Origin: Bradyrhizobium sp. CCBAU 53338
Lineage (GTDB): Bacteria; Pseudomonadota; Alphaproteobacteria; Rhizobiales; Xanthobacteraceae
Direction: 5' to 3'
DNA length: 64,000 bases
Assembly (NCBI RefSeq): GCF_015291665.1
Contig: NZ_CP030048.1
Span: forward strand, 6,669,501 to 6,733,500
The stretch's first letter is position 1. The number at the start of each line of letters is the position of its first letter. Below the pieces are notes generated by a model. It was not told the origin of the DNA and did no database searches. It saw only the letters and a list, made by a program, of their open reading frames with translations. Positions 1-64,000 of the stretch are shown in pieces. The position numbers were made by a program, and so were the translations under genes.

Positions 1-2
1 AG

Positions 3-134
3 CAAATGGTGCTGGGTCCCGGTGACGAGTTTGCCATCATCGGAAATTCGTCCCTTCGCATCTCTGTGTCGGAGCACTGGCAGAGCCGCGTTGTGGAACG
101 GTCGCTTCTGACACCGGACAACACGCCGCGATGA
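3..134 (+). CDS. C-terminal fragment of an unidentified protein, cut by the window start
   Basis: An open frame runs in from the left edge and ends at a TGA at 132-134, giving 43 residues that begin QMVLGPGDEF. The start lies outside the window. I do not recognise the family. The frame has normal GC-rich codon use and no competing gene on the other strand, so it is probably the end of a real gene. It converges on the thioredoxin-fold gene at 214-729. Confidence 0.4.
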   Translation, partial: QMVLGPGDEFAIIGNSSLRISVSEHWQSRVVERSLLTPDNTPR

Positions 135-213
135 AGTGGAGACGATGGGCACCTGCATTCGCGACCATCGTCGCGGAGCGCCGGCGTGAGCGGCGCAATC
201 GGCCGCGAGGATC

Positions 214-729
214 TTACGTGCCGCCGCCCACCGAGCCGGACTCGACCGTGGGCCTCGACGGGAGCCCCTCGCAAATCAGCTCCATGAGCTCGGCGCCGAG
301 TTGCAGGTCGGGAACATAGCCAAAGACGTGCCGGCGAAGTTGTCCGTCGCGGTCGAAGAGGAGCGTCGTGGGCGTTCCCCGGAAGCCGTAGACGCGCATC
401 GTTTGAGGAATACCGATGCCGTCAGGAGCATCGACGCCGACGGGAAAGCCGACCTTATACTCGTGCAGGAAGGCGCGGAGTGCGTTGGGCTGCATCGCAT
501 CGTGGTGCTCGAACACGCTATGAAGCCCGATCACTGCAAGGTCGGACGACTTGAAGGTAGCCGCAACGCGCTGCGCTTGCGGAAGACTGGTGGCGACGCA
601 GCCTGGGCAAAGCATCTGGAAGGCGGTCAGCATCACCACCCGGCCGCGCAGGACGGTCAGCGATAGTGGATCGGGAGTATTGAACCACTCCGTCGTCCGC
701 CACTCCGGCGCCATGTCAGCAGCCGCCAT
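214..729 (-). CDS. Thioredoxin-fold redoxin (TlpA/AhpC-TSA-like)
   Basis: A 171-residue protein with a CPGC redox motif near residue 40, just after a hydrophobic beta strand (VVMLTAF), and a later GTPTTLLFDRDGQ segment typical of TlpA/redoxin proteins with the cis-proline region. Its likely role is thiol-disulfide exchange or peroxide reduction; the substrate is unknown. The ATG at 729 is chosen because GAGGAGGG lies a few bases upstream. The frame stays open further upstream, but that part is explained by a broken LysR gene. No signal peptide is obvious, so it is probably cytoplasmic. Confidence 0.75.
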   Translation of the reverse strand: MAAADMAPEWRTTEWFNTPDPLSLTVLRGRVVMLTAFQMLCPGCVATSLPQAQRVAATFKSSDLAVIGLHSVFEHHDAMQPNALRAFLHEYKVGFPVGVDAPDGIGIPQTMRVYGFRGTPTTLLFDRDGQLRRHVFGYVPDLQLGAELMELICEGLPSRPTVESGSVGGGT

Positions 730-743
730 GCTGTCCCTCCTCG

Positions 744-879
744 TCAGTTCGCCAAGGCAATGGAAACGCGAATACGGGTGCTGACGGTCGACTTGCTGAG
801 GTGAAGCCGGTCCGCGGCGCTGAAGAAAATCCCGCTCGAAACCACCGTCAGACAAGGTCCCGGCCAGCGCCGTGTCCAT
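744..879 (-). pseudogene. Remnant of a LysR-family regulator (N-terminal helix-turn-helix only)
   Basis: Reading from an ATG at 879 gives MDTALAGT. After a one-base shift the frame continues as LTVVSSGIFFSAADRLHLSK and STVSTRIRVS, then stops at 744-746. This is the N-terminal winged helix-turn-helix pattern of LysR regulators (F.. V..sGsf..AA.rLhlsqstVS.rIr). A frameshift interrupts the first 10 codons, and the rest of the gene is missing and replaced by the redoxin gene immediately downstream. The match is by pattern only. It suggests that a deletion joined a regulator remnant to the redoxin. Confidence 0.5.
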
Positions 880-1034
880 CTGAAAAGCGTCGCTCCTTGA
901 TATCAAATTCATCGATATGAAGTGCCTAAATTATTCGTTTGTCAAAATTGATCCAGAACATAGGTTTTTGGTCAACGGGCTTCTTCCGGTTTCGTGCCGA
1001 GTGATCTCACCTCGCGGCGGAAGGGAGGAGATAC

Positions 1035-1169
1035 ATGGCGACGTTTCTGTTTCGTGTTGTCGCTAGCTTGCATCGCACCGATGTCGCCCGTCGAGCTGTT
1101 GCCGACCATGTAGGACACGTGGATGCGGCTGGCTGGAACGAGTTCGTGGAATGCTGTCTGAGTGCGTAG
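1035..1169 (+). CDS. Possible 44-residue protein
   Basis: A short frame starts at an ATG preceded by GGGAGGAG at 1024-1030 and ends at TAG 1167-1169. The product begins MATFLFRVVASLHRTDVARR and contains a C-terminal CC pair. I do not recognise it. It sits 19 bases before another small frame (1189-1356), and both point toward the uspA-like gene. Support is limited to the ribosome binding site and reasonable codon use. Confidence 0.3.
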   Translation: MATFLFRVVASLHRTDVARRAVADHVGHVDAAGWNEFVECCLSA

Positions 1170-1188
1170 ATGCGCAGGGAGAACGAAA

Positions 1189-1356
1189 ATGAAGACGTTG
1201 GCGATGCGTGTGCTGGAATTGACGAGGCGTCTGCTCGAAAGGATGAGCCAGATCAAGCGCAACCGTGAGCCGGCACTTTCCGTCTGGCTCAAATCCTATG
1301 GCGGCGAGCTGACGCCGCCGCGGGAGCCTGTTCCGATCCGCCGAAGGTGGATTTGA
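1189..1356 (+). CDS. Small basic protein of unknown function, 55 residues
   Basis: It starts at an ATG after GGAGAACGAAA. The product is very basic (MKTLAMRVLELTRRLLERMS then an Arg/Pro-rich tail) with a predicted amphipathic N-terminal helix. No family is recognised. The gene precedes the universal stress protein gene by 120 bases on the same strand. The call rests on the ribosome binding site and on the lack of a better frame on either strand. Confidence 0.4.
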   Translation: MKTLAMRVLELTRRLLERMSQIKRNREPALSVWLKSYGGELTPPREPVPIRRRWI

Positions 1357-1475
1357 CGACCGGCTCCCTCGCCGGATGCCGGGAGCCGTCGAGCCAACTG
1401 CTCGACGGCGAGGTCGCGGAAGAGACTGCGTGATGCGCGCAGCGGTCGCTGCGACGCTTAACTGAGAGGTCAGCC

Positions 1476-1952
1476 ATGTACCGAAAAATTCTTCTGGCCT
1501 ATGACGGCTCGACCGATGGCGACGAGGCCTTGGCTCAGGTCGAGAGCCTGGTCTCGTCGACGAATACGACTGTTCGTCTTCTGGCGATCATCGATCTCTC
1601 CGAGAACATGCTCATCGTCGAAGGGATGGCTTTCGTTCCCGACAACCGGCGACACCTCACGCAGAAGCTGCTGGATGCCGGCGTCAAACGTCTGCGGCGC
1701 GTCGGATACAAGGCGACCAGCGACATCAGATATGGCAATCCCGCCGACCAAATTGATCTGATCGCGAGGGAAATGAGTGCCGATCTGGTCGTTCTCGGCC
1801 ATCGCGACCAGGGGACGCTGGCACGCTGGCTGAACGGATCGGTCGGCGAGACGATCCTGCACCATCCGCCCTGCAGTCTGCTTGTCGCGGTGAAATCCAG
1901 AAAGGTCAAGAACAACGTCACGCCGATCCGGGAAGATGTGGGAGCGGCGTGA
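1476..1952 (+). CDS. Universal stress protein, UspA family
   Basis: A 158-residue single Usp domain. The N-terminal strand [19 protein letters not shown] carries the conserved Asp of the nucleotide pocket, and the C-terminal part has the G-H-R-x9-G-S-x-G-E-type ATP-binding motif (VLGHRDQG, then [12 protein letters not shown]). Such proteins act in the cytoplasm under stress or respiratory arrest. It lies 10 bases upstream of the transporter binding-protein gene and may be cotranscribed with it. In alphaproteobacteria Usp genes are often FNR/FixK-regulated, but I see no clear box here. Confidence 0.9.
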
Positions 1953-1962
1953 GGAGGCTGCC

Positions 1963-3171
1963 ATGTTGAAAGCATCGACTATGTCGGCTCTCTTGCTGCT
2001 GGCCGCGACCCTAACCATGCCGTCAGACCCGGCCATCGCGAAGGACGTCGTCCTCGGAGCGTCCGTGCAACTGACCGGCCCGCTTGCCAATACCGGCCGC
2101 TACTACCGCGACGCCTACCAGTTCACGGTCGACAAAATCAATGCGGCGGGCGGGATAAAGGTGGGCAATGAAACGCGCAAGCTCGAGCTCAAGCTGTACG
2201 ACAACCAGTCCGATGTGAACTTGAGCGTGCGCCAGTACACGCAGCTGGTCACGCAGGACAAGGTGGATTTCTTGCTGGGACCGTTCGCAAGCAACTTCGC
2301 ATTGGCGGATTCGGCCGTGTCCGAAAAGTACAGAGTTCCGATGGTTCAGGGCGGTGGCGCGTCCGACCAGATCTTCGCTCGCAAGTTCAAGTACATATTC
2401 GGAACGCTGGCACCGGCCAGCAACTATTTCGGCTCGACGGTGGACATGATGAAGGAGCTCGATCCGACCCCGAAGTCGGTCGCTCTGCTCTACGCCGACG
2501 ATGCCTTCGACGTCTCGGTGGCGGAAGGCACGCGGCCGAAGCTGAAGCAGGCGGGCCTGTCCCTGGTCATGGACGAGCGCTACAGCACCAACGCTACGGA
2601 CTTCAATTCGCTGCTCTCGCAGATCAAGAGCAAGAACGTCGATGCGGTGCTGGTGGCGGGTCACGAAACCGAGATCCTGAATTTCGTGCGGCAGGCGAAG
2701 AGCCTCGCGGTCGCGCCGAAGATGTATTCCTTCACGGTGGGCGTCCCCAGCGAAGACTTCCGCAAGGCGCTGGACAAGGATGCGAACTACGCCTTCGGCA
2801 TGACCGCCTGGCTGCCCGCCGCCGATCTAAAGGACCGCTGGTTTGGCGATGCCGCAAAGTTCGCTTCGGACTACAAGACGAAGTTCGGCTATGATCCGGA
2901 CTACCATGCGGCCTCCGGCGCAGCCGACGTCGAAGCGTTGGTGCAAGCCATCGAGAATGCCGGATCGACCGAGCCGCAGAAGGTCCGCGACGCGTTGTCG
3001 AAGGTGAAGTTCGACAGCCTTTATGGGAGCATTGCCTTCAACGAGAACGGTCAGATCGACATACCTCAGACGGTCGTCCAGGTTCAAGGCGACGCGCTGG
3101 TCGCGATCTACGGCGTCAAGGGCAAGGTCGCGCAGCCGAAGTATCCGATGCCGGCCTGGGACGCGCGCTGA
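1963..3171 (+). CDS. Periplasmic binding protein of a branched-chain amino-acid-type ABC transporter
   Basis: A 402-residue protein with a cleavable signal peptide (hydrophobic [10 protein letters not shown], cleavage near AIA-KD). The mature part has the LivJ/LivK type I periplasmic-binding fold ([20 protein letters not shown], the [10 protein letters not shown] region and a C-terminal hinge). The ATG at 1963 follows GAGGAGG, whereas the longer open frame has no ribosome site. It heads a five-gene operon with both permeases and both ATPases. The substrate cannot be read from the sequence: branched-chain amino acids, amides and urea are all carried by this family. Confidence 0.85.
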
Positions 3172-3210
3172 GCGGATCGCAAACGATCCAGCGGCGGAGG
3201 AGAGGACGAC

Positions 3211-4074
3211 GTGGATCTGCTCGGGCAAGTCCTCATCAACGGAATCCTTCTGGGCGGCTTGTATGCCGTGATGGCGCTCGGTCTGGCGCTGGTCTGGGGC
3301 GTGCTGAACATCGTCAATCTGGCGCACGGCGCGTTCATCATGCTCGGCGCCTACGTGTCATGGCATCTTTACACCTACGCGGAGGTCGATCCGTTCCTGG
3401 GACTGCCGATCACCGCCGCGGTGATGTTCGTGCTCGGCTACGGCGTGCAGCGCGGGCTCCTGAACCTGATCGTTCGGGCGCCGATGTTCAACACGCTGCT
3501 GATCACGTTCGGGCTGGAGGTGGTGCTGACCTATCTGGCACAGCTGGCGTTCTCCGCCGACTTTCGCACCATCAACCCGTCCTACGCCGGCGCCAGCATC
3601 GCGCTGGGTCCGGTCGTGTTGCCGCTGGCGCGGCTTCTGGCCTTTGGCGTCGCGATCGCGCTGACCGTCGGCATGTGGCTGTTCCTGCTGCACACGCGGC
3701 TCGGCCGCGCCATCCGCGCCACCGCGCAGAACCTGGTCGCAGCTCGCCTCTACGGCGTCGAGCCGCGGCACCTCTACGCCATGACTTTCGGCGTCGGAAT
3801 CGCGCTGGCCGGAACGGCGGGAGGCCTCTACGGAACGGTATCTCAGATCAATCCGTATATCGGCGCGGCGCTGACGGCGAAATCGTTCGCCATTTCGATC
3901 ATCGGCGGGCTCGACAATCCGCTCGGCGTGATCGTCGGCGGCCTGTTCCTGGGCATCCTGGAATCGTTGACCGCGCTCTACGTCGGATCGACCTACGCGG
4001 ACGTCGCGAGCTTCGGCGTGCTGGTTCTGGTGCTGATCGTGCGGCCCAACGGCCTGCTTGGGAAGGCGGCGTGA
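3211..4074 (+). CDS. ABC transporter permease, LivH type
   Basis: A 287-residue membrane protein beginning at GTG 3211 after GGAGGAGAGGA. It has about eight hydrophobic segments and the LivH hallmark MALGLALVWGVLNIVNLAHG near the N-terminus. It forms the inner-membrane channel with LivM. It overlaps the next gene by four bases (GTGA), which indicates translational coupling. Confidence 0.9.
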   Translation: MDLLGQVLINGILLGGLYAVMALGLALVWGVLNIVNLAHGAFIMLGAYVSWHLYTYAEVDPFLGLPITAAVMFVLGYGVQRGLLNLIVRAPMFNTLLITFGLEVVLTYLAQLAFSADFRTINPSYAGASIALGPVVLPLARLLAFGVAIALTVGMWLFLLHTRLGRAIRATAQNLVAARLYGVEPRHLYAMTFGVGIALAGTAGGLYGTVSQINPYIGAALTAKSFAISIIGGLDNPLGVIVGGLFLGILESLTALYVGSTYADVASFGVLVLVLIVRPNGLLGKAA

Positions 4075-5018
4075 GCGCGTGGCGCATCGCGCTCGTTGTG
4101 GCGGTGATCGCCGCTCTCGCGGCTGTGCCCTGGCTCGGATCGGACGTCACGATCCAGTTCGGCATCAACGCCCTCCTGCTCGCGGTTCTTGCCCAGAGCT
4201 GGAATATCATCGGAGGTTATGCGGGTTACGCCTCGTTCGGCAATTCGGTGTTCTATGGCCTCGGCAGCTATGGTGTGGGCATCGCGATGGTGCAATGGCA
4301 GCTGCCGTTCGCCGCCGGTCTGGCATTCGGCGTAGCTCTTGCCACCGCCTTCGCCATTCTCCTCGGTGTGCCGGTGCTGCGGCTGAAAGGGCACTACTTC
4401 GCGATCGCAACGCTCGCGCTTGCGCAGGTCATGACGGCGATCGTTTCCAACGTGGAGCTGGCCGGCCGGAATATCGGCCTCGTGCTGCCGCCGCTCAACA
4501 ATGATCTCCTGTTTTACGAGCTGTCGCTCGGACTCCTGGTGCTGACCACGGCGACCGTCTTCTGGTTGACGCGCAGCCGCTTCGGATTCGGACTGATCGC
4601 CATCCGCGAAAACGAGGAAGGGGCGGCCGTGATGGGTGTCAACACGACGTTTTACAAGACGCTGGCATTTGCGCTGTCGGGCATCTTCAGTGCGCTCGCC
4701 GGCGGCATTCACGCCTACTGGGTAACCTTCATCGATCCGGAAAGCGCATTCGACATCAGCCTCAACGTCAAGATGATCATCATGGCGGTATTCGGAGGAC
4801 CCGGCACGGTTCTTGGGCCCATCGTCGGGGCATTCGCGCTGTCGGCGATCTCCGAGTTTCTGTCGAGCGAGATCACCCGTCTCGCGGGCCTGTTCTTCGG
4901 CGTCGTCGTCGTGGCAGCCGTCGTCCTGATGCCACGCGGCCTTGCCGACATGCTGCGGCGCATCCGCAAGATGGGCTGGCGGTATTTTGCCGAGAACATT
5001 CGGACACATCGGCTGTGA
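4071..5018 (+). CDS. ABC transporter permease, LivM type
   Basis: A 315-residue permease starting at GTG 4071 inside the GTGA overlap with livH. LivM signature segments are present: NIIGGYAGYASFGNSVFYG near the N-terminus, LKGHYFAIATLAL in the middle, and the conserved cytoplasmic loop RFGFGLIAIRENEEGAAVMG that contacts the ATPases. The C-terminal tail after the last helix is basic. It is coupled by another GTGA overlap to the ATPase gene. Confidence 0.9.
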   Translation: MSAWRIALVVAVIAALAAVPWLGSDVTIQFGINALLLAVLAQSWNIIGGYAGYASFGNSVFYGLGSYGVGIAMVQWQLPFAAGLAFGVALATAFAILLGVPVLRLKGHYFAIATLALAQVMTAIVSNVELAGRNIGLVLPPLNNDLLFYELSLGLLVLTTATVFWLTRSRFGFGLIAIRENEEGAAVMGVNTTFYKTLAFALSGIFSALAGGIHAYWVTFIDPESAFDISLNVKMIIMAVFGGPGTVLGPIVGAFALSAISEFLSSEITRLAGLFFGVVVVAAVVLMPRGLADMLRRIRKMGWRYFAENIRTHRL

Positions 5019-5749
5019 GCGAGATACTCAAGATCAGGCACCTGACGAGGCGCTTTGCGGGCCTGATCGCGGTCGACGATGTGAGCTTCGTGCTGGAGCG
5101 CGGCGAGATTCTCGGCGTGATCGGTCCGAACGGCGCCGGAAAGACCACGCTCATCAGCCTGATCAGCGGAACGCTTACACCCAGCTCGGGCGACATCCTC
5201 TTCGAGCAACACTCTCTGGGCCGCTTGCCCGCCTATCGTCGTGCCCGACTGGGCATAGGGCGCACGTTTCAGATCATGCGTCCGTTTCCCGGACTGTCGG
5301 TGCTGGACAACGTCGCGGTGGGCGCCCTGTTCGGGCGTGGCGGAGGACAAGCCCAGCTGACGAAGGCGCGCGAGCAGGCGCGCGCCCAGCTCGATTTCGT
5401 CGGGCTGGGCAGCAACGTCAATCAGCGCGCCGACGAATTGGGAGGTCCCGGGCGCAAGCGGCTCGAGCTGGCAAAAGCCCTGGCGATGCAGCCCAAGGTT
5501 CTGCTCTGCGACGAGGTCATGGCGGGGCTCAATCACGTCGAGATCGAGGAAGTGATCGAGGTGATCCGCAAGGTCCGCGATACCGGCATCAGCGTCCTCG
5601 TCATCGAGCACGTCATCAAGGCCATTAAGAGTCTGTCGGACCGGCTGTTGGTGCTGCACCATGGCGAGAAGATTGCCGAGGGCGAGCCCGGCGCCGTGCT
5701 CGCCAACCAGGCCGTCGTCGAGGCGTATCTTGGCAAGAGGCGGACATGA
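5015..5749 (+). CDS. ABC transporter ATP-binding protein, LivG type
   Basis: A 244-residue ATPase with Walker A GPNGAGKTT near residue 38, Walker B LLCDEVMAGLN and switch histidine IEH. The ABC signature position reads ELGGPGRKRLELAKAL, which departs from the textbook LSGGQ but matches a known LivG-like subgroup ending in DEVMAGLN. It starts at GTG 5015 in a GTGA overlap and itself overlaps livF by ATGA. Confidence 0.88.
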   Translation: MSEILKIRHLTRRFAGLIAVDDVSFVLERGEILGVIGPNGAGKTTLISLISGTLTPSSGDILFEQHSLGRLPAYRRARLGIGRTFQIMRPFPGLSVLDNVAVGALFGRGGGQAQLTKAREQARAQLDFVGLGSNVNQRADELGGPGRKRLELAKALAMQPKVLLCDEVMAGLNHVEIEEVIEVIRKVRDTGISVLVIEHVIKAIKSLSDRLLVLHHGEKIAEGEPGAVLANQAVVEAYLGKRRT

Positions 5750-6480
5750 AAGGCGAGCTGGCAGCCGGGAGGGAGCCCCTGCTTGACGTACGCGCGGTCA
5801 GCGCAGGCTATGGCGGAATGCCGGTCCTGCGCGACGTCGCTTTGAAGGTCTACCCGGCGGAGATCGTGGCGCTGGTCGGCAGCAACGGAGCGGGCAAGAC
5901 CACTCTGCTGCGCACGCTGTCTCGTGTGCTTTCCTGCACGGGTGGCATCGTTATGAACCGCCACGATCTGGTTCCGATGACGTCCGACCAGGCGTTCGCC
6001 GCGGGACTGGTCCAGGTACCCGAGGGCCGCCAGCTCTTCAATCGCATGAGCGTCCATGACAATTTGCTGATGGGCGCCTTCAGAAGACATAACAGAGCTG
6101 CGATCGCACACGATCTGGAAAGGATGTACGCGCTGTTCCCGCGTCTGTCGGAGCGTCGACGGCAGCTCGCAGGCAGCATGTCGGGTGGCGAGCAGCAGAT
6201 GTGCGCCATGGCCCGCGGGCTGATGGCGGCGCCGATCCTGTTGATGATCGACGAGATGAGCTTGGGACTTGCGCCCGTCGTCATCGAGCAGCTGATGGAT
6301 GTGTTGACGAGGATCCGCGACGAAGGCGTGACGGTATTGTTGGTCGAGCAGGATGTGCATCTGGCGCTGTCGATCGCCGACAGGGGCTACGTCATGGAGA
6401 CCGGCCGTATCGTTCACAGTGGGAGCGCCAAGAAACTCATTGACGATCCCGATGTTCGAAGAGCCTATCTGGGATTCTGA
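5746..6480 (+). CDS. ABC transporter ATP-binding protein, LivF type
   Basis: A 244-residue ATPase with Walker A GSNGAGKTT, signature MSGGEQQMCAMARGL, Walker B ILLMIDEMSLGLAP and H-loop VEQDVH. The LivF-specific VPEGRQLFNRMSVHDNLLMG stretch is present. It is the last gene of the transporter operon. About 200 bases follow before the cupin gene, with a short perfect palindrome at 6573-6588. Confidence 0.9.
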   Translation: MKGELAAGREPLLDVRAVSAGYGGMPVLRDVALKVYPAEIVALVGSNGAGKTTLLRTLSRVLSCTGGIVMNRHDLVPMTSDQAFAAGLVQVPEGRQLFNRMSVHDNLLMGAFRRHNRAAIAHDLERMYALFPRLSERRRQLAGSMSGGEQQMCAMARGLMAAPILLMIDEMSLGLAPVVIEQLMDVLTRIRDEGVTVLLVEQDVHLALSIADRGYVMETGRIVHSGSAKKLIDDPDVRRAYLGF

Positions 6481-6572
6481 AAATCCCGGCGATGCAACCT
6501 CGTCGGCAGAGGTAGGCTCTCGGACAGTTCGTCGGCAAAGCCACCTTTCCGGCCGACCTGCTGCACCATCCG

Positions 6573-6588
6573 ACTTGAATTTTCAAGT
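6573..6588. promoter_or_regulatory. 16-base palindrome between livF and the cupin gene
   Basis: ACTTGAA-TT-TTCAAGT is a perfect inverted repeat located 105 bases before the cupin start. It could be an operator. It is not an FNR box, because the half-sites are spaced too closely, and no T-run follows that would make it a terminator. Confidence 0.3.
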
Positions 6589-6692
6589 GACGGGGCTGAA
6601 GATATGACGAGTTACTCGGCCGCCGGGAACCATTGCCGTTATTCGTGAGTTCTTGGCGCGTCGCATCCACTGACGAAGCGAGGGAGTACATC

Positions 6693-7022
6693 GTGGCGTT
6701 GCAGCACGCGAAACCAGGAGAGGTCGTCGATTTGCGACCGCTTGGCGGCAAACTGAAGGACGCCAAAACGGCGGCAATCATCAAGTCTGAACATTTCGAG
6801 GCGGTTCGGCTGATCGTCCTGGCCGGAACGGAAATCGCACCGCACAAGGTGCCCGGCAACATCATGCTCCATTGTTTGGAAGGGCGCATATCGCTTGGCC
6901 TTGCGAATTCTTCGATCACATTGGGTGCCGGCGAGTGGGTCTACCTCACGGGCGGCGCGATCCATGCGCTGAAGGGTATCGAAGATTCCTCCCTCCTTCT
7001 AACGATCCTTTTCGGCACCTGA
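6693..7022 (+). CDS. Small cupin-domain protein
   Basis: A 109-residue protein starting at GTG 6693 after AGGGAG. It has a double-stranded beta-helix cupin pattern: the LAGTEIAPHKVPGNIMLHCLEGRI segment gives cupin motif 1 with His residues, and LGAGEWVYLTGGAIHALKG gives motif 2 with its His. The likely role is a small metal-binding or sensory protein; the ligand is unknown. It stands alone on the plus strand and converges with the nirK operon. Confidence 0.75.
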   Translation: MALQHAKPGEVVDLRPLGGKLKDAKTAAIIKSEHFEAVRLIVLAGTEIAPHKVPGNIMLHCLEGRISLGLANSSITLGAGEWVYLTGGAIHALKGIEDSSLLLTILFGT

Positions 7023-7061
7023 TGGGGAAGCTCGGAGCGAAAGGCCGCGGAGCGACGGGCG

Positions 7062-7266
7062 TCAGCGCCACCAATTGTTGGCCGCCGCAACGGTCTGGAA
7101 ATGCAAAGCGATTACATGTGACGTTGCGATGAGCTGTTCCGACTCCTGCTCATACGCTGTCCGAAGACGCGAACGAATTTCGTCGGACGGCTGCGTGATT
7201 TTCACTCCCATCCTGGACAGCTTGACCGCCAATTCGAAGCCGGCCTGGGGGGTGTCTGTCGCTCAT
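7062..7266 (-). pseudogene. Small gene downstream of nirK, broken by a one-base insertion in a C6 run
   Basis: An ATG at 7266 with GGGAGAG upstream gives MSDRHPP and then meets a run of six C (G6 at 7247-7252 on the plus strand). If one C is dropped, the frame runs as MSDRHPQAGFELAVKLSRMG and onward to a stop at 7062-7064. This makes a 67-residue helical protein ending AAANNWWR. The downstream frame has strongly coding-like composition and no start of its own except an internal ATG. It begins only 38 bases after the nirK stop, so it is probably the last gene of that operon. It may be a true frameshift, a sequencing error in the homopolymer, or a slippery site. No family is recognised. Confidence 0.55.
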
Positions 7267-7304
7267 GGAGTCTCTCCCTGTCGTCACTGTCGAACTCTAT
7301 CGTC

Positions 7305-9434
7305 TCAGTGTCCCATCCCCGGCATCACCTCGCCGTTATAGATGTCCGGGTTCTTGGGGCCCTCCACATGAAGCACACCGAGCAAACCCCGCTCCATGCG
7401 AGCGAGTGCGTGATCGACGAGCGTGTAGTTGCCGGGCACGTCGAGCTTGAACTCCGTGATGGCCGCACCGCCCGGCGGCACTGAGACCGTCTGAATTCCT
7501 TCGAGCGGAGCCGTGGTCATGCCGCCCAGATTGTAGACTTTATCGAAGATCTCGCCGATGACGTGGAAGGACGATGTGTAGTTCGGACCTCCGACGCCGA
7601 AGAAGATCCTGACCGTATCGCCGACCTTGGCCTGGAGCGGATGTAGCTTGGTGAGCGCGCCGACGGAGCCATTGAATACGAAATATTCGGGCCGCTCGTT
7701 GAGGAGCTTGTCGACGCTGAACTCGGCGCTGCCGTGCCGACCGAAGGCGATGTCGGAATAGATCTCGCCCTGCATGACGTAGAACTCATGGTCGACGGGC
7801 GGCAGTCCGCCTTCCGGCTCGACCAGAATGAGGCCATACATGCCGTTGGCGATGTGCTCGGCGACCATCGGCGTGGCGCAGTGATAGACGAAGAGACCCG
7901 GCACCAGCGCCTTCCAGGTCATCGATTTCTCGCCGCCCGGGTCGACCTGCAGCGCGGCCGCGCCGCCGCCCGGACCGGTCGCTGCATGGAAGTCGACGGA
8001 ATGGATCATGGCGCTATCCGCCGAGTTCTTCAGATGGATGTCGATGGTGTCGCCGACACGTACCCGGATGAAGGGGCCCGGCACTTTGCCGTTGAACGTC
8101 CAGTACCCGAACGTGGTGCCTTCGGCGAGTCTGCCTTCGACCTCGACGCTCAACAGATCGACGCGGACTGTCTGGGGATCGCGCTTGCCGATCGGAGGCG
8201 GCAGATCGCTGGGCTCGCGCGAGATGTCGGCCTCAACGACAGTTTGCGGAGACGGTCTCGGCGTGACGATGAACTGGCCTTCCATGCCCGCCAGGCGATG
8301 TCCGGGGACGCTACAGTAGTAGGTGAAATCGCCGGACTTGCTGGCTCTGAATGCGATGGTCGTGCTCGCGCCCTTGCCGGTGACGCGCGGCGATTTAGTA
8401 TCCTGGTCGGGAAAGACGATGTCGTGCTCGGCGCCTTCGCCGTTGATTAGCGTGAGCTGGACCACCTGACCTTCGGAAGCCGTGAGTACGGGGTTGACCT
8501 TGCCCTCGATCGCGCCGCCCACGCCGATATAGACCATGCGTCCTTCGGCGATGCCGGACCGAAGCGTGTATCTTGCATCGGCAATGTAACCGATGTCGGC
8601 GCCGGTTGCGCTCTGCGGCCGGGTCGGGGCTGGCGCGCCAGCCGGCGACGCTGCCGGCGCCGGTTGCGCCTGGGCGGCCGGTGTCGCAGCGGCGCTCTGG
8701 CCGGCGGCCGATGCCGCCAAGTAGGCGATGACGTCCGCCCGGTCATGATCCGTCTTGAGGCCGGGAAAGGGCATCTTGTTGCCGGGCACGAGCTTCTGCG
8801 GATCGTCGAGGTACCGGTCGAGCGTCGGACGATCCCAGGTGAGATCGGACTGCTTCATCGCCGGTGAGTAGTTGTACCCCGCCTCGGTACCAGACTTCCG
8901 GCCGACGACACCGGCGAGCGAGGGACCCAGCATGCTCTTCCCCGCATCCAGCGAATGGCACGCCTGACATTTGCGGAAGACCAGTCGACCGGCTGCAGCA
9001 TCACCAGCACCTGCTGCCGGGACAGCTGAGGCTGCCGTCGGGGACTTGGAAGCCCACGCGGCCTGGCCACTCGTCGTCGGTGCTGGCGCGGGAGCCATCT
9101 GCGCCATGTCGTGGGCAACCTGAGGCTGTTTGGACTGCTCGGTCTCTCGGGTAGCAGCGTTCTGCTGCGAGGCGTTCTGCTGCGAGGCGGTCTGCTCGGT
9201 GGCCGCGGAAGTCGAGGATGGACCGGGCTGCGGCTCGCCGTTCGTTCCTCGAGCCGACTGCCCCGACGGCGCGTTGTGCGCCATCTGATGACTGTCGGAA
9301 GTCGTTTGGTTCTGCGGCTTGGCACCATCCGCGGAGTAGAGCACTTCGCCGAGCCAGAAGCCGCCGACGATCAGAACCAGCCCGATCAGGAGGATCGACC
9401 AGCGGCGCAGCGTCTCGGCGGCAGTGTCCCACAT
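7305..9434 (-). CDS. nirK: Membrane-anchored copper nitrite reductase fused to cytochrome c and cupredoxin domains
   Basis: A 709-residue protein that reduces nitrite to NO in the periplasm. In order it has an N-terminal membrane anchor (residues 12-32); a Gln/Ser/Ala/Pro-rich linker to about 140; a class I cytochrome c domain (CQACH near 156, Met ligand in GNKMPF); a Pro/Ala linker; a plastocyanin-like cupredoxin (about 285-392; His in GAEHD and the C/H/M set in YYCSVPGHRLAGM); and a two-domain NirK (about 400-709). NirK ligands are intact: HSVDFH (type 1 His, catalytic Asp, type 2 His), YHC, HIANGM, FHVIGE and VDHAL. Start ATG 9434 is preceded by GGAGG; the upstream GTG has no ribosome site. 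Single fusions of NirK to cytochrome c or cupredoxin are known, but both together at the N-terminus are unusual. It is the last large gene of the oxidase/cytochrome operon. Confidence 0.93.
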   Translation of the reverse strand: MWDTAAETLRRWSILLIGLVLIVGGFWLGEVLYSADGAKPQNQTTSDSHQMAHNAPSGQSARGTNGEPQPGPSSTSAATEQTASQQNASQQNAATRETEQSKQPQVAHDMAQMAPAPAPTTSGQAAWASKSPTAASAVPAAGAGDAAAGRLVFRKCQACHSLDAGKSMLGPSLAGVVGRKSGTEAGYNYSPAMKQSDLTWDRPTLDRYLDDPQKLVPGNKMPFPGLKTDHDRADVIAYLAASAAGQSAAATPAAQAQPAPAASPAGAPAPTRPQSATGADIGYIADARYTLRSGIAEGRMVYIGVGGAIEGKVNPVLTASEGQVVQLTLINGEGAEHDIVFPDQDTKSPRVTGKGASTTIAFRASKSGDFTYYCSVPGHRLAGMEGQFIVTPRPSPQTVVEADISREPSDLPPPIGKRDPQTVRVDLLSVEVEGRLAEGTTFGYWTFNGKVPGPFIRVRVGDTIDIHLKNSADSAMIHSVDFHAATGPGGGAAALQVDPGGEKSMTWKALVPGLFVYHCATPMVAEHIANGMYGLILVEPEGGLPPVDHEFYVMQGEIYSDIAFGRHGSAEFSVDKLLNERPEYFVFNGSVGALTKLHPLQAKVGDTVRIFFGVGGPNYTSSFHVIGEIFDKVYNLGGMTTAPLEGIQTVSVPPGGAAITEFKLDVPGNYTLVDHALARMERGLLGVLHVEGPKNPDIYNGEVMPGMGH

Positions 9435-9479
9435 CGAATTGTCCTCCAGTTTCACTCTTCGCTGTTCTGGCGTTCCAGA

Positions 9480-10295
9480 TCAGTCGGTGGCCTTGACGAT
9501 CTCCGGCGGCTGCGAGGCATAGTAGGCGGCGGCTCCGTCGATCTCTTGGGGGGTCATGGCGCGGGCGATATTGCGCATCTGCTGGCTGATGTCGTTGGTG
9601 CGCTGCCCAGATGCGAAGGCCTGAAGCTGGGCCTTCAGGTACGCTTCGGATTGTCCTTCCAACCAGGGACTGCCGACCTTGTTGTCCAGGCTGCCATGAC
9701 ACGATCCGCAGGGGGCGATCCCGCGCACCGGCGCACCGTAGATCACGACGCGAGGTTTCGGGAGTTGCTCCATCGGATGAAACGCGGGTAGCCGCGGCAG
9801 GTAAGCGTAGTATCCGGCCAGGTCAGCGATGTCCTGATCCGACAGGTTGACTGCAAACGGTGACATGATGGCGTTCGTGCGTGCGCCCGCACGGAAGTCG
9901 AGAAGCTCCTTGTAGATCACGCTCGCATACTGACCCGCGAGGTTCGGCGAGTCGGCCCGGCTGATGCCGGTCGGCCCATGGCAGATGGCGCAGCGTTGGG
10001 CAAGCGTCGCGCCGCGTCCGATCGACTCCTGTGTCGAATGCGCGAGCGTCGTCGGCGTCAGGACCACCTCCGTGAGGCGTGGTCCGACCTTTGCTGTTGG
10101 GACAAATGTAGGCGGCTGAGGCAATCCGGCGGCGCTGCAGATCGCGTCCCAGAGGCTTGCGAACTTCAATTCCGTCTGAGCGTAGGGTAATACGATGAAG
10201 CCACCGATTGCTGTCAGCACGAAGAAGCCGGCGGCTATGCCGACGCCGGCCGCAAAGTAGGAATTCCTGAACGTGAAGAGCTCGCGGACGCTCAT
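9480..10295 (-). CDS. Membrane-anchored dihaem cytochrome c, c4 family
   Basis: A 271-residue protein with an N-terminal transmembrane anchor (residues 14-36) and two c-type haem sites, CAICHG and CGSCHG, in the repeated c4 arrangement (domains end in FAVNLSDQDIADLAGYYA and MTPQEIDGAAAYYAS). It probably passes electrons to the adjacent oxidase or to the haem domain of NirK. The ATG at 10295 overlaps the stop of the oxidase subunit I gene by one base (TGATG). It lies 45 bases upstream of nirK. Confidence 0.85.
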   Translation of the reverse strand: MSVRELFTFRNSYFAAGVGIAAGFFVLTAIGGFIVLPYAQTELKFASLWDAICSAAGLPQPPTFVPTAKVGPRLTEVVLTPTTLAHSTQESIGRGATLAQRCAICHGPTGISRADSPNLAGQYASVIYKELLDFRAGARTNAIMSPFAVNLSDQDIADLAGYYAYLPRLPAFHPMEQLPKPRVVIYGAPVRGIAPCGSCHGSLDNKVGSPWLEGQSEAYLKAQLQAFASGQRTNDISQQMRNIARAMTPQEIDGAAAYYASQPPEIVKATD

Positions 10296-11917
10296 CACTG
10301 CGCTCCTACATATATCGCAGGAACGGAGGTGTCCTGGCGGGCGGCGAGCGTCAGGATCGGATAGCCGTAATTCGTGACTGTGAGGCCAATCATCAGCGCC
10401 ACCCAGATCGCGTGGCTGTTGAGCGCGAGCGGCACCGAACGAACCGGATGGACGGGCAGACTGAAGCGGTACGCTCCTGCATCCGTCGCCGGCTGGGCAT
10501 GGGCGCGCGCCAGGATAAACAGAAACAACAAGCCCGAGATCAGCAGGATCAAGGCACCGCCGGCCGACATGCTGACCGATAACGCCTGAGGCGCGATGGC
10601 GGGGTCGGAGTAATCGTAGTAGGCCATGCGGCGCGGCATGCCGAGGATACCGACCCAATGCCATGGAAACGTGGTGACGATCATGCCGATGAACCAAAGC
10701 CAGAGTTGCGCACGCACGAGCCGGATATCCGGCAGCGCTCGTCCCGTCAGATGCGGCCACAAATCATAGGCGATCGCGAAATACATGATGACGATGGCGC
10801 CGCCGAAGATCAGATGAAAATGGCCAGTGATCCACTGCGTGTTGTGGATGGAGGTATCGAGCTGATAGCTCATGTTGATCAAGCCGCCGGCCCCGCCGAA
10901 GCCGAGCATGATGAAAGAGAAGGCCACCGCCAGCATGACCGGATTGTCCCACGGCAGCGCTGCGAGCCAGCCGAACAGGCCGCGGCCGCCGCGCAAGCGC
11001 GCGGCGATCTCGACCGAGGCACAGATGGTGAAGACGGTCAGCAGTGTCGGGAGCGCGACGAGCGCAGTGAAGGCGGAGTGGATGAACTTAAAGCCGGCGC
11101 CGACTTGCGGGTCCTCAAAAGTGTGATGAATCCCGATCGGCATCGCCACCACCAGGAACAGGATGAACGCGATCCGGGCCATCGTGTCGCTGTAGAGCCG
11201 CCCACCGATCGCGCGCGGCACGATCACGTAATAGGCGATATAGCTTGGGATCAGCCAGAAATAGACGATCGCGTGGAGAGTCCAGGAGAAGAACACACGC
11301 GCCAAGCCTGCGTCGATCGTCGTCCTCCAGCCAAGCGCCACCGGAATGATCTGCAGCAGAAGCTCGAGCGCGGCCCCCACTGCGGTCCATGCCCAAAGGT
11401 AGGAGCCGGCAACGTTTGCGAACATCGCGAGCGGCACTGGTTCGTCCGGATGGGCGCGCCGCCAAACGCGCAGGTTGATGGACATCAGGGCGACCCAGAT
11501 CCAAGAGCCGACCACGACGAGCACGACGCCGATGTAGTAGAACGCGTTGCCGATCAGGGGTGGGTAGAAAGTGTACAGCACCGATGCCCGGCCAAGTGCG
11601 ACCGGGATCATCGCCGTGATCGCACCCACGACGATCAGCCAGAATCCCGACCAGGCCCAGCGTACGCCGACCAGCGGCTGCTTGAGAGCCGATTCCGAGA
11701 TGGCATATCCGAAGCCCATTGCGACCAGGGTCGGAAAGACGTAGCCCATGACCGTGCCGTGCGCGGTCAGCGACCGGTAGTACCATTCGGGATTGCTGAT
11801 CCAGGTGTAGAGCGGGCTCCGGACGAACATCTGCCAAGCGCCGAGACACAGCGCGAGGCCGAAAACTACGAAAGCAAGCCAGAAATGCGCAAGGACGAGC
11901 TTTCTATTCTCCAACAC
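10295..11917 (-). CDS. ba3-type (B-family) haem-copper oxidase subunit I
   Basis: A 540-residue, roughly 13-helix protein that closely follows Thermus ba3 subunit I. Conserved features are HAIVYFW (CuB His and the cross-linked Tyr four residues later), IHHTFEDP (CuB His pair), GGRGLFGWLAALPWDNP, and HNTQWITGHFH (haem a3 and haem b ligands). The active-site Tyr is kept, which favours O2 reduction over a dedicated NO reductase, in which this Tyr is usually lost. Thermus ba3 itself has weak NO reductase activity. It starts at GTG 11917 (or the adjacent TTG) and overlaps the subunit II gene. Confidence 0.9.
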   Translation of the reverse strand: MLENRKLVLAHFWLAFVVFGLALCLGAWQMFVRSPLYTWISNPEWYYRSLTAHGTVMGYVFPTLVAMGFGYAISESALKQPLVGVRWAWSGFWLIVVGAITAMIPVALGRASVLYTFYPPLIGNAFYYIGVVLVVVGSWIWVALMSINLRVWRRAHPDEPVPLAMFANVAGSYLWAWTAVGAALELLLQIIPVALGWRTTIDAGLARVFFSWTLHAIVYFWLIPSYIAYYVIVPRAIGGRLYSDTMARIAFILFLVVAMPIGIHHTFEDPQVGAGFKFIHSAFTALVALPTLLTVFTICASVEIAARLRGGRGLFGWLAALPWDNPVMLAVAFSFIMLGFGGAGGLINMSYQLDTSIHNTQWITGHFHLIFGGAIVIMYFAIAYDLWPHLTGRALPDIRLVRAQLWLWFIGMIVTTFPWHWVGILGMPRRMAYYDYSDPAIAPQALSVSMSAGGALILLISGLLFLFILARAHAQPATDAGAYRFSLPVHPVRSVPLALNSHAIWVALMIGLTVTNYGYPILTLAARQDTSVPAIYVGAQ

Positions 11918-12467
11918 AGCTCAGCCTCCCGCCGTTTTTCGCCCGATCGGCGAATGCCGCCTTGTCCACGACTTTGACCTTGCCCCACATACCTTCATGA
12001 CCGAAGCTGCAGAACTCCTGGCAGGGCATCAGGTAATCGCCCGTCTTCTCGAAGCGCATGTACTGCTCGGAGACATAGCCCGGCACCAGCATGGTATTGA
12101 CGTTGGTGCCCTGGATCAGAATGCCGTGAACGACGTCGGCGCTGGTGGCCCGTAGCGTGATCGGTGTTTGCGCCGGCACGAGGATGCAAGCCGGCGTGAA
12201 GGAGTATTGCTGACCGATCGCGCGCACCGTCACGGCCCCGCTTGGTTCCAGCACACTGCCGAGATTGGATTCGACGAATTCTCCCGAAAGGTGCAGCCGG
12301 GCGGGATCGATGGTTTCCACGCGAGCCTGCGGCATGGTCGCTTGGTGGATGCCCGCGAAGGCTGCCAGCAGCGCGAGCACGACGATAATCGCGATCGACA
12401 CCTTCGCCCAGCGCTTCTCGGTCCGTTCGGCGACTTCGGCACCGCGATGGTCGTCCTGCACCGTCAT
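11904..12467 (-). CDS. ba3-type oxidase subunit II with CuA centre
   Basis: A 187-residue protein with one N-terminal membrane helix (VSIAIIVVLALLAAFAGI) and a periplasmic cupredoxin domain. The complete CuA site is visible: the upstream His in DVVHGI and CQEFCSFGHEGM, i.e. C-x-E-x-C-x3-H-x2-M. It accepts electrons from a soluble or anchored cytochrome c. The ATG at 12467 sits in an ATGA overlap with the small upstream gene; the longer open frame upstream overlaps that gene and is not needed. Confidence 0.9.
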   Translation of the reverse strand: MTVQDDHRGAEVAERTEKRWAKVSIAIIVVLALLAAFAGIHQATMPQARVETIDPARLHLSGEFVESNLGSVLEPSGAVTVRAIGQQYSFTPACILVPAQTPITLRATSADVVHGILIQGTNVNTMLVPGYVSEQYMRFEKTGDYLMPCQEFCSFGHEGMWGKVKVVDKAAFADRAKNGGRLSCVGE

Positions 12468-12643
12468 TGCAACGCTCCGCGGGGCAGAAAGACGAGCAGA
12501 TAGAATGCGAACCACATCGCAATGACACAGGCCGTCGCGATGCCAGCCACCGCCAATGCTCCGCCCGGACCTCTTGCCACAATTCGATCAACTGAGTCGT
12601 CGGCGGGAGCATTGGCGTCCGGGTGCGGATTGGAGTTGAGCAT
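12464..12643 (-). CDS. Small single-helix membrane protein, ba3 oxidase subunit IIa-like
   Basis: A 59-residue protein with a polar N-terminus and one transmembrane helix (LAVAGIATACVIAMWFAFYL) ending FLPRGALQ. Its size, topology and position directly upstream of subunit II (ATGA overlap) match the accessory subunit IIa of ba3-type oxidases. The sequence itself is too short for a firm family call. Confidence 0.6.
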   Translation of the reverse strand: MLNSNPHPDANAPADDSVDRIVARGPGGALAVAGIATACVIAMWFAFYLLVFLPRGALQ

Positions 12644-12656
12644 GTCCGTTCTGTTC

Positions 12657-13907
12657 TCAGTTGAGTGGTGCCGAGCGCAATTCATTCGCTTCGCGGGCGC
12701 TGACGGGAGTGCCGCGATTGCCCCAGGACGTGCGAATGTAGGTCACAACGGACGCAACCTCGTTGTCCGAGAGTTGGCCTGCGAAGGGCGGCATGCCGTA
12801 GGGACGCGGATTGCCTTCGGTGCCCGGAGGATAGCCGCCGTTGAGCACCATGCGGATCGGATTGACGGCCGACTCCATCTCGATTGACTGGTTGCCGGCG
12901 AGCGGCGGCCAATGCGGTGGTTTGCCCTCGCCTTGTGCGCCGTGGCAGGTCGCGCATTTCCCGTCATAAACGGTCTTGCCGAGGCTCATGAGCAAGCTGC
13001 TCTCGGTTGACGGCAAGGTCGATGCCGCTGACGCTCTCGTTGGTGTCGGCTCGGCGATGCTCTTGAGATAGACCGCCATAGCCTTGGTATCTTCGTCCGT
13101 CAGATACTGCAGGCTGTTGTAGACGACCTCGGCCATGGGACCGTACACCACGCCTCGCGCCGAGACGCCGGTTTTCAGGAGGTCCGTGATATCCTTGATG
13201 CTCCAGTCCCCCAAACCGGCCTCCCGGTTTGACGTCAGGGATGGGGCGTACCAGTTCTGCATGGGTATCAGGCCGCCCTTGAAGGCTTCCGATTGGGAGG
13301 TGCCGCCCAGCGCGTTGATCGGCGAATGGCACATGCCGCAATGGCCAAGTCCTTCGACCAGATAAGCGCCGCGATTCCATTCGGCGGATTTGTTCGGATC
13401 GGCTATGTATTCGCCTTCGTTAAAGTACAACGTTCGCCAGCCCAGGATCAGCTGGCGGTTGTTGTAGGGGAAGCGGAGGTCGTGCTCCCGGTTCTTCTGG
13501 TTCACCGCCGGGATGGATTTGAGGTAAGCGAAGATCGCGTCGCTGTCTTCGCGCGTAATCTTGGTGTACGAGGCGAAAGGCATCGCCGGATACATCAGCC
13601 CGCCATCGGGAAAGCGGCCGTAGTGCATGGCCTTATAGAAGTCTTCGGCGGTCCATTTGCCGATTCCGGTATCGCGGTCGGGTGTAATGTTGGATGAAAA
13701 GAGCGTGCCGAATGGCGTCGGCATCGCTCGTCCGCCGCCGAAAATCCGTCCCTCCGGCGCGGTGTGACAGGCGATGCAGTCCCCGGCGCGCGCCAGGTAC
13801 TCGCCTCTCGCCGCGACACTGTTGCCGCTGGACCTCTGCTGCGCCTCAGCCGTGCAGCCGACGAACCAAATCAACAAAGCCATAAGGATTCGTGAGCGCG
13901 ATGGCAT
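12657..13907 (-). CDS. Trihaem cytochrome c, dehydrogenase cytochrome-subunit type
   Basis: A 416-residue exported protein (signal peptide ending near TAEAQ) with three haem sites: CIACH, CGMCH and CATCH. The layout and length match the membrane-associated cytochrome subunit of alcohol/gluconate dehydrogenases, but no catalytic dehydrogenase subunit is nearby. Here it more likely acts as an electron-transfer partner for the ba3 oxidase and NirK. ATG 13907 has GAGGAGACGGAG upstream. It lies 10 bases after the upstream cytochrome gene and 13 before subunit IIa. Confidence 0.85.
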   Translation of the reverse strand: MPSRSRILMALLIWFVGCTAEAQQRSSGNSVAARGEYLARAGDCIACHTAPEGRIFGGGRAMPTPFGTLFSSNITPDRDTGIGKWTAEDFYKAMHYGRFPDGGLMYPAMPFASYTKITREDSDAIFAYLKSIPAVNQKNREHDLRFPYNNRQLILGWRTLYFNEGEYIADPNKSAEWNRGAYLVEGLGHCGMCHSPINALGGTSQSEAFKGGLIPMQNWYAPSLTSNREAGLGDWSIKDITDLLKTGVSARGVVYGPMAEVVYNSLQYLTDEDTKAMAVYLKSIAEPTPTRASAASTLPSTESSLLMSLGKTVYDGKCATCHGAQGEGKPPHWPPLAGNQSIEMESAVNPIRMVLNGGYPPGTEGNPRPYGMPPFAGQLSDNEVASVVTYIRTSWGNRGTPVSAREANELRSAPLN

Positions 13908-13917
13908 CTCCGTCTCC

Positions 13918-14628
13918 TCAATCCGGTTCGCTACCGCAGGCGAAGGGCAGCACATAGGTCCCCTTCGGCGCTGGAGCGATGCTCACCGGGGCTGGACGAG
14001 CTGCAAGCCAAGCCGCCACCGCAGTGACGTCCGCCTCAGTCAGGCGCGACGCGACTTGTTGCATGCAGTCCGGCGCCTTGGCAGTACGCGTCCCGTACCG
14101 CCAGGCTCCGAGTTGTGCGCTGATGTAGTTGGGGCGCAATCCCAACAAGCCGGGAATGCCGGGCTCCATTCCGGTCAAAGCCGGTCCGTGGCAACTTCCG
14201 CACGCTGGGATCTGTCGAACGGGATCGCCTCGAGTGACCAGAGTTTGGCCATGCCGAAGCACGGCCTCGCTGACGTCGCTCGGAGCAGGCGGCGGAAGCG
14301 GCGGATGCTGTTCCGCGAAATAGTCGGCCATCTCCTGCAAGTACGGATCAGTCAGGAATTCGAGCAGGTAGTTCATTGGCGGGTATTTCCGCCGGCCGTT
14401 CTTGAAGGCGAGGAGCTGATTGAAAAGATACCCGGAGGGCTTGCCGGAGAGCCGAGGAAAATAGACGTCGTTCGTGCCCTGTCCCTGGTTGCCATGGCAC
14501 GGAGTGCACGCTTCCACACGGGCCGCCATCGTATCCGGCGGTCCGCCAGGCGTTTGAGCGAAAACGGGCAAAGCCAGGGAAAACCCCAGTCCCACCCCGG
14601 CGATGGCACTTCGCAGCTGCACGCGCAT
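13918..14628 (-). CDS. Exported dihaem cytochrome c, c4 family; first gene of the oxidase-nirK operon
   Basis: A 236-residue protein with a signal peptide (cleaved near VFAQT) and two haem motifs, CTPCHG and CGSCHG, each followed by the c4-type segment (LSGKPSGYLFNQLLAFKNGR; LRPNYISAQLGAWRYGTR). ATG 14628 is preferred over an upstream TTG, which lies too near a putative regulator box at 14691. Counting this gene, the operon encodes eight c-type haems. Confidence 0.8.
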   Translation of the reverse strand: MRVQLRSAIAGVGLGFSLALPVFAQTPGGPPDTMAARVEACTPCHGNQGQGTNDVYFPRLSGKPSGYLFNQLLAFKNGRRKYPPMNYLLEFLTDPYLQEMADYFAEQHPPLPPPAPSDVSEAVLRHGQTLVTRGDPVRQIPACGSCHGPALTGMEPGIPGLLGLRPNYISAQLGAWRYGTRTAKAPDCMQQVASRLTEADVTAVAAWLAARPAPVSIAPAPKGTYVLPFACGSEPD

Positions 14629-14690
14629 CCCCAATGCTGCGCAAACGAGCGGGCTTAACTCGATCCGCAAGCTATTGTTCCATTAAGGAA

Positions 14691-14704
14691 CTGTCCGACG
14701 TCAA
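14691..14704 (-). promoter_or_regulatory. Possible FNR/Nnr-type box upstream of the cytochrome-oxidase-nirK operon
   Basis: On the minus strand the site reads TTGAC-GTCG-GACAG. It matches TTG-N8-CA but lacks the final A of the second half-site. It is centred about 70 bases before ATG 14628, a sensible distance for an activator site. An imperfect match makes this tentative. Confidence 0.3.
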
Positions 14705-14804
14705 TTAGCAAATCGGAGGGCTGCCCGGCGGGCCCAAATGGTGAAGCCGCTCGCCGTGCGATCGGGCGCCAACTAAAGATTCGTATGCCTCCGAGGCAAG
14801 TCGT

Positions 14805-15323
14805 TTAGGTAAGAAAGGCTTCGAGTTGCTCAACCTGTTTGCGGTGGAGGAGTAGCAGGTACATGAGCTTCGCGTTCAGCTGGGAATCGAAGATGTTCAG
14901 AACGGCCTGCTCGATCATGTCGGATAACCTGGTCTGGTTCCAGCATGCAGACGTGATAGTGCGCTGAAGACTGGACGTCGGGTTGGCCATAGTGACCGTC
15001 TTCTTTTGGCTTTGGCGAAGCGAGTCGGCGCCTCCTCTCGCGACGATCTCTTTCTTGAGAAGAACGCATATTGCCCCTTGGGCGAGCTCCGACTCGAAAG
15101 CGACATCCGCAAGATGAATGTCAGCCACGCGGCCGATTGAGGCAAACGCCTTGGCGCCGATGTGCTCGGTCTCGAGGAGATCTCTGAGAAACTGCAGCAC
15201 TTCCTCCCTAGACCAATACCCGAAGTATGCCGGATCCGCCTCACTCATTCCGCACGGAGGCGATGTGAACCTTTGGCTCGTACTGTCTAAGATACTTTGG
15301 CGTGGTAACCGGGCCTTGTGCAT
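14805..15323 (-). CDS. Protein of unknown function, DUF6306-like
   Basis: A 172-residue mostly helical protein. After an N-terminal extension comes YWSREEVLQFLRDLLETEHIG, then a long helical region, ending in FDSQLNAKLMYLLLLHRKQV. The length and pattern (a four-helix, ferritin-like layout) resemble DUF6306 proteins, recalled from memory and not checked. ATG 15323 has AGGGGAG upstream; the internal ATG at 15248 has none. It is monocistronic, upstream of and on the same strand as the cytochrome operon. Confidence 0.5.
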   Translation of the reverse strand: MHKARLPRQSILDSTSQRFTSPPCGMSEADPAYFGYWSREEVLQFLRDLLETEHIGAKAFASIGRVADIHLADVAFESELAQGAICVLLKKEIVARGGADSLRQSQKKTVTMANPTSSLQRTITSACWNQTRLSDMIEQAVLNIFDSQLNAKLMYLLLLHRKQVEQLEAFLT

Positions 15324-16039
15324 GATTTCGCTCCCCTGCGAACAAAGACCTGCAGCTTTCCTGATCGTGTCAGATCGTGGACTGCGTGTGGGCCGTTTTG
15401 AGTTCTCGCTCTTTGAGCTGCGTTGACAAGCGAGAAATATTGCCGGTTTGCATCAAGGAAGTTGTTATCTCGGGACTAGCATGACCCCCAGGTTACGCAC
15501 TCTCATCTCGAGGGTCCGCGATGCTTTTCGACTTAATGCGTAGCGCGACACCCCACGAGAGGTCTCGGTGACGCACGAGACGGCACTTCAGGAGCAGCGC
15601 ATCAGGCGCGCCAAGCAGCTTCAGAGCTTCTTCCCATAAGTACAAACAGGGCGGCGGCTCTGATAGCCCGCACATTCCGTCCGACAGGCGCGGTCACTGT
15701 CGCGTTCAGATGCTGGCCGCCGGGACGATCGGAATGTGATCAATCACTTCTGTATGAAGTCTGGTACCGAACGCCAGTTGTCCCTCTCGCGAGTCAACGG
15801 CGGCCGTTTGTAGATGGAAAGAAGCGGCAAGACGTGCTCTCGGCCGAGATCGATCAAAAATACTGCACTCAGACGACAATTTAATTCGTTTGTCGGGCGC
15901 ATCTACGGATGGGACACATAAAACGCCGCTACTGCTGCAGTTTACGGGTCAACCATCGAGCTTAAGTCCGCAAGCCGGTTAAAGCACGAAGAGTGGGTAT
16001 CACCTAGGTTATGAGCAGCCGATTGGTCGGAGTCACTGA
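15324..16039. other. Gene-poor 716-base stretch with two possible small minus-strand frames
   Basis: Two frames on the minus strand look partly coding. At 15493-15675 is a 60-residue protein containing LWEEALKLLGAPDALLLKCR. At 15706-15879 is a 57-codon frame without an ATG, ending HTEVIDHIPIVPAASI. They are 30 bases apart and may be remnants of one locus. A TTGACA at 15423-15428 could be a -35 element. I see no clear box upstream of the oxidase gene at 16040. Confidence 0.3.
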
Positions 16040-17650
<1,611 letters not shown>

Positions 17651-17715
17651 TCGGATGATCATATGGAGTCGACTACCTTCAGAACGTTGGCCAGAGCAAT
17701 CAGAAGGGGTGGACC

Positions 17716-18300
17716 ATGACGAGACGGTTGCGCGATCCAGACGCTAGCAAGGCGTTGGATCGTCAGTTGGACATCGAGCTTCAGGACACCTTTCCGGCCA
17801 GTGACCCGTTGAAGATCACGCGGTTCGCCGTTCCGGTGTACGAGCCGCACTCGAGAAAGGTGAGGTTGACGCCGCCCCTTAAGGGCCGGCCACCGGCTCG
17901 CTCCAACGGCAAAGGAAGGGGTCTAACCATGAGCAGGAAAAGCACGGCAGACCGTGTCAGGATCAAGCGGGCCTATGAACCGCCCACCTCCGAAGACGGA
18001 ACCCGAGTCCTCATTGACCGGCTGTGGCCACGCGGAGTGATGAAGGCGAATGCCGCGATTGATGAATGGATGAAGGCGATAGCGCCCAGCACGGAGCTGC
18101 GGAAATGGTTCGGACATTCTCCCGAGCGTTGGCCGGAGTTTCGGCGGCGCTATCGGTCGGAAATCCGGCAGCATCCCGCCGAGCTCCAGCGATTGCGAGA
18201 ACTTGCGCAGGACGGACCGATCACGCTCGTCTATGCCGCACATGACGACGCACACAACGACGCGGTGGTGTTGAGAGATCTACTTCTCAAAAGAAGCTGA
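17716..18300 (+). CDS. DUF488 (YeaO-like) protein with an in-frame N-terminal small-protein extension
   Basis: The C-terminal part is a DUF488 domain: VRIKRAYEPPTSEDGTRVLI, then DRLWPRG, the WFGHSPERWPEF region and ITLVYAAHDDAHNDAVVL. A well-placed start, ATG 17929 with AAGGAAGGGG upstream, would give the normal ~123-residue DUF488 protein. The same frame is open to ATG 17716 and there encodes a separate-looking module (LDRQLDIELQDTFPASDP) that resembles a family of short alphaproteobacterial proteins. Either the two genes have become fused, or the first is translated as a ~70-residue leader with internal initiation. Function unknown. Confidence 0.75.
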   Translation: MTRRLRDPDASKALDRQLDIELQDTFPASDPLKITRFAVPVYEPHSRKVRLTPPLKGRPPARSNGKGRGLTMSRKSTADRVRIKRAYEPPTSEDGTRVLIDRLWPRGVMKANAAIDEWMKAIAPSTELRKWFGHSPERWPEFRRRYRSEIRQHPAELQRLRELAQDGPITLVYAAHDDAHNDAVVLRDLLLKRS

Positions 18301-18779
18301 ATGGAGATGTGACGCAACTAAAGGCGCATTCTCGATCATTTTCCTTCACCCCGGATAAATCCCTTCGGTCAAACTCGATTATGCAGGAACAGTGGAAGCG
18401 TCGGGGGCGAACTCTTTTGATCGATTGGAGATAGACGATGACTTTGGAATGCAATTTGAACATCTCACGGCGCGAGACATCGGCGCCGATCTCGGGGCGG
18501 CAACAGATGGTGGCCAACGCACGGAGCGTTTTCGCCGCCTCGACGCAAAAGACGGTCCTGCATAAGCAGTGGCAGCGCCGATGGACTGCGGCACGCAGCG
18601 TGTGGGGGCCATGCTGTTGGCTCTGGAGTTGGGCGGAACGAATTGGCGAACCACGGTGATGGTGTCGGCCACGGCCTTCATGCTCGCCCGAGGCGGCGAC
18701 ATGCTTGACGATCATTGAGCGGGATCGCTCGGCCGGCCCATGTTCCGGGAGCGCCCGGCAGATTTGGAGGAGGAGAGCA
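18301..18779. other. Region between the DUF488 gene and sdhB with one possible short frame
   Basis: A 57-codon frame at 18392-18565 (plus strand, GTG start after AGGAAC) reads VEASGANSFDRLEIDDDFGM and onward, with an Asp/Gly/Ala-rich tail. It looks weakly coding but is not recognised. Nothing else in this stretch is convincing, and no sdhA remnant can be seen. Confidence 0.25.
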
Positions 18780-19619
18780 GTGATCATTCGGCGTTCCGAC
18801 GAGATGCCTCATATCACGCTGCTGAAGCGCTTCCCGGTGCCCAGGAACTTCGGCGTATCCGCCGGATCCCGCATTGGAAAGGGACGAAATTGGCCAAAGC
18901 CAAGCGGTGCGGTCCGGATCAAACGATTTGACGTCTATCGCTATGATCCGGACTCTGACGCAAATCCGCGCATCGATACCTTCCACGTCGATCTCGACGA
19001 TTGCGGCCCGATGGTGCTCGATGCGCTCATCTGGATCAAGAACAGGGTCGATTCGAGCCTCACTTTCCGCCGCTCGTGTCGGGAGGGCGTCTGCGGCTCC
19101 TGCGCGATGAACATAGACGGTACGAACTGGCTGGCCTGCACGAGGTTCATTTCCGATCTGGCCATGCCAGGGACGATCTATCCGCTGGCGAACATGAGGA
19201 TCATCAAGGATCTGGTGCCCGATCTCACTCACCTGTTTGCCCAACACAGCCTGGTTGAACCCTGGCTCCACTCCAAGACGCCCGATCCCGAACGCGAGCG
19301 GCGTCAATCGCCGGAGGAGCGCCACAGGCTCGACGGCCTCTACGAATGCATTCTGTGCTTCTGCTGCACCTCGAGCTGTCCGAGCCACTGGTGGAACGGC
19401 GACCGTTTTCTTGGTCCTGCGGTACTTCTTCAGGCGAACCGCTGGCTTGCGGACAGCCGCGATGAGGCGACTGGCGAGCGGCTCGACGATCTCGAAGATC
19501 CATTCCGACTTTATCGCTGCCATACCATTCTCAACTGCACGCGGACTTGTCCCAAGGGACTAAACCCCGGAAAAGCGATCGCCGAGATCAAAAAGATGCT
19601 GATCGAACGCCGCAGTTAA
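18780..19619 (+). CDS. sdhB: Succinate dehydrogenase iron-sulfur subunit
   Basis: A 279-residue protein with the three SdhB iron-sulfur sites. The [2Fe-2S] site is CREGVCGSC plus a later Cys in WLAC; the [4Fe-4S]/[3Fe-4S] sites are [20 protein letters not shown] and [17 protein letters not shown]. It carries electrons from SdhA flavin to quinone. GTG 18780 is preceded by GGAGGAGGAG; ATG 18804 is an alternative. The N-terminus is longer than usual by about 30 residues. It is followed by sdhC and sdhD, but sdhA is absent. Confidence 0.92.
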
Positions 19620-19640
19620 CGACAGAGAGAGGATCGGTCC

Positions 19641-20051
19641 ATGCCAAGCATTCCAACGGATCGCCCAAGGCCAATGTCGCCCAACATCCAGATCTACAGG
19701 CCACAGCTCACCTCGGTCCTGTCGATCGCAAACAGAATGACCGGCATTGCGCTAGGCGCTTATGCGGTCGCAATGGTCGTCTGGCTGATTTCGATAGCGG
19801 CCGGACCGACCACCTATGCCACGGTCCAATCGTTCATCGGGTCATGGCTCGGCCAGATCCTACTGTTGGGGTGCACGTTCTCCTTCTTTCTGCACCTTTG
19901 CGGCGGCATCCGGCACCTCGTCTGGGACGCGGGGCAGGGCTTCAGTCTCGGCGCGATCTACGCTTCCGGATGGACGGTGGTAGCGGCAAGCGTAATGCTG
20001 ACGGCTCTCACGTGGGTCGTGGGAATCACCTTGGCGGGACACGGCAGATGA
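19641..20051 (+). CDS. sdhC: Succinate dehydrogenase cytochrome b556 subunit
   Basis: A 136-residue, three-helix membrane anchor. RPQLTSVLSIANRMTGIAL near the N-terminus is the SdhC quinone-site signature (Ser and Arg), and HLCGGIRHLVWD carries the haem b His. It starts 21 bases after sdhB and overlaps sdhD by ATGA. Confidence 0.9.
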   Translation: MPSIPTDRPRPMSPNIQIYRPQLTSVLSIANRMTGIALGAYAVAMVVWLISIAAGPTTYATVQSFIGSWLGQILLLGCTFSFFLHLCGGIRHLVWDAGQGFSLGAIYASGWTVVAASVMLTALTWVVGITLAGHGR

Positions 20052-20434
20052 GTAGGACCGAGATGCGTTCACCGCTCGGCAAGGCGCTGGGACTGGGCTC
20101 CGCTCGGGAAGGGGTGGAAAATTGGTTGCTTGAACGCGTCTCGGCTATTGCACTCCTCCCGCTCACCTTGTGGTTCACGGTCTCAACCGTCATGCACGCG
20201 GGCGACGACTACGGGACGGTGGTGGCCTGGCTCAAGATGCCCGTCACGACGACGCTGATGACCTTGCTTCTGGTGGCGCTGTTCCATCATACCGCGCTTG
20301 GCCTCCAGGTCGTGATCGAAGATTATGTTCACTCTTGGATCAAGCTTCCCGCGCTGCTCGGAATGCGCCTGGGCTGCCTAGCGTTGGTGGTCGCAGGGCT
20401 CGTAGCGACGCTGAAGGTCGCCTTTGGAGTTTGA
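20048..20434 (+). CDS. sdhD: Succinate dehydrogenase membrane anchor subunit
   Basis: A 128-residue, three-helix protein. GLGSAREGVENWLLERVSAI is the conserved N-terminal segment, and FHHTALGLQVVIEDYVH contains the second haem b His and the Asp-Tyr pair near the quinone site. ATG 20048 lies in an ATGA overlap with sdhC. Confidence 0.88.
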   Translation: MSRTEMRSPLGKALGLGSAREGVENWLLERVSAIALLPLTLWFTVSTVMHAGDDYGTVVAWLKMPVTTTLMTLLLVALFHHTALGLQVVIEDYVHSWIKLPALLGMRLGCLALVVAGLVATLKVAFGV

Positions 20435-20533
20435 GATGAACCGGATCGCACGTTTTAGACAGATATCGACGGACGCTCTGACACGAATGCGGATCAAGGA
20501 TGTTAGAGTCCCTAATAGGCGCCTCAGCCGTCA

Positions 20534-20977
20534 ATGATTGTTGAAGCAATCCTGCCTGTCGCTCGTGAGCGGCTCATCACTCTGGGCGACAGGGCTTCGC
20601 TCGTTGACGCAGCAAGGCTCCTGCGCGACGTCGAAGTGGATATCGTCGTCGTACGCAAAGCCGACGAAACGTTGGCGGGCGTCATCACCAAGACGGACGT
20701 TGTTCGCCAAATCAGCCATTGCCAGGGAGCTTCTTGCATGGCAGCGGCTTCGGCCGTCATGACCAAGGCGGTCGTCTATTGCCGTCCCAATGACTTGCTG
20801 AGTGACGTCTGGTCGCGGATGAAGGAACGGCATCTGAAGAACGTCCCGATTCTGGATCCGGGCTCCCGACCGATAGGCGTGCTCAACGCGCGGGATGCGC
20901 TCGAGGCGCTCCTCGGAGAGCTTGAATATCAGGAGGTCCTGCTGCGGGACTACGTGATGTGCGTTGGCTATCACTAA
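20534..20977 (+). CDS. Tandem CBS-domain protein
   Basis: A 147-residue protein made of two CBS motifs (LITLGDRASLVDAARLLRDV with VVVRKADETLAGVITKTDVV; then VVYCRPNDLLSDVWSRMKER with VPILDPGSRPIGVLNARDAL). Such stand-alone pairs bind adenine nucleotides and sense energy state; the partner is unknown. It follows sdhD by 100 bases. A 33-codon frame (20436-20537) bridges the gap and overlaps this start, so the genes may be translationally coupled. Confidence 0.85.
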   Translation: MIVEAILPVARERLITLGDRASLVDAARLLRDVEVDIVVVRKADETLAGVITKTDVVRQISHCQGASCMAAASAVMTKAVVYCRPNDLLSDVWSRMKERHLKNVPILDPGSRPIGVLNARDALEALLGELEYQEVLLRDYVMCVGYH

Positions 20978-21044
20978 CGGCGAGTGATCTTGCCCCAGCC
21001 GCTAGGGAGGGGCTCCGTTTCCGCCGAGAACAGGGAGTGTTGAA

Positions 21045-21392
21045 ATGACCGATACGATGTATCCGCCCTCGTCACGCGAACTTGCCGAAAAGCGCCGAGA
21101 CCTCGCGCCGGAGACCGAAAAGGCATTCCAGGCCTTTAGCCGCCAAGTGTTCGCCGACGGGGCGCTGCCGTCGAAGACCAAGCAGCTGATTGCAGTTGCA
21201 GTGGCCCACGTAACGCAGTGCCCCTACTGCATCAAGGGACATACGAAAGCTGCGCTCCGCCAAGGCGCGACGCGCCAGGAACTGATGGAAGCAATTTGGG
21301 TCGCAGCCGAGATGCGCGCCGGCGGCGCCTATGCCCATAGCGCCCTCGCATTGGCGGCTATGGACGAAGTGGAAAATCGGGCCAAGTCCTGA
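21045..21392 (+). CDS. Carboxymuconolactone decarboxylase-family (AhpD-like) protein
   Basis: A 115-residue helical protein with the CMD/AhpD redox motif CPYCIKGH preceded by KQLIAVAVAHVTQ. This Cys-x2-Cys-x3-His pattern marks alkylhydroperoxidase-type members rather than the lactone decarboxylase. The likely role is thiol-based peroxide defence. A clear ribosome site (GGGAGTG) precedes ATG 21045. It stands alone. Confidence 0.85.
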   Translation: MTDTMYPPSSRELAEKRRDLAPETEKAFQAFSRQVFADGALPSKTKQLIAVAVAHVTQCPYCIKGHTKAALRQGATRQELMEAIWVAAEMRAGGAYAHSALALAAMDEVENRAKS

Positions 21393-21479
21393 AGACCGGC
21401 GCTCGCGCGGAACCAGCCGGCAGCAACTGCCAGCGAGACCGTCGCACCCCGCTTTCCCTCGGCGCCTACCGCGCGATGG

Positions 21480-22301
21480 TTATGGATCCTTTTGCCCGAC
21501 CATGTAAATGGCGCTCAGGTTTGCCCGATAGCGCTCGAACACCCATCGCATGGCCATGACCCGGTCGCGCGCCGCATCGTCTTTCAAGAGATTCTTTGCC
21601 AGCCTCAAGGCTCCAAGAATGCCCTCGTCCTCGATCAGCCGAAGCGGCCGTAGCAGGTGCATCGGCGCATGGCCGAGGGCAACAACACGAAATCCGCCGC
21701 TTTGCAGGAGGGATTTCCATTCCTGACTGCGTAGCGGCCGGGCGCCGATGTGGATGACCGAGGAGAGTGCCCGATTGATCTCGCCCTGGCGCTCGGACGG
21801 CATGTCGTCAGGGACGATAGCGAGTTCGTGAATGCCGTACCGCCCGCCCGGACGCAGCAGCCGGAACGCCTCAGCCACGATCCGTCGCTTGTGCTCCGCG
21901 GTCTGCATGCTCAACATCGCCTCACCGACGACGAGCGAGGTGGACGCGGAGGGCAACTGCGTCTGGTCGGCTCGACCAACGACGACCGAAATGTGAGGAG
22001 CGGAGGGCAGTCGCCGAGCGGTCCACTGCGCCGCTTGTGCGTCACGTTCGATGGCCGTGTAGCACTGCGGTTCGTGACGCAGAATCATGCGGGCCGTGAC
22101 GCCGAGACCGGGCGCGAACTCCACCACTTCGTCCGCGGGACTAATGGCCAGGTCGTCGAGCAGCGCCCGCGTCAGTTTAAGCCCTCCTGGGCGCAACACC
22201 CGCTTGCCGAGCCGGGCAAGCAGCCAGTGTCCCGGCATCTTCGCGATTTCGAGACTGCCGCCAGGCAGATCCACATCTTGGATCGAATGAATATCGGTCA
22301 T
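21480..22301 (-). CDS. SAM-dependent class I methyltransferase
   Basis: A 273-residue protein with motif I VVEFAPGLGVTARMIL, an acidic strand end at AIERD, and motif VFRLLRPGG-like (AEAFRLLRPGGRYGIHEL). The substrate is unknown. It lies 37 bases downstream of the DUF6522 gene on the same strand, behind the NsrR-like operator at 22698, so it is probably NO-regulated. Confidence 0.8.
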   Translation of the reverse strand: MTDIHSIQDVDLPGGSLEIAKMPGHWLLARLGKRVLRPGGLKLTRALLDDLAISPADEVVEFAPGLGVTARMILRHEPQCYTAIERDAQAAQWTARRLPSAPHISVVVGRADQTQLPSASTSLVVGEAMLSMQTAEHKRRIVAEAFRLLRPGGRYGIHELAIVPDDMPSERQGEINRALSSVIHIGARPLRSQEWKSLLQSGGFRVVALGHAPMHLLRPLRLIEDEGILGALRLAKNLLKDDAARDRVMAMRWVFERYRANLSAIYMVGQKDP

Positions 22302-22338
22302 TTCCCATCTCCTGCTCGCGGTGGCAACGTCATGCCTG

Positions 22339-22668
22339 TCAGCCGGTCGCCCGCTGGGCGTCCGGGATTGGGCGGTCGCCGAAATCGATCGCCGATCTAC
22401 GAAGGAGGCGACCCGCCAAGTCCGTGATCAGCCGTGCGCGGCGGCTCCGGCAAAAGAAGGTGAGGCGAAACTCACCTTCGTCCTCCCCGATCCCGCGCTC
22501 GCAGACGCTCGTGATTTGTCCCTCGCGCATCAGGACCGGCACGCTGGTTACCGGCACGTGCAAAAGCTCGCCAATGAGTGCGGCGTCCACAAGAAACGTG
22601 TTGTCGCTGAACTCTATGACGCGATCGGATGGTGCTTGGGATTGGGCATCCTGGAGGCTCTCGATCAT
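22339..22668 (-). CDS. DUF6522 family protein
   Basis: A 109-residue protein with the pattern VIEFSDNTFLVDAALIGELL, HVPVTSVPVLMREGQITSVC and FRLTFFCRSRRARLIT, matching my recollection of DUF6522, a family found beside denitrification and NO-response genes. ATG 22668 is chosen because AAGGAG lies eight bases upstream; a GTG at 22692 has none. It is the first gene of a two-gene operon with the methyltransferase, divergent from the DUF2249 gene at 22742. It may act as a redox or metal sensor, but this is unproven. Confidence 0.65.
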   Translation of the reverse strand: MIESLQDAQSQAPSDRVIEFSDNTFLVDAALIGELLHVPVTSVPVLMREGQITSVCERGIGEDEGEFRLTFFCRSRRARLITDLAGRLLRRSAIDFGDRPIPDAQRATG

Positions 22669-22697
22669 CGAAGATTCTCCTTGTCGGTTCACGCTAA

Positions 22698-22720
22698 AAG
22701 ATATATCTTATATATATCTT
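22698..22720. promoter_or_regulatory. NsrR-type operator in a divergent promoter
   Basis: Two exact inverted half-sites, AAGATATAT and ATATATCTT, are separated by five bases. This agrees at about 19 of 23 positions with the enterobacterial NsrR consensus as I recall it (AAGATGYAT/ATRCATCTT). It lies 30 bases left of the DUF6522 start and 22 bases right-to-start of the DUF2249 gene at 22742, overlapping the expected core promoters. An NsrR homologue is encoded 1.3 kb away. Confidence 0.7.
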
Positions 22721-22741
22721 TGAAGAAGGGAGTGTCAAGCG

Positions 22742-23506
22742 ATGTCCGCGTCTGTCCAGTCGGAAGCCCGAACGTTGGCGCGGGCGGTCCGCGCTACGAA
22801 GCTTCGGGCCAAGCCGAGGTCACGGAGCGCAAGAGTCTCCAATAGCAATCTTCGTCCGACTCTCTCGACGGCCGAGCTCGCGTTCCGCATCTACGCGTCA
22901 TTTCGCGCCCATCCACACATATGCAACGTGCTGACGCATATTTCATGCGCCAAGTGGAGCGAGGTGGAACGGTCCATCAGCTCTATTCTCGATCCGGCGA
23001 CGACAACCGATGAACTTTCTCCGCTTGGGAGGAACATCGTCGATCTGATGGTCGCCGAGCGGGGGATCACTGGAAACATCCTGAAGCCCCATTTCCAAGC
23101 GGTCTTGCATAGGCTTCTCGATCCGCCCCAGTCGGAGCGGCTGATCCGCCATATCGAGGCTCTGTTTCGCGACCTCGAATGGAAGGCCCAACATCCCGCG
23201 CAGCCGCCAGCGCCGAGCACATCTTCTGAGAAGTCCGAAGTGTCAGAGTTGAATTGCAGTGAACGCGTCATCAACGTTGCGGACATCGATCCGCAATACC
23301 GTCATGCGATCCTCTCTCGCCTGTTCGAGCATCTGGCTCCGGATGACTCGATGCAGATCGTGGTAGATCACGATCCGAGGCGACTGCGGCTGCAACTCGA
23401 GGCGCGCCATGGCTCGCGATGCGGTTGGTCCTATCTAGAAACGGGACCGGATGTCTGGCGCGTTCGCCTCCGCCTGCTCGGTCGTGGGAGCGAAGATCAT
23501 GGCTGA
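22742..23506 (+). CDS. Two-part protein: unknown N-terminal domain plus C-terminal DUF2249
   Basis: A 254-residue protein. A basic Ser/Arg-rich leader (1-40) is followed by a helical domain of about 130 residues with no family I recognise. The C-terminal DUF2249 domain has VINVADIDPQYRHAILSRLF, MQIVVDHDPRRLRLQLEARH and WSYLETGPDVWRVRL. DUF2249 domains commonly accompany nitrite/NO reduction genes. ATG 22742 follows AAGGGAG, and the NsrR-like operator lies directly upstream. It is the first of three overlapping genes. Confidence 0.7.
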   Translation: MSASVQSEARTLARAVRATKLRAKPRSRSARVSNSNLRPTLSTAELAFRIYASFRAHPHICNVLTHISCAKWSEVERSISSILDPATTTDELSPLGRNIVDLMVAERGITGNILKPHFQAVLHRLLDPPQSERLIRHIEALFRDLEWKAQHPAQPPAPSTSSEKSEVSELNCSERVINVADIDPQYRHAILSRLFEHLAPDDSMQIVVDHDPRRLRLQLEARHGSRCGWSYLETGPDVWRVRLRLLGRGSEDHG

Positions 23507-23720
23507 TCCGTCAATCTCGAGCTGGAGACGTTTCGGTCAGCTATTCACGGTGGATGCCACGTCGCGCTGGCCCCGTGACGGCCGACGCTCGCGCGCGGAA
23601 AGGCTGGAAATCATCTCCTGCGTCGCCGCGACCGGGATGAGCGAGTGCTCCGCATGGATCGTCCCGATACTTGAGCGCACGATTGAAGAGGACCCGACAA
23701 TGGAGAAGCGCAAATGTTGA
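23499..23720 (+). CDS. Small protein of unknown function, 73 residues
   Basis: It starts at ATG 23499 inside the end of the upstream gene (ATGGCTGA overlap), so translation is coupled. The product has SSWRRFGQLFTVDATSRWPR and ISCVAATGMSECSAWIVPIL, with two Cys. No family is recognised. Its place between two overlapping genes under the NsrR-like operator implies a part in the NO response. Confidence 0.55.
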   Translation: MADPSISSWRRFGQLFTVDATSRWPRDGRRSRAERLEIISCVAATGMSECSAWIVPILERTIEEDPTMEKRKC

Positions 23721-23950
23721 GCAATTCCCATCACCATGTAAATCCAGCGAACGAGGCGGAACGGACCTATCTCGAGTCGCTCATCCGCGAGGATTTTGAG
23801 CGATGTCACTCCGGCGAAACACTGGATGATGTCAAACGCCGGGCATCGTTTTCCAAAGAAGACAAGGGACTTCTACGGGATTGGATGGCGGTAGCTGCGA
23901 CGCGAGCGGCCGACGAGCAGGCAGGATCGCCAGCCAGGCTGGCTGCCTGA
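23714..23950 (+). CDS. Small acidic helical protein, 78 residues
   Basis: It starts at ATG 23714 and overlaps the previous stop (ATGTTGA). The sequence is mostly helical and charged (ESLIREDFERCHSGETLDDV, KRRASFSKEDKGLLRDWMAV). No family is recognised. It is the last gene of the NsrR-like operon and converges with nsrR at 23976. Confidence 0.55.
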   Translation: MLSNSHHHVNPANEAERTYLESLIREDFERCHSGETLDDVKRRASFSKEDKGLLRDWMAVAATRAADEQAGSPARLAA

Positions 23951-23975
23951 TCGGCGCGCCGGAACGGATTGTCGG

Positions 23976-24404
23976 TCATGCTGCGGGTCGGACGCCAAAG
24001 TCCTTGGGCCTGAGCATCAGGTCGGCGAGCGTGTACTTGTCAAGCACCGCATTGAACGCATCGAGCCCCTCGTGGAAGATGCCGCGCAACCGGCAACTGC
24101 GTGTGATGATGCATTGGTTTCCCTTAGCAAAGCATTCGACCAGTGCGAAATCGGGTTCGGTAGCGCGGACGACGTCGCCCAAGCCTATCCTGTGCGGCGG
24201 CTTTGCCAGCGTCAGTCCGCCGGAGCGGCCACGCACGGCCTTCAAGAAGCCGGCCCGCGTCAGGGTGTTCGTGATCTTCATGAGGTGCGCGCGCGAGATC
24301 TTGTAGACCTCGGACACTTCCTCGATGGTGATCAGGCGGTCGTCATGGGCCGCCGCGTACATTAGCAGCCTGAGCGCGTAGTCGGTAAAATTCGTCAGTC
24401 GCAT
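23976..24404 (-). CDS. nsrR: Rrf2-family NO-sensing repressor, NsrR type
   Basis: A 142-residue Rrf2 regulator. MRLTNFTDYALRLLMYAAAH is the diagnostic N-terminus, and the wing and recognition helix are in ISRAHLMKITNTLTRAGFLK with VRGRSGGLTLAKPP. Three cysteines in CFAKGNQC and IITRSC are spaced like the iron-sulfur ligands of NsrR. NO damages the cluster and releases DNA. A weak half-site match (AAGGTATAC) lies about 45 bases upstream of its start, so it may regulate itself. Likely targets are the operators at 22698 and 26506. Confidence 0.85.
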   Translation of the reverse strand: MRLTNFTDYALRLLMYAAAHDDRLITIEEVSEVYKISRAHLMKITNTLTRAGFLKAVRGRSGGLTLAKPPHRIGLGDVVRATEPDFALVECFAKGNQCIITRSCRLRGIFHEGLDAFNAVLDKYTLADLMLRPKDFGVRPAA

Positions 24405-24538
24405 GCGGATCCCAAATTGAATAAATCAGCGGCACGGAGAAAACCAAAGGTATACATAATCTCGATGTTTTGCAATTTGCAGGGCTTCCATTTGCAGCGC
24501 CGACCGGCTCGCGATGCCGGTAGCCTCCACAAAATCGA

Positions 24539-24775
24539 TCACAGCTTGCGCAGGAGGCGGTGCAACAAGGCGTTAAAGCGCCTCTCATCCTTTGGGGCGC
24601 TTCGACGGAGGATGACGCAGGCCTTGCCGGCGATGCGGCAGGCGGCGTCTACCTCGCCGGCATCGGCAAGCTTTTGCAAAGCATCAAGCAAGAGCAAGTT
24701 GATCTGCTCGTGCGGCGAGATGAGGGGAGCCAGCGCGGAATAGTTGAGGCCGGGACTGACGGAGGCCCGCGTCAT
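24539..24775 (-). CDS. Small helical protein of unknown function, 78 residues
   Basis: It starts at ATG 24775 in an ATGA overlap with the DUF59 gene. Two helices are evident: PHEQINLLLLDALQKLADAG and DAACRIAGKACVILRRSAPK, ending in a Leu/Arg-rich amphipathic tail. It resembles no family I know. It is the last gene of the DUF2249-DUF59 operon and may be an adaptor. Confidence 0.6.
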   Translation of the reverse strand: MTRASVSPGLNYSALAPLISPHEQINLLLLDALQKLADAGEVDAACRIAGKACVILRRSAPKDERRFNALLHRLLRKL

Positions 24776-25071
24776 CGACCGCCCCCTAGGTAGTTCTTTG
24801 CCGCCTGGCTCATCACGACCGGAGCCCACGGGGGATCATAGGTAAGCTGGACATCGGCCCAATGAACCCCGGCGACGGACTGCGCTGCCTCTCCGGCACC
24901 GTCCCTGAGATAATTGGTGGCGGGGCAGCCCCTCGTCGTCGTGGTCATGGAGATTCGGGCCACACCGTCGTCCGCGATGGCAACATCGTAGACTAGCCCG
25001 AGATCGACGATATTGATCACCTGGCGAAGCGCCGTGCGCACCCGCTCGACCAGATCGCCGGCGACTTTCAT
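24772..25071 (-). CDS. DUF59 iron-sulfur assembly protein (PaaD/SufT-like)
   Basis: A 99-residue MIP18/DUF59 protein. It has IVDLGLVYDVAIADDGVARI, then the conserved Cys motif TTRGCPATNYL, and ends in VQLTYDPPWAP. These proteins help mature or repair iron-sulfur clusters. The usual DPE loop is altered (VINIVDLG replaces DPExxxxIVDLG), unlike its paralogue at 29026, which keeps IDPELG. It overlaps the DUF2249 gene by ATGA. Confidence 0.8.
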   Translation of the reverse strand: MKVAGDLVERVRTALRQVINIVDLGLVYDVAIADDGVARISMTTTTRGCPATNYLRDGAGEAAQSVAGVHWADVQLTYDPPWAPVVMSQAAKNYLGGGR

Positions 25072-25595
25072 TCGGCCGCCTCCCTTTGGGCGCCCTTACG
25101 TATCAGGAGCTTGTACGTCGTCTGATCCGTCTCGAACCCGCCCAGCCATTCGAATCCTCGCTTGCCGAGTTCCGGCAGCAGGAATACCGGCTCGCGGCAC
25201 AGAAGAGCACACAATACCTCGCCCGGCTGCAAGTCTTCGACGGCCGCAAGCGTGCGCACCATTGGCTCCGGCGGATCGAGATCGCGATTATCAAGCAGGC
25301 GCACGGGCTCGGGCCATCTCGAAGCGGCAACGCCGTCCGGTGTCGGCTGAGCGTCAGCGGCTTGAACGTGCGGAGTGAACAGCACTTCCCAATCGCCGCC
25401 ACCGATCTCTTTTGCGGCATGGTCGAATCCCTTCTTACCCAGCACCGTGTAGAGCGGCACCGGCTCGAACGTCGCCAGCAAGCGGAGCGCCTGTCCAGCG
25501 CTGAGGCCGTTGACGGCCTGCATGATGGCCGAGAAGGGTTCGCCGCCGGAGCGCAGAATCGGCCGTACGTCGAGTTCGTAAGAAGCTTGCGTCAT
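25068..25595 (-). CDS. Protein with two DUF2249 domains
   Basis: A 175-residue protein. Domain 1 is LDVRPILRSGGEPFSAIMQA to WEVLFTP; domain 2 is LLDNRDLDPPEPMVRTLAAV to YKLLIRK and contains LPELGKRGFEWLGGF. DUF2249 has a small SirA/TusA-like fold and is found with denitrification genes; its biochemical role is not settled. It is coupled to the DUF59 gene by ATGA. A close paralogue pair lies at 29026-29846. Confidence 0.75.
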   Translation of the reverse strand: MTQASYELDVRPILRSGGEPFSAIMQAVNGLSAGQALRLLATFEPVPLYTVLGKKGFDHAAKEIGGGDWEVLFTPHVQAADAQPTPDGVAASRWPEPVRLLDNRDLDPPEPMVRTLAAVEDLQPGEVLCALLCREPVFLLPELGKRGFEWLGGFETDQTTYKLLIRKGAQREAAE

Positions 25596-25757
25596 ATGTC
25601 ATTCCTTCATCTTGCGGTCGTTACAGAAATGGCGCGATGCAGCCGCGGCCATGCAGGATGGTCGTCAGGCAACATCGCCTCCGAGTCAGCGATGACTTCT
25701 CCTCGAGATTGGACGGAGGCGAGGCGAAACAGCCTCGCTCCCGCTGCCCGGTGCCGC

Positions 25758-26012
25758 TCAGGCCGCCTTGGCGAGTTTTCCGATCTCGACGCGCCAGACG
25801 GTCGGACCGCTCTCGACATAGGTCCAGGAGAACTGCTTCGGATGTTCGGCCTCCAGTTGGTAGTAGAGCGGTTTCGGATCATGATCGTTCACGAGAATGA
25901 ACGATCCTCCGACGGCCAGTTCGTTGACGAGCTGGAAAATCTTCTGATGACGCTGAGCCGGCGGTAGCTCGCGTACATCGACGATTGAGGCGTTTGCGTT
26001 GGCACTGGACAT
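25758..26012 (-). CDS. Single-domain DUF2249 protein
   Basis: An 84-residue protein with the classic pattern IVDVRELPPAQRHQKIFQLV, FILVNDHDPKPLYYQLEAEH and FSWTYVESGPTVWRVEIGKL. It lies two bases downstream of fdxA and belongs to the same transcript behind the NsrR-like operator at 26506. A gap of 160 bases separates it from the double-domain DUF2249 gene. Confidence 0.82.
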   Translation of the reverse strand: MSSANANASIVDVRELPPAQRHQKIFQLVNELAVGGSFILVNDHDPKPLYYQLEAEHPKQFSWTYVESGPTVWRVEIGKLAKAA

Positions 26013-26014
26013 TC

Positions 26015-26425
26015 CTAGTCTTCTCCTTTGGTCGCACGAACGTCTGATTGATCACCGCCGGCGACCTCGGCAGCAGATCGAAGCTCGAGCGGCTCATCCG
26101 GCTTCGGGCTGAAATGCTCGGCAAACTTGTTGGGAACGCCGTTCCAGGCATCGGCATCGGGTGGCGACTCGCCCTTCTTGACGATGTTCGGCCAAAGACC
26201 AGAATACTTATGGTTTAGACCAAGCCAATGTGAGTTGGCCGGAATATCGCTGTCCGGAAAGATCGCTTCGGCCGGGCACTCCGGCACGCAAACACCGCAG
26301 TCGATGCACTCGTCCGGGTGAATGACAAGCATGTTCTCACCGACGTAAAAGCAGTCGACGGGACAGACCTCGACACAGTCCATGTATTTGCACTTGATGC
26401 AGTTATCAGTGACGACGTGAGTCAT
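26015..26425 (-). CDS. fdxA: 7Fe-type ferredoxin
   Basis: A 136-residue ferredoxin with two cluster-binding segments near the N-terminus, [18 protein letters not shown] and [12 protein letters not shown], the FdxA arrangement for one [3Fe-4S] and one [4Fe-4S]. The C-terminal extension (about 25 acidic residues after [10 protein letters not shown]) is longer than in typical FdxA (about 110 residues). Its role is low-potential electron transfer in the cytoplasm. The NsrR-like operator sits 81 bases upstream of ATG 26425, which suggests induction by NO. Confidence 0.9.
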
Positions 26426-26505
26426 CGGCCTGCCTCTTGTCGCCTCCCGCGCGCCGCATGGCGTCGAAGGAGCTGTCGTAGATGTTTAAGCGCATCATTC
26501 CCAAA

Positions 26506-26528
26506 AAGCAATATTCAAAATATATCTT
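26506..26528. promoter_or_regulatory. NsrR-type operator upstream of fdxA
   Basis: On the minus strand the site reads AAGATATAT-TTTGA-ATATTGCTT, agreeing with the recalled NsrR consensus at about 18 of 23 positions. The left half-site is identical to the one at 22698. It is centred about 92 bases before the fdxA start. Confidence 0.65.
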
Positions 26529-27262
26529 TCGATTGTGAGGATCGTTTTCAATGGCTACGATGCGTAGCAAAGGGCCCAAGATTCAATGCGGCGTGCTCTT
26601 CACTGACATGTCGGCTACGGTCGACACGGTCGCGAGTTGCTCGGGATATCGGCAGCGGTCCCAATGCCAGCGACCTCCATCGGAACGCCGCTCGGCACAG
26701 CCATCTCTGCGCCCTTAGGTGGGCGGAGTTAGGTCGTACCTCTCGCGTCGTCCGATCGCGCGAAAGGACCTTCGCAAAGGGATGCGATGGGCCGGTGCGG
26801 AGTTCGAAAGCACCTTCCGTTTTGAAGCTGTCCACGTCTTCTGTGGGACAAAGCGCGGTCGCGGTACTGGATCACTTGCTTAATGCAGGTATGCCTTCAT
26901 TGGGGTTAGTCCCCGTAATCGCGCACGAATAGAACTTCCCCGCGACCAACAGATTCGGCCTAACGCGCGTGGTCATACGGGCGTATGGGCATGCGCGCCT
27001 GTCATCTCCACCTCGGCTGTAAACTCGACGGCATAGTCGGCCATCTATTACATAGCCCGGCCGTCCAGATCGTCTGAATGCCGGCTGTGACGCTGTCCCA
27101 AAATTCACTCCGAAGGCGTTCTGAGTTTATCCGGAGCCAGACAGATCGTGCAGCGCAATCGTCAGCGCCTGCGGGACATGGACGCCCGATGGCCCCCCGC
27201 GGAATTGACGCCAATGTCGTCACACCTCGACAGAAGACTGGTGAGCGCCGAGCATACCATTC
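26529..27262. other. 734-base stretch without a convincing gene
   Basis: Several frames are open on both strands, but none has a ribosome site and recognisable protein. A plus-strand frame ending at about 27295 (containing RDMDARWPP and EHTILNEGAHEASQ) looks weakly coding, has no good start, and overlaps the small gene at 27263. This may be decayed sequence. Confidence 0.3.
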
Positions 27263-27421
27263 TCAATGAAGGCGCCCACGAAGCTTCGCAATGATCTGGC
27301 GGAGATCGTCGGCATATTCATCAAGGATCCGAAGCGCCTCGTTCCGCTGCCTACCGTGGGTTCGGCCTGCGGGCTTCGACACGTCCGACTTCGAAGAAGC
27401 TGTCTTTTCCGATCGACTCAT
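27263..27421 (-). CDS. Small charged protein behind a perfect FNR box, 52 residues
   Basis: Reading the minus strand from ATG 27421 gives a Ser/Lys/Arg-rich N-terminus (MSRSEKTASSKSDVSKPAGR) and then an amphipathic helix (ALRILDEYADDLRQIIAKLR). Composition and codon use look like a real gene. No family is known to me, though similar short proteins with this kind of C-terminal helix occur in bradyrhizobia. A perfect FNR/FixK box (27455-27468) is centred 40 bases upstream of the ATG. That places the expected transcript start at the ATG, so translation may be leaderless or begin at the internal GTG 27379. Confidence 0.55.
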   Translation of the reverse strand: MSRSEKTASSKSDVSKPAGRTHGRQRNEALRILDEYADDLRQIIAKLRGRLH

Positions 27422-27454
27422 ACGTCACGCATGATCTATGTCCGAACAGGGGCG

Positions 27455-27468
27455 TTGATCCAAATCAA
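27455..27468. promoter_or_regulatory. Perfect FNR/FixK-type box
   Basis: TTGAT-CCAA-ATCAA is an exact match to the FNR/FixK palindrome. It sits between the end of the SulP gene and the 52-residue gene at 27263-27421. Read leftward it would activate that small gene; read rightward there is no plus-strand gene to drive. Confidence 0.7.
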
Positions 27469-27497
27469 CGGTTCCGGTTCCTCCGAAAGCTGGTCTG

Positions 27498-28778
27498 TTA
27501 TGCGTCTTCCTCCTCTTGGGGACTGCCTGGCCAGGCCAGCAGTGCCGCGAGCGCGCAACCGACCACAATGCCGGAGGTGAGATCCTTCAAGAGCGTGAGG
27601 GCGAATGTCGGGACTAGCACGGCGGCACTCCGCCAATTCTTGACCAGTCGAACAAATTCCTCCTTCTCGGCCATGGACCAGCAGACGACCACCAGCACAC
27701 CCGCGAGTGCTGCAAGCGGGATGTAGCGCGCCAAGGGAGCCGCAACCATCATAAAGAGCAGCAGAAACCCTGCGTGGATCATTCCCGAGAGCGGGCTCCG
27801 CGCACCGGCACGGATGTTCGTAGCGGTCCGCGCGATGGTGCCGGTCACGCTGATGCCTCCGAACATGGCGGAGGCGATGTTTGCGATCCCCTGCGCCATC
27901 AATTCCATGTTGGAACGGTGCTTGCGGCCGGTCATGCTGTCGGCGACCTTGGCCGACAGCAGGCTTTCCACGCCACCGAGCAACGTGAACGAGAAAGCGG
28001 TCGGAAGGATCTGAACGATGAGATCGAGCGAGAAACTCGGCAGGTGCGGAACCGGCAAGCCTTGAGGGATTTCGCCGAAGCGAGTGCCGATGGTCTCAAT
28101 GGGCAGATCAAAAACCAGAGTGGCCGCGGAGGCTACTGCAATCGCGATCAGCATCCCGGGCCAGTTGGGCCGCCACCGACGTAGCGCGAAGATTAGCGTG
28201 GACGTGCCGACGCCGATGCCGAGAGCGGCCCAGCTCATGGTCGGCAGCGCGGACCCGAGCGCGACAAGCTTGGGTACGACCGGACCGGGCTCCTTGGTCG
28301 CCAGTATGAGGCCGAAGAGATCGCGGATTTGGCTTGAGAAGATGGTGCCGGCGATGCCGCAGGTGAAGCCCACCGTGACCGGATGCGGCATATGCCGGAT
28401 CAGCGATCCGAGGCCGAGCGCACCTATCAGGGTTAGCAAGAGGCCGGAGACAAGGACGGTCAGCAGAAGTCCGTCGAGCCCGAACTGAGACACAGTCGCG
28501 GCCACCAGCACGATGAAGGCGCCGGCTGGTCCGCCGATCTGATATCTGCTGCCACCCAGCGCCGAAACGAGACAACCGCCGATGATGGCGGTGAAGAGTC
28601 CGCGCTCGGGCGTGACGCCGGAGGCCACCGCGATGGCCATGGAGAGCGGCAACGCCACGACGGCGACCGTCAGCCCTGCCGTTGCGTCCCGCTGCAGGTC
28701 TGCGAGTCCATAACCTTCGCCAATCGTCGTGAGGAGTTTGGGATGATAGAGGTGGGCAGTAGAGGAACCGTCGGGCAT
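27498..28778 (-). CDS. SulP-family anion transporter lacking the STAS domain
   Basis: A 426-residue membrane protein. It has LQRDATAGLTVAVVALPLSM (the SulP N-terminal signature), QIGGPAGAFIVLVAATVSQF, LLGGVESLLSAKVADSMTGR and MELMAQGIANIASAMFGGIS. About 11-12 helices are present, but the protein stops right after the last helix (GCALAALLAWPG) with no C-terminal STAS domain. ATG 28778 gives the usual N-terminus. The substrate may be sulfate, bicarbonate or another anion. It lies downstream of the DUF2249-DUF59 pair on the same strand, after a 250-base gap. Confidence 0.85.
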   Translation of the reverse strand: MPDGSSTAHLYHPKLLTTIGEGYGLADLQRDATAGLTVAVVALPLSMAIAVASGVTPERGLFTAIIGGCLVSALGGSRYQIGGPAGAFIVLVAATVSQFGLDGLLLTVLVSGLLLTLIGALGLGSLIRHMPHPVTVGFTCGIAGTIFSSQIRDLFGLILATKEPGPVVPKLVALGSALPTMSWAALGIGVGTSTLIFALRRWRPNWPGMLIAIAVASAATLVFDLPIETIGTRFGEIPQGLPVPHLPSFSLDLIVQILPTAFSFTLLGGVESLLSAKVADSMTGRKHRSNMELMAQGIANIASAMFGGISVTGTIARTATNIRAGARSPLSGMIHAGFLLLFMMVAAPLARYIPLAALAGVLVVVCWSMAEKEEFVRLVKNWRSAAVLVPTFALTLLKDLTSGIVVGCALAALLAWPGSPQEEEDA

Positions 28779-29025
28779 TGTCTTAAGAGTGCGTGAGTTT
28801 GACCAGGATCCGAATAGCGCCGCTTGGGTTGGGCCGCACACTGATGCTGATGCGGTGTCATTCTGCGGGGCTATGCGGTGTGGGTCATTGGGTTGGGATC
28901 GTCGCCGCGGCCGATGCAATTCGCGAGTCGGCCGCGACTACGCAAGAGAGGTGTCCATGCGCAACTGTGAAAGTAGCCGAGAGGAACGCCGACGACCTTG
29001 TCGCAGCGCAAATACGTCGCGACGC

Positions 29026-29340
29026 TTAGTGAACTGGCGCGAATCCGAGCGACTCCTTCACCTCCGGCGCTATCATCGACGGCGTCCACGGCGGGTCGAA
29101 TGTCATCGCCACGTCGACCGACCGGACGCCCGGAACCTGCGAGGCGGCATTTGCGACACCTTCCTTGAGGAAACCGGCGGCCGGGCAGCCTTTCGTGGTC
29201 GCCGTCATCAGAATATAGACGTCGTCGTCCACGACGGTGATCTCGTAGACGAATCCAAGGTCGACGATGTTGTGTCCGAGTTCGGGATCGATGACGACGC
29301 GGAGCGCATCCCTTATAGTTGCGATGAAGTCATCCGTCAT
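29026..29340 (-). CDS. DUF59 iron-sulfur assembly protein (PaaD/SufT-like)
   Basis: A 104-residue protein with VIDPELGHNIVDLGFVYEI, the conserved Cys in TTKGCPAAGFL and VAMTFDPPWTPSM. It is complete, with the DPE motif that its paralogue at 24772 lacks. It overlaps the double-DUF2249 gene upstream by ATGA, the same pairing as at 24772-25595. Confidence 0.85.
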   Translation of the reverse strand: MTDDFIATIRDALRVVIDPELGHNIVDLGFVYEITVVDDDVYILMTATTKGCPAAGFLKEGVANAASQVPGVRSVDVAMTFDPPWTPSMIAPEVKESLGFAPVH

Positions 29341-29846
29341 TGCGGTGCCCTCACGGTGAGTTCATAGGTCGTTCCATCAGGCGTGAAGCCGCCGAGCCAG
29401 CGGAAGCCGCGTTTCTCGAGATGCGGAAACAGGAGGAGCGGTTCGCGACGGAGGAGCGCCGACAGCGTTTGACCGGGAGCAAGTTGGTCGGCGGCACCAA
29501 GAATTCGGACCATCGGTTCGGGTGGATCCAGATCGCGGTTGTCGAGTTGGACGACCGGATCAGGCCAGACGTTGGGGACAGCCGCTTGCAGCGATGGCGC
29601 CGCCGACGGCGCGTCGCCAGGCGTAAACAGGATTTCCCACTCGCCGTCATCGAGCGCTCGTTCCGAGTGCGCAAAGCCCTTGTCGCCCAGGACGGCGAAC
29701 AGCGGGGTCGGCTTGAATGTCGCGTAGAGGCGAATGCCCTGGCCTGTCTCAAGCCGTCCCAGCGCCGCCATGATGACCGAAAACGGTTCGCCTCCGGCGC
29801 GAAGAATGGGACGGACGTCGACGTCGATGTAGCTGGTCATGGCCAT
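29337..29846 (-). CDS. Protein with two DUF2249 domains
   Basis: A 169-residue paralogue of the protein at 25068, with the same layout: VDVRPILRAGGEPFSVIMAA, then WEILFTPGD, then QLDNRDLDPPEPMVRILGAA and LEKRGFRWLGGF. ATG 29846 or 29840 is preferred (AAGGAA upstream) over a TTG at 29867 that overlaps the preceding stop. It belongs to a four-gene minus-strand operon headed by nnrS. Confidence 0.75.
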   Translation of the reverse strand: MAMTSYIDVDVRPILRAGGEPFSVIMAALGRLETGQGIRLYATFKPTPLFAVLGDKGFAHSERALDDGEWEILFTPGDAPSAAPSLQAAVPNVWPDPVVQLDNRDLDPPEPMVRILGAADQLAPGQTLSALLRREPLLLFPHLEKRGFRWLGGFTPDGTTYELTVRAPQ

Positions 29847-29863
29847 TGTTCCTTGTTCGTGAG

Positions 29864-31207
29864 TCAAGTCCGGGAGTACAGAAGCCGCGGTGCAATCGTC
29901 CCACTCTGCTGGCGAAGCGGCTCGGCCACATCAGTGAGGCGTCGCGTCCGGATCAGTTCCTGCACGATGCCGATCGTTGCCACTGTCATGGCAAGGGCTG
30001 CGCCGCGGAATATCGATGCTTGGCCGCACAGCAGGGCGGCGGTTCCGATCCAGACGGAGGCGAAGTAGGCCGCGAACCATTTGACAGCTCGCCGTTCGGC
30101 AACCAGGTCCTGCACGCGCGGCGTCGGAGCGCGCCCCATCGCCGGGCCGTAGGCCTCAAGCCAGGTCAGGAAGGCAACAATCTTGTAGAGCTTGGCGAGG
30201 ACAAGGCCGGAAAGCCAACCGAATGCGACCAGGAACACAAAGGCACCAACGTGAGCAGCGAACGAGCCTGTGACCGCGAGGGCAAATCCCAGCAGCGTCG
30301 CGGCGGCGAGGCTCGCAAATCCACAGGCCGCCATCTTCATATTCAGTTCGAGCTGCTGCCGCTTGCGGCGGCGATAGAGCTCGCCGACATCGCGGCCGTA
30401 GAGCGCAAGCGTTGTGAGCCCGAGAGTTCCGGCGAACGCGAGAACAACACTGACGCTCCACTCGGTCGCGATGGCGAGCAGCCCGCCGGCCACGGTCATG
30501 CCGAACGTCGCCGAACCAGCGATGAGGGTCCTTCGGACCCTGCGTCCGTCGATGTCTGGCGACAACATGAACATCGAAAGTAGCCGATAGCTGACGCCCA
30601 TGGCCGTGAGCGTCAGCCAGCCACCAAGCCCTGCGATAGCATGAAGCGGGACGCCGGACGCCAGCAGCGCAGCGAATCCCGGCCCTCCATAACCGGCGAG
30701 CGCCCACGCGAACGTGCTTCCAAGTGCGGCTGTCGCACACAGCGCGCCCAAACCGGCGAGCACGAAGTGAGCAGGACCGACCGGCGTGCGGGCACGCCAG
30801 ACTGTCAGGCCGAGATTTGTGGCGACGAGACCGAAGCCCGCGACGAGCAAGGCCGCGGCGAGTGGAAGCAGCCACAGCCAAGCTGGCAGGCGACCACCCA
30901 GCGCAAGAAACCCGGCGAGGAGGGCGCCGAGTCCTGTCGTGAGCAGTCCCAGGCTCGGAAGCTCCCAACTCTCGGCAAAGAGTGGTTTTGCAACCAATAC
31001 CGGCACAAACTGGAACAGGGCGCCGCACATGGCCAGACTGAGCCAGCCGATGCAGACCATGTGGACCACGACCAGCGTATCCGGCGAGCCGAGGTCCGCG
31101 GCAGGAAAGCCGAAACCGGCCGCCATCAGCGCTTCGGCCGCGATCAGCCAGGCGATCGCGATCGCAAAGTAGCTCATCGTCCATTTCGAGAGGTTGCCGC
31201 CAATCAT
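29864..31207 (-). CDS. Twelve-helix membrane protein related to NnrS / haem-copper oxidase subunit I
   Basis: A 447-residue protein with about 12 hydrophobic segments. Its patterns are VVVHMVCIGWLSLAMCGALF, QFVPVLVAKPL, PLHAIAGLGGWLTLTAMGVS and LAKLYKIVAFLTWLEAYGP. Histidines inside helices suggest haem or metal binding, like NnrS and the oxidase-like proteins often found beside it. No CuB site or HxH haem pair is visible, so it is unlikely to be an oxidase itself. It sits 10 bases downstream of nnrS. The function is inferred to be NO tolerance. Confidence 0.6.
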   Translation of the reverse strand: MIGGNLSKWTMSYFAIAIAWLIAAEALMAAGFGFPAADLGSPDTLVVVHMVCIGWLSLAMCGALFQFVPVLVAKPLFAESWELPSLGLLTTGLGALLAGFLALGGRLPAWLWLLPLAAALLVAGFGLVATNLGLTVWRARTPVGPAHFVLAGLGALCATAALGSTFAWALAGYGGPGFAALLASGVPLHAIAGLGGWLTLTAMGVSYRLLSMFMLSPDIDGRRVRRTLIAGSATFGMTVAGGLLAIATEWSVSVVLAFAGTLGLTTLALYGRDVGELYRRRKRQQLELNMKMAACGFASLAAATLLGFALAVTGSFAAHVGAFVFLVAFGWLSGLVLAKLYKIVAFLTWLEAYGPAMGRAPTPRVQDLVAERRAVKWFAAYFASVWIGTAALLCGQASIFRGAALAMTVATIGIVQELIRTRRLTDVAEPLRQQSGTIAPRLLYSRT

Positions 31208-31217
31208 GATCGCCTCC

Positions 31218-32396
31218 TCAAGCTTTGCGCACCCGGCAGAGCAGCGATGCGTACGCGAGCGCGAAACCGAGAAATGCGACCGTCCAAGCTACGCCGGCAA
31301 CCGGCAGCAGAATATCCGCATGCGCGGGCTCGAGCGCGGCGCAAATGCGTGCGAGCGCCGCTGTCACAACCGCGAGGTAGAGCAACTGGGTCGTGGGCGA
31401 GGCCGCCAGCGCCTGGCCGGTGTGACCGAGCGAGGCACGCGTCATCACCGCGATCGTCATCGTTCCGATCGCGCCGCCGGTCCAGGCGTGCACCCCCGCC
31501 CCCGGCGCGGCGAGATCGAGCGCCGAAAGGGCAGTCAGGAAGTAGCCGACCGGAACGAAGGCATAAGCAACGTGGAGAATTAGGACCAGCCGGTCCGGAA
31601 ACGTCCGCTCGCCCGCCCATCGCGACAGGCGCGCCAGATGCAGCAGGCCAGCAAAACAAAGCGCAGCGGCGACAAGTCCGCCCCTCGGCGCGGTGATCCA
31701 GATCAACAGCGCGAAGACGCCTGCCGCCATCGCCACAGCATCAAACCGCCCGAAAGGAATCGGCATGCGTCCTGGCGATCGCCGCGCGAGCCAGTTGCGG
31801 GTGAAACTCGGCACGATCCGGCCTCCGATGACGCCGATGAGTGTCACGACGAGGGCAATACCCGCGCGCGTCGAATACTCGGCGAGGCCGCTGAGATGTG
31901 CTTCGACGTGAAATGCCACGTTCACGATTGCCAGCAGGCTGACGATGCCGACGACTTTCAGGTTGCCCCACTTCCGGCCTGCTACGATCTCACGCGCCGC
32001 CGCGGCCGCGAGGAGGAGCAAGAACAGGGAATCCAGCATCATAGCCGCTGCCCAGCCGATCTCCGCGGAGAGGCTCACGGCGAGGCGGCCTGCGAGCCAA
32101 GTCGAGAAGAGAACCGTGAGCGGCTTCCCCTGGATGGGCAGACGACCGGTCCAGTTCGGCACCGCCGTCAGCAGGAAACCTGCAATCACGGCGGCGACAT
32201 AGCCAAACAGCATCTCGTGGACGTGCCAGTCCCGAGGAGCAAATGCGGTCGGCAGCGAAATCTCACCCGCGAAGACAGCGAGCCAAAGCGGGATCATCAC
32301 GCCGGCGTGGATTGCACCGAACAGAAAGAACGGCCGGAAGCCGAAGGAGAATAGCGCTAGCCCTCGATAGGCGCGCAGTTTGGCCATGGTTGCCAT
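31218..32396 (-). CDS. nnrS: NnrS family haem-copper membrane protein
   Basis: A 392-residue, 12-helix protein. GLALFSFGFRPFFLFGAIHA, then RDWHVHEMLFGYVAAVIAGF, FLLTAVPNWTGR, GGRIVPSFTRNWL and MTRASLGHTG are the NnrS family signatures with their conserved His residues. NnrS binds haem and copper and protects against NO stress in the cytoplasm. ATG 32396 follows AGGAAC; the longer open frame upstream overlaps the promoter box. It is the first gene of the operon running to 29026. Confidence 0.92.
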   Translation of the reverse strand: MATMAKLRAYRGLALFSFGFRPFFLFGAIHAGVMIPLWLAVFAGEISLPTAFAPRDWHVHEMLFGYVAAVIAGFLLTAVPNWTGRLPIQGKPLTVLFSTWLAGRLAVSLSAEIGWAAAMMLDSLFLLLLAAAAAREIVAGRKWGNLKVVGIVSLLAIVNVAFHVEAHLSGLAEYSTRAGIALVVTLIGVIGGRIVPSFTRNWLARRSPGRMPIPFGRFDAVAMAAGVFALLIWITAPRGGLVAAALCFAGLLHLARLSRWAGERTFPDRLVLILHVAYAFVPVGYFLTALSALDLAAPGAGVHAWTGGAIGTMTIAVMTRASLGHTGQALAASPTTQLLYLAVVTAALARICAALEPAHADILLPVAGVAWTVAFLGFALAYASLLCRVRKA

Positions 32397-32449
32397 GGAC
32401 GGGTTCCTGAGTGTTGTCCCCAGCCTAGGTGGACGTGCCTTGGGTATCT

Positions 32450-32463
32450 TTGTTAGGCCGCAA
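32450..32463. promoter_or_regulatory. Nnr/FNR-type box upstream of nnrS
   Basis: TTG-TTAGGCCG-CAA fits the TTG-N8-CAA pattern of Nnr/FNR-type regulators (minus strand TTGCG-GCCT-AACAA). It is centred 60 bases from the nnrS start. It overlaps a second inverted repeat, CCGCA-AAGAC-TGCGG (32459-32473). The Crp/FNR gene at 32812 is the obvious regulator. The remaining bases between 32397 and 32811 hold no gene. Confidence 0.45.
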
Positions 32464-32811
32464 AGACTGCGGATGTTTCGCAGTGCGATAAGCTCTCGTA
32501 AATAGATCGGAGTACGATATATGAGAGTCTTCGAAAGGTTGCGGGAGCGCGTCCGCGTCACATCATCCGAATCGGAATGTCACGAGCCGGTGATCAGTAG
32601 CTCAGCGACGGTCGAGCGTGTAGAACACCAGCTAAATGAACGAGGCCGCGACGATTGCTGTTCCTTCTCCCCGGCGAATGCAAACTTGGTCCCCTGAGAA
32701 GATCTGCTCGCGCTACCCAACGGACGTCAGTGGTTTTGTCGCTGCCGAGGCGAGTGTTGTGAAGCGTTCTCTCGCGGGGTAGTGTCCGCGGCGTTTCGAG
32801 GAGAGCACGCC

Positions 32812-33534
32812 ATGGCTTCCGTCGACCGCTCGCTGGTCATCAATCTCTCGATGTTCGCGGGCCTGATGCCCGCCGAGCAGGAGGAGTTGCTGCACGAGGC
32901 GCGGTCCGTCCGATATCCGAAGGATTCGGTTGTGTTCGAACAGGGTGCGGAAGCCGACCGCTTCTTCGTGCTGCTGCATGGTCATCTCCGCGTCGAGAAG
33001 GTCACGGCGCAAGGTCAGCAGACGGTCGTCCGCTATGTGTCCGCGGGCGAACTGTTCGGCGTCGCGCAGGCCATGAACCTGTCGCACTATCCCGCGACGG
33101 CGGTCGCGGCCGTCGACAGCATCGCGCTCGCCTGGCCATCCTCATCCTGGGGACGACTGATCGCCAAGTATCCGAGCCTTGCCAGCAGTGCACTGCAGAC
33201 AGTCGGTAGCCGGCTGCATGACACCCAAGCTCGCGTGATCGAGATCTCGAACGAACAGGTCGAACAGCGCGTCGCGCATGCGCTGCTGCGGCTCGCCAAG
33301 CAAGCCGGCCGCAAAGTAGACGCCGGAATCGAGATCGATTTCCCGATCAGCCGCCAGGACATCGCCGAGATGACAGGCACGACGCTGCATACCGTCAGCC
33401 GAATTTTCAGCGGCTGGGAGAGCCGAGGCCTTGTCGAAGGCGGTCGTCAGCGCGTCGTATTGCGCGACCCGCACCGGCTTCACATCCTGGCCGAAGGCCG
33501 CGATGACGACCGACCCACGAGTTCAAGGTCCTGA
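32812..33534 (+). CDS. Crp/FNR-family regulator, NnrR/DNR type
   Basis: A 240-residue regulator. The cyclic-nucleotide-like domain has VVFEQGAEADRFFVLLHGHL and YVSAGELFGVAQAMNLSHYP, and the C-terminal helix-turn-helix is in ISRQDIAEMTGTTLHTVSRI with FSGWESRGLVEGGRQRVVLR. The N-terminal cysteines of an oxygen-sensing FNR are absent, as in NnrR/DNR regulators that sense NO through haem. ATG 32812 has CGAGGAG upstream. It is divergent from nnrS and likely activates nnrS, nos and perhaps the nirK operon. Confidence 0.85.
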   Translation: MASVDRSLVINLSMFAGLMPAEQEELLHEARSVRYPKDSVVFEQGAEADRFFVLLHGHLRVEKVTAQGQQTVVRYVSAGELFGVAQAMNLSHYPATAVAAVDSIALAWPSSSWGRLIAKYPSLASSALQTVGSRLHDTQARVIEISNEQVEQRVAHALLRLAKQAGRKVDAGIEIDFPISRQDIAEMTGTTLHTVSRIFSGWESRGLVEGGRQRVVLRDPHRLHILAEGRDDDRPTSSRS

Positions 33535-33621
33535 TTCGCCGGCCAAGATTACCTGTTGGGTACCAAGATCACAGGTACATCGGTCAAAGGACTGTCCCCT
33601 TCTCCAAAAGTCCGCGACGGA

Positions 33622-33795
33622 TCACTCCTTTTCGTGGCCGAGCAGCTTGTGGGTGCATCGGTTGACGAAGTGCACGCGGCCACAAGACGGGCATTTTACG
33701 ACGGCGAAAGCATCCCGTTCGGCGGGCCGATCCTCATCGATCCACTGCTGGACATATTCGGCAGTCGCCGGACATCGAAACATGATGCTGCTCAT
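33622..33795 (-). CDS. Small zinc-binding-type protein, 57 residues
   Basis: Reading leftward from ATG 33795 gives MSSIMFRCPATAEYVQQWID, then a KCPSCGRVHFVNRC block and a stop at 33622-33624. The pattern of a Cys in FRCP followed by CPSCGRVHFV matches short, conserved hypothetical proteins common in bradyrhizobia (known to me by pattern only). A CxxC with additional Cys/His suggests a zinc ribbon. It lies between the Crp/FNR gene and another zinc-ribbon gene. Confidence 0.7.
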   Translation of the reverse strand: MSSIMFRCPATAEYVQQWIDEDRPAERDAFAVVKCPSCGRVHFVNRCTHKLLGHEKE

Positions 33796-33850
33796 GTCTC
33801 ATCATCCGGCCGCCTCGTGGCTAGACACATGACGCAGATCAACAATTTGC

Positions 33851-34033
33851 CTATTTTTCGGGCACCTTGAGAGAACTTTCGATCCAACCGCGGACGACGA
33901 CAGACTTGAGCGGGTCGACATTCCCGCAATCGACGCAGCTAAAGCTCTCTCGTCCGTCGCCACTGGACGGCACGAGCGTCATTGGCTTGCCACAAGTCGG
34001 GCAAACCTTCGTTCTCGGATCGTGCGTCGTCAT
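33851..34033 (-). CDS. Small zinc-ribbon protein, 60 residues
   Basis: ATG 34033 gives MTTHDPRTKVCPTCGKPMTL followed by a second CxxC in SFSCVDCGN, i.e. a four-Cys zinc ribbon, then a short tail. The role is unknown. It follows the hairpin-rich stretch and lies on the same strand as the 57-residue gene downstream. Confidence 0.7.
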   Translation of the reverse strand: MTTHDPRTKVCPTCGKPMTLVPSSGDGRESFSCVDCGNVDPLKSVVVRGWIESSLKVPEK

Positions 34034-34119
34034 CGGACCTGCCCCAGTCAGACCAGACAAACATAGTGCCGGGTAAGGTCGCTGTTCAAGCTCCTAAGAG
34101 CGGCAGAGGCATCTCCGAT

Positions 34120-34342
34120 AGTGACCCCAGCCGGGGGCTGATGGGGCTGGGGTCACTCCCGGATCAAGTGCCGGCGTTTCGCCGGCACCGTGCTGCAACG
34201 CGATCGGCTTCAACTCGTTCCCACCTTGCGCAAGGTCAAGGCATGGCAGTTCGACGGCCGCATATATTCACCATAGCCGAACGGGGTGCTTCAGCGCCCC
34301 GTCGCGGTTGCGAGGCCCGGGCTCCTAGGTAACCCCGGGCCT
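34120..34342. repeat. Run of four strong hairpins
   Basis: Four inverted repeats occur in 220 bases. They are AGTGACCCCAGCC/GGCTGGGGTCACT (34120-34132 with 34145-34157, perfect 13-base stem); GTGCCGGCG/CGCCGGCAC (34168-34188, loop TTT); ACGGGG...CCCCGT (34281-34302); and AGGCCCGGG/CCCGGGCCT (34313-34342, followed by TTT on the plus strand). The region 34034-34403 holds no gene. It lies downstream of the nos operon and of the cytochrome gene, so one or more may end their transcripts. The density suggests a structured RNA or a repeat element. Confidence 0.55.
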
Positions 34343-34403
34343 TTGCATTTGGATGACGATGCGAGTCACGCCGGCCGATCTGTTGTCTAATGGTGACGGG
34401 CCC

Positions 34404-34796
34404 CTATTGCTGGGTCAGCTTCACCGGAGCCTTGTCGAAAGTGTGCAGATACGCGATCAAGTCCTTGATCTTTTGCTCGTCCTTGATCCCGGCGAAAGCC
34501 ATCTTGGTTCCGGGAACCTTGGCCTTCGGGTCCTTGATATACTCCGAGAACGTCGCCTCGTCCCAGGTGAGGCCCGACTTCTTGTTCGCGTCGGAATAGT
34601 TGTAGCCCTCGACTGATCCGGCCTTGCGTCCGATCAACCCGTTGAGCACGGGACCCACGGCGTTCTTGGCGCTATCGCCGACCTGATGACACGCCTTGCA
34701 GACAGCAAATGCCTTTTCACCGGCAGCCGCGTCCTGGGCGCTCGCCTGCCCAAATCCGGCAGCGAGGAACAGGGCCACAAATGCAATTCTCTTCAT
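34404..34796 (-). CDS. Soluble class I cytochrome c (c550/c2-like)
   Basis: A 130-residue periplasmic cytochrome with a signal peptide (MKRIAFVALFLAAGFGQASA), haem site CKACHQVG, a Met ligand in GTKMAFAG and a C-terminal IAYLHTFD helix. This is a likely electron donor to NosZ or to the fused NirK. It lies 35 bases after nosX on the same strand and may be part of the nos transcript. The haem domain fused to NirK is clearly related (same SVEGYNYSDAN-like and LTWDEATFSEYIKDP segments). Confidence 0.88.
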   Translation of the reverse strand: MKRIAFVALFLAAGFGQASAQDAAAGEKAFAVCKACHQVGDSAKNAVGPVLNGLIGRKAGSVEGYNYSDANKKSGLTWDEATFSEYIKDPKAKVPGTKMAFAGIKDEQKIKDLIAYLHTFDKAPVKLTQQ

Positions 34797-34831
34797 CCAG
34801 TTCTCCTTGCTTCAGTTTCAACGTCAAACTG

Positions 34832-35824
34832 TCACGCCACGAGTTCCGATACCACCCCCGCAGTATCGATCAGGTGGACCCGTTCGATCTCTAACTGCGG
34901 CAGCAGAGATCTGATCCGCGGTTCAGACATCAGGCTTAACGCGGTCGAGAGCGCGTCCGCGGCGGTGGCGCTGCGGGCCACGGTCGTGACGCTCTTATAA
35001 AGGTGGGCGCAGGCGCCGGTCGCCGGGTTGAACAGATGATTGAACCGACCCGTGGGATCGAAGCGGAAGCCATAGGCGCCAGAGGTAGAGACGGCGCGGT
35101 CAATGATCGGAAGGGTCGCTTGCATCTGGCCGACGATTTCGGGATCGGCGACGCCGACCTCCCAAGGCTGGCCGTCGGGACGCGCCCCGATTGCTCGCGT
35201 CTCGCCCATGTCGACGAGACTTTGCGTGATGCCTTGCGATCGCAGCAGCTCAACGACCTTGTCCGTCACGTAGCCCTGAGCGATGCCGTTGAGGGTGATG
35301 CGGGTGCCCCGTGGCATTGCGATCCGGTCGCGGCTGACCGACAGACGATCCCAGCCAACTCGGGCGAGCGCCGTCTCGACGGCAGCTTGGGATGGCCCGG
35401 AAGGATCGGCATCGGTCTTCGAGAAATGGTCCGCATAGAGCTCCCAGAGCGGCTGGACTGTCGGGTCGAACATCCCGCCGGTCAGCCTGGCGTAACGCTT
35501 CGAGATCGCGAGAAGATCGACCAGCTCGGCGGCAGGATCGACCAAGACACCGGTCCGGTTCAACTCGACCAATGTCGAATCGCTTCGGTAGAGGCTGAAC
35601 AGGCCTTCCAATCGGCGCGCCTCCGCGCAGGCCACGGAAATCAAGCGCTCCGCCTCGGCTCTTACGGAATGATGAATCTTCATCGTCGCCGTCGCTCCCA
35701 GCATCGTGCCGCGCCAGACCACGATCTCCGCATCTGAGGTTGTTGCTGGGGACAGCGGAGAGAGCGCGAAGCCAGCCGTTGCTGCACTGATTGTGATGAA
35801 TCGTCGTCGTGAAACCATTTGCAT
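34832..35824 (-). CDS. nosX: NosX, ApbE-like FAD:protein FMN transferase
   Basis: A 330-residue protein with a twin-arginine-type leader (VSRRRFITISAATAGFALSP). The ApbE pattern is visible: LGATATMKIH, LFSLYRSDSTLVELNRTG, MFDPTVQPLWELY, ITLNGIAQGYVTDKVVELL and the Thr/Ala-rich segment SATAADALSTALSLM. It attaches FMN to NosR in the periplasm. It is the last canonical gene of the nos operon, 13 bases after nosL. Confidence 0.9.
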   Translation of the reverse strand: MQMVSRRRFITISAATAGFALSPLSPATTSDAEIVVWRGTMLGATATMKIHHSVRAEAERLISVACAEARRLEGLFSLYRSDSTLVELNRTGVLVDPAAELVDLLAISKRYARLTGGMFDPTVQPLWELYADHFSKTDADPSGPSQAAVETALARVGWDRLSVSRDRIAMPRGTRITLNGIAQGYVTDKVVELLRSQGITQSLVDMGETRAIGARPDGQPWEVGVADPEIVGQMQATLPIIDRAVSTSGAYGFRFDPTGRFNHLFNPATGACAHLYKSVTTVARSATAADALSTALSLMSEPRIRSLLPQLEIERVHLIDTAGVVSELVA

Positions 35825-35837
35825 GATGGCATCCTTC

Positions 35838-36389
35838 TCAGTCGGCCGGTCCGCGCACGATGGCGCCGTCTTTCGGTCCTGTCCCTTCGCCTTCCGAATC
35901 TAGGACGTAATCGCGCGGTACCTCCGCGAAGCCGACAATGCGTCCGCCGTTCTCGGCCACGAACTTCTCTGCCGCGCCGCGGTCCGAGAACGGAACGGCC
36001 TCATTACCTCCCATGCCTCCCTTCGCGCGGCTGGCGATGACGAACAGGGCTTTCCTTGCCTCAACCCAATTGTCCGGCCCCGGCTTGTCCCAGCTCGGCG
36101 CCTTGCCCATGTCGGACACATAGATCGCCTGAATGTCTTTTGGCTCGTCCGGCAACATCGTGAACGCGATCGTATCGCGCACTGAGGAGAACCAGACCGG
36201 CTCGATCAGACTCGCGATGAAGATGTGCCCCTTCGGTCCCGGATGCTCGAGCACGTTCATGCCGCAGTAGTGCCCGATGTCTTCGGCGGTCATCCTATGG
36301 GGCGGCGGAGGGGTCGCGGCCTGCTTCTCCCAGCAGCCGCCAAGCGCGACCGGCAGCACCAGAGCGAACGCGAGGGCAGTTCGCCTCAT
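35838..36389 (-). CDS. nosL: NosL copper-binding lipoprotein
   Basis: A 183-residue lipoprotein. Its signal peptide ends in the lipobox VALGGC, and the mature domain contains GHYCGMNVLEHPGPKGHIFI, the Cys-x-Met copper site. It delivers Cu(I) for NosZ maturation on the periplasmic side. ATG 36389 lies in an ATGA overlap with nosY. About 30 residues at the C-terminus (SEGEGTGPKDGAIVRG) extend past the core domain. Confidence 0.9.
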   Translation of the reverse strand: MRRTALAFALVLPVALGGCWEKQAATPPPPHRMTAEDIGHYCGMNVLEHPGPKGHIFIASLIEPVWFSSVRDTIAFTMLPDEPKDIQAIYVSDMGKAPSWDKPGPDNWVEARKALFVIASRAKGGMGGNEAVPFSDRGAAEKFVAENGGRIVGFAEVPRDYVLDSEGEGTGPKDGAIVRGPAD

Positions 36390-37213
36390 AGCTCCCTCCT
36401 CGAGAAGGCGAGCGCAGCCAGTCCGAGAGGCACGGCGGTCCAGCAGATCAGGACGGCGAGGAGGACCGGCACCGTGAGGGAGGTACTTTGCGCCAAACCG
36501 GCCATGCCGGCGAAAGTGCTGACATTGGCGAACCCGGTCAGGTTGATCAGGCGGTAGGCGTCGGTCGGATTCGCCAGAAGCATCGCATTCAGCGCGGTGG
36601 CGGAGATGCTGCGGCCCTGATCGAGCGCAAGCACGCCCAGAAGTGCCATGTCGTAGATCAGGACTAGCAACAGCCACAGCCCGATGCAGATGCCGGCCGC
36701 CGTGCTGCGGTCGCGCACCAGGGCGCTGACGAGATAGCCGATCGCGACGAACGCTGCGCCGAGCAGCACGGAAGATCCGACCATCGCCGCGAAGGCGAGC
36801 AGGCTGTCCGAGTCCACCCGGGTGCCAGTCGCCGCCAGCGCGCCGACGGCAAGCCCGTAACCGAGGCAGGTCGCAAAGGCGAGCACCGCGAGGTGCCCCA
36901 CGAATTTGCCGAGCAGCACCTGCCATCGGGCGACGGGGTAGCTGAGCAACAGGAGCATGGTGCCGCGCTCCATGTCGCCGACGATGGCGTCGTGCGAGAT
37001 CAGAAGCGCGATCAGCGGAACGAGGAAGATCGTCAGGCTGGAAAGGCTGACGATCACGACATCGAGTGCGCGTACGCCGACGGTGCCGGTCGGGGCGCTG
37101 CCCAGGAAAGTCAGCGACAGTGCGAGGGCGGCGAGCAGGAGCGTCGCGGCGAGCACCCAGCGATTGCGGACGGCCTGGTGGATTTCCTTGGTCGCGATGA
37201 TCAGCACGTTCAC
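36386..37213 (-). CDS. nosY: NosY, membrane component of the NosDFY transporter
   Basis: A 275-residue, six-helix protein of the ABC-2 permease type. It begins VNVLIIATKEIHQAVRNRWV and has HDAIVGDMERGTMLLLLSYP, the conserved NosY motif. GTG 37213 overlaps the nosF stop (GTGA), which decides the start; the open frame continues upstream inside nosF but is not used. It works with NosF and NosD to supply material for the CuZ site. Confidence 0.92.
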   Translation of the reverse strand: MNVLIIATKEIHQAVRNRWVLAATLLLAALALSLTFLGSAPTGTVGVRALDVVIVSLSSLTIFLVPLIALLISHDAIVGDMERGTMLLLLSYPVARWQVLLGKFVGHLAVLAFATCLGYGLAVGALAATGTRVDSDSLLAFAAMVGSSVLLGAAFVAIGYLVSALVRDRSTAAGICIGLWLLLVLIYDMALLGVLALDQGRSISATALNAMLLANPTDAYRLINLTGFANVSTFAGMAGLAQSTSLTVPVLLAVLICWTAVPLGLAALAFSRREL

Positions 37214-38130
37214 GGCTTTTCCTCCATATTGCGAAGGAAGTGGGCGTATAGCTCGTCGAGAGTCGGCGGAGCGACCTCTACGTCCTCCACCGAATTGCCG
37301 GCGGCCGTCGCGCGGTGCAGAAGTTCGATCTTCCGATCTGATACGGCTTCGATCTCGACGATCCGACCGTTGAGACGCCGGCACGTCGCGTCCGCCGGAA
37401 CCCAAGCCGGCATTTCGCTCTTCGCCAATCCGGCGACCTTGAGGCGGATCCTGGTCGGCAGCCGTGCTAGACGGCGGAGCTCGCCGATCGAGCCGTCCGC
37501 GACCTTGATGCCCCGGTTCATGATGATCACACGGCCGGCCCGTTCCTCAAGCTCAGTCAGCGCATGTGAGGACAGCAGCACGGTCGCGCCGTCGGCCGCG
37601 AGGCGCTCGATCACCTCATAAAAGGTCTGACGTAGCTCCGGATCGAGCCCTGTTGTCGGCTCGTCCAGCAGCAGCACCCGCGGATGCCCGATCAGCGCCT
37701 GTGCAAGTCCAAGCCGTTGGCGCATGCCTTTGGAGTAGGTTCCGACCCGGCGGCCCGTAGCAGGGCCAAGGCCGACGGCGTCGAGCAGGGCCAAGGCCTT
37801 CGCGATCGGCTCACGCTTCAGCTTGGCGTAGAAGGTTTGGGTTTCGCGGGCTGTGAGGGCGGCGTCGAAGGAAACGTTCTCCGGGAGATAGCCGAGCTGT
37901 CGGCGACCGGCGAACTCGCCGGCAGCGGGATTGTCGCCGAGCACCTCGACCGATCCGCTGGTCGGTCGGATGAGGCCCAGCATCAGCTTCATCAGCGTGG
38001 TCTTGCCGGCGCCGTTGTGGCCAATAAGGGCCACTAATTCGCCAGCCTCCAACTGGAAGGAGGCGCCGCAGACGGCCTTCACTAGGCCGTACTCCTTGGT
38101 GACGTCGCTGACGCGTACCGTGCTGGTCAT
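37210..38130 (-). CDS. nosF: NosF, ATPase of the NosDFY transporter
   Basis: A 306-residue ABC ATPase with Walker A GHNGAGKTT, signature YSKGMRQRLGLAQAL, Walker B VLLLDEPTTGLDP and H-loop SSHAL. A C-terminal regulatory domain of about 90 residues follows. It starts at ATG 38130 in an ATGA overlap with nosD. Confidence 0.92.
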   Translation of the reverse strand: MTSTVRVSDVTKEYGLVKAVCGASFQLEAGELVALIGHNGAGKTTLMKLMLGLIRPTSGSVEVLGDNPAAGEFAGRRQLGYLPENVSFDAALTARETQTFYAKLKREPIAKALALLDAVGLGPATGRRVGTYSKGMRQRLGLAQALIGHPRVLLLDEPTTGLDPELRQTFYEVIERLAADGATVLLSSHALTELEERAGRVIIMNRGIKVADGSIGELRRLARLPTRIRLKVAGLAKSEMPAWVPADATCRRLNGRIVEIEAVSDRKIELLHRATAAGNSVEDVEVAPPTLDELYAHFLRNMEEKP

Positions 38131-39512
38131 CGCGCCTCCGCGGCCGTGCGGCGCTTTGGCGGCGCCATCAGCGGATGGCTGTCGACCACGCCTCCCGGCA
38201 GCAACGCCGGAAACTGCGCTTGCGCCCAGCGGATCACCTGGACGGCGGGACTGTTGATAAGAACCTTGGCCGCCGGCGCGGTCCAAAGCACGTGGTCGAT
38301 CAGACCATTCGGCCGGTAGGCCGTGTCTGCGACCCCGTCGCCGTTGAGATCGAAGGCCGGATTGTCGCTCCAGTAGTTGCCGCGGCCGCCGTTCGACCAA
38401 TCCAGATGGCGGGTGCCGACATACTTCACCTGATTGGCATTGTTGACGAAGGCATTGCCTGTGATCCGGTTGCCCTCGGAGCCGGCCGTGAAGTGCACGC
38501 CGATCTCGCACCCTTCGAACCAGTTGCGCTCGATGCGGTTCTTGTTGGTGTTGTAGATGAACACGCACTTCTCGGGGCCGATCCGTTCGCCTCGAGCGAC
38601 TTCGAGGGAACCCGCCACCGTTGGTGGCACGCCTTCGTCGGTGGCGCGATTGTCCGACGTAGCCCAGCGCTCCGCGGGCTGCGGCCCGCCGATGACGGTA
38701 TTGCCGGATATGTCGGACCCGTTGGTCGCGTTGAAGAGAATGCCACGGTCGCGATCGTGATCCGAGACGTTGTCGCGCACGACGAGGTTCTTGGAGAACA
38801 TCAACGCGTAGCCGATGATATTGTCCTTCGAGACATTGCCGATGATCTCGCCGTCATTGGTGTACATGTAATGGACGGCAAAACGCAGATCGCGGAAGCG
38901 ATTGCCGCTGAAGACGTTGTTGCGGCTGGTAATCGCGAAGATGCCGTCGCGCCCATACCGGAAATCGTTGTCGACGACCTTGGCTCCCGGTGCATTCCAG
39001 ACGGTCACCCCGTTGCCGGTTTGACTCATCGGTGCCTGGCGCAGGCCGATGATGCTGTTGTGGCGCGCGAGCGAGTCGGGGGCGCCGTGCAGATAGATGC
39101 CGAAGAGATTGTCCTGGAGCCGATTGTCCTCTACGACGGCGCCCCGCGCCGACTGCTCGACGAAGACCCCCGAATCCATGCCTTCGAGCGCGCGTCCAGA
39201 TCCACGAATGTCGAGCCTACGGACCACCGCGCCAGGAGCCGAAATGGTGATCACACTACCCTTGCCGGAGCCATCGACCACTGCGCCATCGGCTCCCGAG
39301 AGCATGATCCGATGGGCGATGCGCAGCGGACCGTGGTAGGTACCTGCCGCGAGCAAAATCTCGTCGCCGTCGGCGGCAGCATCGAGAATGGACTGGAGGT
39401 CGTTAACCTCGGGCGTGACCGAAAGCTTCTCCGACGCCGCCGCGTGCGCGCCAACGCTGGCGGCCAAGAGAGCCGCCAGCGCCGTGACCGCAAGACGTCG
39501 CGCGCACCGCAT
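38127..39512 (-). CDS. nosD: NosD periplasmic maturation factor
   Basis: A 461-residue protein with a signal peptide and a right-handed parallel beta-helix built of repeated NxFxxN-type turns (VDNDFRYGRDGIFAITSRNN, FSGNRFRDLRFAVHYMYTND, IERNWFEGCEIGVHFTAGSE). It docks with NosL/NosFY to build the CuZ site of NosZ. ATG 39512 lies two bases after the nosZ stop. Confidence 0.92.
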   Translation of the reverse strand: MRCARRLAVTALAALLAASVGAHAAASEKLSVTPEVNDLQSILDAAADGDEILLAAGTYHGPLRIAHRIMLSGADGAVVDGSGKGSVITISAPGAVVRRLDIRGSGRALEGMDSGVFVEQSARGAVVEDNRLQDNLFGIYLHGAPDSLARHNSIIGLRQAPMSQTGNGVTVWNAPGAKVVDNDFRYGRDGIFAITSRNNVFSGNRFRDLRFAVHYMYTNDGEIIGNVSKDNIIGYALMFSKNLVVRDNVSDHDRDRGILFNATNGSDISGNTVIGGPQPAERWATSDNRATDEGVPPTVAGSLEVARGERIGPEKCVFIYNTNKNRIERNWFEGCEIGVHFTAGSEGNRITGNAFVNNANQVKYVGTRHLDWSNGGRGNYWSDNPAFDLNGDGVADTAYRPNGLIDHVLWTAPAAKVLINSPAVQVIRWAQAQFPALLPGGVVDSHPLMAPPKRRTAAEAR

Positions 39513-39514
39513 GG

Positions 39515-41467
39515 TCAGACGTTCTGCGGCGACACCAGCATGCGCCCGCGCATCTCCATGTGCATGGCGTGGCAGAACCAGGTGCAGAAGTACCAATAGA
39601 CGCCCGGCTTGTCGGCCACGAATGTCACCGACGAGGTCTGCTGCGGCCCGATCTCCATGTTGATGCCGTAGTTGACGATGCAGAAGCCGTGGGTGAGGTC
39701 CTCGACGTCATCGATGTTGGTCACGTAGACGGTCACCTCGTCGCCCTGCTTGACGTCGAATTTCTCGAGCGCGTAGGCAGGCGCGGCCGAATACATGTAG
39801 ACGCGCACCTTGTTGCCGTCTCGGATCACCTTGGCGTCGCTTTCGAGCGTGACGCCGTCCGCCTTGGCCTGTTTGACCGCGTCCGCGAACATCGGATCGT
39901 CGCGCTTGTAGATGCTGGTGACCTTGCCCTCCAGCTTGGAGCGATGCACGATCACGGCATCATGTGGCTCGGCGAAGCTCGGTCCGTCGTGCACGAGCTT
40001 CATCTGATCGCCCGAGATGTCGATCAACTGGTCATTCTCGGGTTTGAGCGGGCCGACATTAATGAAGCGGTCCTTTGAGAACTTGTTGAGTGAGATGAGC
40101 CACTTGCCGTCGGCTTCCTTGGTCTCGCCCATCGAGGAATGATTGTGGCCCGGCTGGTAGTGGACGTCGAGCTTCTGGATGATTGGGTTGACCTTCTCGC
40201 CCTTGAACGCGCGCTTCGCCGTCTCGATATTCCACTTCGCGACCTGGCTGTCGAGAAAGAGCGTCGTGTAGGCATTGCCCTTGCCGTCGAACGCAGTGTG
40301 CAGCGGCCCGAGACCAAGTTCCGGTTCCGCGACCACGGTGTCACGCGGCTTGATCTTGTCGTCGAACAGGTCGTCGAACTTGCGGACGTCGAACACCGAG
40401 ACTGTCGGCGACAGCTTGCCGTTGGCGACGACGTGAATGCCGTCTGGCGCGGTATTGATACCGTGCGGGCTGTTGGGAATGGGAACGTAGCGGGTGTAGG
40501 GCGATCCGTGCTTGCCGTCGAGCACCGGCACCCCGTTCATCTCTTTGAAGTCGCCCTTCTTGACTGCGTCCTCGATACGCTTGAGGTTGAAGATGACGAT
40601 CCAGTCCGTCTCGCTCGCGGTCATCTCAGCCAGCGTGACGCCCTTCTCAGAATTGTAGCAGGTCGAGAACGCGTACTTGCCCTGATAATCGGCATCGGTG
40701 TTGTCGAGGTTGCCGTCAACGATCACCTGCCAGGCGACCTTCATCGTGTCGCCGTCAACGGCCGAGAACATCGACCAGTATTTGGTCTTGTCGTCGAGCA
40801 CCTTGCCGTCGTTCGGCAGGGGCACCTCGTACTCGCCGTTGCAGAACACATAACCGGTGCGCGGGAATTTCTGTGGGCGCATGCCGTGGATCGTGTACTG
40901 GTTCGGCAGCTCGACGATCTTGTCGCACTTCATGATGTCGGTGCGGATGCGGGCTAAGCGGGTGTTGGCCTTGTCGTTGATGAAGATGTAGCGCCCGTCG
41001 TAGGTGCCGTCGGTGAACGACATGTGCGGATGATGGCAGTCGCCGTTCTGCCAGACCCCGTTCAAGCGCCCCTTCAAGCGGTCGCGCGTCTCCTGGGTCA
41101 TTCCATCGTTCAGGATCTTCAGCGACTCGTTCGTCAGGCCCCAGCCGGTCGCACTGTCGCGGTTGAAGACAGGAATGCGCATCAATTCTCGCATCGAGGG
41201 CATGCCAATGATACGGACTTCGCCGGTCTGGCCGCTGGAGAAGAAGACGTAGTAGTCGTCGAGCTCGCCGGGCGCGACCTCGATCTTCTGGCCGCCTGCG
41301 CGCGCAGGTGCCTGGGCCTGAGCCGCAGCAGGCTCCGGCTCGACGGCTCTGCCGAGACCGAGGCCGCCTGCCAAGCCGGCGGCGCCGATCGCGGCGGTCC
41401 CGACCACCTGTCGTCGGCTGACGGCATTCTTGTCTTCGTCTCGATTCTTGTCCTCGTCTCGGGCCAT
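39515..41467 (-). CDS. nosZ: Nitrous oxide reductase, clade I
   Basis: A 650-residue periplasmic enzyme that reduces N2O to N2. It has a twin-arginine leader ([21 protein letters not shown]), a seven-bladed propeller with CuZ His ligands ([52 protein letters not shown]), and a C-terminal cupredoxin with Cu[13 protein letters not shown] near residues 627-638. The Tat leader places it in clade I. ATG 41467 has AAGGAG seven bases upstream. The earlier ATG at 41488, in an ATGA overlap with nosR, has no ribosome site. Confidence 0.96.
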
Positions 41468-41484
41468 CGTTCGTCTCCTTGCTG

Positions 41485-43779
41485 TCATGAGGAAGTGGAT
41501 GGATCGGCGCCTGTTCCTGTAGGGACGGGCTTTCCGGCGTGGGTGATGACGGTTTTCGGACCCTTGCCGCCCGATCGCATCGTCGGCGAGGACATGGCCG
41601 CAAACTTCTCACGCTTGAGCCGCACCTGGATCATGTGCGGGCAGCGATGGTCGTCATAATAGAGTTCCTGGCAGTGCATGCAGTAGATGCACTCGTTCAC
41701 GTTGATGTGTCCCTCGGGATGGATCGATTGCACTGGGCATTCCTTGGCACAGCGCTGGCAAGGCGAACCGCACTCCTGCCAACGTCGAAGCCATTCGAAC
41801 GTCCGCATGCGGCCGGGGATCGCGAGCGCGGCGCCGAGCGGACAGAGATAGCGGCAGAAGAACCGTTCAATGAACAAGCCAGCCACCAACAGCGCAACGG
41901 CGTAGAGCACGAACGGCCAGCTTCTTGCAAACTTCAGGATAATCGCGGTCTTGAATGGTTCGACTTCGGCGAACCGCTCGGCCATATCGACCGAGTACAG
42001 CGAGAGCCCGAACAGCCCTAGGAAGATGATGTATTTGATAGGCCACAGCCGCTCATGCAGACCCCATGGCACCGTGATCTGCGGCACCTTCAGCCATTTT
42101 GCGACTGTATTCGTGAGCTCCTGCAAGGCGCCGAACGGGCAGAGCCAACCGCAGAACGGGCCGCGGCCCCAGAACAGTAGGCCACCGGCTACCGCCGCCC
42201 AGAGAATGAAGATCAGCGGTGCCGCAAGAAAGAACTCCCAGTGGAAGCCAGTTACCAGGGAGTTGGTGAACGTCAGGACATTCACCACGGAGAGCTGGGC
42301 GTTGGCGTACCAGCCGAGCCAAACCAGCACGAATGCCAGATAGGCGCGGCGTACCCAAGTGTAGAAGACCGGTCGTCGCACCAGCACGTTCTGGAAGAAG
42401 AAAATAACGGTTAGAATAGCGAGGGCGAGGGCGGTGACCGCGACAGAGGCGGCCTGCGAGCGCCAGATACGCATCCAAAGAGGCTCCTCCTCGGCATTCG
42501 CCGGCGCGCCCGGCTGCGGAGCAACGGCGGCTGGCGCCGCCGCGGTCGCGGGAATGGTCACCGCGCGCTGCTCGCGACGGATGTACTGCTCGGGAAGGTC
42601 GTAGTTGAGATCGAATGTGAGGAAAGCCTTGTCGCGCCCGACGGTGGCTCTCTGGACGAGGAGTTTCAATTCCCACGGTTGCGTCGGATCGAGTGTGAAC
42701 TCAGGCGGCGTGACGAACAGCCCGATCTCCTTGAACTCCGGTGCGCCCGCGGCCGCCAGATTCCCCAGGCGCGTATGATTCCGGTCGCGGAAGCGGGTGC
42801 TGGATCCTTCCTGCAGGATTTCTATGCGATCGAAGATGCCGCCCCGCACGTAGGCCGAGCCTTTGAACGAGTAGATGCCGTTGCCGGCCACCAAGATCGC
42901 CTGCTGGCCCGGTTGCAGTCGTTCCTTGAGCCTTGCGTAGGCGTCATCGCCGAGCAGGCTGCGTCCGATGGTGGGCACACTGACGAGAGCGGCGTAGAGG
43001 TCGATGAAGGTATCGGACGGGTCGCCAGGCTCGGAGTTTTGAGCGGCCGCAGCATTGCCGGATTTGGCGAAGGCGTCGTTCACGTCCCCGATGCTCAAGT
43101 GCAGGTGGCGGACCGACCCGTCTCCTGCGAGAGTTTGCCAGTCGCGGACCTCGCTTTTCTCGAGATTGATCGTCTTGGTGACCGGAGGCAATGCGGCAGC
43201 GGCCGCAGCGGCATCGCTGCCCCCGATCCGCCCGGACCGGATGAGCTTCGATGCGGAGCGCACGATGCTGTCGCTCATGACCAGAACGGTCACGGTCGCG
43301 CCGCTCACGATATCGACCTGCGGCGGCTGCTCGGCGCCACTGGCGACGGGCTTCATGTCCTTGCCAATGAGGCCATTGACGGCTGCGACGATCCGAGCCT
43401 CCGGAATGCCGATCAGAACGATCGGCTCCTTATGATCGACCAGCTTTATGCCGGTGATCACACCCTTGGGGTCGATGCCGACCAGAATGTGGATCGGCTT
43501 CCCCGAATAGCCGACCGAGTTGGCGAAGTCGGAATTGAGATAGACGAAGCCCTGCAGCTGATCGCCGCGGTAGACGGGCGCGATCGGCGGATCGCCCTGT
43601 AGCGGACCAAAACGGTCGGCCTCCGGAAAAAAGTTCGTAGGCGAGGATTTGGGAAGATAGTTGGCCAGGTCGCTGGCCGCTCGAGCCGTTTCGGCCCAGA
43701 GCGCGGTGCAGATTGCGAGCAGGACGGCGAGCACGAAGCTGACTTCGCGTCGCTTCAAGGCGACGAAACTACGGGCCAT
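41485..43779 (-). CDS. nosR: NosR, membrane flavo-iron-sulfur electron donor and regulator for NosZ
   Basis: A 764-residue protein. A signal-like first helix is followed by a periplasmic FMN-binding domain ([19 protein letters not shown] with the Thr for covalent FMN), several membrane helices with CGWLCPFG and CRYLCPLG motifs, and two C-terminal [4Fe-4S] sites ([29 protein letters not shown], roughly 670-710). ATG 43779 is chosen because an FNR-type box at 43899-43912 would place the transcript start near 43864, downstream of the longer in-frame start at 43893. Confidence 0.94.
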
Positions 43780-43898
43780 GGAGCACCACAAGCGGAACGG
43801 CCTGCCTAACAGGGGCAGGTATTCCACCCAATTTTGAACGTTTGATGTCCCGGAATCGCCACTGAGACCGGATTTCGGGCTCATTGAGCCCAACGAAA

Positions 43899-43912
43899 TT
43901 GACTTCCGTCAA
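43899..43912. promoter_or_regulatory. FNR/Nnr-type box in the nosR divergent promoter
   Basis: TTGAC-TTCC-GTCAA is a perfect palindrome of the FNR/Nnr class. It is centred 126 bases before the nosR ATG at 43779 and 75 bases before the ferritin-like gene's ATG at 43980, so it could serve both. Confidence 0.7.
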
Positions 43913-43979
43913 GGCTGTCTTGTTAATATCGGAACACGATGCATCTTTGCGCCGCAACAAACAGCGGTGGAGATTGACC

Positions 43980-44846
43980 ATGCCGTTGCTCCGAACCACG
44001 CTCTTGAAAGCGGAACCGGCCGGCGCGTTACATTCGCTTGACGAATTGTTCTCGCTCGCCAACGCCATGGAACAGGAAGCAGCAAGCAAATACTCGGAGC
44101 TTGCCCAGGAGATGGCCCGCCAAAACCGTTCGGAGCTCGCCGCAGTATTCAGCGATCTTGCGGCCGCGGAACGCGAACATGTCGATAGTGTGACCCGTTG
44201 GTCGCAATCGCGCCGTGGCAAACCGCCGGACCCCACCCTCGTCCGCTGGGACGCCCCCGCGACGTTCGACCGCGACGCCACAACCGAAATCAAGACTTCC
44301 AAGCTGATGACGCCATATCGCGCGCTGGCAATGGCGGTTCGCAATGAAGAGCGCGCCTTTGCGTTCTGGTCCTATCTCGCAGCGTTCGCCGAAGACCCAG
44401 AGATCAAGAAAGCGGCCGAGGTAATGGCGGGCGAGGAACTTGGTCATGTCGCGACTTTGCGCAAAGTTCGCCGACGCGCCTATCACCAGGAACATGATCG
44501 CTTACGTTCAGCTACCGGAAAAGCCGAGCAAATCGATGCCAGTGCCCTGGAGCGCCGATTGGCTGGCCAGTTTGAGCAATTGGAAGGTGGGCTCGACCCG
44601 GTACAGGCGCGAAGAATGCGAGAGCTTGCAGATGAAGCCCGGCAAATGTCGACCGAGGCTAATGGATTCGGTCGCTTTCCAGCGGAGCTTGAACGGCGCG
44701 ACGCCGAGACCATCGCCGAAGTTTTGACGGACGCCTATCTCGAGGAAGCAGAGAGAGCGGATGATCCCGTGTGTCTTGAATCTCTGCAGGCACTCGCCGG
44801 GCGCGCCATCGCCCGTCTTGCCTGGTTACGTTCCTTGTCGGTCTGA
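43980..44846 (+). CDS. Ferritin-like/rubrerythrin-type protein
   Basis: A 288-residue protein. The N-terminal half has the four-helix diiron pattern: LFSLANAMEQEAASKYSELA (Glu), DLAAAEREHVDSV (Glu and His), VRNEERAFAFWSYLAA and GEELGHVATLRKVRR (Glu, His). The C-terminal half is helical with no recognised domain. ATG 43980 after GGTGGAG is preferred to the in-frame ATG 43884, which precedes the regulator box. A role in peroxide or NO/iron handling under denitrifying conditions is inferred from the shared promoter region with nosR. Confidence 0.75.
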   Translation: MPLLRTTLLKAEPAGALHSLDELFSLANAMEQEAASKYSELAQEMARQNRSELAAVFSDLAAAEREHVDSVTRWSQSRRGKPPDPTLVRWDAPATFDRDATTEIKTSKLMTPYRALAMAVRNEERAFAFWSYLAAFAEDPEIKKAAEVMAGEELGHVATLRKVRRRAYHQEHDRLRSATGKAEQIDASALERRLAGQFEQLEGGLDPVQARRMRELADEARQMSTEANGFGRFPAELERRDAETIAEVLTDAYLEEAERADDPVCLESLQALAGRAIARLAWLRSLSV

Positions 44847-45142
44847 CGCGGGCCGCCCCCACGGGAGCTGGGCCAATCAGACAGACGATTGCGAGCCCAA
44901 TAGTTGATCGTCCGGTTGAGATCGCGCGCTGGGCCAGCGCTACGCAGCTTGCCCAGGCCGTTCTCGACGGCGATGGTGGCTGCGCCGATCTTGCGCGCGA
45001 GGGCGATAGCCTGGCCGCAGACCCGCGACAGCAATTCGGTCACGCTCTCGCGCGAGACGCCGGGCTTGGCTGACAATTCCACGAGTGCCCAGTCGAGCGG
45101 CCTAGTGCCGTCGAGCCGCCTCGGATCGCCAGCATGCTCCAC
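44735..45142 (-). pseudogene. Probable transposase (IS605 OrfB/TnpB-like) fragment
   Basis: The frame contains ESVTELLSRVCGQAIALARK then IGAATIAVENGLGKLRSAG and LNRTINYWARNRLSDW. The order 'IAVEN.L..LRS...LNR.I..W' resembles the RuvC-like core of TnpB-type transposases. No proper start or C-terminal zinc finger is found, and the tail overlaps the 3' end of the ferritin-like gene. The frame is closed by a stop about 60 bases upstream of 45142. Low confidence on family; fair confidence that it is a decayed fragment. Confidence 0.35.
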
Positions 45143-45271
45143 GGCGGCCAGTCCGATCCAATTCGCCCGTTGTTGCGCTGGTGGCGGTCCGATCGCGCCT
45201 CGTTAGATCCTCAAAGCCCGCTTCCGGGCGAGATCCAGTTATTCGCTTGGCTTCGCCCAAAATAACGGTGG

Positions 45272-46090
45272 TCAGAGTTTTGGCGTCGCAGGAGCCGCCG
45301 ACAGCGAGATCAGGCGTGCCCCTTCCTCGATCAAGGATTGAAGATCGGCCGTGGCAGCGGCCGTTCGTCGCTTAATGGATGTCATATAGACACTAAGCTG
45401 AGAAACCTTGTCGTGGTCTTGGGGAGAGTCAGATACGAAGACCTTCACTAGAAAGTCGTGGGGACTCTTGTCGTTGGCATAGCTCGACAACGACATGGCG
45501 GAGTATTCGTCGTTGAACGGAGGGCAGTTGGTCCAGGCCTGCCCCGCGCAAGAAAGTAGTTTTTCCCCGACAAACGACCATTCGGCCGAAAACGTATTGT
45601 TTTGGACATTTTGCAGTTTCGAAGGTTCGCCGTACTTGTTGAAGATTGCCGCTCTGAAGTCGGCCAAGCGAGGCGCCTTGATAGGATCTCCATAGGTGAG
45701 AATCCGCCCAAGAGCGATGAGTTGATTGCCCGAGGCTGGTCCGCTAAACCTCAGAGTAATGTTCTCCCAGCTTCCAGTTTCGTCCTGCTTTCTCGCGACA
45801 GAGACGACATTGGCGAAGTCAGGGGTTTGAATCAGCGCTCCCTTGTAGTTGAGCTGGATCGCGGCGCGAGGGACGGAGATCTCAGCTTTCGGAAGCGCCT
45901 TCTCGAGGATCGCGCGGCTCTCCAGATAGGACATACCGAGCTGAACGTTCAGAACGTCCATCGAGCGTCCTGGAACTGCTATCGGCTCCGCTTTCAGCAC
46001 GACTTTAGGTTCGTATCGAACAAGCTCCAAAGCGAGAGCACTTGAAGCAGCGATCATCGAAGAGAAGACGAGAACAATGAATCTCAGCAC
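45272..46090 (-). CDS. Exported protein of unknown function
   Basis: A 272-residue protein with a signal peptide (MLRFIVLVFSSMIAASSALA) and an acidic/basic mixed mature domain. Segments such as VLNVQLGMSYLESRAILEKA and IFNKYGEPSKLQ recall small periplasmic proteins that begin with a 'G-M-s-x-eev' type repeat, but I cannot name a family. Two Cys in SCAGQAWTNCPPF could form a disulfide. Codon use is less GC-biased than in the nos genes, in keeping with an accessory region. Confidence 0.65.
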   Translation of the reverse strand: MLRFIVLVFSSMIAASSALALELVRYEPKVVLKAEPIAVPGRSMDVLNVQLGMSYLESRAILEKALPKAEISVPRAAIQLNYKGALIQTPDFANVVSVARKQDETGSWENITLRFSGPASGNQLIALGRILTYGDPIKAPRLADFRAAIFNKYGEPSKLQNVQNNTFSAEWSFVGEKLLSCAGQAWTNCPPFNDEYSAMSLSSYANDKSPHDFLVKVFVSDSPQDHDKVSQLSVYMTSIKRRTAAATADLQSLIEEGARLISLSAAPATPKL

Positions 46091-46413
46091 GGAACCCCCA
46101 GATTGAATGTCTAGTTGTAGCGAATAGGAGATTGAAGGGCGGTTGAACGTGCCTTTCGAAATGACGGGGTCGTTAGAACAAACTATTAAGATACCTTAGC
46201 CTTGCGGTTGACCGGATCAACGCGGTCGCGCGCTGGACCGAAACCACCTACTGGGGCCCGAGCGGGGGTCCATGGACGCGCCGGCGCCCCAACATTCATG
46301 GATCGCTTTCTGACCGACGAATGCTCGAACGCCGACCTGGTTGCCATCCCATCCTACGAAAAATCAGATTGGTGAACCGTCGCCGACGCCATCATCGTTG
46401 TCCGATTTCCGGA

Positions 46414-46800
46414 TCAATGATCTGGCCGCCTCACCGTCTTCGGAAACGACACGGAAGCGGCGTCCCCGACGATGCCGCAATCAATCTTGTAGTAGCCGTG
46501 GCTCGTGCGGACCCGCATCCTTCGGGCAAGCCGCAGATTTAGGTCGGGCACGATTCGGTCCAGTTCAGGATTTAGATCATCGAGCTTCCCTGCTGCCTCG
46601 CCAAGCGCTTCGATGCACTTTGCGTTTGCGTCCTGAACCATTTCATCTTGCAGAAATTTGGCACGCTCAACGCCGGCGCAGATGCTGCCAGCAAATATGA
46701 AAAACCTCTCAAGAACAAAAAAGGCGGCCGCTCGGCGGTAAGGCCGGATTGGTGTTTCGGGGCCATTGTCGCCGTCCAGCCGACGGCGAATCCGGCGCAT
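46414..46800 (-). CDS. Possible protein of unknown function
   Basis: A 128-residue frame. Its second half looks coding (FLQDEMVQDANAKCIEALGE, ELDRIVPDLNLRLARRMRVR), with helical and amphipathic character. The first 35 residues are very basic and less convincing; an overlapping frame upstream begins MKKKRLLAGPRCAGF after a run of A8, so a frameshift near 46830 is possible. The 320 bases to its left (46091-46413) hold no recognisable gene. Confidence 0.3.
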   Translation of the reverse strand: MRRIRRRLDGDNGPETPIRPYRRAAAFFVLERFFIFAGSICAGVERAKFLQDEMVQDANAKCIEALGEAAGKLDDLNPELDRIVPDLNLRLARRMRVRTSHGYYKIDCGIVGDAASVSFPKTVRRPDH

Positions 46801-46902
46801 CGTGGCCCCGCCAGCAGCCGCTTTTTTTTCATCGCGTCCCGTTCGCTGGAAGCGAAGGATGGCGATCCAGCCCGGAATGCTCCGGATTGGCGCTGCCGGT
46901 GG

Positions 46903-48237
46903 TTAACGCAGGCCCGGTGCAGGCCCAGGACCGTCGTCGGCATCTTCGGCCGCACTCAGCGCCGGTTCGAGTTCCTTGATCAGGGAGAGACCCATCCACC
47001 GGTTGGTCAGCTTCTCCGTGAACATCGGAGGAGCGGGCAAGTTGGGCAACAGGCCCGGCCACACGTCGAGTATCTCCTCGACCGTATCCTTGACCTCCCG
47101 GATCACGATCCTGGTGTCGAGTCCCACCAAGCCCGCCAGGCGCTCGAAGCGGCGCAGGTTCACGGCCGCCGGATTATGGCTCTTGGCAAACTCGAGCGCC
47201 ATCGTATCGTCGCCGAAGAAGAAGGTCGGCACGACGTCGTAGGCCGGAGACAGCTCGGGCGTGACGCCGTCGGGCAGCAGGAACGACCAGTTCTTCAGAT
47301 GGCTGTCGCCGTTGCCGATCATGACGTCGACAACCAGCCGGCGCACCGCCTGCAGCATCTCCCCGCGCTTGTCGGAGGCGAACAGCCCGACCAGCTTCAC
47401 GAGCGTCGACTGGTTGGCCATGGTGTACTTCTGATCGTGGATCGAGCCCATAACCTGAGCGAAATCCTCCATGTGAACGCGCTGGCCGTCCGGCGCGCGG
47501 TCGAAGCGGGAGATGGCGAGCGAATAGGCGCCGCCCTGCAGGAATTTCTCCGGCAGGCCGGCGATGTCCTTTGAGGCGACGAGTTCTGCTTTGACAGTCC
47601 GGATGCCGACGGCGCGCGCCAGCTCAAGCGCGGTGAACTCAGCTTCAGGCACCATCGCATGCTTGTCGCTAGGTGTCTTCAGGATGATGTCTCCGGCCGC
47701 CCCGCGCATCGGGAGCGTCAGCGAGCCCTTGTCATTCTGCTTCATCGAGAACTTGAGCTGGATGCCGGCGAGCGAAAAGCGGATGCCTCCGTCGACGTCG
47801 TCCTTCACTTGCTTTGTCGATGGCGGCGGCGCGCCGGCCTCAAGCTCAGCGACGACAGCGCCCGGCAGGTCCGCGCCAAGGCGCGATAGGACGTCGAAAT
47901 TGTCGAAGGCGCCGGCGCCGAATTCCTTCTGCACGAGCTCGAGCAGCGCGCCTTCGGGCAGCAGGTTCTCGAAATAGGGCGGCAGGATGGATCCTTGCGT
48001 GATCTTATCCCCGTGATGGAGTAGCCGCGCCTTGGAGCCCTTGGGGCCGTCCTCAGTCTGGCCCTTCCAGGCGAGGCTGAGGATCGGCCGTCGCGCGCCG
48101 AGCGCCACGTAGGCCTGATCGACGGTGAACGTGATCGCACCTTCCGGGTCGCGGTATAGCGACCCGACCCGGACCGAAGCGTCGGGAGACGGCCGGAGGT
48201 AGATGCCGAGAGCGGCCGGCTTATTTCGGACGCGCAT
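46903..48237 (-). CDS. hipA: HipA-type serine/threonine kinase toxin
   Basis: A 444-residue HipA. It has the N-terminal subdomain (LGIYLRPSPDASVRVGSLYR), SLAGIQLKFSMKQN (the glycine-rich loop region), the catalytic loop GNGDSHLKNWSFL and the metal-binding segment SPAYDVVPT. HipA phosphorylates a tRNA synthetase, stops growth and is held in check by HipB. It overlaps hipB by 17 bases. All catalytic motifs look intact. Confidence 0.92.
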   Translation of the reverse strand: MRVRNKPAALGIYLRPSPDASVRVGSLYRDPEGAITFTVDQAYVALGARRPILSLAWKGQTEDGPKGSKARLLHHGDKITQGSILPPYFENLLPEGALLELVQKEFGAGAFDNFDVLSRLGADLPGAVVAELEAGAPPPSTKQVKDDVDGGIRFSLAGIQLKFSMKQNDKGSLTLPMRGAAGDIILKTPSDKHAMVPEAEFTALELARAVGIRTVKAELVASKDIAGLPEKFLQGGAYSLAISRFDRAPDGQRVHMEDFAQVMGSIHDQKYTMANQSTLVKLVGLFASDKRGEMLQAVRRLVVDVMIGNGDSHLKNWSFLLPDGVTPELSPAYDVVPTFFFGDDTMALEFAKSHNPAAVNLRRFERLAGLVGLDTRIVIREVKDTVEEILDVWPGLLPNLPAPPMFTEKLTNRWMGLSLIKELEPALSAAEDADDGPGPAPGLR

Positions 48238-48577
48238 GTACCGGTTCCTCCTCTTCCAGCGTGTCGTCGACGAATACGTCGTCGAACACCGACGGCACCG
48301 GTCCGGTCGGGACCGGCGTTTGCATCGGCGTCTCGCCGATCAGCTTCAGCACCTCGTCGAGCCGATCGTTGGGAACGAAAACCAAGGACATGCCCAAGGC
48401 CTCTCCGGCGTCAGCCAGCATGTCCACGGTGCTGTTGGTGGCACCGGTTTCCATTTCGCTGATCCGGGAGTTCGGGCGACCGGTTCGCCGCCCGACCTGG
48501 CTGAGTTGCCAGTTGCGGCCGCGGCGGGCGCGAGCCAGCTGCTGTCCAAGCCGTTTCCGGGTGTCGCTTTCCGTCAT
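48221..48577 (-). CDS. hipB: HipB-type antitoxin and repressor
   Basis: A 118-residue protein. An N-terminal XRE-type helix-turn-helix (LGQQLARARRGRNWQLSQVG, RRTGRPNSRISEMETGATN) is followed by a linker and an acidic C-terminal tail (DDVFVDDTLEEEEP) likely to contact HipA. ATG 48577 has GAGGA upstream. It should repress its own operon through the palindromes at 48604-48690. Confidence 0.88.
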   Translation of the reverse strand: MTESDTRKRLGQQLARARRGRNWQLSQVGRRTGRPNSRISEMETGATNSTVDMLADAGEALGMSLVFVPNDRLDEVLKLIGETPMQTPVPTGPVPSVFDDVFVDDTLEEEEPVHARPK

Positions 48578-48603
48578 AACGTAATTCCTCGCTTAAATCA
48601 CGG

Positions 48604-48690
48604 TATAGCGTAACGGAGCGACGAAGCGACTGTCAAGTTTAGATTACCATAAAGCGTAATTATCAATGCGAATTACGCTATAGCGTAATT
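48604..48690. promoter_or_regulatory. hipBA operator repeats
   Basis: A perfect 20-base palindrome, AATTACGCTATAGCGTAATT (48671-48690), is accompanied by two partial copies, TATAGCGTAA (48604-48613) and AAAGCGTAATTA (48651-48662). The spacing of several half-sites before hipB is typical of HipB-controlled promoters. Confidence 0.75.
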
Positions 48691-48775
48691 ACTTCAGCGA
48701 GGAAACTCAACGCCGCCGTCCGCCAAGAGCTCGCCTCCCGGCAGAGCGGCGGATTACAGCCAACTCTTCAGACCA

Positions 48776-48955
48776 TCATCGGCGAAAGATGCGCGCGACC
48801 CCCATGCCGACGAGTCCGAGCACGGCGAACCCGCCAATGGGCGAAGTGACGAGCGGCAGATACCGACAAATGAATCCGGTGTCCGGCGAAGCCGCCGGAC
48901 ACCGGTCGACATCGGCTGCGCAGGCATCATTCTGTCGAACCGCGGCGGCCGGCAG
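48776..48955 (-). pseudogene. 3' remnant of a small membrane protein gene
   Basis: A 59-codon frame without a standard start reads from AAAVRQNDACAADVDRC through SPDTGFICRYLPLVTSP to a hydrophobic C-terminus with GGFAVLGLVGMGVARIFRR. The hydrophobic helix and Cys pairs look like genuine protein. It is closed upstream by TAG and has no ribosome site, so it is probably a broken gene. A 12-base perfect hairpin (48876-48905) lies inside it. Confidence 0.35.
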
Positions 48956-49042
48956 CTAGATAAGACGGATCGCGTGCTGCTTTCGATCAGCTCGCCGAAG
49001 TTGTCGACGCGTTTAGACTAAGTGTGGGAACGCCACGCTGGT

Positions 49043-50185
49043 TCACATCGCGAAGGATGGTCTCGGCGTCGGCGTCTTGAAGCGGTCAAAGACCTCGAGC
49101 ACCTCGTCGGCGTGAAACAGACGATTGCGCCGGGCGTCCTCGGGTACGCTCACGATTTCCTCGCCCTGCAGCAGGCGGACGGCCGTATTGGCTGTGGCGA
49201 AGCTGACGGCTAGGTCCTTTTGGACGTCCCCGACCGTAAATACCGGCTTCGAGACGGCATACGAAACGAGCCGATGGACGACGCTGTCGCTTCTGGTTTG
49301 CGCGAAGCGGTCCTTCCAATCCGCTTCGATCGCCTCCAGCCTATCCAGACGCGCGATGTTCGCGTCGGCCGTTCTCCTCAGGAAGCTCAGCATCTGACGC
49401 ACGAAACTCATTGTATTGCCCGAAATCCTGGCGTCCTTTAGAGCGTCGATGTAGAGCGATTTATCCTCATGGACGGCCTCTCCGAGAAACGCGCATGCTG
49501 TTTTGGTGAAGCCCTTGGCTTTCAGAACGATCGGCACCAGAAGCCGGCCGATGCGCCCGTTTCCATCCGAAACCGGATGGATGTGCTCGAACATCCAATG
49601 GGACAGTATCTGACGGACCAATTCGTTCGTTCCGTCATCTGAAGCCAACGTGAAGCCGCTCCAGTCCGACAGGGCGGCCCCGACCGAAGACGGTTTCGTG
49701 TAGCCGAAGAACGCACCGGGTGCGTCAGGATCCCGAACGTAGTTTGGCAATTGCTTAAAGACACCGGCGCTGGCGGCGAGCATCTTGTTCGAACTACGTT
49801 CGAACAACCTTTTATGGATCTTGAGGACTAGTCCATTGAGATCCCCGCGTTCGAGGTTTTCGTCTAGTCCAGCAGCAGCAGCCGCGACAACCGCCGCATC
49901 CTCGCGATCCCGCGCGACTCGTAGGGCGCTTTCGTATTCCATCAGATCCGTGAACGTCGTCGTGGAGCCTTCCGCTCCGGACGAGTGCACGGCATCCAAA
50001 CGCGCGAACAAACGGCCGACCGTCCCCTTCTTCTCGAGAACGGTCAGGCGCCGGTCGAATTCCCTGAGCGCCGTTAGAGTAGGGTCCAGAAGGCTATAGA
50101 TGTCTTCAAGACGCGGGAAGGGAGGGACGTTCGGCTTGAAGAGGCGGCGCCCCTGCTCATCGTATTCGAAACCACCGGAAGTCAT
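49043..50185 (-). CDS. Fic-domain protein (AMPylator), class II layout
   Basis: A 380-residue protein. The Fic motif is HPVSDGNGRIGR; the canonical Phe after HP is replaced by Val. An N-terminal inhibitory helix with S-S-G-A-E-G (S-x3-E-G) fits class II Fic proteins. After the Fic core comes a winged-helix-like C-terminal domain (SYAVSKPVFTVGDVQKDLAV). It transfers AMP to target proteins; the target is unknown. ATG 50185. It is divergent from the gene at 50344 across a repeat-rich promoter. Confidence 0.88.
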   Translation of the reverse strand: MTSGGFEYDEQGRRLFKPNVPPFPRLEDIYSLLDPTLTALREFDRRLTVLEKKGTVGRLFARLDAVHSSGAEGSTTTFTDLMEYESALRVARDREDAAVVAAAAAGLDENLERGDLNGLVLKIHKRLFERSSNKMLAASAGVFKQLPNYVRDPDAPGAFFGYTKPSSVGAALSDWSGFTLASDDGTNELVRQILSHWMFEHIHPVSDGNGRIGRLLVPIVLKAKGFTKTACAFLGEAVHEDKSLYIDALKDARISGNTMSFVRQMLSFLRRTADANIARLDRLEAIEADWKDRFAQTRSDSVVHRLVSYAVSKPVFTVGDVQKDLAVSFATANTAVRLLQGEEIVSVPEDARRNRLFHADEVLEVFDRFKTPTPRPSFAM

Positions 50186-50277
50186 AGGACACACTCTCTT
50201 TGTTATTAATTAGGTATATATCCTATAATAACGGAAGTTCCAATTATGACTTGTCGCCGGAGGCGAAAAGCTAAACA

Positions 50278-50368
50278 TGCAAATTGCAAAATAGTTTTGC
50301 ATGCTGGCCTTGTGTGACGCTCCGATCGGAGCTAGGAACGCAAATGCAGATTAAACTGCATATTTGCA
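50278..50368. promoter_or_regulatory. Cluster of TGCAAA/TTTGCA inverted repeats before the gene at 50344
   Basis: Four TGCAAA/TTTGCA copies lie at 50278, 50285, 50296 and 50363. They are arranged as GCAAAA-TAG-TTTTGC (50286-50300) and GCAAATGCAG-N6-CTGCATATTTGC (50340-50367). The second repeat covers the proposed ATG 50344. The array looks like an autoregulatory operator; an AT-rich imperfect palindrome also lies at 50205-50235, close to the fic start. Confidence 0.5.
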
Positions 50369-51267
50369 TGAGGTCTAAATTGGCTGGTTTCACGAAAGAA
50401 CAGGTGCTCGATGAGCTGCGAACGATCTTCCTTTTCGAAGCTGATCACGTACTCATCAGCTCAGGTCCAGCAAAGGCTGAAGCGTTCATTGGCTTTCCGC
50501 CTGGCGAGAAGGGCGAGTACGTCCATGAAGCTCCCTCGAAGGTCGACCTTTCGCTGTTTGCAAACATCACGGCGTCCTTCGAGCGGGCCTACGAGTTCGC
50601 GTTCAATCGCAGCCGGCTGAACACATTCGGCGAGCATGAAGTCCAGGATTTGCAGGTATTCATGGAGGGGACACCGCACATCGGCGGCATTTCCTCTGCC
50701 GGGGAACAGCACCGCTTTATGACTCCCGAGGGCTATTGCCGGATGGTCGCCGACGCGGCCCTCGCCAGGTGGAAGCTCGAATGGGCGGGCGACGAGTCGG
50801 TCACCTTCACCACCCGCGAACTGGCGCTGCTCGCCAACATGAGCGAGGGCGCCGTTCGCATGGCGACGTCGGACAAAAGCGAGGGCCGCCTAAAGACCAT
50901 CCCTGGCTCGAAGCCCGTCGCGGTCGAGTTCGCCGAAGCGAAGCGCTGGCTCTCGGGACGCCGGGGTTTCATTCCGTGGCCTGAGCGCGCCGCCGACGAT
51001 CGCTTCCTGACGCGCGCAATTCGGGATGCAGAGACGCCCAAGGTGTTCGCCCGGCTCGTCCACCAGGTCGCCGGCTTCGAAGCGGCCGAGAAACTGGCCG
51101 AGAAACTGGGTTGGAGCGCCGCGGACGTACAGCCTTGGTTCGACGGCACGTTCGCCTTCGACGCCGACCGCGCTGGGCGGATCGCCAAGGTCTTGCAACT
51201 CGATGTTCCCATGTTCGTCGGCAAGGCGCTCGAGGTCATGCTTCGCTCTGAGGGAGGCCGCTCGTGA
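50344..51267 (+). CDS. Protein of unknown function with a helix-turn-helix-like segment
   Basis: A 307-residue protein. Residues 1-130 have no known domain (FTKEQVLDELRTIFLFEADH). A middle segment, FTTRELALLANMSEGAVRMA, fits a DNA-binding helix-turn-helix. The C-terminus (FARLVHQVAGFEAAEKLAEK, LGWSAADVQPWFDGTF) looks like a second small DNA-binding or XRE-type fold. ATG 50344 has AGGAAC upstream; ATG 50368 is possible. It overlaps the next gene by GTGA, so the two products probably work together. The operator-like repeats suggest autoregulation. Confidence 0.6.
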   Translation: MQIKLHICMRSKLAGFTKEQVLDELRTIFLFEADHVLISSGPAKAEAFIGFPPGEKGEYVHEAPSKVDLSLFANITASFERAYEFAFNRSRLNTFGEHEVQDLQVFMEGTPHIGGISSAGEQHRFMTPEGYCRMVADAALARWKLEWAGDESVTFTTRELALLANMSEGAVRMATSDKSEGRLKTIPGSKPVAVEFAEAKRWLSGRRGFIPWPERAADDRFLTRAIRDAETPKVFARLVHQVAGFEAAEKLAEKLGWSAADVQPWFDGTFAFDADRAGRIAKVLQLDVPMFVGKALEVMLRSEGGRS

Positions 51268-51563
51268 GCGCGCTGGCAACGGCTGATCTCCACATGACGA
51301 CGCACTCGAGGACGCGCCTGCAGCAGCGCGCGATTCCTCCGCTCGTCGTCGACCTGCTGATGCAGTTCGGATCGGCTTCGCGCGCCAATGGTGCCGAGCG
51401 GATGATGTTCGACAAGTCGGCCATTAAGCGGCTGCGTCATCACCTGGGCGGCGACCGCGGGCTCAAGGTCGTGGAGCGCTGGCTCAATGTTTATGCGGTT
51501 GTCGGCGACAACGGGTTGCTCGTTACCGCAGCTCACAAGAGCGGACATTTTAGGCGCCAGTGA
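51264..51563 (+). CDS. Small basic protein, DUF4258-like; possible toxin
   Basis: A 99-residue protein from GTG 51264 (GTGA overlap). MTTHSRTRLQQRAIPPLVVD matches the N-terminal 'H-x-R-x-R-x-x-q-R-x-I' pattern of DUF4258-type small proteins, and it ends with GLLVTAAHKSGHFRR. The DUF4258 call is from memory. It is basic and compact and is encoded right after a putative DNA-binding partner, an arrangement like a type II toxin-antitoxin pair, though order and function are unproven. Confidence 0.5.
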   Translation: MSALATADLHMTTHSRTRLQQRAIPPLVVDLLMQFGSASRANGAERMMFDKSAIKRLRHHLGGDRGLKVVERWLNVYAVVGDNGLLVTAAHKSGHFRRQ

Positions 51564-51594
51564 TCATTCACATCGCAATTCGAGGGAATACAGA

Positions 51595-52458
51595 ATGGAT
51601 AGCATGGTTCACACGTCGTCGGCGTTCACGCATGGGTGCAATGATTGCCGCGCTTGTTTCGACGGGCCGCAGCCCGCCTGGCACTCGGTTGATCGCAAGT
51701 CCTATGAGGTCAAAAATCACCGATGGCTGTTGCGCGCCAATCCCGCTTACTGGGGCTCCAGCGCACCGGAAATCCTGGTGCTCGGGTTTTCCAAAGGGTC
51801 GGAGCAGAACAGGCTCATCGACCGGCATCTCGCGTCTCCGCGCTCGGGCGTACGGTTCGAAGATATTCCGTTCAACGACGACAAGCGCAGGATGCGCTCC
51901 AACCTGAAAAAGCTGTTGGTCGCGATGGGCTTGCTCGGCGAGACGGCCCCGATAGACGCGCTGTTCAAGCCAACCGAAAAGGTGTTCGGGTTCGCCTCGC
52001 TGGTCCGATGCTCGGTCGCTTACGCCAAGCCTGGCAGCGCAGAATTCGTGATGCAGGGAGCCCAGATCACTAGGAACACGCTCAGGCAGCGCCCGGAGTT
52101 CGTAAGGACCTGCATCAAGCGTCATCTGTCGGTTCTCCCCAACAGCGTGAAGCTGGCCATTGTCCTCGGCGCAACGACAGACTACGTCGCGGATGTGATG
52201 GAAATGCTGGGAGGCATTCCGGACTTTCCAGGCGAGGACTGCTCATACGCCTATCACGTCGGTGAAACCCAGGTGATTCACGTCCCGCATCCTTCCGGTG
52301 GTAACAGTGGCTCCGTGGATGTGTTCGCCAGTGTGCGGCCGCCGACGACGGAGAGTCACAGCGAAAAGAACATCCCCGAATGCCGCCGGCAAGTCGACGC
52401 CGTGCTGGCCGACATGAGCCGGAGTTCAGTGGCGGACCGTGAATTGGCCCATGCGTAG
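51595..52458 (+). CDS. Uracil-DNA-glycosylase-superfamily-like protein
   Basis: A 287-residue protein. Near the N-terminus are CNDCRACF and then EILVLGFSKG, which resembles the UDG-fold motif 1 strand. Near the C-terminus VIHVPHPSGGNSG resembles UDG motif 2 (HPS). A glycosylase or a DNA-repair role is inferred from these motifs only; the catalytic Asp/Asn of motif 1 is not obvious. ATG 51595 follows GAGGGAA. It lies upstream of a nuclease gene. Confidence 0.5.
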   Translation: MDSMVHTSSAFTHGCNDCRACFDGPQPAWHSVDRKSYEVKNHRWLLRANPAYWGSSAPEILVLGFSKGSEQNRLIDRHLASPRSGVRFEDIPFNDDKRRMRSNLKKLLVAMGLLGETAPIDALFKPTEKVFGFASLVRCSVAYAKPGSAEFVMQGAQITRNTLRQRPEFVRTCIKRHLSVLPNSVKLAIVLGATTDYVADVMEMLGGIPDFPGEDCSYAYHVGETQVIHVPHPSGGNSGSVDVFASVRPPTTESHSEKNIPECRRQVDAVLADMSRSSVADRELAHA

Positions 52459-52470
52459 GGAAAACAGTCG

Positions 52471-52920
52471 ATGAGGGTATTCCGAGCTTTTCGATTGAAG
52501 CGTCTCGTTTTCGCGTTGCTGGCGTCGGTGTCCTCCCCGGTTACAGCGGCCGACTATCTGGGGAAGGTGCTCGCGGTTTCCGACGGAGACACCTTCACCA
52601 TGAAATCCGGATCGGCAACGGTGCGCGTTCGGGTATGCGGCATCGACGCGCCGGAACGTGGACAGCCGGGCTACGGCCAAGCCGCCGGCGTGCTATCGAA
52701 CATGATCGAAGGCAAGATGGTCCACTGTCTCCAGGTCGGCGAAGGCACCCCGTGCGACGGTCGGTCGAAACCGATGAGCCGAGACCGCATCGTCGCGCAG
52801 TGCTTTCTCGGCGACCTCGACATTGCCGAGGCTATGGTGAAATCCCGGACTGCATGCGACTGGCCGAAATTCTCGGGCGATCGCTACAAGATCGACGATG
52901 CCGCGTGTTCTAGAAGGTAG
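52471..52920 (+). CDS. Exported thermonuclease-like (SNase) protein
   Basis: A 149-residue protein with a signal peptide (ALLASVSSPVTAA) and an SNase-type OB fold: LGKVLAVSDGDTFTMKSGSA, VRVCGIDAPERGQPGYGQAA and RDRIVAQCFLGDLDIAEAMV. The usual catalytic Arg-Glu pair is partly retained (APERGQ). Several Cys residues could form disulfides in the periplasm. It starts 12 bases after the UDG-like gene. Confidence 0.8.
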   Translation: MRVFRAFRLKRLVFALLASVSSPVTAADYLGKVLAVSDGDTFTMKSGSATVRVRVCGIDAPERGQPGYGQAAGVLSNMIEGKMVHCLQVGEGTPCDGRSKPMSRDRIVAQCFLGDLDIAEAMVKSRTACDWPKFSGDRYKIDDAACSRR

Positions 52921-52968
52921 GACGGACCGCAAAGCCCGTACCGGCAGGTACTGTGAAAAGGAGCATCG

Positions 52969-53526
52969 ATGGCACTTTCCAGATTATACGACGAAGCCCT
53001 TGTCTACGCGTCCGATCTTCATCGGACACAGATCAGAAAAGGGAGCGGCACGCCGTACATCGCCCACCTGTTGAGCGTCTCCAGCCGCGTGTTGTCCGCC
53101 GGCGGGACGGAGGTTCAGGCCATCGCCGGCCTTCTCCATGACGCCGCGGAGGATCAAGGAGGCCAAGCAACGCTCGACGAGGTCAGGCAAAGGTTCGGTG
53201 GTGACGTAGCGCAGATCGTGGCCGACTGCACCGATTCCTGGGTCGAGCCGAAGCCGGCTTGGCGTCCGCGGAAGGAAGCCTATCTTTCGCTGCTGCCGAA
53301 AAAGGCACCCTCGTCGTTGCTCGTATCTCTTGCTGACAAGGTCGACAATGCAGAGGCGATTCTGAACGACTATCGCAACATCGGCGACGAATTGTGGGGC
53401 CGCTTCACAGGTGGGCGCGACGGGACCGTTTGGTATTACCGGGAGCTCAGTAGAATTTTCGAGGTGGTCATGCCTTGCGCTCTGGCTCGGCAACTCGCGA
53501 TGACGGTCTCTCATTTTCCAGACTGA
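52969..53526 (+). CDS. HD-domain hydrolase, RelA/SpoT-type fold
   Basis: A 185-residue stand-alone HD protein. GTPYIAHLLSVSSRVLSAGG precedes the HD pair in AGLLHDAAED, and LADKVDNAEAILNDYR supplies the later Asp. This is the layout of small (p)ppGpp- or nucleotide-hydrolysing HD proteins. The substrate is unknown. It has a ribosome site (AAAAGGAG) and follows the nuclease gene by 48 bases. Confidence 0.8.
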   Translation: MALSRLYDEALVYASDLHRTQIRKGSGTPYIAHLLSVSSRVLSAGGTEVQAIAGLLHDAAEDQGGQATLDEVRQRFGGDVAQIVADCTDSWVEPKPAWRPRKEAYLSLLPKKAPSSLLVSLADKVDNAEAILNDYRNIGDELWGRFTGGRDGTVWYYRELSRIFEVVMPCALARQLAMTVSHFPD

Positions 53527-53629
53527 CAAATTCGGCTCGATGCCGTCGGTAACTCAACTAAGAGATGATAAAACGAAGCGTTGCAATTAGTGTGCTGATC
53601 GAATATTGAGGTGCTTGAAGGATATCAAG

Positions 53630-53836
53630 ATGGACGAAGAACTGTCACCGTTCATTCAGCTGCAGGGATTGAGGCTACTTCGTGCCTTTCTCTGCATCGA
53701 GAACCCGGCTCATCGGCTCTCCGTCATCGAACTGGCGGAGCGGTTTGCGGGAGAAGAGGCCATAAGCGCCACTTCAAGATCAAACGGCCGCACAGCTGAC
53801 GTGATCACCTTTCCCAACGCATCCCCGGCATCCTGA
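53630..53836 (+). CDS. Small protein of unknown function, 68 residues
   Basis: ATG 53630 with GAAGGA upstream gives MDEELSPFIQLQGLRLLRAF, then LCIENPAHRLSVIELAERFA and a low-complexity tail. The core is similar in style to short alphaproteobacterial proteins seen next to regulatory genes, but no family is assigned. It is followed by a second tiny gene 14 bases later. Confidence 0.5.
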   Translation: MDEELSPFIQLQGLRLLRAFLCIENPAHRLSVIELAERFAGEEAISATSRSNGRTADVITFPNASPAS

Positions 53837-53850
53837 TTTTCGGATTGGAA

Positions 53851-53988
53851 ATGCGCCGAACCGCGACTGGGGTTCGCCTGGAACCCATCCCAACCTGTCC
53901 ACGGTGCAAGAAGGCCATGACCTTGGCGTCTCCGGAAAAGGGTAAGGGGCCGCCAGTGTGGCGATGTTTCAAATGCGAGGCCGACTGA
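53851..53988 (+). CDS. Tiny zinc-ribbon protein, 45 residues
   Basis: From ATG 53851 the frame reads MRRTATGVRLEPIPTCPRCK, then KKAMTLASPEKGKGPPVWRC and FKCEAD before TGA 53986-53988. Two CxxC pairs (CPRC and CFKC) form a zinc ribbon. It is similar in type to the protein at 33851. Its size and clear motif make it a likely real gene. Confidence 0.6.
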   Translation: MRRTATGVRLEPIPTCPRCKKAMTLASPEKGKGPPVWRCFKCEAD

Positions 53989-54134
53989 CGCTTCCTTCTT
54001 GAAACTCCGCGGCTTACCGGCTGAGAGCGGTTCATGCCAATAAATCACGGCATTTTATCGATTCCTGTAATCCTGCCGAGAGGCCAGATGGATAGATTGG
54101 CGCTCTTTTCGGACGCGAATGACCGGAGCGCCAA

Positions 54135-55127
54135 TTGCAACGACAAATCATCCTTGCAGCCGCCATTGCTATTCAGATTAGTTGCGCTCACGCCGGCACG
54201 ACAGACGACCCCGGCGCGACGGACTGCAAGCAGTTCGCGGAGACGCGACTATGCATCCGGCTTGGTGAAGACCCTTCCAGGCAGGTCGAATTGCCTAAAC
54301 CGGTCGCCGCCTACGTCAAGGACATCGTCGAGACCTGTACCGCGGTCGGCGGCAAGCCGGTTGCAGGCCCCAAGATCGAGCACGATCGCCTCGTCTCCGG
54401 GCCCGAATTCTGGTCGGTCAGCGATGCCACGCTGACCTGCGAGGGAGCTTTGTCGATCTTTTCAGGCCCCCACGGATCGGACGTGGCGGCCTTTGTGGCC
54501 TTGCCTGATGGAAATCTGAAGCGGTTCACGATCCAGGGCACCTTCGGCATGAGAACAGAAGACGTCGCAAATTCGTCGAAGCTCTGGCTGGCGGTGAGCG
54601 GTGCGAATTGCGGCCAGAAGGGTGACGTTGCCACCGCTTCGCAAATCGCCTGCGAACGCGATCTCGTGTGGGATCGGACGACGCAGAAACTCGATTTTGC
54701 GCCGCTGTCGCGGGCGATCTTTGCCAGCAGGGTGGTCAGCCCGAAGCCGGCGCCGCGCGACCCCCCACGCTTCTACCAACCGGCCGTTCACAACGGATCG
54801 GAAATGCGCGTGAATGAATGGGATGACGGCCGGATCGAGATCGTTTACGTCGCGCCGCGCCCCGATCTTCATGTCGCGGAAGGCACGGTCCTATTCCGCG
54901 GAACCGCCAAGGGCCGGCGCTATGCCGGCACCGCGTACACCTTCAAGCCCGGCTGCGAGCCCGCGCCCTACCCGGTGTCGGGTGCCAGAGACGACAAAAG
55001 GGACATCATCGTTCTTACCGGCCCCGCGACGGGCAGGATCCCGAACTCGTGCGAACTCACGTTTGGGTCTATGCAGTCGAAGAACGCAAGGCTCGTGTTC
55101 GACGTTCGCATCGACGGCGACGAGTAG
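54135..55127 (+). CDS. Exported protein of unknown function
   Basis: A 330-residue protein from TTG 54135, seven bases after GGAG. A signal peptide (QIILAAAIAIQISCAHA) is followed by a Cys-containing mature part (CKQFAETRLCIRLGEDPSRQ) and a long beta-rich region with EMRVNEWDDGRIEIVYVAPR. No family is recognised. It may be periplasmic. Low homology prospects; the start codon is non-ATG but well supported. Confidence 0.6.
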   Translation: MQRQIILAAAIAIQISCAHAGTTDDPGATDCKQFAETRLCIRLGEDPSRQVELPKPVAAYVKDIVETCTAVGGKPVAGPKIEHDRLVSGPEFWSVSDATLTCEGALSIFSGPHGSDVAAFVALPDGNLKRFTIQGTFGMRTEDVANSSKLWLAVSGANCGQKGDVATASQIACERDLVWDRTTQKLDFAPLSRAIFASRVVSPKPAPRDPPRFYQPAVHNGSEMRVNEWDDGRIEIVYVAPRPDLHVAEGTVLFRGTAKGRRYAGTAYTFKPGCEPAPYPVSGARDDKRDIIVLTGPATGRIPNSCELTFGSMQSKNARLVFDVRIDGDE

Positions 55128-55284
55128 AAGCCGCCCCCGTCTCGTGAATTAACATCTGTTCAAAGGCCTGTCTGACGATTTTGACCTCTGACTTACCAGC
55201 CTTGGCCAGATGGATAGTCCGTCACGTTCAATTCTAAATATCGCTCCAACAAGGCCGTAAGCGCCCTGTGCTTAGTTTGCCATC

Positions 55285-56880
55285 ATGCAATTGCTCGATA
55301 AACGGCCATCCGCGCCAAATGCCATAGCCGCCGTCAAAGACTCGCTTGATCAGCGGATTGACCGCATCTTTGACGGAAACACTGCAAGCACGCCAGAGCG
55401 GAAGTCTAGCGAGAGCGGCGCACTCCGAAGTGAGGCAGTGATCACGCTCTCTTTGGGCTGGTGGCGAACAAGTCAATCCAGTTTCGGGGCCTTTCACCCA
55501 AGTGATTCTGATTACTGCCGTGACTTCGCCGACCTGGATCAGATTTCTTGCGAAGATCTGAACGCGGCTATAGCCAACCCAGCCGAAGCTGCAGCGCTTC
55601 AGAGAAACTGGCAAGGTCAAGCCCTATCGCTTCTAGCAAAGCACGGCACCAAATTTGACGTCAGGCAGTGGCCAGCGAGATGGCATTACCACGAACGTTG
55701 CGCGGGCTGCTACGGCGAGGGAAAGGTACTTTGCATGTCTTGCTATGGCGGCAAGACACAGTGCAGCTCTTGTGGTGGCCGCCGGGGCGAGCATCGCACC
55801 GAGCCGACCATGACAGCGCCCGGCGTTTATCGCCAGGTTTGGATTACTTGTCTTTCCTGCAACGGCCATGGAACGACCACTTGTTCTTTTTGCCGGGGCT
55901 CTTGCCGCACCACCTGCTTTGGCTGTTACGGACACGGCTACTCGACCCACACATTCGAGGCCAAGATCACGGCCGGGGTTGAGGTCGCGCACGGATTTTA
56001 CGGTGATAATACCGACGTGGCGGGAGACATGGCAAAGCTCCCGCTTGACACCCTTTTCGAGCAATCCAATCTTTCTCCCATTCAGGCCGAACCGCTGAAC
56101 GGTGGTGTTCGTTTCCGCGTTTCAGCGGAGACGGCGTATCATGTCCGTGCCTACGACATCGATGGGTGGGAGTTCCAGTTTTGCGCTGTCGGTCATGACA
56201 ATCTCATACCCGCCATGCCCCCGATCCTGGACCATGTTCTTGGCGATCTCTCCGCGCGTATCCTGTCAGAAAAAAGTCCCGCCCGGATTCAGGCCCTGAC
56301 ATCAGAGAGCGCAATCACGCGAGACATCCTGCAGGCAATTGGCGGAATTGACGGATGTAACCTGGCCAACGTCAGGCGAAGCTACGAAAGCTCAATGTCG
56401 TCGGACCTATTCGAGAAGGTCAGTGCAGCCGTAAAACGCGGTTATGATGGCGTAGCCGGTGCGCGCGGTCGCAAGATTTGGTTGAGGAACACGGTCATAA
56501 CCAATGTCGGGTTATTCTCGCTTTACAAGACAGGAGCGTCGGCGGCGCTCGTGAAGTTGACAGGCCAACAGCCAACCCCAGCCGTGCAAACGGGCGCTCT
56601 GATCTTGTTGGCTCTGGCGCTCCTCGTCATCACCTGGACATCGGCTCGCTCCTCAGCCCTTAGAGAAGCCAAGAAACTGATCTCGCCGGATGTCACCGTC
56701 CACCCAGGGCTCGGTTGGGCGCCAGGAGGCGCAATTCTGGCGACATGCGCGACTGTCGTGTACCTGTTTGCAACGATGCAAACGCCCCCGATCGCTAGCA
56801 GCGTTCGCGCGTCGACTCCCGCCACGCATGACGCTCGCGCCAACACTCCGAGGTCGGCCATGATAGCAGGCAATCGGTAG
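55285..56880 (+). CDS. Membrane protein with a DnaJ-type zinc-finger region and no J domain
   Basis: A 531-residue protein. Residues about 140-210 carry repeated CxxCxGxG-like units (CAGCYGEGKVLCMSCYGGKT, CSSCGGRRG, CLSCNGHGTTTCSFCRGSCR, CFGCYGHG), the cysteine-rich zinc fold of DnaJ and disulfide-isomerase chaperones. The N-terminus lacks a J domain. The C-terminus has two or three hydrophobic helices (ALILLALALLVITW; AILATCATVVYLFATM). A chaperone-like or zinc-sensing membrane function is possible; the partner is unknown. It is adjacent to another exported protein gene at 56970. Confidence 0.75.
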   Translation: MQLLDKRPSAPNAIAAVKDSLDQRIDRIFDGNTASTPERKSSESGALRSEAVITLSLGWWRTSQSSFGAFHPSDSDYCRDFADLDQISCEDLNAAIANPAEAAALQRNWQGQALSLLAKHGTKFDVRQWPARWHYHERCAGCYGEGKVLCMSCYGGKTQCSSCGGRRGEHRTEPTMTAPGVYRQVWITCLSCNGHGTTTCSFCRGSCRTTCFGCYGHGYSTHTFEAKITAGVEVAHGFYGDNTDVAGDMAKLPLDTLFEQSNLSPIQAEPLNGGVRFRVSAETAYHVRAYDIDGWEFQFCAVGHDNLIPAMPPILDHVLGDLSARILSEKSPARIQALTSESAITRDILQAIGGIDGCNLANVRRSYESSMSSDLFEKVSAAVKRGYDGVAGARGRKIWLRNTVITNVGLFSLYKTGASAALVKLTGQQPTPAVQTGALILLALALLVITWTSARSSALREAKKLISPDVTVHPGLGWAPGGAILATCATVVYLFATMQTPPIASSVRASTPATHDARANTPRSAMIAGNR

Positions 56881-56969
56881 CAGATCCTTAGACGGTTTTT
56901 TGGACGTGCTGCAGTATCATGCGCGGCGAATCATTCTCTCTTGCTATTTTGTTTGAGAACCTCACTTCT

Positions 56970-58649
56970 ATGAAACGTTTGACGCTGGCTGGCTTCGCCC
57001 TCCTGATCCTTCAAAGCATCTCCGCCAATGCCTCCAGTCTGGAGACGATATCGAGGCTATCCTGCTCCGATGTATCGCAATCTGCGGTCGCCAGACAATC
57101 TTGGTCGGCCAACGGGGCGCCGTATGGCGTGCCACTTGCGGAATGGCGCCAGGATGAATTTGCCCAGCTCCGCGGCCGGGTCGCCGAGTGCGCCCGGCAG
57201 TCTGGCACCGATTCCCGCGGGCTCATCGCCTACCTGCAACGTCTTGAAGGCATGACCCGCCTTCAAAGCGCAGCGGGCGACCGCGCGCAGCGCCAGACGA
57301 GCGTCGATGAGGCGCATCGGCGCAGTCAGGCTCTCAACGAGAGCATGGAGCAGGCTCAAAAGGACCAGCGGGCTGCTCGGGACGCTGAGATGGACGTCGA
57401 ACGGGGTATTGTGGCCAAGGTGGAGGCCTTCACTTCGGCAAGCGAGCTGAAGTCGTTTTGCTCAGAAACGTGGAAATCCCAGCTTCCGGAGACCACCCGC
57501 GTGGATGTGGCCGTCGCGTGCAAATCCAAGCTGTCTCAGCTCGCCATCGCCGAGCAGGAGAATGCGGAGGCCCGTAAGGCTCAGACGTCAGCCGCGCAGC
57601 TATCGGAGTTGATCCGGAAGGTTCGGGAGATGCCGGCAACCCAGGAGACCGCCCGGCACTTGCAGTATCTGCGCTCCGACAATCACTACCGTCCTCCGTC
57701 CCTCACATTCCAGGATCAGAACAGCTACATCGATGCGATCGACAGCAGGCTGGGCGAGATCGGCAGCCGGTTGACCGACGCGGCCTGTGCAGGCGTCGTC
57801 TCGAAAATAGCGGTACCCCAGGAGTTGCGTGATGCCCTCGTGGTTGATGGCCTCGCAGGCGTCTCACTGACCTACTTTCTTTGTGGCCCGGCGCTGACGA
57901 CAAGGAACGTATCCGTCCGACTTGGGCAGCGAGATCTCGTCGAAGTTAAGGTCGAATCCGCCACGCTGACGTTCGCGCGCCGTCGCTTCCTGCCGGATCG
58001 CAAGATCGACGTGGCGCTCGACTCGCCGATTCAAGGAGGCGTCAATGCCCTCGTGCTGACTGGCGCGTCCGACGGAGCAAAACCGCTCGCGATCGGGAAT
58101 CCCAATTTTTTCGTCATCAACTTCTATTCGCAATTTACGCCGCAACTGGACGAATTCTTGAAGCAGTCCTCCAATTCTAATGCCGCTGGGGACCAATTCG
58201 TGCGCGTGGAATGTCAGATGGGCGAGTGCATCTGGTCGGCTCTGTCGGATAAGAAGGTCGTCAAAGAGCTGCCGAACGGAAAACTTGTCGAAGCGCTTTT
58301 GCGAGAATGCGACGTCAGGTATGAGGACGACTTTCCAGAGCATTACACATGCCGCGATGCCGAGACTTCGAAGGCGCAGTACGCGGCCTTCTGCAGCACC
58401 AAGTTTCCAAGTATCGCGTACAAGGATGGCAATCGCTGGCAACGGACGCGACTGTCGATCTCGTCGGATGGGGTCTTCGGGTACAACAGCGGCTTGATCG
58501 CTCGATATCTGCGCATATGCCACGACAAAGTCAGCGGTCCAAAAGACCTCGATACGGTGGTTGAAGAGTTTGGCTATAAAAGCCGCGTCGAGGCTCTCGG
58601 AGACAACGTGCAGGACTCCGTGGATGATGTCTCCAAGCTGGTGGAGTAG
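56970..58649 (+). CDS. Exported coiled-coil protein of unknown function
   Basis: A 559-residue protein from ATG 56970 with a signal peptide (RLTLAGFALLILQSISANA). Residues about 110-210 are a long charged coiled coil (AHRRSQALNESMEQAQKDQR, AEQENAEARKAQTSAAQLSE). The C-terminal half is globular and contains several Cys (CGPALTTRNV, CQMGECIW, CDVRYEDDFPEHYTC). No family is recognised. It follows the zinc-finger membrane protein gene on the same strand and may form a unit with it. Confidence 0.6.
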   Translation: MKRLTLAGFALLILQSISANASSLETISRLSCSDVSQSAVARQSWSANGAPYGVPLAEWRQDEFAQLRGRVAECARQSGTDSRGLIAYLQRLEGMTRLQSAAGDRAQRQTSVDEAHRRSQALNESMEQAQKDQRAARDAEMDVERGIVAKVEAFTSASELKSFCSETWKSQLPETTRVDVAVACKSKLSQLAIAEQENAEARKAQTSAAQLSELIRKVREMPATQETARHLQYLRSDNHYRPPSLTFQDQNSYIDAIDSRLGEIGSRLTDAACAGVVSKIAVPQELRDALVVDGLAGVSLTYFLCGPALTTRNVSVRLGQRDLVEVKVESATLTFARRRFLPDRKIDVALDSPIQGGVNALVLTGASDGAKPLAIGNPNFFVINFYSQFTPQLDEFLKQSSNSNAAGDQFVRVECQMGECIWSALSDKKVVKELPNGKLVEALLRECDVRYEDDFPEHYTCRDAETSKAQYAAFCSTKFPSIAYKDGNRWQRTRLSISSDGVFGYNSGLIARYLRICHDKVSGPKDLDTVVEEFGYKSRVEALGDNVQDSVDDVSKLVE

Positions 58650-58803
58650 GCCTGCTGTTCACCGGATAGCGAGAGTTGTCAGAACTGCTGAAGGAATAGA
58701 TATATAGCAATTTCATAGAGTTATTTGACACATATTCGATCTCCTCTAGTGTGATTTGCGGGACCTGCGGATCGCCGCGATTGCAAACACCAAGGAGTTG
58801 TCA

Positions 58804-59475
58804 GTGACTTTCGATATGAACAATTATCTTCCCGTCGAGCCCGACTTTTTTGCTGGCTCTGCTGTCGAAGTGGCTCAGAAGGCGGTCGGGTGCCTCGTGA
58901 TCTTCACTGATCTTCGTCGCAAGACCGACAGCGGGATTATCATTGTCGAGGACGAAGCCTACGACGAGACCGATATGGCCTCGCATTGTCATCCTGGGGC
59001 AGCAGCGCAGCGCCGTAACCGCAGCTCCTCGATGCTGCTCCCGCATGGCCACGTCTACATCCACCACGACAGGGGAATGCCATGTCTTAACCTGGTCTGC
59101 GGGGAAGAGGGATTTGGCAGCGCAATCCTGATCAGAGCAGGGATGCCCGTGATCGGAATTGATGCGATGGCAGAGCGACGCTCCGCCCATCCATCAGCGG
59201 ATCGCGCGATCCGCGGCCGTGCTTCAGGGTTCGAACGCAAGCTTTGCAACGGACCTGCAAAGCTGGGCGAGGCACTCGGGCTTTACCCAGAGCTCGATGG
59301 AGCCTCGCTCTTTAAGTCACCCTTCCGCGTCTTGCGCCCGATTGAGCCGGTGACCAACCTGCTCAATGGACGTCGCATCAACATCTCCAAGGACGCCGAG
59401 CGTCCGTGGCGCTGGGGCCACCCTGGCTACCGCGAATGGCTTAGTGCGCCATTTCCGTCGGTGGTGGACGCGTGA
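58804..59475 (+). CDS. 3-methyladenine DNA glycosylase, Mpg/AAG family
   Basis: A 223-residue protein starting at GTG 58804, with AAGGAG at 58792-58797. Mpg signatures are GIIIVEDEAYDETDMASH (catalytic Glu), HGHVYIHHDRGMPCLNLVCG and ILIRAGMPVIGIDAM. It excises alkylated purines. Some loop residues differ from well-studied AAG enzymes (HHDRG in place of HFIYG-like), so its substrate range may differ. It overlaps the agmatine-deiminase-family gene by GTGA. Confidence 0.8.
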   Translation: MTFDMNNYLPVEPDFFAGSAVEVAQKAVGCLVIFTDLRRKTDSGIIIVEDEAYDETDMASHCHPGAAAQRRNRSSSMLLPHGHVYIHHDRGMPCLNLVCGEEGFGSAILIRAGMPVIGIDAMAERRSAHPSADRAIRGRASGFERKLCNGPAKLGEALGLYPELDGASLFKSPFRVLRPIEPVTNLLNGRRINISKDAERPWRWGHPGYREWLSAPFPSVVDA

Positions 59476-60449
59476 GAGGAAATCATGAGATCCGCATTCC
59501 TGCCGATCACGAGCCTCACGCCTGCACGATTATGGCGTGGGCAGTGCACCGGGAATGGGGAGCCGAAAAGGAGCAGGTCGAATGCGAGCTCGATGGTGTG
59601 ATCCGGGCTATCGCGGAGTACGAGCCTATAAAACTACTGACCACTCCGAACCTGGTACCGGCGGCGCGGGCTCGGAAATTCGGGCCCGAGGTCGAGATCG
59701 TACCGGCGCCGGTCGACGATATCTGGATGCGTGATATCGCGCCGGTGTTCGCAAAGCGCGGGGCCGAAACGATCACGATCGACTTCAACTTCAACGCCTG
59801 GGACAATTCTCGGCGCGGCCGCGCGGGCGACCGCCTGGCGCGCACGCATGACTTCGGCGTTCCGGTGATCAGAACGCCATTCGTTGCCGAGGGAGGAGCG
59901 TTCATCACCGACGGTAAAGGGCGCGCCGTCGCGACGCGGAGCTGCCTTCTGTCGCGCAACCCACACCTGGATGAAACGGCAATCACCGAGGGCTTTGGCT
60001 GCGTTGGCATTCGGGATGTGATCTGGCTTGACGGTGACGGGACCGAGCCGATCACCACCGGACATCCGGACGGTTACCTGGCCTTCCTGCCGAACGGCGA
60101 GTTGCTGGTCGAAGTTATCGCTTCAGGACCGGGAAGCAGGCGACGCGAGCGCGACGTCGGAATGCTGCGGCAATTGTGCACGGACGGAAAGCTGAAGGGC
60201 GTCAAAGCGTTTGAGGTGGTCCCGGATGCCTCGGCTGGCAGCGCGATGATGGCTGCGACCTACATGAACCTGTTCGTCACCGCTGGCGCTGTCCTCACGT
60301 CGGCATTTGGCGAGACTCAAAACGACCTGCGAGCCAAACTGGAGCTGGAGCGCCTTTTCCCGGGGCGGGCAGTCCGCATGTTGGACCTGAGGACGATACT
60401 CAATGGTGGCGGCGGCATCAGGTGCCTGACCCAGCCAGTGCCGGTCTGA
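59472..60449 (+). CDS. Agmatine deiminase / peptidyl-arginine deiminase family protein
   Basis: A 325-residue protein from GTG 59472. Catalytic motifs are VDDIWMRDIAP (Asp, Trp, Arg-Asp), FVAEGGAF, the His/Asp in TTGHPDGYLAFLPNGELLVE, and the nucleophile Cys in LNGGGGIRCLTQP. It hydrolyses a guanidino group (agmatine to N-carbamoylputrescine in the known members). Coupling to a DNA glycosylase gene is unexpected and unexplained. Confidence 0.85.
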   Translation: MRGNHEIRIPADHEPHACTIMAWAVHREWGAEKEQVECELDGVIRAIAEYEPIKLLTTPNLVPAARARKFGPEVEIVPAPVDDIWMRDIAPVFAKRGAETITIDFNFNAWDNSRRGRAGDRLARTHDFGVPVIRTPFVAEGGAFITDGKGRAVATRSCLLSRNPHLDETAITEGFGCVGIRDVIWLDGDGTEPITTGHPDGYLAFLPNGELLVEVIASGPGSRRRERDVGMLRQLCTDGKLKGVKAFEVVPDASAGSAMMAATYMNLFVTAGAVLTSAFGETQNDLRAKLELERLFPGRAVRMLDLRTILNGGGGIRCLTQPVPV

Positions 60450-60503
60450 TGCTTCCTCTATCGCGGGAGCGGTATAAACAACGTTGTGTGATCGACTTTC
60501 AAC

Positions 60504-61304
60504 ATGGACCCTTCATCAATGGATAATGAGGCGGGCCTGTACGTTGCCCGGGCGAGCGAGGGCCAACCTGAGTTTTTGACCGACGTCGCTTCCGTCAGGG
60601 CGGCAATCAGGGCAGGCAAACCATACTACGTGTACGTTCTCCACAGGCCCGATGGTCGGCCGTTCTACGTTGGCAAGGGCGTGAACTTGCGAGTGCTCGA
60701 TCATGAGGCGGAAGCACGCAATACGACCCGCCTGACCCACAAGCTGAACGTGATCCGAAGCCTCTTTCGATTGAAAGTGTCTATCCACTATCACTTGGAC
60801 AGCTTTTTTGAGGACGAAGCGGAGGCACTTGCCCGAGAGCGCCAGCTGATCCAGATCATCGGCCGCCATGACCTCGGGACTGGACCTCTCACGAACCAGA
60901 CCGACGGCGGGGAAGGCACCTCCAATCCGTCGGAAGAATCCCGTCAACGACGTCGGGAATCGCTCTGGGGCGATGCTGCTGACCCCGAGCGGCAGATCGC
61001 GAACAACTATTTTAGAAAACTCGCCACCGTCGAATCGGTCACCCTGAAACCAACATCGACCTGGCGCAGCGCCACCGCGCTACGCAGGAACCGCACCGTC
61101 CTCAAGATGACATCGCGCCAGGCAGCGACCCTGGCCGCCAGTGCCATCCAGAACCGCATCCTGCTGGAGCCGGGCGCCCTGATTCCGAGGCGGCTTCATG
61201 TGGAAGGCCTCGAATTCATCATCGAGAACGGCGTGGGAAACGACGTACGCGTCCGGCGAAGGCCCCGCGCAAACCGTTTTTGGCGGAAGGCTGATCGCGC
61301 TTAG
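60504..61304 (+). CDS. GIY-YIG domain protein
   Basis: A 266-residue protein. A GIY-YIG-type nuclease domain begins YYVYVLHRPDGRPFYVGKGV with the later VLDHEAEA and EDEAEALARERQLI (catalytic Glu region), the layout of LEM-3/SegH-like nucleases. The C-terminus is basic. The role could be DNA repair or defence; targets are unknown. Its stop overlaps a remnant of an IS66 transposase tail at 61300. Confidence 0.75.
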   Translation: MDPSSMDNEAGLYVARASEGQPEFLTDVASVRAAIRAGKPYYVYVLHRPDGRPFYVGKGVNLRVLDHEAEARNTTRLTHKLNVIRSLFRLKVSIHYHLDSFFEDEAEALARERQLIQIIGRHDLGTGPLTNQTDGGEGTSNPSEESRQRRRESLWGDAADPERQIANNYFRKLATVESVTLKPTSTWRSATALRRNRTVLKMTSRQAATLAASAIQNRILLEPGALIPRRLHVEGLEFIIENGVGNDVRVRRRPRANRFWRKADRA

Positions 61305-61331
61305 GCGGCCTGAGCGATGCTTTGAGTGTGC
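61300..61331 (-). pseudogene. Remnant of an IS66 tnpC 3' end
   Basis: The minus-strand sequence encodes HTQSIAQAA and a stop (61301-61303), nearly the same as the end of the intact IS66 transposase at 61753 (PQSVAHAA). DNA identity is high over about 30 bases. This points to an earlier IS66 copy, or to a target of deletion or rearrangement, next to the intact one. Confidence 0.5.
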
Positions 61332-61402
61332 GGATTGCAGACGATCCGAGTATTCTCCGAGCGGCGTCTAATAGTTGCTCGGGGCTTTGGCCCTTCTCGC
61401 GC

Positions 61403-61654
61403 TCATCGCGGTCTACTACTTCGGTTAGGAATGAACGGACCCGTCTCCCGGATCTGGCGAGCCACGCGCTCCAACAGATCCGGGAGCGCAAGCATCGTAT
61501 CCATGTCGGCCTGACACGAGAAACCGTTGCCGTGCTCGCCGCCCATCACGATCAGCAGCACGCCGCCGCTTTGTGGGATCTCCCCACCACCGAGGCCGAC
61601 CTTCTCGCGGATCTCGCGGCATAGCTCGTCATATTTGCCCTTTCCCAAGGTCAT
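61403..61654 (-). CDS. Small protein of unknown function, 83 residues
   Basis: ATG 61654 gives MTLGKGKYDELCREIREKVG, LLIVMGGEHGNGFSCQADMD and TMLALPDLLERVARQIRETG. Such short proteins with an 'IVxGGxHGxGFSCQAD' segment recur in bradyrhizobia; the function is unknown. It lies between the IS66 tail remnant and the intact IS66 element. Confidence 0.6.
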   Translation of the reverse strand: MTLGKGKYDELCREIREKVGLGGGEIPQSGGVLLIVMGGEHGNGFSCQADMDTMLALPDLLERVARQIRETGPFIPNRSSRPR

Positions 61655-61752
61655 CGCTCGTCCTTTCGTCGCTCGCGGCTGGGAGTGTGCATCGCGGGCT
61701 GTCCAAAAGCCAGTCCGGACGAGACCGTATCGCGGTCTCGACAGTATCGCAC

Positions 61753-63324
61753 TTAAGCGGCGTGAGCGACGCTTTGAGGCTGCCACTTCCAAGGGAGCAG
61801 TTCGTCAATGCGCTTGGCAGGGTGATCCGGCAGGCGCGCCAGCACGTCGGCAAGCCAAGCCTGCGGGTCGATGTCATTGAGTTTGGCGGTGGCGATGAGA
61901 CTGTAGATGGCAGCCGCACGCCGGCCGCCCTCATCGGACCCGGCGAAGGTCCAATTTTTTCGTCCCACGGCGACCGCCCGTAGCTCACGCTCAGCAGCAT
62001 TGTTCGACATGCAAAGCCGTCCGTCATCAAGGAAGCGGCTAAATGCATCCCAGCGGCTGAGACAGTAATTGATCGCTTTGGTCGTGTCGTTGTTCCTGGA
62101 GAGCTTGGCGCGCTGCTCGCGCAACCAGGCCTCCAGCTCGACGATCAGGGGGCGACTACGCTCCTGGCGCATACGCAAACGCTCCTGCGCAGTAAAACCG
62201 TTGATCTCGCGCTCGATGGCGAACAGGACATCGATGCGCTTGACCGTCTCGGCCGCGATCGGCGCCTTGGTGAGCCGTGCCAGATCAAAGAACTTGCGTC
62301 TGCCGTGCGCCCAGCATGCGGCCTCGATGATCGGGCCGCCCTTGCGATTGGCCTCGTAAAGCCTACCAAAGCCGGCGTAGGCGTCGGCCTGCATCAGTCC
62401 AGCATAGCCCGCCAGATGCTGCTCCGGATGCGCACCGCCACGATCGGGCGAGTAGAAGAACACGGCCGCCGGCGGATCTGGGCCGGCAAACGGACGGTCG
62501 TCGCGCACGTAAGTCCAGAGCCGGCCGGTCCGGGTCTTGCCCTTGGCCAGGACCGGCACTGTGGTGTCATCCGCGTGGATGCGCTCGGCTGCGAAGACGT
62601 GGCTCCGGATCGCATCGACCAGAGGCATCAGGGTTGCCGCGGAGGCACCTACCCAGTCCGCGAGCGTCGATACGTCGAGCTCGATGCCTTCACGCTGGTA
62701 GACGTCGCTCTGACGATGAAGAGGCAGGTGCAGGCCGTACTTGGCGAACAGGACATGGGCCAGCAGCTTGGACCCTGCACGCCCGCGCGCAATCGGATGC
62801 GAGGGAGCCGGCGGCTGGGTGATCGCTTCGCAGGCCCGGCAGACGAGCTTCTCGCGCACGTGCTGGATCACCTTCCACCGGCGCGGAACGAGCTCCAGCG
62901 TCTCGGTCACGTCCTCGCCAAGCTTGCGCAATCGGCTGTCGCCGCAGCATGGGCAGGTGGCAGGCACCGGATAGACAATGCGCTCCCGCGGCAAATGCTC
63001 CGGCAAGGGCCGGCGGGCTGGCTTGCGACGCTCGAACGATGGCACCACGATCTTCTCAGCTGCCATCTGCGCCGCGGTCTCGGCTTGCACGACGTTCTCC
63101 TCCAGATCGGCGAGCTGTAGCTCGAGCTGGTCGAGCAATGCGCCTCGCTCGGAGGACTGTCCGAACTGCTCGTGTCGGAGCTTCTTGATCGTGAGCTTGA
63201 GCTTCTCGATCAGCAATGTCCCCGCCTGGGCCTCAGCTTCCGCGGTCAAACGGGCCGCTCGCTCGGCGCGCAGCATCGCCTGCAGCGTGGTCACATCGTC
63301 GGGAAGAGAATCATCATTGCCCAT
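61753..63324 (-). CDS. tnpC: IS66 transposase TnpC
   Basis: A 523-residue DDE transposase. An N-terminal coiled region (TLLIEKLKLTIKKLRHEQFG) is followed by the zinc-finger block CPCCGDSRLRKLGED and CRACEAITQPPAPSHPI. Next comes the IS66 core with HADDTTVPVLAKGKTRTGRL (Asp), LMQADAYAGFGRLY (Asp) and the Glu in AAERELRAVAVGRKNW. The C-terminal IS66 domain ends WQPQSVAHAA. ATG 63324. Confidence 0.95.
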   Translation of the reverse strand: MGNDDSLPDDVTTLQAMLRAERAARLTAEAEAQAGTLLIEKLKLTIKKLRHEQFGQSSERGALLDQLELQLADLEENVVQAETAAQMAAEKIVVPSFERRKPARRPLPEHLPRERIVYPVPATCPCCGDSRLRKLGEDVTETLELVPRRWKVIQHVREKLVCRACEAITQPPAPSHPIARGRAGSKLLAHVLFAKYGLHLPLHRQSDVYQREGIELDVSTLADWVGASAATLMPLVDAIRSHVFAAERIHADDTTVPVLAKGKTRTGRLWTYVRDDRPFAGPDPPAAVFFYSPDRGGAHPEQHLAGYAGLMQADAYAGFGRLYEANRKGGPIIEAACWAHGRRKFFDLARLTKAPIAAETVKRIDVLFAIEREINGFTAQERLRMRQERSRPLIVELEAWLREQRAKLSRNNDTTKAINYCLSRWDAFSRFLDDGRLCMSNNAAERELRAVAVGRKNWTFAGSDEGGRRAAAIYSLIATAKLNDIDPQAWLADVLARLPDHPAKRIDELLPWKWQPQSVAHAA

Positions 63325-63397
63325 CGCCGACCAGAGAATCACAAGACGCGATCTCTGTCCGAACCGATGATCCTGCCACCGATTCAAATCCCAGCGA

Positions 63398-63745
63398 TCA
63401 GCCAGCCGCCTGCGGTCGCCACGTATGTTGCGGCAGCCGCCAGTCGATGCCCTCCAGCAGGTATCCAAGCTGGGCTGGGGTGATTGTCACCACGCCATCA
63501 GCTGACGACGGCCACAGGAACCGGCCGCGCTCCAGCCGCTTGGCGTAGAGCGACATGCCCAGTCCGTCGTGCCAAAGGATCTTGATCAGCTTGCCGCTTT
63601 TGCCACGGAACACATAGAGGTCGCCGCCGTGCGGATCTCGCTTGAAGGCTTCCTGCACCAGCAAGCCCAGCGAGTTCATGCCGCGACGCATATCGGTGTG
63701 GCCAGTCGCAATCCACACCCGCACGCCCGACGCAATGGGGATCAC
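63398..63745 (-). CDS. tnpB: IS66 accessory protein TnpB
   Basis: A 115-residue IS66 Orf2 protein: VRVWIATGHTDMRRGMNSL, LYVFRGKSGKLIKILWHDGL, GMSLYAKRLERGRFLWP. It is needed with TnpA for IS66 transposition; its biochemical role is unclear. It overlaps tnpA by ATGA. Confidence 0.95.
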   Translation of the reverse strand: MIPIASGVRVWIATGHTDMRRGMNSLGLLVQEAFKRDPHGGDLYVFRGKSGKLIKILWHDGLGMSLYAKRLERGRFLWPSSADGVVTITPAQLGYLLEGIDWRLPQHTWRPQAAG

Positions 63746-64000
63746 CGCAAGCGTCCATCTGCCAGCGCCGCCACGGCGGCGTTCAGCGTCGCCGCGTCGA
63801 CCGCACCCGTGATCCGCATCCGAGCCCCGGTCGCAAACTCAATCTCGATCGACCCGCCGCTACCGGCCGGTGCGGCTGGACAAGGCGTCGGCTCTGATTC
63901 CGCGACCACTATCGCCGGTACGAAGCTAGGTTGATCGACGGCATCCTTCGGCTCCGGCCGAAACGAGCGTCGCCATCGCAGCAGCAATGAGCGCGAAACG
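63742..64000 (-). CDS. tnpA: IS66 accessory protein TnpA, 5' end cut by the window edge
   Basis: At least 85 residues. The first visible codons, VSRSLLLRWRRSF, are the end of a helix-turn-helix, as in the N-terminus of IS66 TnpA. The tail includes IEIEFATGARMRITGAVDAA. The start lies beyond base 64000. Confidence 0.85.
   Translation of the reverse strand, partial: VSRSLLLRWRRSFRPEPKDAVDQPSFVPAIVVAESEPTPCPAAPAGSGGSIEIEFATGARMRITGAVDAATLNAAVAALADGRLR

Follow-up and report, generated by a model that had tools for sequence, protein, structure and literature searches.

The window, by which we mean the whole stretch of 64,000 nucleotides that was analysed, carries a gene for a four-domain copper nitrite reductase (NirK) at 7305..9434. 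The coordinates proposed in the initial annotation hold, and the gene lies on the minus strand: the minus-strand frame is open from a GTG at 9455 to the stop at 7305 with no internal stop, and the plus-strand frame starting at 7305 contains five stops. The frame from the GTG encodes 716 amino acids and that from the ATG at 9434 encodes 709. Since GGAGGA adjoins this ATG directly on its 5' side, the ATG is the likely start. Residue numbers are nevertheless counted from GTG 9455 throughout; subtracting 7 gives the numbering of the ATG protein.

Pfam and NCBIfam profiles matched the protein in the order Cytochrom_C (153-247), Copper-bind (355-397) and TIGR02376, the copper nitrite reductase family (410-711), the last with 344.2 bits against a curated cut-off of 296.3. 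On the minus strand, a hydrophobic N-terminal helix defined by Kyte-Doolittle hydropathy, which is a probable uncleaved signal anchor (9339..9395, residues 21-39), is followed by linker 1, a tether rich in Ala, Pro, Gln and Ser (9015..9338, residues 40-147), and by a class I cytochrome c domain (8706..9014, residues 148-250; PF00034) with its CQACH motif at 163-167 and a distal Met228. Linker 2 (8592..8705, residues 251-288) is rich in Ala, Pro and Gln and has neither His nor Met. It leads into a cupredoxin domain (8256..8591, residues 289-400; PF00127) that aligns with PDB entries 6TFD and 2DV6, and the protein ends with the NirK core (7305..8228, residues 410-716), which scored above the TIGR02376 cut-off and had 6THE as its best PDB match. 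The intact frame and the profile order thus bear out the earlier reading that a helix, a cytochrome c, a cupredoxin and NirK share one polypeptide, with the cytochrome c and the cupredoxin both N-terminal of the core on Ala/Pro/Gln-rich linkers.

A frameshift or an assembly error separating the domains had been named as one finding that would overturn this reading. The 709 codons run without an internal stop, and an assembly error is argued against because homologues keep the identical domain order and because CxxCH is present in 141 of 142 aligned four-domain rows. In a separate alignment of 55 members (A2), some of them fragments, Cytochrom_C and Copper-bind were each recognised in 53 and both Cu-oxidase families in all 55. 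A PDB sequence search matched no complete four-domain chain. An AlphaFold2 model built with 55 sequences had a mean pLDDT of 50.9, too weak for geometry.

Ligand conservation was read at 18 positions across 142 aligned four-domain proteins, of which 120 are database matches and 22 come from loci. The window protein has all 18 of the haem, copper and catalytic residues checked: C163, C166, H167 and M228 for the haem; H344, C381, H386 and M391 for the type 1 copper (T1Cu) of the cupredoxin; H485, C526, H534 and M539 for the T1Cu of the core; H490, H525 and H682 for the type 2 copper (T2Cu); and D488 (AspCAT), H631 (HisCAT) and I633 (IleCAT) in the active site. These site names are the established ones for copper nitrite reductases (CuNiRs). 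All 18 sites are kept in 137 of the 140 rows that have letters at every site, and the three exceptional rows each miss one copper ligand. As far as ligands go, the haem, T1Cu and T2Cu centres of the window protein are intact, and they are presumably loaded with their cofactors.

These features make the window protein, as judged from its sequence, a member of the published class of 4-domain haem-cupredoxin CuNiRs typified by the enzyme of Bradyrhizobium sp. ORS 375. It has the layout of that class, in which a cytochrome c and a cupredoxin precede the NirK core, as well as its haem, two T1Cu, T2Cu and AspCAT/HisCAT/IleCAT residue sets, and it is 71% identical to the ORS 375 protein (P0093) over 99% of its length. 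The PDB entry 6THE is the core of the ORS 375 enzyme, since it matches P0093 residue for residue over 382-695. The primary paper on this 4-domain BrNiR, cited in PMC10999283, is that of Sasaki et al. (FEBS J 2021, 10.1111/febs.15324). Passages in the literature describe a 4-domain NirK of ORS 375 whose N-terminus bears a tethered cytochrome c and cupredoxin (PMC8301774), state that several Rhizobiales have a four-domain haem-CuNiR plus a two-domain CuNiR, ORS 375 having both (PMC7775769), review the four-domain ORS 375 enzyme (PMC12117333) and place the NirK proteins of ORS 375 and Hyphomicrobium in clade 1e (PMC10999283). The view that known fusions add either a haem domain or a cupredoxin is thus outdated, a NirK with both being in print from ORS 375 in the first three of these sources, and the 71% identity together with 6THE shows that the architecture is not new. 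The gene is accordingly refiled from a supposed new fusion type to a class with published enzymology. A database search for homologues gave 7993 matches among the 8000 candidates with most shared words; among the matches listed (the best 120 of 7993), proteins of B. guangdongense and B. symbiodeficiens were 91% and 87% identical, respectively, and B. betae had two different four-domain NirK proteins (P0008 and P0009).

How the four-domain proteins relate to three-domain enzymes was read from a tree of the cupredoxin-NirK part with 83 rows, six of the 79 loci being omitted. One branch (support 99/95) parts 31 four-domain from 52 three-domain rows, and the window sequence groups with ORS 375, apart from the three-domain enzymes. 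The latter come from Pseudomonadota and Chloroflexota, with four rows from other phyla. For this unrooted tree, a single gain of the haem module would be the simplest reading, with a single loss as the less simple alternative. A recognisable core motif was present in 71 of the 79 loci, 22 of them with CxxCH before the core, and the other 8 had no motif match. Within a sample of 117 Bradyrhizobium genomes drawn from a larger group, four encode a four-domain NirK, that of the window included. The same genome also encodes a two-domain NirK elsewhere (G000:C1:1246904; TIGR02376, 536.9 bits), so that the two enzymes coexist in one genome. Clustering of open reading frames around four-domain genes gave no common neighbours in most loci. 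At two loci (L011 and L023), an NnrS-like gene lies directly 3' of the four-domain nirK.

The hydrophobic stretch at the N-terminus has a mean Kyte-Doolittle value of 2.4 over 19 residues, and AlphaFold2 predicted a helix at residues 2-32 with a block pLDDT of 86-92 over residues 1-30 of its otherwise weak model. In the window protein, no A.A[QSADTE] site occurs within 32 residues of the start of this stretch. We compared potential cleavage sites between 54 dereplicated four-domain and 54 three-domain loci, using equal search spans and three patterns. The four-domain representatives, which include the window protein (P0002), are related by kinship, so their counts are not independent trials; the three-domain sets for cleavage sites and for the His/Met motifs go back to 57 loci, three of them without a cupredoxin motif. 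Depending on the span searched, the strict A.A[QSADTE] pattern was found in 9-12 of 54 four-domain versus 32-35 of 54 three-domain proteins, and plain A.A in 14-23 versus 42-44. The loose pattern [AVSTG].A[QSADTE] gave 14-32 versus 39-45, with the contrast narrowest for this pattern in the widest span (32/54 versus 45/54). Since strict AxA-like sites are rarer in four-domain than in three-domain proteins, an uncleaved anchor is favoured in most four-domain proteins. For the transmembrane anchor claimed in the initial annotation, the hydrophobic helix was thus recovered, whereas its anchoring in the membrane is likely only, being deduced from hydrophobicity and the missing cleavage motif. Tat export by way of an RR pair before the helix was ruled out, as the pair is not conserved (other rows have REW, RDW or GEW).

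Linker 1 of the window protein contains two His/Met clusters, HQMAH (9276..9290, minus strand, residues 56-60) and HDMAQM (9096..9113, minus strand, residues 115-120), the second being the counterpart of HDHMAQ in homologues. A His/Met pair motif was present in linker 1 of 85 of 96 parsed homologues and in linker 2 of none of them; the 96 derive from 120 proteins, the window protein included, of which 11 could not be parsed and 13 more had no helix above threshold. Linker 2 has about a third of the length of linker 1, and the His+Met frequency is therefore the fairer comparison: among the 54 representatives (<90% identity) it was 3.9% for linker 1 against 0.3% for linker 2, with the pair in linker 1 of 47. 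These representatives were chosen after removal of 29 of the 142 rows, partly fragments and partly full-length proteins missed by the patterns or the hydrophobicity threshold. The residues are clustered: 161 of 220 His/Met residues lie no more than three residues from another one, and 1000 permutations within the linkers gave 48 on average and 76 at most. In 70 low-complexity control windows of 80 residues, taken from other open reading frames of the fetched loci and probably including non-genes, the pair occurred in 15, whereas 47 of the 54 linker windows had it. His+Met frequencies differed less, at 2.7% and 4.4%, respectively, and the contrast hence lies in the pairing. A narrower motif was found in 42 of the 54 representatives, where the first haem cysteine follows the cluster at a distance of 36-56 residues in 41 cases and of 65 in one. 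Behind the hydrophobic segment of three-domain loci a His/Met pair was found in 34 of 54, often as AQ-x-H-x-H. Separately, the linker 1 clusters of four proteins (P0066, P0080, P0082 and P0087) have grown into Met-rich or Met/His/Cys-rich runs that resemble copper-binding segments.

The cluster is not universal, and basic activity is unlikely to need it because linker 1 of ORS 375 has none. As the motifs resemble the His-Met clusters described for the N-terminus of CTR1 in a passage of PMC8867124, the tether may by analogy be a flexible copper-binding element that feeds the T1Cu and T2Cu sites or ties activity to copper supply, and the anchor would hold this element at the membrane; we offer this tentatively and regard it as doubtful. 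Among the matches listed in a literature search for His- or Met-rich motifs in CuNiRs, none named a copper-containing nitrite reductase.

The haem domain matched the NF043008 CycA profile with 1e-26, below the full-length cut-off, and shares 49-51% identity with a CycA-like protein encoded within the window (34404-34796). It also matched solved cytochromes c in the PDB, including a cytochrome cy chain (6XKW_Y, 9.1e-22). A haem-domain tree of 36 rows, based on a short alignment with no cytochrome cy row, did not single out a closest free cytochrome or donor. In B. diazoefficiens, CycA is reported to carry electrons from the bc1 complex to NirK (PMC6710368), and a fused relative of CycA would therefore make a sensible built-in donor. 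Another class I cytochrome c encoded in the same genome (L009, G000:C1:1008091-1008462) has a hydrophobic segment at its N-terminus. It resembles CycM and is a possible partner on the bc1 side.

Upstream of nirK, on the same minus strand, lies an oxidase cluster. It comprises a dihaem cytochrome c gene (9480 to about 10304, its start not fixed), ba3-type oxidase subunit I (10295-11917), a CuA-type subunit II (11904-12515), a trihaem cytochrome c (12657-13955) and another dihaem cytochrome c (13918-14670). The gap between the nearest dihaem cytochrome gene and the nirK ATG at 9434 is 45 nt, and no TTG-N8-CAA box was found in it. The best PDB matches of subunit I include 1EHK, a chain named as ba3-type cytochrome c oxidase. 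This subunit also retains the oxygen-reductase H-x3-Y ('LHAIVY'), and the possibility that the cluster encodes a nitric oxide reductase was ruled out on both grounds. Scans for promoters and terminators gave 1 match against 2.1 expected and 7 against 5.6 expected, respectively, not above shuffled sequences, and a tRNA scan gave none.

The same oxidase block, corresponding to window positions 9474-9484 to 14541-14693, occurs without nirK behind it in five Bradyrhizobium genomes. In the 117-genome sample, subunit I is present in 55, the four-domain NirK in 4 and both in 2, namely the genome of the window and G096. In G096, nirK lies on a different contig from the oxidase, and the 1.5 kb examined upstream of it contain no dihaem cytochrome. 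Oxidase genes were also unmatched in the flanks of 22 four-domain loci (E 1e-10; several of these flanks being short) and at three more loci (L119, L120 and L121; 1e-5). The oxidase cluster upstream is hence a feature of this strain and not of the four-domain class, and the neighbourhood was rejected as a clue to the class, being absent from the other four-domain loci searched. Because the same block occurs without nirK and other four-domain loci lack the oxidase, nirK was apparently inserted in this lineage behind an oxidase cluster already in place, whose transcript it probably shares.

Other denitrification functions are encoded both inside and outside the window. About 25 kb from nirK, the region 34404-43893 (minus strand) contains nosR, a TAT-type nosZ, an ApbE-family (NosX-like) gene and the gene for the CycA-like cytochrome c550; the remaining nos genes there were guessed by position. 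The sequence TTGACTTCCGTCAA lies upstream of nosR (43899-43912) and TTGATCCAAATCAA at 27455-27468, both FNR/FixK-type boxes. In the whole window, TTG-N8-CAA occurred 21 times against 10.4 expected, a number that none of 100 shuffles reached. Outside the window, the genome also encodes a haem-copper subunit I of the B family (L162 1402-3123, G000:C1:2219235-2220530) beside a CoxB-like subunit (L153). This subunit I has Gln where oxygen reductases have Tyr (MGHSSQQ), and by the criterion given in PMC8756737 the L162/L153 pair would be an NO reductase of the eNOR type. Of the COX1-family matches in this genome, the other six are oxidases, namely two CtaD, two CyoB, one CcoN and one ba3-type, and the same search found neither cNOR nor qNOR.

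We consider it probable that this member of the published class is an exported and most likely anchored enzyme, whose haem would be fed from the quinol/bc1 branch and whose added domains would serve to localise and tune it. After export, the polypeptide would most likely stay fixed in the inner membrane through its uncleaved N-terminal helix, from which about 110 flexible residues would carry the class I cytochrome c, and then the cupredoxin and the NirK core, in the periplasm, presumably as a trimer. An electron would most likely reach the haem from the quinol/bc1 branch, just as the homologous free cytochrome CycA supplies NirK in B. diazoefficiens, and would go on to the core T1Cu either directly or via the N-terminal T1Cu. 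The electron would then move to the T2Cu, where nitrite would be reduced to NO. Rather than merely speeding up the reaction, the added domains may localise and tune an enzyme that accompanies the ordinary two-domain NirK in the genome.

A bolder version of this route, suggested in the initial annotation, would have electrons run from the membrane through the haem, the N-terminal T1Cu and the core T1Cu to the T2Cu with no diffusible donor; in the form weighed here, it would also bring a kinetic advantage. The ligands kept in all but three complete rows and the probable membrane anchor are in line with it, and so is pulse radiolysis of a Hyphomicrobium enzyme, for which a passage in PMC7201279 suggests the N-terminal copper as the first electron acceptor. 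However, the same source puts the N-terminal and core T1Cu about 24 A apart in Hyphomicrobium crystals, and since a helix by itself does not oxidise quinol, a bc1-type donor would still be required. The review PMC12117333 points both ways: its text states that the extra domains of the ORS 375 enzyme gave no activity gain and might lower efficiency, but a table in it gives 9.38 for the full enzyme against 1.67 for the form without the cytochrome, which would fit a helpful haem and speaks against a role in tuning only. All in all, complete self-sufficiency in electron supply seems possible but less likely than not. That the helix is instead a cleaved signal peptide, leaving a soluble enzyme in which the low-complexity stretch is a mere spacer, we regard as unlikely: the representatives with a strict AxA-like site do include ORS 375 (P0093), and 32 of 54 have a site at the loosest pattern and widest span, but the strict site is absent from 42-45 of 54, the window protein among them, and present in most of the three-domain relatives.

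Quite improbable, in our opinion, is a main role in copper handling or oxygen-linked electron flow with nitrite reduction as a secondary activity. The short same-strand gap to the dihaem cytochrome gene of the oxidase cluster, the missing TTG-N8-CAA box in this gap and the His/Met clusters of the tether would all suit such a role, but the oxidase genes do not accompany nirK at the other four-domain loci searched, subunit I and four-domain NirK rarely meet in the 117 genomes, and the catalytic residues are conserved. The preferred reading thus remains that of a nitrite reductase localised and tuned by its added domains. What our analysis adds to the published descriptions that we found, as far as those passages go, is the single split in the tree, the rarer AxA sites and the His/Met cluster of the tether; of these, the tether motif and the probable anchor merit a specialist's attention.

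Cytochrome cy is built of an anchor, a long tether and a class I haem domain, and the window protein resembles it in its N-terminal hydrophobic helix, long tether and class I cytochrome c. Both cytochrome cy and CycA (cytochrome c550) differ from it in being free electron carriers with no fused catalytic domain. In a literature search for membrane-anchored NirK with cupredoxin, none of the matches listed concerned the four-domain class by its title, but Chloroflexi cases were met. These open reading frames from metagenome-assembled genomes (MAGs), described in PMC8756737, likewise combine cytochrome, cupredoxin and NirK, but with a c551/552-type cytochrome and a cupredoxin described as N-terminal; they come from a few MAGs, and the authors consider a possible assembly artefact. 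The three-domain NirK proteins of Ralstonia pickettii and Pseudoalteromonas (PDB 3ZIY and 2ZOO) also have a cytochrome c fused to the core, but theirs is C-terminal and no cupredoxin is added. The best-aligned stretch is the core only, and the window protein ends with that core, lacking a Ralstonia-type C-terminal haem domain.

The Hyphomicrobium denitrificans three-domain NirK (PDB 2DV6 and 6TFD) aligns with the window protein across both the cupredoxin and the core, and shares its layout with the tree's three-domain rows, among which the Hyphomicrobium sequence itself is not included. It differs in having no haem domain. A further difference concerns His27, which in the Hyphomicrobium enzyme anchors substrate according to a passage of PMC7201279: the aligned position is Ile291 in the window protein and Ile, Val, Leu, Met or Ala in all 142 four-domain rows. 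The closest parallel is BrNiR of ORS 375, which shares the identical domain order, all 18 checked residues and the presence of a two-domain NirK in the genome. Its linker 1, in contrast, has one His and no Met, and thus no His/Met cluster, and behind its helix it has the AxA-like site that the window protein lacks in its strict form.
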